Below, piece after piece: positions 1 to 40,227 of a stretch of 40,227 nucleotides of DNA. Every line of letters begins with the position of its first letter. Position 1 is the stretch's first letter. The stretch spans positions 1 through 40,227 of the forward strand of contig CALKJI010000012.1 in NCBI GenBank assembly GCA_937995655.1, written 5' to 3'. The stretch comes from an uncultured Pseudothermotoga sp. (GTDB taxonomy: Bacteria; Thermotogota; Thermotogae; Thermotogales; DSM-5069). The notes beneath the pieces are model-generated. The model was not told where the DNA came from. It searched no databases and saw only the letters and a list, made by a program, of their open reading frames with translations. The position numbers and the translations under genes were made by a program.

Positions 1-180
1 ATGAGTAGTGCCATGGATACGGCAACAAAGTCCATAACATCTATAGCCCAACAGATAGAAGAGATAACTCAAGCTATAAAACAACAAGCCGATGCAAGCC
101 AAAGTGTCTCAAGCGCCTCTGAAGAACTCTCTTCTATAGCCGAGTCCCTTGTGGAACAGGTCAGAAAGTTTAAAGTATAA
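1..180 (+). CDS. Methyl-accepting chemotaxis protein, C-terminal fragment
   Basis: The frame is open from the window edge to the TAA at 178-180 and encodes the last 59 residues of a longer protein. The segment is a heptad-rich helix with the typical chemoreceptor motifs 'SITSIAQQIEEI', 'AITQAIKQQADAS'-like repeats and the end 'SASEELSSIAESLVEQVRKFKV'-type tail, which in methyl-accepting chemotaxis proteins is the far end of the cytoplasmic signalling and methylation helices. It would form part of the coiled-coil that contacts CheA/CheW and is modified by CheR/CheB. No CheR-docking pentapeptide is seen at the C-terminus. The sensor domain and membrane segments lie outside the window, so the ligand cannot be guessed. 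A strong terminator follows directly. Confidence 0.85.
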   Translation: MSSAMDTATKSITSIAQQIEEITQAIKQQADASQSVSSASEELSSIAESLVEQVRKFKV

Positions 181-197
181 ACCTGTATAATTTGACC

Positions 198-232
198 AAA
201 ACAAGGGGCAACTCAATGCCCCTTGTTTTTTC
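198..232 (+). terminator. Rho-independent terminator after chemoreceptor gene
   Basis: AACAAGGGGCA pairs with TGCCCCTTGTT around the loop ACTCAA (211-216) and is followed by a run of T residues ending at about 231. The stem is GC-rich and lies 18 bases after the chemoreceptor stop, so it should end that transcript. Confidence 0.9.
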
Positions 233-396
233 GTAGATTACTTTGCAAGATTTTCTTGAAAGCAATACTTAGTTTATAAAACCGTGATAAACATTTAGAG
301 AGCTTACAAGCATAATAGTTATGTCTGGCACTTCTGTAAAGGTAGAACAGGAAGATACAATGGTCTTTAAGAGAACTTTCTCAGAAGGTGATGGAG

Positions 397-1239
397 ATGA
401 AGAGATCAAAGGCGATACTTTACTTAGTACTGGCTGCCACCCTTTGGAGTTTAGCTGGTATTCTCATAAAAATGGTTCAATGGAATCCTTTGGCGATCGC
501 TGGTGCAAGAAGTGCCATATCGGCACTCGTTATATGGGCTTTTGTCAGAAAGCCGAACTTCACGTGGAAACTGGATCAAATTTTAGCAGCCTTGTTCTAT
601 GCGGCAACAGTCCTACTCTTTGTCTGCGCGAATAAATTCACAACAGCAGCTAACGCAATCCTTCTTCAGTACGGATCACCTGTATACATCGCAATCTTTG
701 GGTCTTTGATATTAAAAGAAAAGACGAAGATCAGCGACTGGATAACGATCGGTCTTGTTATCTTTGGCATGTTTCTTTTCTTCGTCGATAAATTGGAACC
801 TACCAGTCTCATGGGAAATTTCATGGGTGTTTTGAGTGGTATTGCCTTTGCATTTTTGATCATCTTTTTGAGAAAACAAAAAGATGCCTCACCGATAGAA
901 TCTACAATTCTTGGAAATATTTTGACTGCTCTGATAGGTTTGCCCTTCATGTTCAAGAGCGTCCCCGATATCACAAGTTGGATCGGTATAATCTTGTTGG
1001 GGGTCTTCCAGCTTGGTTTGTCCTACATATTCTATTCAATTGCCATAAAATATGTCACCGCACTGGAAGCAGTATTGGTTTCTGTGATCGAACCCATACT
1101 CAATCCGATTTGGGTGTTCTTGTTTGTTGGTGAAAGACCTACTATGTGGGCATTTTTTGGTGGATCCGTGATATTGATTTCGGTCACCTTAAGATATGCT
1201 CTACCAAGTGTGAGGAACAGATCTACTAAATCTGTCTAA
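397..1239 (+). CDS. EamA/DMT-family inner-membrane transporter
   Basis: A protein of about 280 residues made of roughly ten hydrophobic helices in two homologous halves, the layout of the drug/metabolite transporter (EamA) superfamily. Family features include the N-terminal 'LAATLWSLAGILIK' helix, 'ANAILLQYGSPVYIAIFG' at the end of the first half and 'LEAVLVSVIEPILNPIWVFLFVGE' in the second; the last matches the usual 'E P v f a l l' helix and the following short loop. Substrates of this family (metabolites, amino acids) cannot be read from sequence. I chose ATG 397 over GTG 388 and ATG 391 because AGAAGGTGA (383-391) then sits five bases upstream. The end overlaps the convergent dehydrogenase gene by 14 bp. 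It appears monocistronic, and its promoter in 233-396 is not obvious. Confidence 0.85.
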   Translation: MKRSKAILYLVLAATLWSLAGILIKMVQWNPLAIAGARSAISALVIWAFVRKPNFTWKLDQILAALFYAATVLLFVCANKFTTAANAILLQYGSPVYIAIFGSLILKEKTKISDWITIGLVIFGMFLFFVDKLEPTSLMGNFMGVLSGIAFAFLIIFLRKQKDASPIESTILGNILTALIGLPFMFKSVPDITSWIGIILLGVFQLGLSYIFYSIAIKYVTALEAVLVSVIEPILNPIWVFLFVGERPTMWAFFGGSVILISVTLRYALPSVRNRSTKSV

Positions 1240-2647
1240 CGCTTGCACTTGTATCTGGAAAAATCTTGTCTGCATTCAGTATGTTGTTTGGGTCAAGTGC
1301 CTGTTTGATCTTCCTCATCGTCTCGATCTCGACCTGGGTCAGGAAGATGTCCAGATAATCCTTTCTTTTCACGCCTATACCGTGTTCACCAGAGACCGTG
1401 CCATTGAGATCCGCTGTAACACGATAGAGCTCTATCAGACAGTTATGAATGGCTTTTTTCCATAGCTCGTCGGACATGGTCTCGGGCTTGAGAAAGGTTA
1501 CATGAACATTTCCGTCACCAACATGGCCGAAATTGAGTACTTCAACATGATTTTTGCGCGCGATATCATAAGTTGATCTTATGAGCTTTGGAATGGTCTT
1601 TATAGGTACACTTACATCTTCCATACAGTGCTTCGGTCTAAAGGCAATGATACCCTCTGCAATCGCTTTTCTGAACTTCCAAATCTTCATCTTTTGATGT
1701 CTGTTGTCTGCAATATAAACTTCCAATGCACCCAATTGTTGGAGCTTTTCACCTAGAGAAATATATGCCCTTGTTAAGCTCTCTCTGTCCAAACTTTCTA
1801 TTTCAAAAATTAGGTGACAGTCAGCATCCTGCTGCGGAATACTTTCGTTCAAGAACTTTGAAGATATTTCCACAGAAAATCTGTCCATCAATTCGATAGA
1901 GGTTGGTAGTATACCAGACTCACAAAGAACCTTCGGCACACAAGATATAGCCGTTTCCATATCTTTAAAAGGTGTCAAAAGAACAGCAGAATATTTTGGC
2001 TTAGGTATGAGCCTGAGAATAATCTTTGTTATAATTCCAAGTGTTCCTTCACTGCCTATGAACAGGCGAATCATATCGTATCCCATAACGTTTTTCATCA
2101 TCTTTCCACCAAAATTGACAATTTCACCGGTTGGCAGAACTACCTCCAATCCCAAGACATGAAAAGCAGTTGGACCATATTTGAGTACTTTCACGCCGCC
2201 GGCATTCTCGGCAACATTTCCACCGATAGAAGAACTTTCACTGCTGGCTGGGTCACCGGCGTAGAAAAATCCATGCTCTTCAGCCAACTTTTGTATTTCA
2301 TCGGTTATCACACCCGGTTCAACAACTACCACCATATTTTCAAGATCGAGTTCCAAGATGTGATTCATCCTTTCGAGGGAAAGTACTATTCCACCTTTGG
2401 TAGGTATGGCGCCGCCGGAAAGTCCCGTACCAGCACCCCTTGGGGTAACAGGAATCTTATGTTGGTTGGCAACCTTGAGCACCTCACTCACCTGCTGAGC
2501 ATTGGTTACAAAGACCACAGCGCTGGGCAACGACGGCTCAACAGAACTTGTTTCATCTTTTGAATATCTCTCAACTTCGTCGTAATCCGTTTTGACATTC
2601 TCATACCCAACTATGGACCTGAGTCTTTTTATAATCGTTTCATTCAT
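1226..2647 (-). CDS. FAD-linked lactate/glycolate dehydrogenase (GlcD/LctD family)
   Basis: Flavoenzyme oxidising a 2-hydroxy acid, most likely lactate, to the 2-oxo acid. The N-terminal half has the PCMH-type FAD-binding fold with 'PRGAGTGLSGGAIPTKGGI' and 'GGNVAENAGGVKVLKYG'. The C-terminal half is the FAD-oxidase C domain with 'MEDVSVPIKTIPKLI', 'NFGHVGDGNVHVTFL' and 'GEHGIGVKRKDYL', whose His and Glu residues belong to the substrate site of the family. Length (about 473 aa) is normal. It is the last gene of etfB-etfA-dehydrogenase, the composition of the Acetobacterium LctBCD complex, so electrons should pass to the Etf pair rather than to a membrane quinone or FeS subunit (no GlcE/GlcF is present). 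I chose ATG 2647 because GGAGG then has normal spacing and the codon overlaps the etfA stop; ATG 2656 abuts the ribosome site. Stereospecificity (D or L) is not proven by sequence; this family most often takes D-lactate or glycolate. Confidence 0.85.
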   Translation of the reverse strand: MNETIIKRLRSIVGYENVKTDYDEVERYSKDETSSVEPSLPSAVVFVTNAQQVSEVLKVANQHKIPVTPRGAGTGLSGGAIPTKGGIVLSLERMNHILELDLENMVVVVEPGVITDEIQKLAEEHGFFYAGDPASSESSSIGGNVAENAGGVKVLKYGPTAFHVLGLEVVLPTGEIVNFGGKMMKNVMGYDMIRLFIGSEGTLGIITKIILRLIPKPKYSAVLLTPFKDMETAISCVPKVLCESGILPTSIELMDRFSVEISSKFLNESIPQQDADCHLIFEIESLDRESLTRAYISLGEKLQQLGALEVYIADNRHQKMKIWKFRKAIAEGIIAFRPKHCMEDVSVPIKTIPKLIRSTYDIARKNHVEVLNFGHVGDGNVHVTFLKPETMSDELWKKAIHNCLIELYRVTADLNGTVSGEHGIGVKRKDYLDIFLTQVEIETMRKIKQALDPNNILNADKIFPDTSASVRQI

Positions 2648-3590
2648 CTTTTTCATCCTCCAGAAGTTTTACAATCTGTTCAAGTGTGCTGTAGGCATCT
2701 GAAACTAAACCTATATCCGCAACTTTGAAGATAGGTGCATATTTGTCTTTGTTTATAGCGACAACTATCTCAGAGGTCTGCATACCTGCAATGTGCTGTA
2801 CCGCCCCAGAGATACCGGCCGCAATATAAATCTTCGGTTTTACAGTCTTTCCACTCAAACCTACCTGATGGTCATGTGAAAACCATTTTGCATCTACAAC
2901 AGATCTGGTCGCTCCAACGGCTCCATTGACCATCTTTGCAAGTCTTTCTGCAATTTCTGTATTTTCCTTTCTCCTCAGCCCTTTCCCAACCGATACTACA
3001 ACTTGTGCTTGATCAATTTGAGCACTCGTTTCTCTCTTTTCCATACTTATGAATTCACAGCCATCTTCTATCTTTACTATTTCATCTCTTTCAACCATTC
3101 CCTTTCTCTTTTCAGGTTGAAATGAAAATGATCTTGGCCTCACAGTAGCCATCTGTGGGCGATGGTTTGGTGTGATGATCGTGGCCATAACGTTACCACC
3201 TATGGCAGGTCTTGTCTGCAAGAGATTTCCTTTTTCGTCCACGTCTAAATCGGTGCAATCTGCTGTTAGACCGGTCGCAAGTCGTGCTGCAAGTGCAGGC
3301 ATGATCGTTCTTCCAAAGGTCGTTGCGGGGGACAAAAGAATCGATGGTTTGTACTTGCGTACAGCCCTTTCAAGGTTTATCAAAAATGGATAGACTGAGA
3401 AATGTTCGAATTTTTCTGACAACAACAGAATCGTTAGATCAGCATAATCTTTTACCTTGTCAATTTCCATGTTCATTGATCCAATTATGAAAAGACAAAG
3501 GTCGGCTTGTATCTTTTGAGCAAGCTGATTGGCCTTACCTAAAAGTTCAAAGGTGTTTTCATCTATTCGATTGTTTATGATTCCAATCAT
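2640..3590 (-). CDS. etfA: Electron transfer flavoprotein, alpha subunit
   Basis: Alpha subunit of an electron transfer flavoprotein, carrying FAD in its C-terminal domain and pairing with EtfB. The C-terminal signature is clear: 'GLSGKTVKPKIYIAAGISG' followed by 'AVQHIAGMQTSEIVVAINKD' and 'APIFKVADIGLVSDAYSTLE', the FAD-binding region of ETF-alpha. At 316 aa it is the plain form: there is no N-terminal ferredoxin-like CxxC cluster domain such as the one fused to LctC/CarE homologues in acetogens. Its ATG overlaps the etfB stop by 4 bp and its stop overlaps the dehydrogenase start, so the three proteins are translationally coupled. The likely role is to take electrons from the lactate dehydrogenase flavin. 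Whether this pair confurcates with ferredoxin and NAD cannot be decided from the sequence alone. Confidence 0.9.
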   Translation of the reverse strand: MIGIINNRIDENTFELLGKANQLAQKIQADLCLFIIGSMNMEIDKVKDYADLTILLLSEKFEHFSVYPFLINLERAVRKYKPSILLSPATTFGRTIMPALAARLATGLTADCTDLDVDEKGNLLQTRPAIGGNVMATIITPNHRPQMATVRPRSFSFQPEKRKGMVERDEIVKIEDGCEFISMEKRETSAQIDQAQVVVSVGKGLRRKENTEIAERLAKMVNGAVGATRSVVDAKWFSHDHQVGLSGKTVKPKIYIAAGISGAVQHIAGMQTSEIVVAINKDKYAPIFKVADIGLVSDAYSTLEQIVKLLEDEKDE

Positions 3591-4387
3591 CTTTGGACAC
3601 TTCCTTTGTAATTTTTCAAAAGCTTTACCACTTCCCTAACACCTTGATTCAAATCCTTTCCCATATAAATGCGACAGTTTCGAGACAGTTTTGTATTATA
3701 AACCTTTACAACCCTCGTTGGTGAACCAGACAGGCCTAGTTCATCGGCTTTCAGTCCTAAATCTTTGGCACTATAGATCTCAACTTTTCTTGATAATGCC
3801 TGTTTTTTGCCAGATAAGGTGGCTAGTCTTGGCTCACTTACACTCCTGAGGACCGAGATGAGAGCAGGGAGCTTGATCTTCCATCTTTCGTAGGCATCTT
3901 CTGTGGTTCTCTCTACAACGATAGAGTCGTCATGAAGTGATATGAATTTCGACACGTAGGTTATCACAGGTATATTCAATAAAATTGCAAATTCAACACC
4001 GACCTGTCCTGTTTCACCATCGGTAGCCTTTTCTCCACATATCACAAGATCGTAGTCTATATTCAATCTTTTTACAGCTTCTGAGAGAGTGTAACTCGTT
4101 GCCCATGTATCAGAACCTGCAAAGGCTGAATCTGTTAGAAGAATAGCCCTGTCTGCACCTAGTGCAAGTGTGTCACGAAGCACGGTTTCTGTACTCATAG
4201 GTCCCATACTTAAAACGGTTACTAGAGCCTGATGGCTTTCTTTCAAACAAAGCGCAAGTTCAAGAGCGTGCAGATCCAGAGGATTTATGACCACATCAAG
4301 ACCTTCTCGAATCATCGTACCTGTCACTGGATCGATCTTTACCTTGTCTGTATCAGGAACTTGCTTTGCCAGTACCAAGATTTTCAT
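3587..4387 (-). CDS. etfB: Electron transfer flavoprotein, beta subunit
   Basis: Beta subunit of the electron transfer flavoprotein. Family motifs are 'MKILVLAKQVPDTDKVKIDP' at the N-terminus, 'VINPLDLHALELALCLKE', 'DTLALGADRAILLTD', 'CGEKATDGETGQVGVEFA' and 'EPRLATLSGKKQALSRK' near the C-terminus. The protein is 266 aa, the normal size. I chose ATG 4387 because it gives the conserved N-terminus with GGAGAAGGAGAG just upstream; the longer reading adds 22 unrelated residues (RRRREK-rich). It is the first gene of the etfB-etfA-dehydrogenase operon, behind a recognisable promoter at 4421-4448. The nucleotide bound by EtfB is AMP in classical ETFs and a second FAD in bifurcating ones; I cannot tell which applies here. 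Confidence 0.92.
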   Translation of the reverse strand: MKILVLAKQVPDTDKVKIDPVTGTMIREGLDVVINPLDLHALELALCLKESHQALVTVLSMGPMSTETVLRDTLALGADRAILLTDSAFAGSDTWATSYTLSEAVKRLNIDYDLVICGEKATDGETGQVGVEFAILLNIPVITYVSKFISLHDDSIVVERTTEDAYERWKIKLPALISVLRSVSEPRLATLSGKKQALSRKVEIYSAKDLGLKADELGLSGSPTRVVKVYNTKLSRNCRIYMGKDLNQGVREVVKLLKNYKGSVQR

Positions 4388-4420
4388 ATCTTTTTCTCTC
4401 CTTCTCCTAGCTGTACATAT

Positions 4421-4448
4421 CTTATACCATAAATGACCATAATGTAAA
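4421..4448 (-). promoter_or_regulatory. Sigma-A promoter for etfB operon
   Basis: On the minus strand TTTACA (4443-4448) and TATAAG (4421-4426) are separated by 16 bp, about 35 bases before the etfB start codon. It lies back to back with the nagZ promoter in a divergent intergenic region of about 110 bp, so one regulator could act on both. Confidence 0.65.
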
Positions 4449-4467
4449 GACATATTACTCTATGTTT

Positions 4468-4476
4468 TGCTATAAT
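4468..4476 (+). promoter_or_regulatory. Extended -10 promoter for nagZ operon
   Basis: TGCTATAAT gives a perfect TATAAT (4471-4476) with an upstream TG dinucleotide. The -35 position holds only a poor match (AGACAT), as is common for extended -10 promoters. The ribosome site AAGGAGGGTG (4486-4495) and ATG 4500 follow, leaving a very short leader. Confidence 0.6.
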
Positions 4477-4499
4477 ACTATAAACAAGGAGGGTGAAAG

Positions 4500-6011
4500 A
4501 TGAGTCTTCAACAGCTAGTTGGTGAACTTTTCATGATAGGAATTACTGGAAAAGAACCCGACGATCAAACCATAAAAATTCTTGAAGAAATCAAGCCAGG
4601 TTTTGTGATTTTGTTTGCAAGAAACATCGAGTCTGCATACCAAGTTCATGATCTCATAAAACAGATTACACAGATTGTTGGAAAACCAGTTGTCTTTGCT
4701 ATAGACCAGGAGGGTGGGATTGTAACAAGACTCAGAGATGGTTTTGCTGTTTCCTGTGGTGCGATGGCTCTTGCAGCAACGAGTGACGAGACAAATGCAT
4801 ACATGGCAGGCAAGGTCTTAGCAAAAGAAATGAAAGCTGTTGGTATAACATGGAATCTTGCACCGGTTGTAGATATAAACGATAACCCTAATAACCCTGG
4901 GATCGGTGTTAGAAGTTTTGGTGATACACCTGAAAAAGTCATAAAATTTTCTGCAGCCTTCTATTCTGGTATGAAGGAAATAGGTGTTGCGGCCTGTGCA
5001 AAACATTTCCCTGGGAAAGGCAGTGTCAGTATAGATGCCCACTTAGATATGCCTACCTTAGACAAGAATTTGGAAGAACTTGAGAGATGGGAATTACTGC
5101 CATTTAGGAGATTAATGAGCTTGGGCGTAGAATCTGTTATGCCTTCCCACATATATCTTCCTAACCTCCAGAAAAGGAAGGTACCGGCAACGGTAAGTGA
5201 GGAAGTAGTCACAGATCTTTTGAGAAAAAGACTTGGGTATAGTGGCTTAGCCATCGCCGATGATTTATTGATGGGTGGCATCACGAAAAATATGTCTGTC
5301 GAAGATGCTGTATTAGCATCTTTCAAAGCTGGTATGGACGTACTCACCGTTTGTCATGAACCAACGGCACAGTTATCAGCCAAAAGAGCTTTAGTAAAGA
5401 AAATAGAGAGCGACCCACAGTTGGAGAGTAGACTGAAGGAATCTTTGTCAAGAATTGAAGATTTCAAAGAAAGATTTGCACCAAAGACATTTTCAGACCA
5501 AGTCGCTTTGGATCTGTCACAGGATCAACAGATCATGGAAAGAATAGCCGAACAATCTATAACAGTTGTGAGTGATAAAGATGAAATGATACCTCTTCAC
5601 CTTTCAAAAGAAGACTTCATAATAACAGTGAAAACGAGTAGGCTCGTGCAAGTGCAAGAAATAGAACCTGATATACCGTGGGTTGCAAAGGAACTTTCAA
5701 AGAAATTTGGTAACAAACTCGTTGTCATCGAAAGAGACCAACCACTCTTTGACATTTCAGGAAACAAATGTGTCTTTTTCACCGAGAACGCACATCTTTC
5801 TGAATGGCAAAGATCAGCTATTGATAAAGCTCGAAAAAATTTCAAAAAACTTTTGATTGTTGCACTGAGAAATCCATACGATTGTTTCTTGGTCGAAGCG
5901 TCATCGATCTGTTCATACAGCTATGAAATGGTTTCTCAAAGGGCACTTATGAGAGTATTACTCGGAGAAATCAGGCCAGTTGGACAGCTCCCTGTGGAGG
6001 TGCGACGATGA
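4500..6011 (+). CDS. nagZ: Beta-N-acetylhexosaminidase, glycoside hydrolase family 3 (NagZ-type)
   Basis: Family 3 glycosidase that removes N-acetylglucosamine from GlcNAc-MurNAc fragments during cell-wall recycling. The barrel shows 'PVVFAIDQEGGIVTRLRDG' (63-81), 'KHFPGKGSVSIDAH' (168-181) and 'GLAIADDLLMGGI' (249-261). By family knowledge D179/H181 form the NagZ-type acid-base dyad and D254 is the nucleophile. The dyad motif is slightly unusual: Lys replaces the usual His/Leu after KHFPG, and Ala replaces Ser/Thr between D and H. About 500 aa includes a C-terminal Rossmann-like second domain, as in Bacillus NagZ. There is no signal peptide or lipobox, so it should act in the cytoplasm. It overlaps murQ by ATGA, which strongly supports muropeptide degradation rather than general chitobiose use. 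Confidence 0.88.
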   Translation: MSLQQLVGELFMIGITGKEPDDQTIKILEEIKPGFVILFARNIESAYQVHDLIKQITQIVGKPVVFAIDQEGGIVTRLRDGFAVSCGAMALAATSDETNAYMAGKVLAKEMKAVGITWNLAPVVDINDNPNNPGIGVRSFGDTPEKVIKFSAAFYSGMKEIGVAACAKHFPGKGSVSIDAHLDMPTLDKNLEELERWELLPFRRLMSLGVESVMPSHIYLPNLQKRKVPATVSEEVVTDLLRKRLGYSGLAIADDLLMGGITKNMSVEDAVLASFKAGMDVLTVCHEPTAQLSAKRALVKKIESDPQLESRLKESLSRIEDFKERFAPKTFSDQVALDLSQDQQIMERIAEQSITVVSDKDEMIPLHLSKEDFIITVKTSRLVQVQEIEPDIPWVAKELSKKFGNKLVVIERDQPLFDISGNKCVFFTENAHLSEWQRSAIDKARKNFKKLLIVALRNPYDCFLVEASSICSYSYEMVSQRALMRVLLGEIRPVGQLPVEVRR

Positions 6012-6910
6012 GCCTATCGCAGTTGCCTACGGAATTACCGAACCCAAAATCGAAAGATCTTGATACAAAAGACACTCTTGAGATCCTCAAAATCATCAAT
6101 GAAGAAGACGCAGTTGTAACTTTGGCAATACGTGAGGTACTACCTCAGATAAACGAAGTAGTTCAGATGTGTCTAAGAGCGTTGAAAGCCGGTGGCCGTG
6201 TCTTTTACATCGGTGCAGGTACCAGTGGTAGAGTAGCCTTTATTGACGCTGTTGAACTTGTACCGACCTACAGTTTGCCAGAAAATGTCTTTATACCGGT
6301 AATAGCTGGTGGGCATGAAGCATTGGGGAAATCCCTAGAAGGTGTTGAAGATGATGAACAGGGAGCCATAAGAGATTTAAAGGCACACTCACTCAGATCA
6401 GACGATGTTGTCATCGGTATCGCTGCAAGTGGAAGAACTCCCTATGTTGGTGGTGCACTCAAGTATGCCAAGGCCGTTGGATGTCAAACAGCCTTGATAT
6501 GCAATGTGAGAAATCCAGAACTGGCACCATCTGCAGATGTTGTTGTGAGTGCCGAGACAGGTCCAGAGGTGGTCGCGGGTAGCACGCGAATGAAGGCAGG
6601 TTCTGCTCAGAAGATGATTCTAAACATGATAAGTACTACGGTCATGGTCAAAATGGGTAAGGTTTTTGATAATCTTATGGTTGATGTCATGGTTTTGAAT
6701 GAAAAACTGAAAGAAAGGGCTTGCAATATGATCACGAGGGTGACAAAGGTAGATAAAGGGACTGCTGCAGAATACCTTGCCAAATCTGGTTATAATGTCA
6801 AGCAGGCAATTCTCATGATCATGTCAGGCAAATCACCTGAGGAATGCCAAAAGGTGTTGAAAGATCACCCGAGTTTGAGAGAGGCACTGGATCTGATTGA
6901 CAGGAAATAA
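6008..6910 (+). CDS. murQ: N-acetylmuramic acid 6-phosphate etherase
   Basis: MurQ splits the lactyl ether of MurNAc-6-phosphate, yielding GlcNAc-6-phosphate and D-lactate. The 300-aa protein has the expected start 'LPTELPNPKSKDLD', the SIS-domain phosphosugar site 'VFYIGAGTSGRVAFIDAVE', 'GIAASGRTPYVGGAL', the catalytic-loop region 'LEGVEDDEQGA', and the family signature 'SAETGPEVVAGSTRMKAGSA'. The C-terminal 'KSGYNVKQAILMIMSGKSPE' is the small UBA-like helix bundle typical of MurQ. Its ATG overlaps the nagZ stop (ATGA). No MurNAc kinase (MurK or AnmK) or MurP transporter lies in this window, so the phosphorylation step must be encoded elsewhere or be carried out differently. The product D-lactate links it to the divergently encoded Etf-lactate dehydrogenase. 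Confidence 0.95.
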   Translation: MSLSQLPTELPNPKSKDLDTKDTLEILKIINEEDAVVTLAIREVLPQINEVVQMCLRALKAGGRVFYIGAGTSGRVAFIDAVELVPTYSLPENVFIPVIAGGHEALGKSLEGVEDDEQGAIRDLKAHSLRSDDVVIGIAASGRTPYVGGALKYAKAVGCQTALICNVRNPELAPSADVVVSAETGPEVVAGSTRMKAGSAQKMILNMISTTVMVKMGKVFDNLMVDVMVLNEKLKERACNMITRVTKVDKGTAAEYLAKSGYNVKQAILMIMSGKSPEECQKVLKDHPSLREALDLIDRK

Positions 6911-6955
6911 AAGGCAATTTTTCTACCATAAAACTTTTTGAAAGAAGGGATAGAG

Positions 6956-7705
6956 GTGGACAAAGAGTATCCAATACCACTTTATTATCGACTCTATCAG
7001 AGCCTAAAGCAGAAAATTCTTGACGGAATTTACAAACCAGGGGATCGCATTCCTCCAGAATCTGAATTAGTACAGATCTACAATGTAAGCAGATTGACTG
7101 TAAGAAGGGCACTTGAGGAACTTAGATCAGAAGGGTTCATAAGTAGAGCCAAAGGTAAAGGAACATTCATAACTGGAAGAAAAGAAGAAGAGCAAATGAA
7201 CGTGCTGAAGGGATTTACAGACAAAGCAAAGGAAGAAGGTTTTTCAGTCAAATCTGTAGTATTAGAGAACAAATTGGTAGAAGTACCACTGGAACTTGCC
7301 CAGACCTTCCAAATCGAGCAAGGCACATTGGTCATATTGCTCAAGCGAATCAGATACATGAATGAGGACCCCGTTGCCATTGAAAGCGCATATTTAAATA
7401 CCGCTGTGGATGTAAGGCTCTTGAATGTCCTTAGGAAGGATATGGCAAAAGAATCACTGTATGATTTCTTGAGAAATGAGCTCAAGCTTCCATTAATAAG
7501 AGCCTATGAAATTCTTGAAGTGACTGAAGTCTCAGGGCTCGATGCAAAACATCTCAATGTTCCTGCAGGTACCTGTTCATTACTCAGAAAGCGTTATACA
7601 TACACCTCGAACAACAAATGTGTCGAGTTTGTCAGATCGATTTACAGAGGTGACAAGTACAGATTCAAGATTGAACTTAAGACAACGGGCGTTTTTGAAA
7701 AGTGA
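6956..7705 (+). CDS. GntR/HutC-family transcriptional regulator with UTRA domain
   Basis: DNA-binding repressor or activator of the HutC branch of GntR. Residues 1-70 are the winged helix ('PLYYRLYQSLKQKILDGIYK', 'GDRIPPESELVQIYNVSRLT', 'VRRALEELRSEGFISRAKGK'); the rest is the UTRA effector-binding fold, ending 'EFVRSIYRGDKYRFKIEL'. UTRA regulators usually bind small phosphosugars or amino acids. In this operon the effector may be GlcNAc-6-P, MurNAc-6-P or a muropeptide, which is inference. GTG 6956 is preferred over TTG 6938 because AAGAAGGGA (6942-6950) lies five bases upstream of it. The gene sits between murQ and the transporter genes, so it probably controls this operon. I found no clear inverted repeat near the nagZ promoter to propose as its operator. 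Confidence 0.88.
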   Translation: MDKEYPIPLYYRLYQSLKQKILDGIYKPGDRIPPESELVQIYNVSRLTVRRALEELRSEGFISRAKGKGTFITGRKEEEQMNVLKGFTDKAKEEGFSVKSVVLENKLVEVPLELAQTFQIEQGTLVILLKRIRYMNEDPVAIESAYLNTAVDVRLLNVLRKDMAKESLYDFLRNELKLPLIRAYEILEVTEVSGLDAKHLNVPAGTCSLLRKRYTYTSNNKCVEFVRSIYRGDKYRFKIELKTTGVFEK

Positions 7706-7728
7706 AAACCATGAAAGGGGTGGTTGTG

Positions 7729-9222
7729 ATGAGAAAGTTTCTGGTAACGATATTAACGATTTTCGCGATCGTTGGAGTCTTCGCAGCAGGTGGAAAATTG
7801 GTCATAGCCATGGAAACAGAACCAGTTGGTTTAGATCCACATCTTGTTACTGCCTTTGCATCGCACAGAATTTTGGAAAATGTTTATGACAGCTTACTCA
7901 GGTATGGTGAAGGTATGAAGTTGGTACCGAATCTTGCTGAAGAAGCCCAAGCGGTAGATCCTTACACCATAGTTTTCAAAATCAGAGAAGGTGTGAAATT
8001 CCATGACGGAACTCCCCTGACCATTGAGGATGTACTGTTCAGTTTTCAAAGGATACTCAACCCAGATACAAAATCACCTGCCGCTGCCTTTTACCAAGAT
8101 GTCGAATCCATCAAAATGATTGGTGACAACAAGATCGAGTTCAAACTGAAAAAACCCATGGCAAGCGCACTTTTACCTAATTTTGCAGGCGTGAATAGTT
8201 CGATAGTTTCTAAGAAATTTGTTGAATCCGGTAAAAATATGCAACTTGAGACTAATGGTACGGGACCTTTCTATTTAGCTGAATACGTGCCAGGTAACTA
8301 CATCACCTTGAAGAAAAATCCCTATTATTATGTGAAAGATCAACCATACGTTGATGAAATCAAAATAGTGTTCATGCCAGAGGAAGTCTCACGAGTAGCA
8401 GCATTGAAAAATGGTGATGTAGATATAGCAAAGATCAATGAACCTCTGAATCTAAAACAGTTCCCAGAGGGTAAATTCAAAGTCTACAGGTCCCCCGTGC
8501 TCAGTTATTACTTAATAGGTATCAACACTACGAGAAAACCTCTGAATGATCCAAAGGTGAGAAACGCTCTTAATTATGCTATCAACAGAGAGGCAATCAT
8601 TAAGGCAGTTGCCTTCTCTGAAGGTGTTGTCACAGGACCGCTCAATCCAGCCGTTCAACCATGGGCTCTTCAACCAAAGGCTTTCGATGAATACACATAC
8701 AATCCTGCTAAAGCAAAGGAACTTCTGGCACAAGCCGGCTATCCAAATGGTTTTGAATTCGAGATTGTAACCTCTCAAAGGTACAACTTTGACAAGGTTG
8801 CACAAGTGATTCAGGCTCAACTTGCCGAAGTTGGTGTAAAGGTCAAGATCAATTTAGTTGAATGGGGTATATTCATCAAAAGATGGCGTGAGAGTGATTT
8901 CGATGCTTTCATTTCCATGAACAGTGGTTCAATTGAACCTGATATTCAGTTTTACAGAACATTCCGTACGGGTGGATCAACAAACGTCTTTTTGTATTCA
9001 AACCCAAGAGTCGATGAGCTACTCGACCTTGGAAGAAGCGAAGTAGATATATCAAAAAGAAAAGCCATCTACGATGAATTGCAAAGATTACTTGTGAAAG
9101 AGTCACCAATTATATTCCTTTACAGTGCGAACCAGATTTTTGTGAGTAATGCTTCTGTTGAAGGCTTCAAACTTCTTGCAAACGAAAGTCTTGTATTCTT
9201 AAGGGAGACTTATAAGAAGTGA
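7729..9222 (+). CDS. ABC transporter substrate-binding protein, family 5 (dipeptide/oligopeptide type)
   Basis: Extracytoplasmic binding protein of the DppA/OppA class (SBP_bac_5). It has a Sec signal peptide (MRKFLVTILTIFAIVGVFAA) with no lipobox cysteine, usual in Thermotogae. Family motifs follow: 'ETEPVGLDPHLVTAF', 'YTIVFKIREGVKFHDGTPL' with 'TIEDVLFSFQRIL', 'NGTGPFYLAEYVPGNYITLK' and 'NALNYAINREAIIKAV'. Length (about 497 aa) is normal. ATG 7729 is favoured by AGGGGTGGT just upstream; the longer frame adds nine residues before the signal peptide. Binding specificity cannot be read directly, but the position after nagZ-murQ-GntR suggests muropeptides or cell-wall peptides. The stop overlaps the permease start by GTGA. 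Confidence 0.88.
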   Translation: MRKFLVTILTIFAIVGVFAAGGKLVIAMETEPVGLDPHLVTAFASHRILENVYDSLLRYGEGMKLVPNLAEEAQAVDPYTIVFKIREGVKFHDGTPLTIEDVLFSFQRILNPDTKSPAAAFYQDVESIKMIGDNKIEFKLKKPMASALLPNFAGVNSSIVSKKFVESGKNMQLETNGTGPFYLAEYVPGNYITLKKNPYYYVKDQPYVDEIKIVFMPEEVSRVAALKNGDVDIAKINEPLNLKQFPEGKFKVYRSPVLSYYLIGINTTRKPLNDPKVRNALNYAINREAIIKAVAFSEGVVTGPLNPAVQPWALQPKAFDEYTYNPAKAKELLAQAGYPNGFEFEIVTSQRYNFDKVAQVIQAQLAEVGVKVKINLVEWGIFIKRWRESDFDAFISMNSGSIEPDIQFYRTFRTGGSTNVFLYSNPRVDELLDLGRSEVDISKRKAIYDELQRLLVKESPIIFLYSANQIFVSNASVEGFKLLANESLVFLRETYKK

Positions 9223-10172
9223 GCTTTGGTTATCTAATAAGACGAATAATCACATCGATTCCGACGATCTTGTTCGTTGCTTTTTTGGTATTCATAGTCA
9301 TGCATCTTGTTCCTGGCGATGTTGTAGATATGATGCTTGGGACTCAGAATTATTTGACTCAGGAGCAAATACAGGAACTGTACAGACAGTACGGGCTTGA
9401 TAAGCCTTTGATAGTTCAGTTTGGAATATGGTTGAAGAACTTAGCAGCACTTGATTTTGGGACATCCCTCAGAACGGGAAAGAAAGTGATAGATTTGATA
9501 TTTGACAGATTCCCCGTCACTCTTGAGCTGTCTGTGCTATCGATGTTTTTTGCGACGATCATAGGAATTCCCTTGGGCATTACTGCCGCCATCAAGAGAA
9601 ACTCTTTTCTTGATGGTCTAGTCAGGGTAATCGGATTGATAGGTCTTTCGTCCCCATCTTTTTGGGTGGGGGCGATTTTGATTGTAATCTTTGCAGGGTT
9701 GTTTGAAGGCTTCAATATCTTCGGTTATGTACCTTTGACAGAGAACCCTTTGAAGAATCTTCAGGTCATGTTCTTACCATCTTTGACGCTTGGTTTGATG
9801 CTTTCAGCTCAAATCATGCGAATGACAAGATCATCGATGTTAGACGTTTTACAGCAGGAATATATAAAGACTGCCAAAGCAAAGGGTGTAAGCTATTCAA
9901 AAGTTATTGGAAAACACGCACTCAAAAATGCACTTATACCTATCATCACGCTCTTTGGTATTCAGCTTGGATATCTCCTGGCAGGAACAATCGTTATAGA
10001 AAATATGTTTGCCCTCCCGGGGTTGGGAAGATTACTCTTACAAGCTGTTAATGAAAGAGATTACCCAGTTATTCAGTTTGTAGTAATGTTTATAGCCTTC
10101 CTAATTGTTGCACTGAATATAATCGTAGATTTCATTTACACCCTTGTAGATCCCCGCGTTGAATTAAGGTGA
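9219..10172 (+). CDS. ABC transporter permease, DppB/OppB type
   Basis: Inner-membrane permease of a peptide-class importer with about six transmembrane helices. Typical features are the N-terminal 'YLIRRIITSIPTILFVAFLV', 'HLVPGDVVDMMLG', 'YGLDKPLIVQFGIWL', the periplasmic 'DFGTSLRTGKKV', and the ATPase-coupling EAA loop 'EYIKTAKAKGVSYSKVIGKH' followed by 'ALKNALIPIITLFGIQLG'. The C-terminus 'NIIVDFIYTLVDPRVELR' is also characteristic. The start is GTG 9219, which overlaps the stop of the binding-protein gene. Length of 317 aa is normal. Works with the next gene as a heterodimer. The matching ATPase subunits (OppD/OppF-like) are not in the operon. Confidence 0.93.
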   Translation: MSFGYLIRRIITSIPTILFVAFLVFIVMHLVPGDVVDMMLGTQNYLTQEQIQELYRQYGLDKPLIVQFGIWLKNLAALDFGTSLRTGKKVIDLIFDRFPVTLELSVLSMFFATIIGIPLGITAAIKRNSFLDGLVRVIGLIGLSSPSFWVGAILIVIFAGLFEGFNIFGYVPLTENPLKNLQVMFLPSLTLGLMLSAQIMRMTRSSMLDVLQQEYIKTAKAKGVSYSKVIGKHALKNALIPIITLFGIQLGYLLAGTIVIENMFALPGLGRLLLQAVNERDYPVIQFVVMFIAFLIVALNIIVDFIYTLVDPRVELR

Positions 10173-10181
10173 GGTATTAGG

Positions 10182-11009
10182 ATGAACAGAACGGTAAGAA
10201 AATTTCTAAGAAATCCTCTGAATTTGATTTTCCTAACGATCTTGTTTCTCATCCTTATCGTGGCTATTTTTCCAGGTATTTTCACTCGGTATACACCATA
10301 CTCAATGGATTACAACGCTATACTTGAAAAACCTTCATTGAATCATCTTTTTGGAACTGATCAGTTTGGTAGGGATATCTTCTCAAGATGTGTCTATGGC
10401 CTTCAGAAGAGTGTAGTGATTGCCTTCAGCTCTATCCTGTTTGCTTCTTTCATCGGTACGATCCTTGGGCTTATAGCCGGTTATTATGGTGGCGCTTGGG
10501 ATTTGATTATAATGAGGATCTGTGATGGTTTTTTTGCCTTTCCTTCCCTCATATTGGCACTGTTCATCGTGGCTCTTTTTGGATCGACTCTCTTGAATCT
10601 GATAATCGCCATAGGTGTAGTTTATGTGCCAATTTTTGCAAGGACGGTGCGTGGCGCGACTTTGTCTATCAGAGAAACACTCTTCGTGAAGGCATCAAAA
10701 GTTATCGGCAAGAGTAACACAAAAATAATGTTCAATGACATTTTGTTAAATCTCTCATCAGTCTTGATAGTCACATTCACTACCAATCTTTCAACGGCTT
10801 TTCTCACAGAGGCATCCTTGGGATTCTTGGGACTGAGTGTACCACCACCAGAACCCACCTTGGGTGGTTTGGTGGGCCAGGGTACTGCTTTTTTGTTGAG
10901 TGCGCCATGGATAACGTTGTTTCCTGGTTTTGTTATTGCTATCATCGTGTTGAGCCTGAATATTTTGGGAGATGGATTGAGGGATATCTTGGATCCAAAA
11001 AATAAATAA
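10182..11009 (+). CDS. ABC transporter permease, DppC/OppC type
   Basis: Second permease of the importer, of the OppC class. It opens with the short cytoplasmic 'MNRTVRKFLRNPLNLIFL' helix, then has the conserved 'HLFGTDQFGRDIFSRCVYGL' segment, 'GTILGLIAGYYGGAWD', the EAA coupling loop around 'LFVKASKVIGKSNTKIMFND', 'TEASLGFLGLSVPPPEPTLG' and the end 'SLNILGDGLRDILDPKNK'. At 275 aa it is of normal size. Nine bases separate it from the DppB-like gene, with the ribosome site AGGTGAGG inside the gap. It is the last gene of the nagZ operon; no ATPase gene follows and the next gene lies on the opposite strand. Confidence 0.93.
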   Translation: MNRTVRKFLRNPLNLIFLTILFLILIVAIFPGIFTRYTPYSMDYNAILEKPSLNHLFGTDQFGRDIFSRCVYGLQKSVVIAFSSILFASFIGTILGLIAGYYGGAWDLIIMRICDGFFAFPSLILALFIVALFGSTLLNLIIAIGVVYVPIFARTVRGATLSIRETLFVKASKVIGKSNTKIMFNDILLNLSSVLIVTFTTNLSTAFLTEASLGFLGLSVPPPEPTLGGLVGQGTAFLLSAPWITLFPGFVIAIIVLSLNILGDGLRDILDPKNK

Positions 11010-11224
11010 TAACCTTTACAAGCGCAGTTCGTGGGAATTTACAGCTGCGGGTAATTTTATAGCAGACATGCTTATTTACTATATTTGTCTCAATAAATTT
11101 GCTTGGAGTAATTTATCAGAAAGATTCGAATAAAAGAATCACACTTTATAGATACTGAGATTATAAAAAGTTGCAAAAACTTGTCTTCTTAATGAGCGGA
11201 GAGATAGAAAAAGCAAAAACAAGG
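11010..11224. other. Convergent intergenic region with no confident feature
   Basis: AT-rich spacer between the convergent transporter and regulator genes. It holds two weak inverted repeats, ATAAATT/AATTTAT (11093-11116) and AAGTT/AACTT near 11167-11185, the latter read towards the minus strand being followed by a few Ts. Either could help end transcription but neither is a convincing terminator. Confidence 0.4.
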
Positions 11225-12142
11225 TCACTCAAGCAAGCTTTTTGCCGTGTAAGCGTCTGTCACCAATCCTGAAACCCAACCACCTTTTAAGGCTGCTTTT
11301 AGCGGTAAAATCTTTTCCTTTCCAGAAGCCATTACCACAAACAATGGTATCCTCCTAATAGCATTCCAGTCAATTGAAACGACTCTGTCATCAAGGAATG
11401 TCTGAACAGGTCTACCTTGATCATCGAAAAATCTCATGAGAACCTCTCCAACGCAGTTTTGTTCTTGGAGGTCTTTCATTGTATCACTCGAGACTAATTT
11501 TGTCTTCAACAATGTACTTTCCTGACCCATGCAACCCATGCCGACGAATGCTATGTCGACCTGGGAGGCTTCTTTTAAGGCTCTTTTTATAGAAGGTTCT
11601 TCCTTTATGGATGGGTTCTCCACAAGTACGGGTACAGCTAAAGGAATATACTGAGCATAGATCGCTTCAGCCAAGATCCAACTTATACTGTAAGGATTTC
11701 TCTGACCAATAAAACTGCCGGTTAAATCATAAACAGAACACTTTTGGTGTGATTGCGTACTTTTTCGTATTAAATAGGGTGCCATTGAACTGACGGTCGT
11801 ACTCCATCCAAGACCTACTCTGCATGGTTTGTGTTCACTTATGAATCTCAAGAGAAATTCGGCACCAAACTGACCAAGCAACTTTCTATCTTCTGGGGCG
11901 ACAACCGCCACTTTCAACCCAAAGTGTTTTTTCAGTTCTTTTTCAAGCAAATAGTAATCAGGCAGAGACTGAGTTATTCTGATCTGAACAATTCCTCTAT
12001 TCTTTGCCGCAGAAAGCAATCTACTGACCTTTGTTCTTGTGATGCCGAGCTCTTGTGCTATTTGTTGCTGCGTGTAATCATCCATGTAATACATCCAGGC
12101 AACTATTGTTAGTAAGTCCTCATACTTTTGAAACGCCAGCAT
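11225..12142 (-). CDS. SorC/DeoR-type sugar-responsive transcriptional regulator
   Basis: Regulator of the SorC family: an N-terminal helix-turn-helix (about residues 20-55, 'YTQQQIAQELGITRTKVSRL') and a C-terminal phosphosugar-binding domain shaped like a ribose-phosphate isomerase, with 'RVGLGWSTTVSSMAPYL', 'VDIAFVGMGCMGQESTL', 'CVGEVLMRFFDDQGRPV', 'ASGKEKILPLKAALKGGWVS' and 'GLVTDAYTAKSLL' at the end. These domains sense phosphorylated sugars, so a pathway intermediate such as a pentulose or deoxypentulose phosphate is the likely effector. Length of 305 aa is normal. It has its own GAGGAGAGA ribosome site and lies 61 bp after the RLP gene as the last gene of the operon, so it is probably autoregulated and acts at the TGCAC operator array upstream of the first gene (21191-21222). 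Confidence 0.88.
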   Translation of the reverse strand: MLAFQKYEDLLTIVAWMYYMDDYTQQQIAQELGITRTKVSRLLSAAKNRGIVQIRITQSLPDYYLLEKELKKHFGLKVAVVAPEDRKLLGQFGAEFLLRFISEHKPCRVGLGWSTTVSSMAPYLIRKSTQSHQKCSVYDLTGSFIGQRNPYSISWILAEAIYAQYIPLAVPVLVENPSIKEEPSIKRALKEASQVDIAFVGMGCMGQESTLLKTKLVSSDTMKDLQEQNCVGEVLMRFFDDQGRPVQTFLDDRVVSIDWNAIRRIPLFVVMASGKEKILPLKAALKGGWVSGLVTDAYTAKSLLE

Positions 12143-12203
12143 AAAGAGTCTCTCCTCATAAACCTCCTCATCTTAGTCCCATGCAGTATTCTAACAACCT
12201 AGT

Positions 12204-13337
12204 TCAAGAAATTTTGCAAATTTCTTGAATCCTTTTTCTGAAGGTTTTGACATTCTCGGTTAAATCCATTCCCATTTTGTGAAGTGCTCCTCCGATTAAG
12301 AGTACAACATCTTTACCATAGAAAGATAATATATCAGAGGTAGCATCAACATTCATCCCCCCAGCAGGTGAAGGGAAAGCATTATTGAATGATCCAAAAG
12401 GTTTCTTTAGTCCCTGGTCTATCTTTTGACAATCGCTTCGGGAAAAGGTGAAACGACCACCATAATTTGGGAAAATCACTATATCTGCACCAATCATACG
12501 TTGGACAGCTCCAAAAAGGATTCCAAAGTCCATGACAGAAAGATAGCCGCCCAGGAAAGCTGGATGGCTCAAAATTGGTAGCTCAGTCTGTTCCCTTAGA
12601 ATTACGACACTACCAAATCCACTGAGAGCTACAGATACAAGCAATGCCCCACTTTCAATCTCTTGGACAAATTTTGCCCTTTTCAGCATAATTTGCTCGC
12701 TTGCAGTTATATTCGGAGCATAGATGGTGTGAAAGCCTGTTTCGCGATTTGCTCGATGAACCGCTCTTGTCACTTTGATAACACGTTCCTCAAATGTGGA
12801 AAAAGATTGATCGGCAAGACCATGATCATCCTTTATAATATCTATGCCACCGATTGCGAGACGATAAGCCATTTCAGCAAACTCATCTGGAGACAGACTC
12901 ATAGGCTTGATGGCAGTGGCAAGGAGAGGTCTGTCATACGTTGAAAACATCTTTCTCAGTCCAGAGATTCCATAGCGTGGACCAGGAAAAATATTTTCTA
13001 CAGACGGGGAAAGTTCTAAATCTACTATTTTTAAATTGGGAAATAGACTGCAGTTTCCCATGACGACATTGAAGAACTGAGTCGGTTCCTTTCCCACAAC
13101 CTCAACTGGGTAACTTATTTTGACCGTGACAGACTTTTGATGTTCCTGGATTTTTTCAATTCTTCCAACAACACTGTTTCTTATAGATTCTCCAGTGAGT
13201 TCCATTGGAAATTCAATAGTCTGTTCAACACATATAGCTTGGGCGATTTCTCTTGCTTTTTTCGGTTCTTCAAATATTTGATACGTTACTTTGAATCGTT
13301 CGCCACTAAAGTTGTATTTGGTCTCGTATCTGACCAC
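12204..13337 (-). CDS. RuBisCO-like protein (form IV, non-carboxylating)
   Basis: Member of the RuBisCO large-subunit superfamily, 377 aa against about 470 in true RuBisCO. Aligning by eye: 'LLATAIKPMSLSPDEF' (K144) matches the catalytic KPK region but K177 (spinach numbering) is Met146; 'GGIDIIKDDHGLADQ' keeps the carbamylation lysine (K169) and D171 but has H172 in place of E204; 'LPILSHPAFLGG' keeps H294 as H258 but has Pro for R295; the loop-6 lysine region is 'PNYGGRFTFSR'; 'FPSPAGGMNV' and 'LLIGGALHKMG' retain the phosphate-binding glycines. So it should do enolisation-type chemistry on a ketose phosphate but not fix CO2. Related RLPs enolise or isomerise methylthioribulose-1-P or act on isoapionate phosphates. 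Beside mtnA and mtnK, an isomerase on methylthioribulose-1-P or 5-deoxyribulose-1-P is likely. GTG start with AGAAGGTGAG upstream. Confidence 0.9.
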   Translation of the reverse strand: MVRYETKYNFSGERFKVTYQIFEEPKKAREIAQAICVEQTIEFPMELTGESIRNSVVGRIEKIQEHQKSVTVKISYPVEVVGKEPTQFFNVVMGNCSLFPNLKIVDLELSPSVENIFPGPRYGISGLRKMFSTYDRPLLATAIKPMSLSPDEFAEMAYRLAIGGIDIIKDDHGLADQSFSTFEERVIKVTRAVHRANRETGFHTIYAPNITASEQIMLKRAKFVQEIESGALLVSVALSGFGSVVILREQTELPILSHPAFLGGYLSVMDFGILFGAVQRMIGADIVIFPNYGGRFTFSRSDCQKIDQGLKKPFGSFNNAFPSPAGGMNVDATSDILSFYGKDVVLLIGGALHKMGMDLTENVKTFRKRIQEICKIS

Positions 13338-13354
13338 GTAAGCTCACCTTCTGT

Positions 13355-14356
13355 CTACAGATCTTCGGCTTTTATTATCTGTTCTACTTGGTCAATCTGT
13401 GGTTCTTCAAGATGATCTTCATCAATATCCAATTTTTGACCCAAAAGGTTTTCTACGGCTTTCACAAGACTCATCGCATCCAGTCCGTAATACTTCATGA
13501 GGTATTCTTTACTACCTCCGTGAGCGTAGGTGTCCTTCAAACCTATTCTAACAAGACGTTTGCCAAGAGCCTTTTCAGCCATGAGTTCTGCAACTGAACT
13601 GCCCAATCCACCAAAGATCGTGTGGTTTTCCATAGTAATAACACCATATTTTACTTTTTCAATCGCATCAAGTATCGCATCATCACCAAATGGTTTGTGA
13701 GTAGAAATATGTAAGTGCTCTATAGAAACACCACTTCTTCTGAGCACTTGAGTAACCTTCAAAGCCTCTTCAGTCATGATACCGCTTGTCAACAAGACAA
13801 CGTCATTTCCTTTGCTCAAGATTCTGCTTTTGCCCAACTTCATGGGTTCTTTAAAAAGTCTTGGTATTTGTCCTCTCAGTTGGCGCACATATACGGGCCC
13901 ATCGACCGACTGAGCTACATCCAAAACACTCTCCACTTCTGTTGCATCGGCTGTTTCCAAGATGGTCATGTTTGGGACTGTTCGCAAAACGCCAATATCG
14001 TTTATGGCTTGGTGAGATGCTCCACCGGGTGTTGTTATACCTGGTAAGAATCCAAATATCCTTACCTTGAGATTGGGATAGGCGATACTCATCTCTATCT
14101 GATCCAAGGCTCTTCTATACATGAAGACGGCGAAAGTATGCACGAAGGGTGTGAATCCTTCTCTTGCCATCCCTCCGGCTGCGCTCATCATGTTTTGTTC
14201 AGTCATACCAAATGAATAGAATCTATCTGGGTATGTCTCTTTGAATAAACCAATTTCTGTGGAATTAGTCAAATCGGCTGAAAAGACCACAACTTCTGGT
14301 TTATCGGCTGCCCATTTGACAAGATTTTTTTCATGGACCCTTGCTTCTAATTTCAT
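13355..14356 (-). CDS. Split transketolase, C-terminal (Pyr and C domain) subunit
   Basis: Second half of a two-subunit thiamine diphosphate transketolase, equivalent to the pyrimidine-binding and C-terminal domains. 'YSFGMTEQNMMSAAGGMARE' contains the glutamate that activates the cofactor, followed by 'FTPFVHTFAVFMYRRALDQI', 'GASHQAINDIGVLRTVPNMT' and 'GPVYVRQLRGQIPRLF'. The C domain has 'LLTSGIMTEEALKVTQVL', 'ENHTIFGGLGSSVAELMAEK' and 'YAHGGSKEYLMKYYGLDA'. Length of 333 aa is normal for split transketolases, and a short acidic tail follows. Its ATG overlaps the N-subunit stop by 4 bp. Split enzymes of this type often serve specialised sugar routes (for example the D-apulose-4-phosphate transketolase AptAB) rather than the pentose phosphate pathway. 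Its place between mtnA and the RLP gene points to a dedicated substrate, perhaps the RLP product. Confidence 0.9.
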   Translation of the reverse strand: MKLEARVHEKNLVKWAADKPEVVVFSADLTNSTEIGLFKETYPDRFYSFGMTEQNMMSAAGGMAREGFTPFVHTFAVFMYRRALDQIEMSIAYPNLKVRIFGFLPGITTPGGASHQAINDIGVLRTVPNMTILETADATEVESVLDVAQSVDGPVYVRQLRGQIPRLFKEPMKLGKSRILSKGNDVVLLTSGIMTEEALKVTQVLRRSGVSIEHLHISTHKPFGDDAILDAIEKVKYGVITMENHTIFGGLGSSVAELMAEKALGKRLVRIGLKDTYAHGGSKEYLMKYYGLDAMSLVKAVENLLGQKLDIDEDHLEEPQIDQVEQIIKAEDL

Positions 14357-15264
14357 GCATTCTCACCCCCAAATCTTTCACGTAGAAAGTTCTCTAATTC
14401 CTCTCTTTCTTGTTCATTTGTTATTCTTATGTAATGAAACTTCGGGGCTCTCTTTTTGAGTATTTCAATGCACTGATATGGGACCGTCCTGGCAACTATG
14501 AACAGTGGCTTTTTCTCATGAGGAATCTTCGCTGCATCAACGATTTGTTGTATATTGTGACCATCTATTTCGACGGCAACTGCTCCAAAGCTTTCCAGTC
14601 TTTCTCTCAATGGTTCTATCTGATTTACAGTATCGATTTTTCCATCAGCAGATTGACCATTGGCATCAATGATTACGTTCACTGTGTCGATATTGTAAAA
14701 AGATAGTGTTTCTATTGCTTCCCAGGTTTGTCCTAGCATGAACTCTCCATCAGACATGACAACCCAATTCTTTCCAACCTCGCCTTTCCTCTTTCTTGCC
14801 ATGGCTATTCCCAGAACTTGAGATAGTGTCTGTCCAAGTGAACCGGACATCAGCTCATGACCAGGAGAATGATCTGCACCTATCATCTCAACAGTACCGC
14901 CATCTTTGTTGAACATTTCAAGCCCTTCGGGAAGCATACGACCTGTTTCTACAAGAGTTGCATACAGTACCAATGCATAATGTACTGGGCTCAGGAAAAA
15001 TCTATCAAGATGAGGTTCTTTCGGACCATTGTAGCCGTAACCGGAGAAGTACTTCTTGTTGTATCTTGATGGTACACCAGAGAATTCTGGTGGAATCTTG
15101 GGAGCTATGGAAGGACCTATGTTCATTAACTTAGTATAAAGTGTAGCAAGAATTTCTGCACTTGAGCAAGCCTGTGATAGATACCCTCCGCCATTTCTTA
15201 TCGTAAATTCAAGAACTCTGCGCCTTATGTTATTTGCTATCTTTTTGACATCTTCGTTATCCAT
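14353..15264 (-). CDS. Split transketolase, N-terminal (thiamine diphosphate-binding) subunit
   Basis: First half of the split transketolase, carrying the diphosphate-binding domain. The metal/cofactor motif is 'VVMSDGEFMLGQTWEAIETL' followed by 'VNVIIDANGQSADG', with Ser-Asp-Gly replacing the usual Gly-Asp-Gly. 'GADHSPGHELMSGSLGQTLS' carries the conserved histidine and the GSLGQ turn, and 'FFLSPVHYALVLYATLVETG' is the usual 'SKGH' region, here with SPVH in place of SKGH. Residues 45-80 ('IGPSIAPKIPPEFSG...') differ from ordinary N-subunits, which may shape a different substrate pocket. Strong AGGAGGTGACAC ribosome site; the start overlaps the mtnA stop by 8 bp. Together with the next gene it would make an alpha2beta2 enzyme transferring or releasing a two-carbon unit. 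Confidence 0.88.
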   Translation of the reverse strand: MDNEDVKKIANNIRRRVLEFTIRNGGGYLSQACSSAEILATLYTKLMNIGPSIAPKIPPEFSGVPSRYNKKYFSGYGYNGPKEPHLDRFFLSPVHYALVLYATLVETGRMLPEGLEMFNKDGGTVEMIGADHSPGHELMSGSLGQTLSQVLGIAMARKRKGEVGKNWVVMSDGEFMLGQTWEAIETLSFYNIDTVNVIIDANGQSADGKIDTVNQIEPLRERLESFGAVAVEIDGHNIQQIVDAAKIPHEKKPLFIVARTVPYQCIEILKKRAPKFHYIRITNEQEREELENFLRERFGGENA

Positions 15265-16324
15265 TTTGTGTCACCTCCTTGAGTAACGGTGTTTTTTCAA
15301 AGAGTTGTCTGAGATTCTCTTTGAAAGGAGGATAGACTATCCCCTTTTCAGTGACGATACCCGAAATGAGTTCTGCAGGAGTTATATCAAAGGCTGGGTT
15401 GAAGACAGGACTTTCTTTCGGTGCGACCAAGTTATCTCCTATGCGACGGATTTCATCGGGACTTCTCTCCTCGATTGGTATATCTGTGCCTGTAGGTGTT
15501 TTCAAATCGATGGTACTGGTTGGTGCGACAACGTAAAAAGGTACATTATGATATTTAGCAACTATAGCAAGATTGTAAGTTCCTATCTTGTTTGCAGTAT
15601 CGCCATTGGCTGCTATCCTGTCTGCACCAACAAAAACAAGATCAATCTTGAATCTCTTCATCACCAAACCGCTGGCTCCATCCACAATTATCGTGTGTGG
15701 TATACCAAGTTCTCTCATTTCCCACGCAGACAAACGAGCACCTTGTAGTCTTGGCCTTGTTTCATCTAAAAAAACATGTATTTTCTTACCTATTTCATGG
15801 GCATACCTGATAACTCCCAAAGCTGTACCATAATCAACGGTTGCCAAAGAACCAGTATTGCAATGATGAATGATTCTTGCACCGGTCGGAACAAGTTTTG
15901 CTCCGTTCTTCGCGATTTGTTTGTTCATCTGGACATCTTCGTGTTCAATACTGATCGCTTCTTTTTCCAAAATCATTTTCAGATCATCGATTGAACCAAC
16001 GAATCCCTGCCAGATCCTTTTCATTCTATCTAAAGCCCAAAAGAGGTTCACAGCGGTAGGCCTTGAAGATCTCAGAAGATCATCAGCTCTTTGTAATTCT
16101 CTGGTTGGATCATGACTTTTTGAAAGCTTTTGTGCACAAAGGACTATCCCGTAGGCTGCAGCTACTCCAATTGCGGGAGCTCCCCTCACTATCATTTCCT
16201 TTATGGCTTTTGCTACTTCATCAACGGTCTTCAATTCAAGATATAATGTTTTTTCTGGTAAATATCTTTGATCCAGGAGTACAAGTTTGTCTTTCTTCCA
16301 CTCTATAGACCTGAACGTACTCAA
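15257..16324 (-). CDS. mtnA: S-methyl-5-thioribose-1-phosphate isomerase (MtnA family)
   Basis: Aldose-1-phosphate to ketose-1-phosphate isomerase of the eIF2B-like family. It converts methylthioribose-1-P to methylthioribulose-1-P and often also handles 5-deoxyribose-1-P. Motifs: 'EMIVRGAPAIGVAAAYG' (43-59), 'HHCNTGSLATVDYGTALG' with catalytic C155, 'FLDETRPRLQGARLSAWEM', and 'VGADRIAANGDTANKIGTY' with catalytic D235. The Cys-Asp spacing of 80 equals that of the Bacillus enzyme (C160/D240). I set the start at TTG 16324: GAGAGGAGG (16331-16339) lies six bases upstream and the protein then begins like its homologues. The upstream ATG at 16393 would put 69 bases inside mtnK and has no good ribosome site. 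Follows mtnK by 13 bp. Confidence 0.93.
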   Translation of the reverse strand: MSTFRSIEWKKDKLVLLDQRYLPEKTLYLELKTVDEVAKAIKEMIVRGAPAIGVAAAYGIVLCAQKLSKSHDPTRELQRADDLLRSSRPTAVNLFWALDRMKRIWQGFVGSIDDLKMILEKEAISIEHEDVQMNKQIAKNGAKLVPTGARIIHHCNTGSLATVDYGTALGVIRYAHEIGKKIHVFLDETRPRLQGARLSAWEMRELGIPHTIIVDGASGLVMKRFKIDLVFVGADRIAANGDTANKIGTYNLAIVAKYHNVPFYVVAPTSTIDLKTPTGTDIPIEERSPDEIRRIGDNLVAPKESPVFNPAFDITPAELISGIVTEKGIVYPPFKENLRQLFEKTPLLKEVTQNG

Positions 16325-16337
16325 AATTCTCCTCCTC

Positions 16338-17540
16338 TCAAACCAATGATTTCGATTGCTTAACAATTCCTGAGAGATCTTGAATACTTTCAAAATCCTT
16401 CCAGCAACGAATCCAGTTCATGGCAACGTCCAGGGCGATACTCTCGGCTTTTGCCCGAGTGTTTTCGTCCTTTATTGTCCAAAAGTCGTGAACATGGGCC
16501 ATCCCTATGGTTCTTCTGAATATTTCCGCCGCTCCAAATCCTGCGCACTCTTTGAGAAGCCTTCGTACATAGTTTTCTTTGTAACTGTCTGAGGGCCACT
16601 CACCATTTGAATCATTTTCCCAAGCTCGTAGAAATTCTTGCTCAAAAACAGTCCAGGTTTCTTCAAGAGATTCAACTATCCATTTGCGATAGGAATCTCT
16701 CGTTTGCGGGTCTGTTCTATGTGCCTCTTGTGCAGCGTAGGCAATTACAAGGTTTGCAAGATAGGTTCCTATATCGTGTGCCATGGGTCCATAAAAGGCA
16801 AACTCTGGGTCAATAACCTTTGTCCTGGTTTCGTCCAACATTATCGAACCTGTGTGCAGATCGTTGTGAATCAAGGCTTGTGCTTTGGTCATGTAGAGCT
16901 CTTTAAAGTAGAATATCTCGCCCCTGATTTTGTCATCTTGATGAATCTGTTTTACGATATCAGTCAAGGGTTTACTCCATCTGTTGTTGGGGTGGTCCAT
17001 ATAAGGTTGTGTAAAAACCAAATCCTCCTGAACTTTGCACAGAACAGGATTTGCAAAATTGATCACCATTTCCTTTTTCTTTTGTGATGATAGATATAAA
17101 TCACAGGTGTAAAACAAAGTCTTTGCCATGAATTTTCCAATATGCTCGGCAACTTTCGGAAAGATTTTTCCTTCTATCAAAGCCTCACGCATTACTTTCA
17201 ACTCTTTAAGATCTTCTATCACTAAAACATGTGCTTGATTATCATAGAAATATATTTTTGGAACATTGTCCGCTGCGCACTGCGACTCTATACTGAGTGT
17301 CTCGTATTCTATTCTTTGTCTATCGACTGGCATCTTGAAATCTGGATAGCGCCACGCATAAGGCAGGGCTTGTTTGAGTATAACTGATCTGCCATTGTCA
17401 ATGTTGTGAATGCGGAATATCAAATTAACATTCCCTTCGGCAATCAGTTCTGCCCGTAATTCTCCCTCACCCAAGATTGTTTTTCTCAGATCGGTCTGCT
17501 GTACGTAGTCCAGCACAGTTTTTTCATTGAGCTGTTGCAT
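16338..17540 (-). CDS. mtnK: S-methyl-5-thioribose kinase (MtnK family)
   Basis: Kinase phosphorylating the anomeric hydroxyl of 5-methylthioribose (or 5-deoxyribose) with ATP. It has the choline-kinase-like fold with 'AEGNVNLIFRIHNIDNGRSV' and 'ILKQALPYAWRYPDF' (nucleotide lobe), the MtnK-specific 'RQRIEYETL', the catalytic 'ALIHNDLHTGSIML' (222-235, D227) and 'KVIDPEFAFYGPMAHDIG' (241-258, metal-binding D244). Asn replaces the usual Gly in HGDLHTGS; H225, D227 and the HTGS turn are kept. Length (400 aa) matches the family. ATG 17540 is preferred because GGGAGG lies eight bases before it; the longer frame adds 14 residues. It directly follows the permease gene by 16 bp, tying the imported sugar to phosphorylation by this enzyme. 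Confidence 0.92.
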   Translation of the reverse strand: MQQLNEKTVLDYVQQTDLRKTILGEGELRAELIAEGNVNLIFRIHNIDNGRSVILKQALPYAWRYPDFKMPVDRQRIEYETLSIESQCAADNVPKIYFYDNQAHVLVIEDLKELKVMREALIEGKIFPKVAEHIGKFMAKTLFYTCDLYLSSQKKKEMVINFANPVLCKVQEDLVFTQPYMDHPNNRWSKPLTDIVKQIHQDDKIRGEIFYFKELYMTKAQALIHNDLHTGSIMLDETRTKVIDPEFAFYGPMAHDIGTYLANLVIAYAAQEAHRTDPQTRDSYRKWIVESLEETWTVFEQEFLRAWENDSNGEWPSDSYKENYVRRLLKECAGFGAAEIFRRTIGMAHVHDFWTIKDENTRAKAESIALDVAMNWIRCWKDFESIQDLSGIVKQSKSLV

Positions 17541-17556
17541 TCGTTCAGCCTCCCTG

Positions 17557-18579
17557 TCAACGTGATTCTTTTCGTATAGCAAAACTAATACCCAAAGCTG
17601 ATACTAAGACCAAACCTTTAATGAAATCTTGTATATACCAAGGTGTGTTCAACATAGTTAAGCCGTTCAACATCACCCCAACAAAGACAGCACCCAGGAA
17701 TGTACCCCAGACATTTGGTCTTCTCACGCCAAGTACTGCGAAACCAAAGTATGTTGACGCAACAGCATCTAGCAAATAGGGATCACCAGCTTTAACAGCA
17801 CCAGAACCGATACGCGAAGCCAGTACAAGACCACCAAGCGTCGCAAGAACCGCACTAATAACGTAAGCTGCCGTTCTATATTTTTTCACAGGTATACCGG
17901 CTAATCTGGCTGCTTCTATGTTCCCGCCTACCGCATAAAAGGCTCTACCAAATCTTGTAAATTCAAGGAAAAACCAGCTTACCAGCACGACACAAATCAT
18001 TATGATAACCGGTACTGGTACACCTCGGAAGCTTTCTGTCTTGAATATAAAACCCTGTCCCATCGTTAAGAATTGCTTAGGTATGAATCCCTTTGTCACT
18101 TCTCGTATAGGACTCCAAGGGTTCGTCATGCCTCTGTAGACTGCATCACCTTTAGTAATCCACATTTGTAAACCTTGAGTGAGATATAATGTTCCAAGCG
18201 TAGCCAACAAATCGGGTATTCGCAATTTGAGTATTAAGAACGAATTGAATAACCCTATACCCACACCAATAAGCAAAGAGCCCACTATCGCTATGTACCA
18301 GGGTATCTGCCAGATAACCATCAAAGCTGTAGAAAATATCACAGCAAATCCTGTAACTGCACCTACGGACACATCCATACCATTCACAACGACTGAAAAA
18401 GTGACACCAATGGCTACGATCGTCAAAATTGAAACGGCTCGAAGAATATCAAAAAAGTTGTCCAAACTAAAGAAAGCTCTTGTGCTCACTGAAAAAAAGA
18501 CTATCAAGATAAACAGAGCAGTTATTACACCATATTTGAGTAAAAAGTTCGTCATCCGATCTGTGAAATCACCTTTCAC
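17557..18579 (-). CDS. Sugar ABC transporter permease (RbsC type)
   Basis: Membrane subunit of a pentose-class importer (BPD_transp_2 family), 340 aa with 8-10 hydrophobic helices. Characteristic stretches are 'FFSLDNFFDILRAVSILTIV', 'AIGVTFSVVVNGMDVSVGAV', 'LFNSFLILKLRIPDLLATLG', 'FYAVGGNIEAARLAGIPVKK' (the coupling loop for the ATPase), 'GLVLASRIGSGAVKAGDPYL' and 'LDAVASTYFGFAVLGVRRPN'. The start is GTG 18579, overlapping the stop of the ATPase gene by 4 bp. Together with the ATPase and binding protein it forms a complete RbsABC-like importer. Given the following mtnK and mtnA, methylthioribose or a 5-deoxypentose is the likely cargo; ribose itself is less likely because no ribokinase is present. 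Confidence 0.92.
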   Translation of the reverse strand: MKGDFTDRMTNFLLKYGVITALFILIVFFSVSTRAFFSLDNFFDILRAVSILTIVAIGVTFSVVVNGMDVSVGAVTGFAVIFSTALMVIWQIPWYIAIVGSLLIGVGIGLFNSFLILKLRIPDLLATLGTLYLTQGLQMWITKGDAVYRGMTNPWSPIREVTKGFIPKQFLTMGQGFIFKTESFRGVPVPVIIMICVVLVSWFFLEFTRFGRAFYAVGGNIEAARLAGIPVKKYRTAAYVISAVLATLGGLVLASRIGSGAVKAGDPYLLDAVASTYFGFAVLGVRRPNVWGTFLGAVFVGVMLNGLTMLNTPWYIQDFIKGLVLVSALGISFAIRKESR

Positions 18580-20072
18580 TGTTTCACCCCCGCTGCATAG
18601 CTCAGTATCACCTTCGGATCTGCACCTTTCGCATTTAACTGTGCAACAACTTTTCCATCTCTCATGACCAATATTCTGTCGGCTATACTAACAGCTTCAT
18701 TTATCTCACTCGTGGCAAGCACGACAGCAGCTTCCTTCGCTATTTGACATATCAATTGATATATTTCTTTTTTTGCACCGATATCTACACCCTGGGTGGG
18801 TTCATCTAATAGAAGTACCTTCGGTTTTCCTCCAAGCCACCTACTCACAACTATTTTCTGCTGATTTCCTCCCGAAAAATACTGTGCTTGGCGTTCAATA
18901 TCGCAAGGTAAGAGGCGGACCTTTTCGGCCAGACTTTTCGCGTGATGACATTCCTTCTTGAAAAGTACTCTACCCAAGAAACCACAGAAGTCTTTCAAAA
19001 ACGGTACAGTTATGTTTTCTCTCGCCGTTTTGTCAAGGATTAATCCTTCCTTTCTTCTCTCTTCTGGCACAAGGTATATACCGTTCCTGATTGCAACGAC
19101 TGGACTTTCCATTTTTACCATTTTTCCGTTTATGAAAATTTTTCCTTCGTCAGGACGCACGGCACCAAAGATCAGTTTTAAAGTCTCTGTCTTACCAGCA
19201 CCTGTGAGACCTGTTATGGCAAGTATTTCCCCTTTCCTGATTTCAAAACTCACTCCATTCACTCTGTTTTTCCACCTCAAGTTCTCTATTCTCATAACAA
19301 CTTCGTTTTGTCGAGTCGATTCTCTTTTTGGAAAAAGCTCACCTTGAGGTGCATCAAGCATCGCTTCAATTATCTTTGAGAGCTCAGGTACATGGTCAAA
19401 ATAGGCTGCTCTTTTACCATTTCTGAGAACAGTGACTTCATCAGCTATAATTGAGATCTCATCAAGTCTTTGGCTGATGTACAAGATTCCTACCCCACGC
19501 TCTTTGAGTTTTCGAACCATACTAAAAAGTTTTTCTGCTTCGATCAAACTCAGTGATGAAGTAGGTTCATCCAATATTAGAAATCTCACCTTGTGTAGCA
19601 GAGCCCTTGCTATCACAAGCTGTTGCTTTTCGTGCAAAGACAAACTTTCAACTTTTGCAGAAACTGGCAGAGGGAAACCAATATCATTTAGATCTTTTTC
19701 TGCACGTTTTTTCAGATCTTTTGTGAAAATCACAATACCATATTTGTTTGAAGCGAAGTTTTCAAGATAAAGATTCTCTGCGACTGTAAGATTGGAAACC
19801 AATTGGGTATCAACCTCTTGGTGAACTACTTCAATTCCATTGACCAATGCGTCGAACGGTGTTCTAAGTGACACTTCGTGGTCATCTATCGTAACCGTAC
19901 CATCGTAATTACCGTAATATCCTGTTAGAATCTTGACTAGTGTACTCTTTCCCGCACCGTTTGCTCCAACAAGCGCATGTACTTTACCAGATTGAACTTC
20001 TATGTCTACGTTATCGAGGGCCAGGACACCAGGAAACGCTTTGGTTAGGTTTTTTCCTCTAAGACTGCTCAT
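18576..20072 (-). CDS. Sugar ABC transporter ATPase, two-domain RbsA/MglA type
   Basis: Fused double ATPase of a pentose/galactose-class importer, 498 aa. Domain 1 has Walker A 'GANGAGKST' (36-44), a weak signature 'LSLHEKQQLVIARAL' and Walker B 'FLILDEPTSSL'. Domain 2 has 'GLTGAGKTE' (about 287-295), the good signature 'FSGGNQQKIVVSRWL' and 'VLLLDEPTQGVDIGAKKEIY'. As usual in this family the two sites are asymmetric. It acts in the cytoplasm on the RbsC-like permease. It lies 45 bp after the binding-protein gene, with a strong hairpin in the gap (20083-20104) and no ordinary ribosome site next to the start, so its expression is probably set lower than that of the binding protein. Its stop overlaps the permease start. 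Confidence 0.94.
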   Translation of the reverse strand: MSSLRGKNLTKAFPGVLALDNVDIEVQSGKVHALVGANGAGKSTLVKILTGYYGNYDGTVTIDDHEVSLRTPFDALVNGIEVVHQEVDTQLVSNLTVAENLYLENFASNKYGIVIFTKDLKKRAEKDLNDIGFPLPVSAKVESLSLHEKQQLVIARALLHKVRFLILDEPTSSLSLIEAEKLFSMVRKLKERGVGILYISQRLDEISIIADEVTVLRNGKRAAYFDHVPELSKIIEAMLDAPQGELFPKRESTRQNEVVMRIENLRWKNRVNGVSFEIRKGEILAITGLTGAGKTETLKLIFGAVRPDEGKIFINGKMVKMESPVVAIRNGIYLVPEERRKEGLILDKTARENITVPFLKDFCGFLGRVLFKKECHHAKSLAEKVRLLPCDIERQAQYFSGGNQQKIVVSRWLGGKPKVLLLDEPTQGVDIGAKKEIYQLICQIAKEAAVVLATSEINEAVSIADRILVMRDGKVVAQLNAKGADPKVILSYAAGVKQ

Positions 20073-20082
20073 ACGATCAAGA

Positions 20083-20104
20083 GGCAGGGCAAAGAAGCCC
20101 TGCC
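20083..20104 (-). promoter_or_regulatory. Intercistronic hairpin between binding protein and ATPase genes
   Basis: On the minus strand GGCAGGGC and GCCCTGCC form a perfect 8-bp stem around a six-base loop, between the binding-protein stop (20118) and the ATPase start (20072). There is no T-run. The G-rich sequence AAAGGGGG (20109-20117), the only ribosome-site candidate, lies on the far side of the stem from the ATG. It likely protects the upstream message and tunes ATPase translation. Confidence 0.7.
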
Positions 20105-20117
20105 AGTTCCCCCTTTC

Positions 20118-21164
20118 TCATTTCTTATTCTTTTCAACCAAAGCCTTTATCCATTCGGGCCAGACTAAAGAGCTTTCACCAAGAGCAGGTAATGCCTTCA
20201 CAAGATCATCCATGTTCTTGATATTGTTTTGAATGAGAAATTCTCTTGTGATCAACTGTGGTTCTACTAGCAAATACTTGGACAACTTTTCTCCACCAAC
20301 AAGAGCCGCTGCAGCTCTCACAGCAAGACGACCAACCGCGTAGGAATCCGTTCCAACGGTGGCAACCCAGGGACTGTTTTCTTGAATCATCATCTGAATG
20401 TCTTCTGTAGTAACATCAACAGAGTAAACTCTGAACTGACTACTCTTACCTGCTTGCATTATTGCTCTCACAGCACCTTTAGCGAATTCATCCCACATAG
20501 CTAACACTGCATTTGCCTCTGGTTTTTCCTTCATCGTTGCTTCCATCCTGGTTTGAGTATCAGCGGCTGTCGATCCTGTAACTGCACCTATTTTGGCAAC
20601 TTCTTTGACACCAGGGAACCGCCACTTGATTATCTGCCACATTCTATCTCTCTTATCCAAAGGTGCAAATCCTCCCACATTCACGTAAATGACATTTGCT
20701 TTACCAGCGAAATCAACTGCTAACTGCTTGCTAATCAGATAACCTATCAGCAAATCATCTTGTTCAATCTCGGGCACTCTGTCATCATCAACAACCAAAT
20801 CAAAGGTTACCACCTTGATTCCCTTGTCCAAAGCCTCTTTGATCTTTGGCATCAACGGATCTGGTCTTCCATGATCAATTATGATCGCATCAACTCTTTG
20901 AGCAATGAAATTCTCAATCATGGTAACCATCCTTGCCATATCGCCGTGGGCAGTTGCCTCTAAAAGCGTTATTCCCAGTTCCCTTGCCATCGATTGGGCA
21001 CCAGCAAGATAGCGTTCAAAGAAACTGCCCTCTCCCACTTCTCTTACCAAGGCTATTCTTACATTTTTGGGATTTTCAAACTTCTTGGGCATTTGAACCT
21101 GTGCAAGAACTGAAAGCGCTAAAACCGAAACTAACAGGACTGACAACACTTTGAATTTTTTCAT
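20118..21164 (-). CDS. Sugar ABC transporter substrate-binding protein (RbsB-like, Peripla_BP_4)
   Basis: Periplasmic binding protein of the ribose/autoinducer-2 class. A Sec signal peptide (MKKFKVLSVLLVSVLALSVLA) precedes the mature protein; there is no lipobox. The fold markers are 'NVRIALVREVGEGSFFERYL', 'MARMVTMIENFIAQRVDAII' with 'IDHGRPDPLMPKIKEALDKG', 'KVVTFDLVVDDDRVPEIEQD', 'EANAVLAMWDEFAKGAVRAI' and 'VGTDSYAVGRLAVRAAAALV'. The Asp/Arg pattern is like that of pentose binders, but the aromatic ligand-stacking residues cannot be assigned by eye. ATG 21164 is supported by GGTGGAGGTG six bases upstream; the longer frame runs into the operator array. First gene of the ten-gene operon. Confidence 0.9.
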   Translation of the reverse strand: MKKFKVLSVLLVSVLALSVLAQVQMPKKFENPKNVRIALVREVGEGSFFERYLAGAQSMARELGITLLEATAHGDMARMVTMIENFIAQRVDAIIIDHGRPDPLMPKIKEALDKGIKVVTFDLVVDDDRVPEIEQDDLLIGYLISKQLAVDFAGKANVIYVNVGGFAPLDKRDRMWQIIKWRFPGVKEVAKIGAVTGSTAADTQTRMEATMKEKPEANAVLAMWDEFAKGAVRAIMQAGKSSQFRVYSVDVTTEDIQMMIQENSPWVATVGTDSYAVGRLAVRAAAALVGGEKLSKYLLVEPQLITREFLIQNNIKNMDDLVKALPALGESSLVWPEWIKALVEKNKK

Positions 21165-21190
21165 GGAAAGCACCTCCACCAAAAAGAGTT

Positions 21191-21222
21191 TGCACATTTG
21201 TGCACGTATGCACGTTTGTGCA
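21191..21222 (-). promoter_or_regulatory. TGCAC inverted-repeat operator array upstream of sugar operon
   Basis: Two near-identical 14-mers, TGCACATTTGTGCA (21191-21204, perfect 6-bp arms) and TGCACGTTTGTGCA (21209-21222, one mismatch), are centred 18 bp apart. Between them GTGCA-CGTA-TGCAC makes a third overlapping inverted repeat. They lie 26-58 bases upstream of the first gene's ATG and downstream of a possible -10 TATGAT (21233-21238), the position expected for a repressor. The SorC-type regulator at 11225-12142 is the obvious candidate to bind. Confidence 0.75.
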
Positions 21223-21313
21223 AAAAGAGTACATCATAAAACCTATGCAATTCAACAAGCGATCCTCAAGACTATCGGCAAGACAGAAAATTAGTACCAA
21301 CGAGGGTTTACGC

Positions 21314-21814
21314 TCATTCAGTTAAAGAACCATCTTTTCCCTGCCTTGTTAAGAAAAATACAAAGACACCTATGTATATGAGAATATCACCGAGGCTGAT
21401 CAGAAATCTTCTTCCCCACGGAAGGACTATTGGTATCCAATCACCTAAGACAACTCTTGGCCCAAAAGTATCAACAAAAACATGCTTCATCGTCAAATTC
21501 AAATTGAGTATCTTCGCCAAAGGTTCATAAACGGGCATCTTTCCACCGTTAAAAAGTATTACAAGAGCATTGAGTACTGAGCCAACTGCCATAAAGCCAA
21601 ATCCCTTCAAATGTCTGTTAAGGATCAAGATCAAGAAAAGAAAACCATAGGACAAACCCATTAACAAGCCGCGTTGGCTGAAAGGCAGGATCTGAATGAC
21701 AAAGGGTACAACAAAAAGATAGACCATTTTGATGGGTGTCTTATCAAGGGTGTAAAATCTCTTTCTCAAAGCTATAGAGAATAGCAATGCAATTATGAAG
21801 ACATCCAGGATCAA
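21314..21814 (-). CDS. DUF5317 family membrane protein
   Basis: Small hydrophobic protein of 166 aa with about five membrane helices. The family hallmarks are 'LVILFNGGKMPVYEPLAKIL' (NGG-MPV), 'GPRVVLGDWIPIVLPWGRRF' and 'LISLGDILIYIGVFVFFL' near the C-terminus, matching the DUF5317 layout of an N-terminal helix bundle, the NGGxMPV loop and a final GD-containing helix. Its function is not known. The start is TTG 21814, one base after the panC stop, with GGGAG nine bases upstream inside panC, so it is translationally coupled to panC. No terminator is evident after it; transcription may continue into the sugar operon's regulatory region. Confidence 0.7.
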   Translation of the reverse strand: MILDVFIIALLFSIALRKRFYTLDKTPIKMVYLFVVPFVIQILPFSQRGLLMGLSYGFLFLILILNRHLKGFGFMAVGSVLNALVILFNGGKMPVYEPLAKILNLNLTMKHVFVDTFGPRVVLGDWIPIVLPWGRRFLISLGDILIYIGVFVFFLTRQGKDGSLTE

Positions 21815-21815
21815 A

Positions 21816-22661
21816 TTACTTTTCTCCCAAGATCACGTTATCTATCAATCTGGCTTTGCCAACCCAAACAGCGATCGCAACGATGACTTTACAATCAATT
21901 CTTGTTACAGGTTCTAAGAATTCTTCATCAACTATTTCAATATAATCGATCTTGAGTTTGTCGAAGGTCGAAAGATAATCTGTCATCTTTTCGATGATCC
22001 TTGAGGCGTTCCTTTCACCAGAATTGTATAAATTCTCTGCCAATTTCAAAGCTTTATTCAGCGCCAGTGCTTGTTCTCTCTCCTGAGTCGACAGATAAAC
22101 ATTTCTTGAGCTCATTGCAAGTCCATCTGGTTCGCGCACAATAGGGCATTCAATAACCTCCACATCCATATTCAGGTCTCTAACCATTCTTCTGATAACT
22201 CGAAACTGCTGTGCGTCTTTCTGACCAAAATATGCACGGTGAGGTTTGACTATGTTGAACAGTTTAGTCACAACCGTACACACACCTCTAAAATGCCCCG
22301 GTCTTGACTTGCCACATAGGTATTTTGATAAACTCTCTTCGTTAACATAGGTTGAGTGACCTTTTGGATACATGTCATCCACTTCAGGCGCAAAAACAAA
22401 GTCTACTGCCTCTTTTTCAAGCATCGAAAGGTCTCTGTCCAAGTCTCTCGGATAACTTTTGTAATCTTCATTGGGGCCAAACTGAGTAGGATTGACGAAT
22501 ATGCTCACAACAGTTACATCGTTTTCTGCCTTTGAGCGCCTCACCAAAGAAATGTGACCCTGGTGTAGATAACCCATCGTTGGTACAAACCCAACGATTT
22601 TCTGTTTTCTCAAATCGTCAGCAAGCTTTTTCATATGCGATACAGTCTTGATGACTTGCAC
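21816..22661 (-). CDS. panC: Pantothenate synthetase
   Basis: Joins pantoate and beta-alanine using ATP in the last step of pantothenate (coenzyme A precursor) synthesis. All family motifs are present: '[19 protein letters not shown]' (HIGH-type site), '[20 protein letters not shown]', '[20 protein letters not shown]', '[19 protein letters not shown]', '[18 protein letters not shown]' and '[13 protein letters not shown]' (KMSKS-like loop). Length is 281 aa. The long open frame runs back through the tRNA-Ser gene and cannot be right; GTG 22661 with GGGGTGG five bases upstream gives the expected N-terminus. It sits 20 bp after the tRNA and ahead of the DUF5317 gene. coaE in this window belongs to the same cofactor pathway. 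Confidence 0.95.
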
Positions 22662-22681
22662 TATGACCACCCCACAAAAAC

Positions 22682-22771
22682 TGGCGGAGGCGGTGGGACT
22701 CGAACCCACAAGGGCTTTAAAAGCCCACCGATTTTCGAGACCGGCTCCTTAGCCGATTCGGACACGCCTCC
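22682..22771 (-). tRNA. tRNA-Ser(CGA)
   Basis: Minus-strand cloverleaf of 90 nt with an encoded CCA end (22682-22684). The acceptor arm GGAGGCG pairs with CGCCTCC. The anticodon arm CCGGT/ATCGG encloses CTCGAAA with anticodon CGA (codon UCG). A long variable arm, GGGCTTT-type stem (about 22711-22725), marks it as a class II serine tRNA, and GGTTCGAGTCC is the T arm. Confidence 0.95.
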
Positions 22772-22782
22772 CTAACGCTATG

Positions 22783-22791
22783 ATTATAACA
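22783..22791 (-). promoter_or_regulatory. Extended -10 promoter for tRNA-Ser (and panC)
   Basis: TGTTATAAT on the minus strand gives a perfect TATAAT plus upstream TG, with initiation expected about five bases before the tRNA 5' end. The -35 region is weak. No terminator separates the tRNA from panC, so the same transcript may carry both. Confidence 0.6.
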
Positions 22792-22802
22792 AAAACGCCT
22801 GT

Positions 22803-23339
22803 TTAATTCAGAAAATCAATGAGCGGCTCCTGAATCTTGATTGTATATTCATAATCGCCATCCACATCAAAATGTGTCTTTACATATTCCCTTACGATCA
22901 ATTGTGCCAACTTTTCTTGATTTGTCTGTCTGATTTGACTGAATTTAACCAAACAAATGATGCCATCTGTTCCTTTATCTATGAGTGCAAACTCTGATTC
23001 AATGATGCTCAAGTCTACTAAACTCGCATACATCTGTGAAAAATTTTTAACAAAATCAAGGTTTTCCAGTCTCTCCGTCTGTGTAAAGTCTGCACCGGTT
23101 TTTCCAAGAAGATCGATCACATTTTCGCCGTGCAAAACAAGTAACACAGACAGTGAAGGAAATTGCTCATCCTCTTGCAAGGTATAAACAGTGGCATGTA
23201 TCCTACCAAAATATTCATTGTTCGAAAGTTTCAAAGGTTTGTTCATCTGTTTTTCCATGCTCTGCAGTGTATTGTAAAAGCTCTTGGCCTGTTCAGTGTT
23301 CTGAAAATACTCGATCGTCATTTCATCAAGATAGGTCAT
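22803..23339 (-). CDS. Hypothetical protein
   Basis: I do not recognise this protein of about 178 aa. It is soluble and acidic, with no signal peptide or membrane segment. It begins 'MTYLDEMTIEYFQNTEQAKS' and contains mixed alpha/beta segments such as 'YFGRIHATVYTLQEDEQFPS', 'LSVLLVLHGENVIDLLGKTG' and 'FALIDKGTDGIICLVKFSQI'. ATG 23339 has GAGGTG six bases upstream; an alternative ATG at 23351 would overlap the kdd stop by 4 bp (ATGA). It follows kdd closely and is probably cotranscribed with it, but no link to lysine metabolism can be drawn from its sequence. Confidence 0.6.
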   Translation of the reverse strand: MTYLDEMTIEYFQNTEQAKSFYNTLQSMEKQMNKPLKLSNNEYFGRIHATVYTLQEDEQFPSLSVLLVLHGENVIDLLGKTGADFTQTERLENLDFVKNFSQMYASLVDLSIIESEFALIDKGTDGIICLVKFSQIRQTNQEKLAQLIVREYVKTHFDVDGDYEYTIKIQEPLIDFLN

Positions 23340-23347
23340 TTTGCACC

Positions 23348-24379
23348 TCATCCATATCTTTTCAAGAATAAATCGTAGAGTTCTTTATTTTCCCTGACAA
23401 TCTCTAAAGCGAACTTTGCATGATCTGTTGCGTAACCATTCCCTATGATCATGTCAACGTCCTTACCTATTCCCTCAGCACCAAGGGCTGCCTTTGTGAA
23501 ACTGGTAGCCATCGAAAAGAAGTATACCTTACCACGGTTTCTTGCACACATAATGGAAGTCATCTCTGTATCAGGCACATTCACGACATTTATGACAACG
23601 TCAGCAAGTTTCCCATCGTTGAGCTTTATGAATTTTTCATAAGTTCCCACAGCATCTTGTGCATCAGCGACGAGTGTTTTATCTACAACACCAAGATCTG
23701 TCAGTTCCTTTATGGAACGTTCTGAGTGCACAAGGCCTATAACGTTGCCAGTTGGTCCTGCATACTTTTTGGCAACGTAACAGCACAGTATACCAGATTT
23801 ACCCCCAGCACCCATGATCAAAACAGTATCACCTGGTGAAACCAATCTCGCAGTTTGTATAGGAGCACCAGCCACATCAAGAATTGCAAGAGCTACAGAT
23901 TCCGGCATATCTTGTGGAAGTTTTGCAAAAACACCTGTTTCAAAAAGTATGGCCTGTGCGTCGACATCAACTTGGTCTTTGTCAAGGTGAACTTTCTTGA
24001 TTTTTCTGAGATTCAACGGTGTTAGACTCAAAGAGACCAATGTTGCAATCTTATCGCCTTCCTTTAAGTCCAGGTTCAGATCTTTTCCAATTTTTCCTAC
24101 AACACCTATTAACATTCCTCCCGATCCAGTCACTGGGTTGTGCATTTTTCCCCTTTCTTTGACGATTTGCATGATTTTGTCTGCTACCTTTTCTTCATCC
24201 TTGCCTACTTCATTTTTTATTTGTGTAAAGGAAGCTGCATCGATGTTCAATTTGATCACATCGATCAGGATTTCATTGTCATATAGTTTAGAAGTATCAT
24301 TATCGAGCTTCCATGCTGGTTGTGGTAACTTACCTTTCGGTTCTATAACTCTGTGTATACCGAATGGATCCCCGCGCAC
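23348..24379 (-). CDS. kdd: L-erythro-3,5-diaminohexanoate dehydrogenase
   Basis: NAD(P)-dependent enzyme that oxidatively deaminates 3,5-diaminohexanoate to 5-amino-3-oxohexanoate in lysine fermentation. The N-terminus 'GDPFGIHRVIEPKGKLPQPA' and 'KMHNPVTGSGGMLIGVVGKI' are strongly characteristic of Kdd, and the Rossmann domain has 'PGDTVLIMGAGGKSGILCCY' and 'VYFFSMATSFTKAALGAEGI'. About 343 aa is the normal length. GTG 24379 is preferred over GTG 24385, which lies one base from the GGAGG. Oddly, the usual partners (kamA, kamDE, kce, kal) are not in this window: the neighbours are a sugar-binding protein and an unknown gene. It may serve a remote lysine cluster or an analogous 3,5-diamino acid substrate. 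Confidence 0.85.
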   Translation of the reverse strand: MRGDPFGIHRVIEPKGKLPQPAWKLDNDTSKLYDNEILIDVIKLNIDAASFTQIKNEVGKDEEKVADKIMQIVKERGKMHNPVTGSGGMLIGVVGKIGKDLNLDLKEGDKIATLVSLSLTPLNLRKIKKVHLDKDQVDVDAQAILFETGVFAKLPQDMPESVALAILDVAGAPIQTARLVSPGDTVLIMGAGGKSGILCCYVAKKYAGPTGNVIGLVHSERSIKELTDLGVVDKTLVADAQDAVGTYEKFIKLNDGKLADVVINVVNVPDTEMTSIMCARNRGKVYFFSMATSFTKAALGAEGIGKDVDMIIGNGYATDHAKFALEIVRENKELYDLFLKRYG

Positions 24380-24397
24380 AAACACACCTCCACAGGC

Positions 24398-24419
24398 AAA
24401 GGGGGTGAAAACCCCCTTT
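24398..24419 (-). promoter_or_regulatory. Hairpin between sugar-binding protein gene and kdd
   Basis: AAAGGGGG and CCCCCTTT form a perfect 8-bp stem with a six-base loop, directly after the binding-protein stop and 19 bases before the kdd start. On the minus strand only TTT follows, so it is a weak terminator or an mRNA-stabilising element that favours the upstream gene. Confidence 0.65.
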
Positions 24420-24421
24420 CA

Positions 24422-25678
24422 TCAGAGTCCTTCTCTTTGAAGTTCTCTTTTGATTTCCTGCTCGGCCCATTTCAATCCTTCATCTATTGTCTTCTTGCCA
24501 AATAGAACGTCGTTCACCATATTTCCAACGATCGTTCTGATCTCAGCCCAAACACCAATCTGTGGATCGAAAACACCGTTAGGCAGTTGCTGAAGTGGAA
24601 CCTCGGCAGCAGGATCCTCTGCTACAAATTTCTTCCAGATTTGAGTTTCCGTCGCACTCTTTCTAACTGGTAGATAACCTGTCTTGGTTGCCCAATAAGC
24701 GGTAATTTCAGGAGAGATCAAAAATTTCATGAATTCCCACGCAGCTTTCTTTTCCTCGTCTTTGGCACCGCTGAACATGATTACATCTGTCCCTGCAAAG
24801 AGAGCATTCCTTGTTTTCCAAACTGGGAGTGGTGCCCAAGTCCAGCCATGTTTGCCAGCTGATGCACTTGCCACATAAGGTTTGCTCGCAACGGTCTCTA
24901 TGAACATAGCAATCTTGCCTTCGCCGAAAGGACCGTCTAAATATCCGCCTTGTACCAGTGCATATTTGTCCTTCAGATCGAGCAAGAACTGTAATGTTTC
25001 TCTAGAAGCTTCACTGTTGATGGTAACATTCCATTTTCCATCGGAACCTCTTTCGAGTATGCTACCACCATTGAGAAACAGGAAAACTTGAAAATGATCG
25101 ACTGTCGAACGATAACCAAAACCATATTGATCAACCTTGCCATCTGAATTGAAATCTTCTGTCATAAGGATCGCAGCTTTCTTTAACTCACCAATCGTTT
25201 CGGGGATTTTTAAGCCTGCTAATGTCAACGCATCTGTGTTCACATAAAGAACGTAAATGCTCTTGTTGAAAGGTAACGCATACACAGTTTTATCCCAAGT
25301 GCAGTTTAGCCTCATAGGTTCCCATATGTCAAGCCATTCACTGGATGTGAAACCAATCTTTGGATCAGTAATGAATTTGTTTAAGGGCTCAACGATGCCA
25401 GAATATATCAGTTTAGCAGTCCAGTTCGAATAAGCCTGCGAAATCGTTGGAAGGCCCCCGGCTTGAGCTGCAGCAAGCAATTTTTGTTGCAAAGTGCCGT
25501 AGTTTCCGATGTAGATTGCCTCAACTTCAATGTCAGGATGTTGCTGGTTGAAGAAATTGACTATCTCTTGTAATGTCTGTCCATGTCCACCACCCATAGC
25601 GTGCCAAAAAGTTACCTTGACTTTTGCAAAACTTAGAACAGCAGCAGCTAACAATACAACTAAAATAAATTTCCTCAT
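24422..25678 (-). CDS. Sugar ABC transporter substrate-binding protein, family 1 (MalE/UgpB type)
   Basis: Extracellular binding protein for a carbohydrate, 418 aa with a Sec signal peptide (MRKFILVVLLAAAVLSFA) and no lipobox. Family markers are 'VKVTFWHAMGGGHGQTLQEI', 'FNQQHPDIEVEAIYIGNYGT', 'PFNKSIYVLYVNTDALTLAG', 'GEGKIAMFIETVASKPYV' and 'KKAAWEFMKFLISPEITAYW' with 'ATKTGYLPVRKSA'. These resemble glycerol-phosphate/oligosaccharide binders. A DFNSDGKVDQYG loop looks like a calcium-binding turn common in this family. No permease or ATPase gene is adjacent, so it must feed a transporter encoded elsewhere. GGGAGGTG lies just before the ATG, 13 bp after coaE. Confidence 0.88.
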   Translation of the reverse strand: MRKFILVVLLAAAVLSFAKVKVTFWHAMGGGHGQTLQEIVNFFNQQHPDIEVEAIYIGNYGTLQQKLLAAAQAGGLPTISQAYSNWTAKLIYSGIVEPLNKFITDPKIGFTSSEWLDIWEPMRLNCTWDKTVYALPFNKSIYVLYVNTDALTLAGLKIPETIGELKKAAILMTEDFNSDGKVDQYGFGYRSTVDHFQVFLFLNGGSILERGSDGKWNVTINSEASRETLQFLLDLKDKYALVQGGYLDGPFGEGKIAMFIETVASKPYVASASAGKHGWTWAPLPVWKTRNALFAGTDVIMFSGAKDEEKKAAWEFMKFLISPEITAYWATKTGYLPVRKSATETQIWKKFVAEDPAAEVPLQQLPNGVFDPQIGVWAEIRTIVGNMVNDVLFGKKTIDEGLKWAEQEIKRELQREGL

Positions 25679-25691
25679 ACCTACACCTCCC

Positions 25692-26273
25692 TTATGAACA
25701 TTGCATCTTTGATTTTATCACTTTGTTGTAAAAGTCTTTTATCTTCTCACGCAGAGAGAAAAGGTCTGAATCATTGACTAAAACGTGATTTGATTTAATC
25801 ATATCTTCCTGAGAAGCGAGTCTTTGATAGATTTCATCTTCACTCAATCCCTTACTCTTGAGTCTCTCTATGATCTTATCCATGGGTGCCGCGACCGTTA
25901 TCACAAAATCACACAATTTATCCAATTTGAGTCTGTGCAAAATGGCGGCATCTATCACTATCAAACCGTTGAGTGAATTAATCTTTTCTTCAATATTCTT
26001 TCTCATTACTGGGTGAACAATCTGTTCCAAGATGGCGAGTTTTTGTGGATTGGAGAAGACTACTGAAGCCAATTTCTTTCGATCGATATCAAAACCGCTG
26101 AAAATCTCTTCACCAAAAACTTCCTTCAGTGAATCTTTTATATCTTGCATTCGAAGAACTTCATGTCCTATGCTGTCAACATCTATTACATGAGCACCAA
26201 ATTCCTCTAGAATCTGGGCAACGGTACTTTTTCCAGATCCAATCTTTCCAGTCAGACCGACAACTAACCTCAA
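25692..26273 (-). CDS. coaE: Dephospho-CoA kinase
   Basis: Phosphorylates the 3'-hydroxyl of dephospho-CoA with ATP, the final step of coenzyme A synthesis, in the cytoplasm. The P-loop is 'GLTGKIGSGKSTVAQILEE' (7-25), followed by 'GAHVIDVDSIGHEVL' (substrate-binding Asp), 'LEQIVHPVMRKNIEE', 'LIVIDAAILHRLKLDKLCDF' and the lid 'RLKSKGLSEDEIYQRLASQ'. Length of 193 aa is normal. The start is TTG 26273, overlapping the preceding stop (TTGA), so it is coupled to the 77-aa gene and pgi. The C-terminal tail 'KSKMQCS' is not conserved. Confidence 0.93.
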   Translation of the reverse strand: MRLVVGLTGKIGSGKSTVAQILEEFGAHVIDVDSIGHEVLRMQDIKDSLKEVFGEEIFSGFDIDRKKLASVVFSNPQKLAILEQIVHPVMRKNIEEKINSLNGLIVIDAAILHRLKLDKLCDFVITVAAPMDKIIERLKSKGLSEDEIYQRLASQEDMIKSNHVLVNDSDLFSLREKIKDFYNKVIKSKMQCS

Positions 26274-26503
26274 TAAAGTCTTTCTCCCTTTTCCTGAAGG
26301 AGAGATTCGAAATTCCTGTATTCTTCAGTCGTCAAAACAATAACGGCTATATCTTCACCAGCTTTTCTGTAGAGTTCAGACATTTTCTTGTTTATATCCT
26401 TCGTATCATTCATAACGACCACGTAGAGATCTTCACCGAATGGACTTTCTTTGAGAAAATAAACCATCGATGGTTGAAATATCTTCAAAATGTGATCTGT
26501 CAA
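26270..26503 (-). CDS. Small conserved-looking protein, possibly nucleotidyltransferase-fold relic
   Basis: A 77-aa protein I cannot name. It is tightly coupled on both sides: TTG 26503 overlaps the pgi stop (TTGA), and its own stop overlaps the coaE start (TTGA), so it is very likely a real gene. The pattern 'VYFLKESPFGEDLYVVVMND' resembles the start of small nucleotidyltransferase (MNT) domains, where FGS-x-DIDLLVV occurs, and 'DIAVIVLTTEEYRNFES' resembles their VDVVVLTEEEF strand. The GS and both metal-binding Asp positions are not conserved, so it would be inactive. Equally it may be an unrelated small regulator. No signal or membrane segment. Confidence 0.6.
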   Translation of the reverse strand: MTDHILKIFQPSMVYFLKESPFGEDLYVVVMNDTKDINKKMSELYRKAGEDIAVIVLTTEEYRNFESLLQEKGERLY

Positions 26504-27855
26504 CCTATCACAACCTTCTTGACTGGTTCAGGAAATTTGAGTACCTCAAAACCTTTTCTACCCATTAAAGAATAGGTTATTCTCTTACCCAGTTCGACTC
26601 CTGGTTGATCATAAGGATTGATCATAAGAAGGTCTCCCATTAAAGCTGTCGTGAATTCATAATACATGAAGAACTGACCTATATCGTATGCGTTTATCGT
26701 TGGGAAAATGATCTTCATACTAGGTCTGCCGTTAGAAGCCAGCGCTCTCTCGGTACCCGTCAGTTCACTCTTTAACAAATCTGCAAGTTTTTTTCCACCA
26801 AGATAGGATATTTCTTCATTCTCGTGAATCGCAGGGATGAGTATATCTCTATCGAATTTTTCGACCTCGAGAAATGTTATGGTCTTATCATCAGGTCCCT
26901 CATTGTACAGTTGAATCTGTGAATGTTGATCTACCACACCTAGTGCCTTTATGGGTGTAAGACCTTCATTCACTACTTGTCCATCTAAAGAATATTTCTT
27001 TCCAAGACTTTCTGCCCACAGTTGTCTGAACCAATCGGCGAGCGAGAACAATCTGTTTGAATATGGCATCATCACGTTGATATTTCTACCTTTTTTCTTG
27101 TGCAAGTAGTGGCACGCAGCCATCATGGCAGCCGCGTTCTTTTCTATATTCAAATCCGCACATCTAAGATAAGCATCTCTTGCACCATCTATCAAAGCCT
27201 TTATGTCTACACCACAAGCCATTGCTGGTAATAGTCCCACAGGAGATAGAACACTGAACCTGCCACCAAGATCTTGAGGAATGTCCAAAGCTGGTATCCT
27301 TTCATTTTTTGCGATCTGTCTCAGTAAACCCTTTCTTGGGTCTGTTGTGAATATGATGTGCTCGGCTGGATTCAGTCCCCTGATCTGAAGCAACCCTCGA
27401 ACCACCTGGTAATGCGCGAGGCATTCGGCAGTTGAACCGGATTTTGATATCACATTGAAAAGGGTTTCACGGGGATCAACCTCATCAAGCACCGCTGCCG
27501 CTTGGTCTGGATCAACGTTCTCAAGGAAAAAAATTCTCAGATATCCACTTCGTTCTTGCTTGGTGAGATAATTCCAATCTGGAGGTGTTAAGGCATTGGC
27601 AAGTGCTACAGCACCTAAACTTGACCCACCTATGCCTATGACAACCAAATTGTTGAAAGACAACACCCATTGTCTTATATCTTCTACAGAATCCATATAA
27701 CTTCTATCAAAAATGACATTCACAAATCCCGGTCTGCTCTTCACAGTTTTTTCAATAGACTTTGTAAGTTGCTCTTTCACAACTGTAAATTCTTCTTCAG
27801 TTATTCCACCTTTTGTATTCGGTTCAAACATAAAACTGAAATCGAACCGGAGCAT
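26500..27855 (-). CDS. pgi: Glucose-6-phosphate isomerase
   Basis: Interconverts glucose-6-phosphate and fructose-6-phosphate in glycolysis and gluconeogenesis. The SIS-type core is clear: 'NLVVIGIGGSSLGAVALANA' (69-88), 'NVISKSGSTAECLAHY' (134-149), the signature 'DLGGRFSVLSPVGLLPAMAC' (195-214) with the catalytic Arg, 'WFRQLWAESLGKKY', and 'GVVDQHSQIQLYNEGPDD' with the catalytic His. The C-terminal 'YDQPGVELGKRITYSLMGRK' is also typical. At 451 aa it is the compact form found in Thermotogae and Firmicutes. It lies 14 bp after apt and is followed by an overlapping 77-aa gene and coaE. Confidence 0.95.
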   Translation of the reverse strand: MLRFDFSFMFEPNTKGGITEEEFTVVKEQLTKSIEKTVKSRPGFVNVIFDRSYMDSVEDIRQWVLSFNNLVVIGIGGSSLGAVALANALTPPDWNYLTKQERSGYLRIFFLENVDPDQAAAVLDEVDPRETLFNVISKSGSTAECLAHYQVVRGLLQIRGLNPAEHIIFTTDPRKGLLRQIAKNERIPALDIPQDLGGRFSVLSPVGLLPAMACGVDIKALIDGARDAYLRCADLNIEKNAAAMMAACHYLHKKKGRNINVMMPYSNRLFSLADWFRQLWAESLGKKYSLDGQVVNEGLTPIKALGVVDQHSQIQLYNEGPDDKTITFLEVEKFDRDILIPAIHENEEISYLGGKKLADLLKSELTGTERALASNGRPSMKIIFPTINAYDIGQFFMYYEFTTALMGDLLMINPYDQPGVELGKRITYSLMGRKGFEVLKFPEPVKKVVIG

Positions 27856-27869
27856 AGTATTACCACCCT

Positions 27870-28382
27870 TCAGTAGGAAATGATTGTTTTAACAGGATAT
27901 TGAGTTAACTTTTTTCTTGGCTCAAGGTACGTCAACTCTATGAGGAAGCACATCCCCACAACATCACCACCAGATCTTTGAACAAGCTTTGCAATCGCGC
28001 TTGCTGTCCCCCCGGTGGCTAAAACATCATCAACAACTATGACCTTTTGTCCTTTTTCGATGGCATCGGAATGCATTTGAAGTTGAGCTGTGCCGTATTC
28101 AAGATCATATTCAATAGAAGTTGTTTCGTAAGGCAATTTTCCAGGCTTTCTAATGGGCACAAAACCTTTTTGAAGCTTATACGCAAGTGCTGCGCCAAAG
28201 ATGAATCCTCTTGCCTCAGGAGAAACTATCAGATCAAAGTCCCAATCAAGAATGGTCTTTGCCATCTCATCAATTGCTGTGTGGAATGCCTTAGGGTTTC
28301 TGAGTAAAGGTGTAACGTCCCTAAAGATGATCCCCTCAATAGGAAAATTTGGAATATCTCTTATAAAATTCCTTAGATCCAT
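27870..28382 (-). CDS. apt: Adenine phosphoribosyltransferase
   Basis: Purine salvage enzyme converting adenine and PRPP to AMP and pyrophosphate. The PRPP-binding motif is '[20 protein letters not shown]' (113-132), preceded by '[20 protein letters not shown]' and '[19 protein letters not shown]', with '[20 protein letters not shown]' forming the flexible loop. Length (170 aa) is normal. It is the first gene behind a good promoter (28419-28447), which should also drive pgi, the 77-aa gene and coaE. Adenine is also released when methylthioadenosine or 5'-deoxyadenosine is split to the sugars that MtnK would use, a loose functional link to the 11-21 kb operon. Confidence 0.95.
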
Positions 28383-28418
28383 TTTTTCACCGTCCTTTTT
28401 AAAAGATCACACAGGTAG

Positions 28419-28447
28419 ATTTTATCAAACAAGAAGGCGATTTTCAA
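28419..28447 (-). promoter_or_regulatory. Sigma-A promoter for apt-pgi-coaE operon
   Basis: TTGAAA (28442-28447) and TAAAAT (28419-28424) on the minus strand are exactly 17 bp apart, about 36 bases before the apt start and just downstream of the rpmB terminator. Confidence 0.8.
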
Positions 28448-28460
28448 CAAATGAGGAGAG

Positions 28461-28487
28461 AAATAAAAAGCGCGGATGGCTCCGCGC
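28461..28487 (-). terminator. Rho-independent terminator after rpmB
   Basis: GCGCGGA and TCCGCGC form a 7-bp GC stem with loop GCCA, followed on the minus strand by TTTTTATTT. It begins one base after the rpmB stop codon and separates rpmB from the apt promoter. Confidence 0.92.
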
Positions 28488-28488
28488 A

Positions 28489-28689
28489 TTATACTGCTGC
28501 TACCTTCCGAACCTTACCTGCCTTTAAGCACTTTGTACAAACCTTCATCGTTTTAACGCTTCCATCTTCTAGAATTACTCTCACCCTTTGAAGATTGGGT
28601 CTGAACATTCTTGGAGTATGTCTGTTTGAATGACTCACATTTTTTCCAGCCACAGGTTCTTTACCGCATATTTCACATCTTCTTGCCAT
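28489..28689 (-). CDS. rpmB: 50S ribosomal protein L28
   Basis: Small basic ribosomal protein of 66 aa. It starts '[20 protein letters not shown]', followed by '[20 protein letters not shown]', and ends '[19 protein letters not shown]'. It has two CxxC pairs (C5/C8 and the pair in VCTKC), so it is the zinc-binding (C+) form. It is a single-gene unit: a strong terminator follows at once, and the upstream gene rnhB ends 57 bp away with AT-rich sequence (for example TGATAATAT) that could hold its promoter. The ribosome site is AAAGGGG. Confidence 0.96.
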
Positions 28690-28746
28690 TTTTCATACCC
28701 CTTTCTGAATCTATCCAAATAATATTATCAGAACCAATAGAGAATT

Positions 28747-29427
28747 TCAAGCTCTTGTGCTTGTTGAAACAATCCTTTCAAGGACGATCTTCAACCTTTT
28801 GGAATCTGAGCTTGAGAAAAGTTGATGAAGATTCTCACGGTTCAGCAGTGACAAAACAGGCATGAAAGTGAGGCGATGGAAGACAGTTGGACCCAATAAT
28901 TTCAGTCTATCGATATGAGATTTTGTCGCGTAACCCTTGTGTTTTGAAAAACCGTAACCCGGATAGACTTTGTCATAGGATTTCATGATCTTATCACGTA
29001 CCACCTTTGCAACGATCGATGCTGCCGCTATAGATGCACTTTTTGTATCTCCCTTGACAACACAAGTACCTTGCATAGAGAGTTTTAAGTATTTTCCATC
29101 AATTAATACGAAACCTTCCTGGTTAAGCATCCTCAATGCTCTGTTCATTGCAAGTTTTGTAGCATTCAAGATATTGTATATATCGATCTCTTCAGCAGAG
29201 GCAAGTCCTATACCAACTTGTGCTATTTCCATTATCTGTTCAAAAAGTCTTTCACGTTGGTTCACCGTGAGTTGTTTGGAATCAAAGACATCCAGTTTAT
29301 CTTTCAACACAACCGCGGCCGCCACGACCGGACCAGCAATGCAACCTCTGCCCGCCTCATCTACGCCTATGATCTTCGCGAAGGTTCTCCTATAGAAATT
29401 GTCAAACTCAAAAAGTTCATCTCTCAT
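28747..29427 (-). CDS. rnhB: Ribonuclease HII
   Basis: Cleaves RNA strands and single ribonucleotides in RNA-DNA hybrids during replication. The active-site motif is 'KIIGVDEAGRGCIAGPVVAA' (18-37, D23/E24), followed by 'FDSKQLTVNQRERLFEQI', 'GFVLIDGKYLKLSM' (third acidic residue), 'GDTKSASIAAASIVAKVVRD' and 'YGFSKHKGYATKSHIDRLKL' with 'LGPTVFHRLTFMPVLSLL'. Length of 226 aa is normal with a short N-terminal extension. The start overlaps the ATP-grasp gene by 11 bp and has no strong ribosome site, so translation probably depends on that upstream gene even though the functions look unrelated. Confidence 0.95.
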   Translation of the reverse strand: MRDELFEFDNFYRRTFAKIIGVDEAGRGCIAGPVVAAAVVLKDKLDVFDSKQLTVNQRERLFEQIMEIAQVGIGLASAEEIDIYNILNATKLAMNRALRMLNQEGFVLIDGKYLKLSMQGTCVVKGDTKSASIAAASIVAKVVRDKIMKSYDKVYPGYGFSKHKGYATKSHIDRLKLLGPTVFHRLTFMPVLSLLNRENLHQLFSSSDSKRLKIVLERIVSTSTRA

Positions 29428-30331
29428 AGTGTCTTATAGCATCATCAAGTATCCTCAGTACCATCTCATCGTAAGAATATCCCGCCGCCTGCGCCATCTT
29501 AATGATATCAGAATAATTTGGTGTTAACATGGGAAGCGAATTGACTTCGAGAAAATATATATGATCGTCTTTCACTCTCAGATCCATTCTGGCATAATTT
29601 CTAAGGCCTAAAACTTTGAATGCTTTCAAAGCATAGCTCTTTATCTTTCTTTCCAATCCTTCGTCAATCTGCGCAGGGCAGATATATCGTGTATGTTCGC
29701 CATATTCATGTTTGACTCTGTAAGAATAGAACCTTTCTAATCCTTCAGGCAAAGTGGAAAAGTCTATTTCCAGAATTGGCAGAACCTTGCCAGCTAAGAT
29801 ACCTACACTGAACTCCCTGCCATCTATAAATTGTTCAACGAGTGCCGCTTGCTTGAATTGTTCGTGTATTTCTTTGACCTTTCTGACCAGTGAATCATAG
29901 TCCCAAACCACCGAATCTGCAGCAAGCCCCTTTGCACTACCTTCAGAGGATGGTTTTACAATAGCCGGATAAAAGTCAATTTGTGGCACTTCTTCTGCCA
30001 GTCCCACACTCACAAAGGAAGCTGTCGGTATACCATAGTATGAAAGAATGATCTTCGTCTTGACTTTATCTATACAGGTAGCGTGTGCTTCTGGGGACGA
30101 ACCAGTGTAGGGTATTTTCAAAATCTCTAATATCGCTGGAACATGAAGTTGTCTTGAAGCAGTTGAAAGATTGAAAACTGCGTCAAATTGAGTTATTCTT
30201 TCAAAAAAGTCATCCTCAAAAGCCAGCAATTGTACTGAATATTTTTTTGATAGCGCCCTGTAAATAGATTGAATCATCAACTCTCTTGAGTCATCAAGGT
30301 TTGATTTATCATAGACTACAGCAACCTTCAA
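29417..30331 (-). CDS. ATP-grasp ligase related to D-alanine-D-alanine ligase
   Basis: ATP-grasp carboxylate-amine ligase with Ddl-like architecture: 'EILKIPYTGSSPEAHATCID' and 'KVKTKIILSYYGIP' (substrate-entry and first ATP-lobe elements), 'PAIVKPSSEGSAKGL' (ATP-binding lysine and loop), 'LVEQFIDGREFSVGIL', 'YARMDLRVKDDHIYFLEVNS' and 'LPMLTPNYSDIIKMAQAAGY' (metal-binding and C-terminal motifs). The Ddl segment before IPYTGS, normally G-x-x-GEDG, is here 'STASRQLHVPAILE', and the N-terminal Gly-rich site with its Glu is also altered, so the substrate is probably not D-Ala plus D-Ala. TTG 30331 gives a TTGA overlap with the B12 gene and sits nine bases after AGGAGG; ATG 30340 would touch the ribosome site. 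Third gene of a tightly coupled trio. Confidence 0.8.
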   Translation of the reverse strand: MKVAVVYDKSNLDDSRELMIQSIYRALSKKYSVQLLAFEDDFFERITQFDAVFNLSTASRQLHVPAILEILKIPYTGSSPEAHATCIDKVKTKIILSYYGIPTASFVSVGLAEEVPQIDFYPAIVKPSSEGSAKGLAADSVVWDYDSLVRKVKEIHEQFKQAALVEQFIDGREFSVGILAGKVLPILEIDFSTLPEGLERFYSYRVKHEYGEHTRYICPAQIDEGLERKIKSYALKAFKVLGLRNYARMDLRVKDDHIYFLEVNSLPMLTPNYSDIIKMAQAAGYSYDEMVLRILDDAIRHYER

Positions 30332-31962
30332 TTTATCCATCCTCCTAAAATACTTTTTAACCTCTTTTTCTCTGGCACAACATTTTCTTCATCATCTACA
30401 GACCTACAGAGACCATCTATGATTTGAGTCTTTATCCTTCCCTTTGCAACGGAAAAACCTTTCAAGGCTGGTGCGTCGAGTATACCGGTTTCGACAGATT
30501 TATACAGGACATGTGGATCTAAGAGATCTTCATCCTTACCACTTTTCAAACCTTTTATCGCTTCTATAATCAATATTGCCTCGTCCTTTATCCTCTCTTT
30601 TTCACTTTTAACCCATTCATCTTTCAGAGGGTCTGGCACGCCTCTAATGGCAAGGTTTATAGCCCTTCTTGACATTTTGACACTTTCTATGATCTCTTTT
30701 GATGTAGCTCTTTTCATCGATTCACAATAAGCTACGACGTGAACAATCTGTGGTTCAATGCACCAACCGTAGAACATGGAAACACTCAGTTGCCCCATGG
30801 CGGCATAAGGATCAGCAGGTACCGACATCAACCCTGTTCTAACCATTCTGTAGACTCTAAAATCTTCATCCTCAAGTGATTCGACTATTTCTTTTTTTGC
30901 CAGCATTTTTGCTATGTCGCCCTTTGGTGAAATCCCAGCTGGTGTCTCAAGCATGAACTGTTGCACGTAGTCCTTTACACCCAAACTCTTCGCAGCAAAG
31001 GCTGCCAAATATGCAGTTGCAACTTCCAGTGCATCGTGGCATACTCTTAAAGCCCATTGATGTGAATCTGTGACTTCAACAGGTACATTGTTTTGAGCGT
31101 TCCATTTGATTGCTTCCATATTCTCCTCTATCGCTTCCAGGAGGGGCCTGGTTGATCTCCTGTCCAAATCGCTGTACCACATGAGAGGTATGGCAGCCCA
31201 GGCATTATTGATCGTTTCTTTTAGAAGTTTTGAAAACTCTACCATGTGCGTTGTACCGGCATAACATCGTACGAGTGGGTAGTTACCTCGCCTTGTGGCT
31301 TGGTACAATTTCACAAAATCTTCACGTGTCCTTATGGGAGCGCCACCGGCACCATCTTGCGAACGATCCATCCTTTCCGGTTCGAAGAAGAATTGTTGAC
31401 AGTTCTGGTCTGGTGCAATTGAGATTATATCTAAGAGCTCTGAATCAGCTAGTTTCTTAATCTCCTCGATGGTTTCTTCAAGTGTCTGCAGACCTATGTG
31501 ATGTCTAATCAATGGGAAGGGCGCCTTGAAATCAACTCTCTCTCTAAGAGTTTGTGGGAATCTTTGAAGATCTTTCTCTTCTCTTGCTTTGCCTCTTAAA
31601 AACATCACTACTTCATCGATTTCTTCAGTTCCGTCGAAAACTTTTTTGATGAAAGAAAATTCCTTTGCCTGCTGGGCTGTTTCTATCGTTCCACCGAATA
31701 TATACGTTTTTGCTGTTAGTTTATGCTCTTTCAACAGATTTTCAAGCTGAAACAAGAGATTCTTCAAAGATTCTGCACCCAATCTATAGCTCATTGCGAC
31801 AACCTCTGGATCGTGCTCTTTTATATGTTCCACCAATTTTTCTATTGTGACAGCGGCACCGGCATAGATGACTTCATAGCCATTTTGCTCTGCCATCTTG
31901 AGAAAATTCAACAAACCAACGTTGTGTACACAACTTCCTATCGAGGCCCCCAAGATTTTCAT
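30328..31962 (-). CDS. B12-binding domain fused to glutamate-mutase-E-like barrel
   Basis: A 544-aa fusion. Residues 1-125 form a cobalamin-binding Rossmann domain: 'GASIGSCVHNVGLLNFL' holds the lower-ligand His (H13) and G16 of DxHxxG but has Cys at the Asp position, 'VVAMSYRLGAESL' matches the SxL motif, and 'TYIFGG' the GG turn. Residues about 145-544 look like the glutamate mutase epsilon subunit (methylaspartate mutase barrel), especially the C-terminal 'VETGILDAPAL' and the helical region before it ('MSRRAINLAIRGVPDPLKDE'). In glutamate mutase the two parts are separate proteins (GlmS, GlmE). A radical carbon-skeleton or amino rearrangement using adenosylcobalamin is therefore likely; the substrate is unknown. 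It overlaps an opine dehydrogenase gene by ATGA and an ATP-grasp gene by TTGA. I rejected lysine 5,6-aminomutase by comparing motifs from memory. Confidence 0.72.
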   Translation of the reverse strand: MKILGASIGSCVHNVGLLNFLKMAEQNGYEVIYAGAAVTIEKLVEHIKEHDPEVVAMSYRLGAESLKNLLFQLENLLKEHKLTAKTYIFGGTIETAQQAKEFSFIKKVFDGTEEIDEVVMFLRGKAREEKDLQRFPQTLRERVDFKAPFPLIRHHIGLQTLEETIEEIKKLADSELLDIISIAPDQNCQQFFFEPERMDRSQDGAGGAPIRTREDFVKLYQATRRGNYPLVRCYAGTTHMVEFSKLLKETINNAWAAIPLMWYSDLDRRSTRPLLEAIEENMEAIKWNAQNNVPVEVTDSHQWALRVCHDALEVATAYLAAFAAKSLGVKDYVQQFMLETPAGISPKGDIAKMLAKKEIVESLEDEDFRVYRMVRTGLMSVPADPYAAMGQLSVSMFYGWCIEPQIVHVVAYCESMKRATSKEIIESVKMSRRAINLAIRGVPDPLKDEWVKSEKERIKDEAILIIEAIKGLKSGKDEDLLDPHVLYKSVETGILDAPALKGFSVAKGRIKTQIIDGLCRSVDDEENVVPEKKRLKSILGGWIN

Positions 31963-33038
31963 TCTCCCACCTCCATTATGTGTTTTATCTGTTCAACCGT
32001 CTTGTTTTCAAGATGAAGCCTGTGAAAATTTCTACCTTCTTTGAAGAAATCTATTCCCATCATCAAGGAAGCAAGCCGAATTACTGAGTCAATGATGGGT
32101 GTGTCGACATTCACAACCTTTCCAAAGGCTGAAATGGGAACAAGGCTTGTGGGAACATCTTCAAGGATGTACCTGTTTTCCAAACTAGTGGGGGCTTGAA
32201 TTCCTCTATAGCCTTCGTTGTTGTGTATAGCGTCGTATAAATTCGAGCCTCTAACATCATAGGCATATCCAAGCCACTGAACGGCCGTCATGGGTTCTAT
32301 TCCGAATCTCTTTGCTACCTGGCACCTTTCATCATCGATCGCTTCGAGTACCTTTGCCACAGATTGACTGATCCCTTCAAAGTAAAACTCGAACTTACCA
32401 AAGGTTGACTCTACCCACCCTGTGTTCAAGATTATCGTTGCAGGATGAAAAACTGCACCAATATTGTTGAAACTTGTATGGAGTGTACTAGGTGCTATCT
32501 CAAACTCTGGCATGACCTTCAAAAGAGTTTTTTCTAATTCATTGTTTCTACTCGCTGGTAACGCAGCAACTGGTACGGCGTTCTTTATTCTAAATATTCT
32601 CACAACACCCGGGTTTGAGGCACGCGAGGCAAAAACAAAGGTCTGCGCTTCAGCAATAATTATATCCTTTTTGACCCCTTCTTCTTTTAGACTATTGTAG
32701 AATTCCAAGGCTCCTGCGGTTCTACCTGGGTTCAGAACGACGATCTGGCCGTCTTCAAAATAAGGCGACATCTTTTTGGCAATTTCTCTGTGGGCAAAGG
32801 CCGGCAACACGACCATCAGCAACTGGCGACCCTCCATCGCCTTTTCGATCTCGGTCGTGGCAAAAGATATCTCTGCGGTCGCATTGATCTCTCCCTCAAC
32901 CTTGATTTTATTTGTTTTCATGATAGGTGCTATTCTCCAAGCACTACGATTGTAAAGAGAAACATCGAAGCCTTTCAACGCAAGATAAGCAGCCAAAGCC
33001 TGTCCACCATTTCCTGCACCAATTATGCATATTTTCAT
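31959..33038 (-). CDS. NAD/NADP octopine/opine dehydrogenase family protein
   Basis: Two-domain dehydrogenase: an N-terminal Rossmann fold with 'KICIIGAGNGGQALAAYLAL', 'GRQLLMVVLPAFAHREIAKK' and 'GQIVVLNPGRTAGALEF', and a C-terminal all-helical opine-dehydrogenase domain with 'TLHTSFNNIGAVFHPATIIL', 'AKRFGIEPMTAVQWLGYAYD' and 'NRYILEDVPTSLVPISAFGK' (the last is strongly typical). Family members reductively couple an amino acid amino group to a 2-oxo acid, or run the reverse. The catalytic His-Asp pair of opine dehydrogenases is probably within the HPATIIL and following region. Length of 359 aa is normal. GGAGG lies eight bases upstream of the ATG. First gene of the operon with the B12 protein and the ATP-grasp ligase. 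Confidence 0.85.
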   Translation of the reverse strand: MKICIIGAGNGGQALAAYLALKGFDVSLYNRSAWRIAPIMKTNKIKVEGEINATAEISFATTEIEKAMEGRQLLMVVLPAFAHREIAKKMSPYFEDGQIVVLNPGRTAGALEFYNSLKEEGVKKDIIIAEAQTFVFASRASNPGVVRIFRIKNAVPVAALPASRNNELEKTLLKVMPEFEIAPSTLHTSFNNIGAVFHPATIILNTGWVESTFGKFEFYFEGISQSVAKVLEAIDDERCQVAKRFGIEPMTAVQWLGYAYDVRGSNLYDAIHNNEGYRGIQAPTSLENRYILEDVPTSLVPISAFGKVVNVDTPIIDSVIRLASLMMGIDFFKEGRNFHRLHLENKTVEQIKHIMEVGE

Positions 33039-33105
33039 AGCAAATACCTCCTATTTATTGATAAAATATATGGGAATTCCAACGTTCTAAGCTTTGTTTT
33101 CTTTT

Positions 33106-33134
33106 ACTTTATCATTATATTTCAAAATTGTCAA
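33106..33134 (-). promoter_or_regulatory. Candidate promoter for opine dehydrogenase-B12-ligase operon
   Basis: A perfect TTGACA (33129-33134 read on the minus strand) has TAAAGT 17 bp downstream (33106-33111). A TATAAT (33114-33119) also lies between them but at the wrong spacing. No B12-riboswitch box was seen in the leader. Confidence 0.4.
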
Positions 33135-33161
33135 ATCATGTGGCCCTCTTCAAATAAGAAT

Positions 33162-33175
33162 TTATGTTAACATAA
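33162..33175. promoter_or_regulatory. 14-bp perfect palindrome, probable operator
   Basis: TTATGTTAACATAA is its own reverse complement. It lies in the divergent region, about 28 bp upstream of the candidate opine-dehydrogenase -35 and 45 bp upstream of the TATAAT serving the Nudix-folP pair. The binding protein is unknown and no regulator gene is adjacent. Confidence 0.5.
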
Positions 33176-33220
33176 CTTGATTAGGAAAGGATATTAAGAA
33201 CCTTTTCTTGGGCTGCACAT

Positions 33221-33226
33221 TATAAT
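33221..33226 (+). promoter_or_regulatory. -10 element for Nudix-folP operon
   Basis: A perfect TATAAT lies 18 bases before the proposed ATC start codon; no convincing -35 is seen. The message would have a leader of only about a dozen bases, just enough for the GAGGTG ribosome site. Confidence 0.45.
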
Positions 33227-33244
33227 CCAAGTTGAGGTGAAAAG

Positions 33245-33742
33245 ATCCAAGAATCAGCCGTCTGTATACCAATTGTCTTTCTGGGTAATGACCCATATTT
33301 GATTCTCATAAGAAGGTCCAGAAAACTCAAGCGACACCCAGGACAGATAAGTTTTCCTGGGGGATTCATCGAGAAAGGTGAGACACCTTTAGAAGCTGCT
33401 GTGCGAGAAATGAAAGAGGAAATAGGAGTGAAGGAAAACTGCTTCGAAGTTCTAGGACAGTTATCATCTACGGTGACGATAACGACCACGATCAGAATAA
33501 TACCTTTCTTAGTATTTGTCTCTTGTAGAGAGTTTAGGTTGAACAAAGATGAAGTTGAAGAGATATACTTTGTATCATTAGAAAAATTCAAAAGCACAGA
33601 ATGCGTTCAGGTAGTCATGCCAAATGGTAATATCACCTGTCGTTATCCTTTAGGTGATCTTGTTGTTTGGGGCGCAACGGCAAGAATAATAAATCAATCA
33701 GTTTCACAGATAGAACAAATGTTAAAAGAGGTGAAAAGATGA
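33245..33742 (+). CDS. Nudix hydrolase, CoA pyrophosphatase-like, with apparent ATC start
   Basis: Hydrolase of nucleoside diphosphate-linked compounds, most like the NudL/YeaB CoA diphosphatases. The Nudix box is perfect: 'GGFIEKGETPLEAAV' then REMKEEIG. Before it stands the UPF0035-type signature 'IRRSRKLKRHPGQISFPGG', which typifies CoA pyrophosphatases. The first strand of the fold, 'SAVCIPIVFLGNDPYLILI', is encoded upstream of the first standard start codon (TTG 33299), and the frame is closed by TGA at 33233-33235. No ATG, GTG or TTG lies between. GAGGTG ends five bases before ATC 33245, and the 13-base string GAGGTGAAAAGAT here is identical to the one before folP, where the next base is G (ATG). 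Translation from ATC, or a recent ATG to ATC change, is the best reading. The stop overlaps folP (ATGA). Confidence 0.8.
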   Translation: MQESAVCIPIVFLGNDPYLILIRRSRKLKRHPGQISFPGGFIEKGETPLEAAVREMKEEIGVKENCFEVLGQLSSTVTITTTIRIIPFLVFVSCREFRLNKDEVEEIYFVSLEKFKSTECVQVVMPNGNITCRYPLGDLVVWGATARIINQSVSQIEQMLKEVKR

Positions 33743-34920
33743 GTATCGTGTCAAAGGTAGAGAATCCTTTGCGTTTCTTACAAAAAGTGGGAGTCGATCC
33801 AGCTTCCGTTCCTATTTTCACCAGGAAGGGATCCTTTATAAGCCTTTTGATATACGATGTTCCAGTTATTACGGCGAATGTTATCAAACAAGAAATGTTA
33901 GCCGCAGGTGCAGATGCTGCCGTACACAAGCATGCAATCACGCACAAGGTTGAAAAAACAGATGTATTAACCATGGGTACCTTAGCACATCATCAAAAAT
34001 TGATAGAAAAACTTCTTAAAATGAACTACTGGGGGCTCAGCGAGATTGCAAGACAGATCCAAGAGTGTTTGTTCAAAGAAAAGGTCAAAGAAATCGAACT
34101 ACCATCGGGCAAGAAACTTTCTTTCCACAGGACACTCGTTATGGGCATTGTGAACGTAACACCAGATTCTTTCTACGAAAAAAGTAGGGTTGATAGGAAC
34201 AAGGTCTTAGACTTTGTTAGCAAAATGGTGAAAGAAGGCGCTGATATCATCGATGTAGGTGCTGAATCTACACGTCCTGGCTCGGAAAGAGTGACCGAAG
34301 AAGAAGAACTTGAAAGAGCAATTCCTGTGATAGAACAAATAAAAAAGAATTTCGATGTGATAATTTCCATAGATACTTATAAAGCTAGTGTGGCGGAGGA
34401 AGCATTAAAAGTGGGCGCAGATATAGTGAATGACATAAGCGCACTCAGGTTTGATGAAAGAATGGTACAAGTTGTGTCACAGTACAAGCCTGCCGTTGTA
34501 CTAATGCATATGAAAGGTGAGCCAAAGACAATGCAGCAAAACCCATACTACGAAGATGTCATAAAAGAGTTGTTCGAATTTTTTGAACAGAGACTCCAGT
34601 TAATGGAAAAACTGAATCTGAAGGATAAAACAATTATTGACCCAGGTATCGGTTTTGGAAAAAGAGTTCAAGACAATATTGAAATCCTACAGAGAATCGA
34701 AGAATTCAATACCTTCAAGGTTCCCATCTTGATAGGTGCGTCGAGAAAGTCCTTTATAGGAAACCTTCTAAATGGTGTCCCCCCAGAAGAGAGATTGTTT
34801 GGAACATTGGCAGTCACGGCTCATTGCGCAGCAAAGAAGGTAGATATCTTGAGGGTACACGATGTCTCGCCTAATCTTCATGTGTTAAAGATCATTTCTT
34901 ACCTGTGCCAACTGGAATGA
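33739..34920 (+). CDS. folP: Dihydropteroate synthase with N-terminal extension
   Basis: Condenses p-aminobenzoate with dihydropterin pyrophosphate in folate synthesis. The barrel shows 'TLVMGIVNVTPDSFYEKSR' (132-150), 'IIDVGAESTRPGSERV' (170-185), 'VIISIDTYKASVAEEAL', 'GADIVNDISALRFD', 'IDPGIGFGKRVQDNIEIL' and 'PILIGASRKSFIG'. All substrate loops are intact. About 125 residues precede the barrel ('VENPLRFLQKVGVDPASVPI' and 'ANVIKQEMLAAGADAAVHKH'), an extension found on DHPS of Thermotogae and some clostridia whose role is unclear. ATG 33739 overlaps the Nudix stop and has GAGGTG five bases upstream; the longer frame adds 24 residues out of family. Nudix enzymes can also act in folate synthesis on dihydroneopterin triphosphate, an alternative reading of the neighbour. 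Confidence 0.93.
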   Translation: MSIVSKVENPLRFLQKVGVDPASVPIFTRKGSFISLLIYDVPVITANVIKQEMLAAGADAAVHKHAITHKVEKTDVLTMGTLAHHQKLIEKLLKMNYWGLSEIARQIQECLFKEKVKEIELPSGKKLSFHRTLVMGIVNVTPDSFYEKSRVDRNKVLDFVSKMVKEGADIIDVGAESTRPGSERVTEEEELERAIPVIEQIKKNFDVIISIDTYKASVAEEALKVGADIVNDISALRFDERMVQVVSQYKPAVVLMHMKGEPKTMQQNPYYEDVIKELFEFFEQRLQLMEKLNLKDKTIIDPGIGFGKRVQDNIEILQRIEEFNTFKVPILIGASRKSFIGNLLNGVPPEERLFGTLAVTAHCAAKKVDILRVHDVSPNLHVLKIISYLCQLE

Positions 34921-35177
34921 AGAATGATTTTTTGAACGCTTTTTAGCCTTTGAGGGTGAAAATGCATAGCATGCTTTTTTGTCGAGATATTTTGATTTCG
35001 TCATAACTGCGTGTTAGATTTAACTAATAATTATATAATATATATTTCCAGATATTCTACTGTATAACAATCACAGAAACCACTTCTTAAGAAGAGTGTA
35101 ACTATAAATTGGTTCAATGATATTTAAGAATGGCTTTTAACAGCACAAATGGAGTTATATTTTGACAGGGGCAAATG
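34921..35177 (+). other. AT-rich intergenic region upstream of HD-GYP gene
   Basis: Very AT-rich around 35016-35045, with a TATAAT at 35034-35039 lacking a good -35. It holds a 12-bp perfect palindrome CTTCTTAAGAAG (35083-35094), possibly an operator, and after folP only a weak hairpin (ATGC/GCAT followed by six Ts near 34962-34980). A TTGACA at 35162 is too close to the start to serve it. Confidence 0.4.
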
Positions 35178-36128
35178 ATGACTAAAGTACTGCTTTTAAC
35201 AGTTCATCCAGACAAGTACTGTCATTGTGACTTTTCGAATCCTGAAAGGTATCAGGGTTTGGATATAGTAGTTGATAAAAACTCAGCAATGAGACTGCTG
35301 TTTCGTAATGGTGTGTTTTATGAATCCATTTTGATAGATTGTGAAGGTTTTTCCTATGAAGAACTCCGGGATTTTATACAAATCGTTCGAGATAAAACTT
35401 CTCCCGTTTATCCAAAGATCGTGGCTTTCAAAGCAAATCTACCTGAAAGGGATCTGATTTTACTCGGGGTTGATGAGGTTTTAAAGGATTTTGATCTAAA
35501 TTCTATTTGCTTGAGTAAGTACCCAAACCTATTCAAAATTTCCAACATGGCTTTTGTGGAACTCTTGATAGATATGATTAGAGTAAAAGACAAATCCTTA
35601 TTTGATCACATGAAAAGGGTTAAGAAATTCACAGCTTTGATTGCAAGACTTTGTTATGAAGAAAGTCTCATAGATCACGAAATCTATCAAAACACGGTCT
35701 TTGCTTCTTTTTTTCATGATCTGGGCAAGATGTTCATTCCAGATAACATCTTGCACAAACCATCAAGATTGACACAAGAAGAGTTTGAGGTGATAAAGCA
35801 GCACACAGTTCTTGGTGCAAATTTATTCGAAAAGATGATTCGTTCAGACCCGAAGAATAATCTTGGAATCACGTTATTTCAAGTTTCAAAATATCATCAT
35901 GAAAGATATGATGGTAAGGGCTACCCCTGCGGATTGGTTGGTGAACAGATACCGTTACCAGCAAGGATATTAGCAGTTGCGGACGTTTTTGAAGCTTTGA
36001 TTTCAGATAGATCATATCGTGCCGCACTCGATCCTCAACAGGCAGTGCAAACAATGATTGAAGATCAAGGACACTTTGATCCAAAAATTTTTGAGATCTT
36101 TCTGAAAAATGTTAACTCACTCCTATGA
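35178..36128 (+). CDS. HD-GYP domain protein, probable cyclic-di-GMP phosphodiesterase
   Basis: Signalling hydrolase of 316 aa. The C-terminal HD-GYP domain (about 130-316) is complete: 'DHMKRVKKFTALIARLC', 'FASFFHDLGKMFIPDNILHK' with the HD metal pair (H180/D181), 'IKQHTVLGANLFEKMI', 'YHHERYDGKGYPCGLVGEQI' (HHE and GYP) and 'ARILAVADVFEALISDRSYR'. Residues 1-120 resemble a divergent response-regulator or sensor fold ('SILIDCEGFSYEELRDFIQI', 'PKIVAFKANLPERDLILLG') without a confident phosphorylation site. The second ATG (35178) has AGGGG at six bases, better than ATG 35175 at three. It is convergent with the ABC-F gene, three bases apart. By family it would hydrolyse c-di-GMP and influence motility or attachment, fitting the flagellin gene 4 kb away. 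Confidence 0.88.
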   Translation: MTKVLLLTVHPDKYCHCDFSNPERYQGLDIVVDKNSAMRLLFRNGVFYESILIDCEGFSYEELRDFIQIVRDKTSPVYPKIVAFKANLPERDLILLGVDEVLKDFDLNSICLSKYPNLFKISNMAFVELLIDMIRVKDKSLFDHMKRVKKFTALIARLCYEESLIDHEIYQNTVFASFFHDLGKMFIPDNILHKPSRLTQEEFEVIKQHTVLGANLFEKMIRSDPKNNLGITLFQVSKYHHERYDGKGYPCGLVGEQIPLPARILAVADVFEALISDRSYRAALDPQQAVQTMIEDQGHFDPKIFEIFLKNVNSLL

Positions 36129-36131
36129 TCA

Positions 36132-37874
36132 TCAAGGCTGTTTTTGTTCTAACTCTGCCAGTTTGTTGTTCAGTTGTTCCATTTCCTCTAGTATCTGTAA
36201 AAACCTTTGTTCCAAACTCTCTTTCTTTTCGTTCAGTTTGATGATCTTATCATAGTCATTTATCGTGAAGAGTTGTTTATCAATATCAGCTAATTCATCA
36301 CCTATAGATCTTTCAAGGTTTGCCAGATCTTGCAACTTTGTTTTTAGACTTTTGATTTGATTTCTCAACTTCTTTTTCTCATCGAAATCGCTGCCAACTC
36401 CTTTATTCACCGACTGGTTTTTCTGAATTTTGAAAAACAAAGGTTCTTCAACCTCGACTACTGTACCATCTCTTATCGTGAGAAACCTGTTACAGACATT
36501 CTTAATCAGTTCAATATCGTGAGAAACGATCAGTACACTACCTTCATATTCTTTAAGCGCACTTTCAAAGGCTTCAACGGTCATGAGATCCATGTGGTTG
36601 GTTGGTTCGTCTAAGATCAAGAGATTCGGCTTGCTAAGCAGTACTTTCGACAGGGCTAAGATCTGTCTTTCTCCACCACTTAAATCGTTAACAAATTTGA
36701 AAACATCCTCGCCCTTGAAGCCAAATCTACCAAGATAAGACCTTATCACATAGTCTGGTTGGTCGAGCAATTCTTCAAATATCTCATCGAAAACTGTGCT
36801 CTGTGGATCGAGCCTTTCAACAAACTGATCTAAGTAGACCATTTTCACGTTGTGTCCAATCTTGACCACCCCTTGGTGCTCAACTTGCCCAGCTATGATC
36901 CTCAACAGCGTCGTTTTCCCCGAACCATTTGGGCCTATCAAAGCCACTTTGTCCTGTGAATAGATGGTGAATGTAACATCCCTTATCAAAGAATTCCAGC
37001 CAATACCTTTACATTCAAGCACTACGTGACCCGTACTTTGTGGCTTGGGAAGACTGATTCTCCTTTCCTGCTCTTCCAAGTATTGATTAGGCATATTTTC
37101 AAGTTCTTCAAGCATTTTGTCGAGCATTTTCTGTCTGCTCTTGGCCTGTTTGACGACCTTATCCCTGCCCCATTTTTTGTACTGTTCTATTATTCGTTTC
37201 AATCTTTCAATCTCTTTTTGCATGTTCGAAAGCTGTCTTTTTTGTGTTTCAAGAATTAACTGTCTCTGTTCACGATAGCTATCAAAATCCATATCAAAAA
37301 CCCAAACTCGTTCATTATTTATCTCCCAGAATTTATCACAAACATTTCGGAGAAAATTCCTATCGTGTGTTATCACTATATAGCCACCCTTAAAACTCTT
37401 CAAAAGGTTTTTTAAAAGTTCAATGCCTTCGATATCTAAGAAATTGGTTGGTTCATCCAACAACAGAAAATCTGGTTGCTCAATGAAAAGACGTCCAAGT
37501 TGTAATTTTGTCTTCTCACCTCCACTGAAGGTCGAGATTTCTCTATACCAATCTTTTTCTGTAAAACCAAAACCCTTCAGTATACTGCGTACATTTTTTT
37601 GCTTTTCAGGTGTATCGGCTACCTGTGAATAGTACGCAAAAGGCGTTTGTGCATCGAAAGATCTGTACTGATCAAGATAGACAGTCTTTCCATTTTTAGA
37701 TATCTGTCCGTCGTAGTCTTCAAAGAGCCCAGCGATAGCCTTTAAAAGCGTGGTTTTACCGCTGCCATTTTTGCCGACAAGACCTATTCGATCGTTATCA
37801 AACACAGTCCCGTTGAAACCACAAAATAGAGTTTTTTCAGCGAAAGAAATGCAAAGATCTTTTATTGTAATCAT
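36132..37874 (-). CDS. ABC-F family ATPase (ribosome-associated)
   Basis: Soluble protein with two ABC domains and no membrane part, 580 aa. Domain 1: 'GLVGKNGSGKTTLLKAIAGL' (32-51), signature 'FSGGEKTKLQLGRLF', Walker B 'FLLLDEPTNFLDIEG'. The linker ('NMQKEIERLKRIIEQYKKWG') is the charged helical P-site tRNA-interaction motif region. Domain 2: 'ALIGPNGSGKTTLLRIIAGQ', 'LSGGERQILALSKVL', 'LLILDEPTNHMDLMTVEAFE'. Residues about 500-580 form a coiled coil, like the C-terminal extension of Uup/EttA relatives. ABC-F proteins act on stalled or antibiotic-bound ribosomes as translation factors or resistance factors; which applies here cannot be told. It stands alone behind an extended -10 promoter. 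Confidence 0.93.
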   Translation of the reverse strand: MITIKDLCISFAEKTLFCGFNGTVFDNDRIGLVGKNGSGKTTLLKAIAGLFEDYDGQISKNGKTVYLDQYRSFDAQTPFAYYSQVADTPEKQKNVRSILKGFGFTEKDWYREISTFSGGEKTKLQLGRLFIEQPDFLLLDEPTNFLDIEGIELLKNLLKSFKGGYIVITHDRNFLRNVCDKFWEINNERVWVFDMDFDSYREQRQLILETQKRQLSNMQKEIERLKRIIEQYKKWGRDKVVKQAKSRQKMLDKMLEELENMPNQYLEEQERRISLPKPQSTGHVVLECKGIGWNSLIRDVTFTIYSQDKVALIGPNGSGKTTLLRIIAGQVEHQGVVKIGHNVKMVYLDQFVERLDPQSTVFDEIFEELLDQPDYVIRSYLGRFGFKGEDVFKFVNDLSGGERQILALSKVLLSKPNLLILDEPTNHMDLMTVEAFESALKEYEGSVLIVSHDIELIKNVCNRFLTIRDGTVVEVEEPLFFKIQKNQSVNKGVGSDFDEKKKLRNQIKSLKTKLQDLANLERSIGDELADIDKQLFTINDYDKIIKLNEKKESLEQRFLQILEEMEQLNNKLAELEQKQP

Positions 37875-37915
37875 CTATGGTGCTCCTTAGAAAACAAGAT
37901 TCTTTATGCAGTTGA

Positions 37916-37924
37916 ATTATAACA
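37916..37924 (-). promoter_or_regulatory. Extended -10 promoter for ABC-F gene
   Basis: TGTTATAAT on the minus strand, about 42 bases before the ABC-F start. The -35 region is poor. The remaining intergenic DNA up to 38146 is AT-rich, with a 6-bp inverted repeat AGCCTA/TAGGCT (37981-38007) of unknown role. Confidence 0.55.
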
Positions 37925-38146
37925 CCTCAAAAGTGATGAACTATCTGAAGCTTTCATAAACCATAAGAGAGAGACGAAAGAGCCTAGCCCAAAAGCATTT
38001 ATAGGCTTTAGAACCAAATGTTGGTAGAATAAACTTTCATAAAACACAACAATCTCCAGCATCGAAATTATTTAAAGCAACCAAAATAAAAGGAATTTTT
38101 CCATACATAGAGAAGTTTTAAATAGAATAATAAAGGGGTGTTTACA

Positions 38147-39499
38147 ATGAACATCTTCGAAGAAATCTTAAGACTAATTAATTCAAATCAGTTCTTAAAA
38201 GCAAAAGAATTGGCTCAAAATATAGCAGATAAAGTGGATAGAAACAACGTGTTGGGAGTAATACTGTTTTATGAAGGAAAAATTGACGAAGCTCTTGGAA
38301 GATTCAAAGAAGCGCTGATCTTGAATCCAGTACATCCTGACTTACTTTTCAACTATTCGAAGGTACTCTTTGAAAAGGAAGAATATTTCGAATGTTGGCG
38401 ACATCTCACAAGAATTCCTCAAAAGAACTGGGAAGTTTATGACAGCTTAGGAAATACACAGCTAAAACTGAACAATCCAGCGATGGCGCTTCATTACTAC
38501 AAAAAAGCTTACGAACTCTCCAAAGTTAAGGAACTTAAAGAAAAGTACGATTCCATCAAAAGGCAATACTCTAAGAATGAAAAACTTGCAATCTTTTGCT
38601 TACCAGGACTGGACACCTTCATAAAGAATATTGCACAGATTCTTTCGCACATTTACCAGGTAAAGCTCGTTGTCACAACAGATGGAAACCAAATCCTCCA
38701 AGCTTACAATTGGGCAGACATAGTTTGGTTAGAGTGGGCAAACGAGATGACGGTACAAATAACCAACAAACTTCCTAAAAACAGAAAACGAATTGTCTGC
38801 AGGCTCCATGGATATGAAGCTCTCAGAAATGACTTTTTACAATCTATAAACTGGAACGTGATTGATATGATGATTTTTGTTGCACACAGTGTTCAAAAGA
38901 ATGCCTATGAAAACATGCCCGCTTTGAGAGAAATACCTTTTCAAATGGTATACAATGGTATCGATCTAACCGAATACGACTTTAAAATCCGTAGCAAAGG
39001 TACAAATCTTGTTTTTGTTGGGCACTTCAACTACAAGAAAAATCCCATTCTCTCGGTTCAAATCCTAAAAAAACTCTGTGACTTGAACAAAGAATATAAA
39101 CTATTCTGGGCAGGCCAGATGCAAGACGAAAGGACCTTTAACTATGTGAATTACATAACAGAAAAGATGGGAATAAAATCAAATTTTCAGTTTGACGGGT
39201 TTCAGAACAATGTGAACAACTACCTGGAAAATAAAAACATCTTCCTTTCCACAAGCATACATGAAGGCTATGGCGTGGCTATTTTAGAAGCGATGGCAAA
39301 AGGTATAAAACCGGTTATACACAATTTTTACGTTGCAGAGGAGTTCTACCCCAAAGAATATATTTTCAACACCGTGGACGAAGCACTGTCGATGGTGATA
39401 GATGAAGAGTACGACTCTGAAAGGTATCGTCGTTTTGTAGAAAAGAAAAGTTCACTTGAGGAACAAATCGGCAAAATAGTAGAGGCACTGCAAAAATGA
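38147..39499 (+). CDS. TPR-containing family 4 glycosyltransferase
   Basis: A 450-aa fusion. Residues 1-145 are tetratricopeptide-like helices ('LGVILFYEGKIDEALGRFKE', 'ALILNPVHPDLLFNYSKVLF', 'NNPAMALHYYKKAYELSK'). The remainder is a GT-B glycosyltransferase of the GT4 type: 'DIVWLEWANEMTVQITNKLP', 'RIVCRLHGYEALRND', 'MVYNGIDLTEYDF', 'NLVFVGHFNYKKNPILSVQI', 'FQFDGFQNNVNNYLENKNIF' and the nucleotide-sugar motif 'TSIHEGYGVAILEAMAKGIK' with the E-x7-E pair. There is no membrane segment. ATG 38147 is preferred over GTG 38138 because AAGGGG then has workable spacing. TPR-GT proteins beside flagellin genes often glycosylate flagellin, and the flagellin gene starts 257 bp downstream, so this role is inferred. 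Confidence 0.85.
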   Translation: MNIFEEILRLINSNQFLKAKELAQNIADKVDRNNVLGVILFYEGKIDEALGRFKEALILNPVHPDLLFNYSKVLFEKEEYFECWRHLTRIPQKNWEVYDSLGNTQLKLNNPAMALHYYKKAYELSKVKELKEKYDSIKRQYSKNEKLAIFCLPGLDTFIKNIAQILSHIYQVKLVVTTDGNQILQAYNWADIVWLEWANEMTVQITNKLPKNRKRIVCRLHGYEALRNDFLQSINWNVIDMMIFVAHSVQKNAYENMPALREIPFQMVYNGIDLTEYDFKIRSKGTNLVFVGHFNYKKNPILSVQILKKLCDLNKEYKLFWAGQMQDERTFNYVNYITEKMGIKSNFQFDGFQNNVNNYLENKNIFLSTSIHEGYGVAILEAMAKGIKPVIHNFYVAEEFYPKEYIFNTVDEALSMVIDEEYDSERYRRFVEKKSSLEEQIGKIVEALQK

Positions 39500-39651
39500 A
39501 AAACGTGTGCAATGAAATGATGAAAGTAACCAATGCTATTTTGTAGCATCCAACCGATTGAAAGTAAAGTTTGGCATCCTTAATTTCCTGCCTTTAAATC
39601 CACGAACATGCATTTTTAATAGAAAATAACAAAGGTTTTCATTGATCACTC

Positions 39652-39678
39652 TAAAGTCTTCTATGGTACCGTCGATAT
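39652..39678 (+). promoter_or_regulatory. Sigma-28 (FliA) promoter for flagellin
   Basis: TAAAGTCT (39652-39659), an 11-base spacer and GTCGATAT (39671-39678) closely match the sigma-28 consensus TAAAGTTT-N11-GCCGATAA. Placement about 80 bases upstream of a flagellin gene makes a late-class flagellar promoter very likely. Confidence 0.85.
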
Positions 39679-39690
39679 AAATAATGAACT

Positions 39691-39731
39691 CCCATGGGCC
39701 CGTGGGTAAAGGTTACTGCCAGGATGGCAGT
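39691..39731 (+). promoter_or_regulatory. Two tandem hairpins in the flagellin leader
   Basis: CCCATG/CGTGGG (39691-39706, loop GGCC, one G-T pair) and ACTGCC/GGCAGT (39715-39731, loop AGGAT) form two stems between the sigma-28 promoter and the AAGGAGGTG ribosome site (39741-39749). The first would lie almost at the mRNA 5' end, which usually protects against decay; translational control is also possible. Confidence 0.65.
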
Positions 39732-39756
39732 ATAAAAAACAAGGAGGTGTGGTTTG

Positions 39757-40227
39757 ATGAGGATCAATCATAACATCAGTGCGTTGAATGCTTGGAGAAG
39801 CATGAGTGAGACCCAGTACACGATGGGAAAGACACTGGAAAAGCTTTCTTCAGGCTTGAGAATTAACAGAGCAGGAGACGATGCAGCAGGCTTGGCAATC
39901 AGCGAAAAGATGCGTGGCCAGATAAAAGGTTTGGACATGGCAGTCAAGAACGCACAAGATGCCATTTCTCTGATCCAGACTGCTGAAGGTGCATTGACAG
40001 AGGTCCATTCAATACTTCAGAGAATGAGAGAACTTGCAGTTCAGGCAGCGTCAGACACAAACACCAACGTTGATAGAAACCAGATACAGGCAGAATTGGA
40101 TCAACTCAGAAATGAGATCGACAGAATTGCAAGAACAACAGAATTCAACACAATGAAACTTTTGGATGGGAAGATCGAAAGCTTTAGACCTCAAGCTGAT
40201 GTCAAAGTGGTCACTGGTGGAAACTTC
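39757..40227 (+). CDS. fliC: Flagellin, N-terminal part (runs off window)
   Basis: Structural protein of the flagellar filament, exported by the flagellar type III system. The first 157 residues are the conserved D0/D1 region: 'MRINHNISALNAWRSMSETQ', 'KTLEKLSSGLRINRAGDDAA', 'GLAISEKMRGQIKGLDMAVK', 'NAQDAISLIQTAEGALTEVH', 'ILQRMRELAVQAASDTNTNV' and 'QLRNEIDRIARTTEFNTMKL'. The C-terminal half lies beyond 40227. AAGGAGGTG seven bases before ATG 39757 is an optimal ribosome site, consistent with very high expression. The sigma-28 promoter and leader hairpins precede it, and a probable modifying glycosyltransferase is encoded just upstream. Confidence 0.96.
   Translation, partial: MRINHNISALNAWRSMSETQYTMGKTLEKLSSGLRINRAGDDAAGLAISEKMRGQIKGLDMAVKNAQDAISLIQTAEGALTEVHSILQRMRELAVQAASDTNTNVDRNQIQAELDQLRNEIDRIARTTEFNTMKLLDGKIESFRPQADVKVVTGGNF

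Follow-up and report, generated by a model that had tools for sequence, protein, structure and literature searches.

The window analysed here comprises 40,227 nucleotides of contig CALKJI010000012.1 (assembly GCA_937995655.1) from an uncultured Pseudothermotoga sp. On its minus strand, an opine dehydrogenase gene (ODH), a gene fusing a B12-binding domain to a mutase barrel and a Ddl-like ATP-grasp ligase gene follow one another in this order; both the order and the families given in the initial annotation match the open reading frames and the Pfam assignments. The features of the locus are listed below.

31959-33038, minus strand: opine dehydrogenase gene (ODH), 359 aa, PF02317
30328-31962, minus strand: B12-binding/mutase fusion gene, 544 aa, assigned by PF02310 and PF06368, AlphaFold2 model, PDB and profile comparison
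31576-31962, minus strand: cobalamin-binding domain of the fusion, about residues 1-129
30340-31566, minus strand: mutase barrel of the fusion, about residues 133-541, a GlmE-like TIM barrel
29417-30331, minus strand: Ddl-like ATP-grasp ligase gene, 304 aa from the TTG at 30331, PF07478
33047-33052, minus strand: AGGAGG, ribosome-binding site before ODH, from the sequence
30341-30346, minus strand: AGGAGG before the ligase gene, from the sequence, its spacing favouring the TTG start
33106-33134, minus strand: candidate sigma-70-like promoter TTGACA-17-TAAAGT upstream of ODH, a consensus match only

The ODH and mutase genes share the ATGA at 31962-31959, an overlap of 4 bp. The first ATG of the ligase reading frame is at 30340 (ORF 29417-30340) and would give a 13 bp overlap with the mutase gene, whereas a start at TTG 30331 would share its TTGA with the mutase stop, an overlap of 4 bp. 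The AGGAGG at 30346-30341 touches the ATG and lies 9 nt ahead of the TTG, and the alignments of close relatives begin at about the same residue, so that TTG 30331 is the best-supported start as judged from these signals. Because this start is better spaced from the AGGAGG, an overlap of 4 bp is assigned to both junctions, and the earlier statement of 4 bp each holds on this choice of start. Downstream of the ligase gene lie the housekeeping genes rnhB (29427, overlapping by 11 bp), apt, pgi and coaE, and the transcript of the module probably runs on into rnhB and further genes of this series. A search for cobalamin riboswitches gave none around the window locus, nor in nine related loci, and no plasmid-borne relatives of the fusion were found. 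The window also contains a KDD gene, which scores above the cutoff of NF052381.

The N-terminal part of the fusion matches the B12-binding family PF02310 (E 5e-13, residues 2-98), and residues 345-500 match the MutE-like family PF06368 with E 2e-5, at 23.8 bits and thus below the gathering cutoff of 26.6. One Mesotoga-like relative reaches 27.2 bits for PF06368 when scored as a protein, and a whole-genome search gave no PF06368/MutE match above cutoff in 101 Thermotogota genomes. Against the sequences of solved structures, the barrel profile (A2) returned chance matches only. Since the barrel has no direct sequence match to solved structures, fold and profile-profile comparisons were used. The AlphaFold2 model of the fusion (pLDDT 93.9) has glutamate mutase E, 1cb7_B, as its closest PDB chain (Z 32.2, rmsd 2.9 Å, 376 aligned residues), followed by lysine 5,6- and ornithine 4,5-aminomutase at Z 27-31 and methylmalonyl-CoA mutase at about Z 22. 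A profile of 44 barrels aligned with 11 GlmE-like sequences over 355 columns with E 5e-10, which backs the homology to GlmE by sequence in addition to fold; with hhalign, the alignment extended over the full length against the 11 GlmE-like sequences and over the C-terminal part alone against the single E. coli GlmE. Identity of the fusion as a methylmalonyl-CoA mutase was considered and rejected, the genome having its own such mutase with a B12 subunit at C9. The same genome also encodes a B12 protein of 257 aa, possibly a lysine 5,6-aminomutase beta.

The cobalamin histidine H13 is present in all 42 sequences compared, within a C/D-x-H-x-x-G motif whose first position is D in 20 and C in 22, and the domain carries the family signature SYRL at residues 58-61. 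The invariant residues of the barrel are R153, H155, Q186, Q189, R232, Y234, R269, E296, H301, R375, H408 and E414. In C. cochlearium GlmE, glutamate is bound by the arginine claw R66, R100 and R149 together with E171. In the profile alignment, which at 17% identity may shift by 1-2 residues, R66 corresponds to H155, R100 to Q189, R149 to Y234, E171 to Ala and K326 to Val, these replacements being invariant or nearly so, and E214 and E330 are retained as E296 and E414. R153, R232, R269, R375, H301 and H408 are located on or just past the strands that carry the claw-equivalent positions, and R153 and R232, two positions upstream of the claw equivalents, might replace the arginine claw. The segment of ornithine 4,5-aminomutase (OAM) that holds the PLP-anchoring lysine of the aminomutases, in their cobalamin domain, is an insertion absent from the fusion, with no conserved lysine nearby. 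Given the altered claw positions and the missing PLP lysine, the fusion falls within no characterised mutase family; by its predicted fold and aligned residues it is a member of the GlmE superfamily outside the glutamate mutases, the PLP aminomutases and every other characterised family. The earlier description as a glutamate-mutase-like B12 mutase is borne out to this extent by the GlmE fold and the invariant H13, and membership in a characterised mutase family, which the initial annotation had named as a refutation, did not come true. As the barrel pocket is altered, the substrate is probably other than glutamate. It should be mentioned that the reactivase MutL was not detected in the genome of the window or in its family.

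The two partner enzymes are assigned more directly. ODH matches PF02317 above cutoff (E 4e-48, 163.8 bits), and its best solved-structure match, over the full length, is N-(1-D-carboxylethyl)-L-norvaline dehydrogenase (CENDH, 1bg6; E 4e-76). H198, W255, R289, E293 and D294 are invariant in 51 of 51 aligned homologs, and by this alignment the predicted catalytic set of the octopine/CENDH type (H198, R289, D294) is retained. The ligase matches PF07478 (E 3e-32), and its AlphaFold2 model (pLDDT 94.6) is best superimposed on DdlB, 8evy_C (Z 34.0, rmsd 2.4, 287 aligned residues, 30% identity), keeping the ATP-grasp fold with the ATP/Mg and acyl-phosphate residues and lacking the Ddl first-substrate motif GGxSxE. 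It scores 171.2 bits against a Ddl cutoff of 243, is under every NCBIfam Ddl cutoff, and a separate, better-scoring Ddl-like gene is found at C5 in the same genome. No structural relative nearer than Ddl emerged for the ligase, and PylC was not among its best structural or sequence matches.

Relatives of the fusion retrieved by protein search come mostly from Pseudothermotoga sp. and other Thermotogota records; the genome-wide scan with this single protein reaches close relatives only, and the analysis as a whole covered Thermotogota and Bacteroidota. The mutase fusion is present in 64 of the 101 Thermotogota genomes searched, in most genera sampled, and absent from genus g5 of family f2. ODH is directly adjacent to and co-directional with the fusion in 43 of 44 Thermotogota loci that were read, and the ligase is joined to this pair in 28, with three gene orders (ODH-mutase-ligase, ligase-ODH-mutase and ODH-ligase-mutase). 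An unlinked ligase is mostly found elsewhere in the same genome. With the trio-type ligase defined by a hand-set rule on score and linkage, 54 of the 64 genomes that carry the mutase have one, against 2 of the 37 that lack the mutase (Fisher p 9e-16, uncorrected for kinship); eight of the ten mutase-bearing genomes in which it was not found belong to one family (f9). Co-conservation of the trio, which the initial annotation had set as its test, is thus supported. Since linkage of the ligase varies and about ten genomes with the mutase have no such ligase, the dehydrogenase-mutase pair is regarded as the core; the trio is nonetheless conserved across families of the phylum with differing flanking genes, an association far beyond chance.

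Several loci of the phylum depart from the common arrangement. In G006, from the same family as the window, ODH (81%) and the ligase (64%) are close orthologs of the window proteins and the mutase is a divergent version at 33%, so that a different protein of this superfamily has taken its place in the trio. An AsnB-like partner occurs in Mesotoga-like Thermotogota (e.g. L030), and in L037 an ornithine aminotransferase gene lies 85 bp downstream of ODH-mutase. A hydantoinase-like amidohydrolase adjoins the unlinked ligase in one family; it was considered as a possible pathway member and was seen in that family only.

The pair is also found in Bacteroidota, a term used here for the phylum group of G101 (a Chlorobiota contig). 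The mutase adjoins ODH in 12 loci (L004, L096, L097, L098, L102, L103 and L137-L142), and both lie within one cluster in L104. Most of these pair loci have an ATP-dependent amide-forming enzyme close by, and four types occur: CPSase-like ATP-grasp (L004, L139, L141), ATP-grasp_4 type (L098, L102, L137), AsnB-like (L096, L097) and Ddl-like ligase (L140). On these assignments, the ODH-mutase pair is repeatedly partnered with different putative carboxylate-activating enzymes. In L140, two further genes come after the ODH-mutase-ligase set: one resembling ornithine racemase (NF040742, E 2e-117, at 392 bits short of the 480-bit cutoff) and one for a B12-binding radical-SAM protein. Eight loci look like polysaccharide clusters from their predicted DegT sugar aminotransferases, glycosyltransferases, flippases and sugar-nucleotide enzymes (L098, L102, L104, L137, L138, L139, L141 and probably L103), with L103 and L138 on short contigs and several genes named from sequence starts only. 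One capsule ATP-grasp enzyme weakly matches PylC-like_N, at E 5e-4 and under the cutoff. Most mutases of the polysaccharide loci are about 30% identical to the window barrel, that of L141 being closer at 43%.

With moderate confidence, we propose that the trio is a biosynthetic module in which an adenosylcobalamin (AdoCbl) mutase, an opine-type dehydrogenase and an amide ligase together make a rearranged amino acid that is N-substituted or amide-coupled. From the gene set and its conservation, the folds, the conserved cofactor and catalytic residues and the neighbourhoods, we infer AdoCbl radical chemistry, an order of steps, a direction and a class of product. The fusion would act as an AdoCbl-dependent carbon-skeleton mutase, binding base-off cobalamin through H13 and forming the radical in the barrel. 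The dehydrogenase would carry out reductive (or reversed, oxidative) NAD(P)-dependent C-N/imine chemistry before or after the rearrangement, and the ligase would convert a carboxylate through an acyl-phosphate to an amide. The synthetic direction is suggested by the ATP-consuming ligase and by the polysaccharide clusters. The product may be free in Thermotogota and bound to a sugar of the surface polysaccharide in several Bacteroidales; certain gut bacteria would thus seem to link it to their surface sugars. Such attachment, an idea absent from the initial annotation, has support in Bacteroidota from the cluster contents, and acylation of amino sugars with opines is well established: alanopine is amide-linked to 4-amino-4,6-dideoxyglucose in the Providencia alcalifaciens O35 O-antigen (cited in PMC10609480). 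The polysaccharide context occurs in Bacteroidota only, with mostly divergent mutases and other ATP-grasp types, and may not carry to Thermotogota; as the mutases are divergent in most of those loci, the product there may differ.

The nature of the product was also raised in the initial annotation. A methylaspartate-like compound loses ground here: a methylaspartate route is unlikely because there is no GlmE proper (no MutE above cutoff in the 101 genomes), no match to methylaspartate ammonia-lyase (0 in 61 genomes, a weak absence, as the control matched nowhere in either search) and a pocket with changed substrate-binding positions. The suggestions of a metallophore or a wall dipeptide found no support in the present analysis.

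A first alternative, which we consider unlikely, takes its model from PylB, PylC and PylD, a mutase, a ligase and a dehydrogenase that act on an amino acid (PMC8318568). The B12 mutase would branch lysine or ornithine, possibly in the D form, the ligase would couple the product, and the dehydrogenase would oxidise or cyclise it. The three activities match, and a diamino acid is weakly hinted at by the ornithine-racemase-like gene of L140, and further by the ornithine aminotransferase gene of L037 and the PylC-like_N match in the capsule enzyme. The radical mechanism of glutamate mutase is, in addition, formally parallel to the PylB rearrangement. However, the hints of a diamino acid stem from one locus each, ODH belongs to a family other than that of PylD, PylC is missing among the best matches of the window ligase, and the four invariant arginines of the barrel would fit an acidic substrate equally. 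In its fullest form, this alternative would make the module a B12-based counterpart of the pyrrolysine pathway that builds a methyl-branched diamino acid into a new amide-linked metabolite, with the same chemistry decorating Bacteroidales surface polysaccharide, a proposal that we likewise regard as doubtful.

It is quite unlikely that the module yields a compatible solute, amidated and dipeptide-like or opine-like. This osmolyte route draws on the AsnB-like partners of Mesotoga-like Thermotogota and of two loci from Bacteroidota, with a partial match to TIGR03104, the N-acetylglutaminylglutamine amidotransferase and as such an osmolyte enzyme (137 bits against a 570-bit cutoff). The AsnB-like partner scores higher against plain asparagine synthase, though, no osmoregulated promoter or transporter linkage was seen, and the polysaccharide context is at odds with it. 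Very unlikely, too, is a catabolic role, in which opines or peptides would be broken down into amino-acid fermentation, with ODH working oxidatively and the mutase opening the skeleton in the manner of the methylaspartate pathway. Genes of amino-acid fermentation are present in the genome (KDD and the possible lysine 5,6-aminomutase beta), but the ATP-consuming ligase of the operon points to synthesis, the searches for MutE and, with its uninformative control, for the ammonia-lyase gave nothing to fit such a pathway, and the Bacteroidota polysaccharide clusters are biosynthetic. That three independent housekeeping genes are chance neighbours in a dense thermophile genome is hardly credible: the series does run on into unrelated genes from rnhB to coaE, as is common in small genomes, but the 43/44 adjacency refutes chance for the ODH-mutase pairing, the flanks change, the ligase takes three placements, and the same sets recur in another phylum.

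The preferred reading, a biosynthetic module for a rearranged amino acid, would have several consequences. To our knowledge only a handful of AdoCbl carbon-skeleton mutases are known, and a mutase clade with a changed pocket would give B12 biochemistry a new reaction. Its occurrence in Bacteroidales polysaccharide loci offers a possible reason for a B12 need in polysaccharide synthesis, and with a gene set that is conserved and testable, the substrate can be sought directly. Each enzyme comes from a known superfamily; the clade of the mutase and the trio as a set are apparently undescribed, no description having been found in the open-access literature searched, in agreement with the initial annotation, which knew of no named pathway with these genes.

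We have compared the module with known systems. The fusion shares with glutamate mutase GlmE/GlmS the barrel fold, a cobalamin domain with the axial histidine and the equivalents of E330 and E214. It differs in joining the B12 domain and then the barrel in one chain, in having H/Q/Y aligned with the claw R66/R100/R149, Ala with E171 and Val with K326, and in its gene partners, with MutL undetected in the genome. ODH resembles CENDH and octopine dehydrogenase in its full-length match and H/R/D set, and is here tied to a B12 mutase. The ligase is like DdlB in fold (Z 34, 30% identity) and in the ATP/acyl-phosphate residues and unlike it in scoring below the Ddl cutoffs and lacking GGxSxE, in a genome with its own better Ddl. 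The methylaspartate mutase and asparagine synthetase A of Streptomyces and Methylobacter also place a GlmE-family mutase and a B12 protein next to an amide-forming enzyme; these have separate subunits, closer GlmE relatives and, in Streptomyces, an NRPS context, with no opine dehydrogenase seen. Compared with PylB/C/D, mutase, ligase and dehydrogenase all come from other families, PylB being a radical SAM and not a B12 enzyme, and the likeness lies in the same three activities.

The ODH, mutase and ligase types of the trio (opine dehydrogenase, fused B12-binding/glutamate-mutase-like mutase and Ddl-like ATP-grasp ligase) recur at other loci among the genomes compared:

Bacteroidales locus L140, 7591-14083: series of five genes, namely ODH, divergent mutase, Ddl-like ligase, ornithine-racemase-like protein and B12-binding radical-SAM protein
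Locus L031 (genome G091), 896-13639: ODH-mutase pair present twice, with some 8 kb separating the copies
Locus L069 (contig C3 of the window's genome, G000), 8223-9633: second trio-ligase paralog (41% identity) adjacent to a small protein

Between the two pairs of L031 lie genes resembling, by their sequence starts, aspartate kinase/homoserine dehydrogenase, threonine synthase and homoserine kinase; after these comes the AsnB-like gene. The small protein of L069 looks CoA-binding, judged likewise by its start, and the same two-gene pair is seen in L087. In the Thermotogota family f2, the ligase encoded away from the ODH-mutase pair is adjoined by a dihydropyrimidinase/hydantoinase-like amidohydrolase (L071, L072, L073, L079 and L081; TIGR02033, 310 bits, below cutoff), and several of these loci also contain a small kinase-like protein.

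No match to the MutL reactivase was found in G000 or its family, though the mutase is present; MutL is carried by many other Thermotogota (28 of the 61 genomes searched). Two further features of G000 are:

L028 (contig C9), 8007-11000: methylmalonyl-CoA mutase large subunit, then separate B12-binding subunit and MeaB-like GTPase, the latter named from its sequence start
Window 23348-24385, minus strand: KDD, L-erythro-3,5-diaminohexanoate dehydrogenase (NF052381, over cutoff), a lysine-fermentation gene isolated from other kam genes within the window

On Methylobacter and Streptomyces plasmids (L112 and L114), genes for a B12-binding protein, a methylaspartate-mutase-like protein and asparagine synthetase A are adjacent, which suggests methylasparagine-type chemistry; an NRPS adjoins the Streptomyces set.
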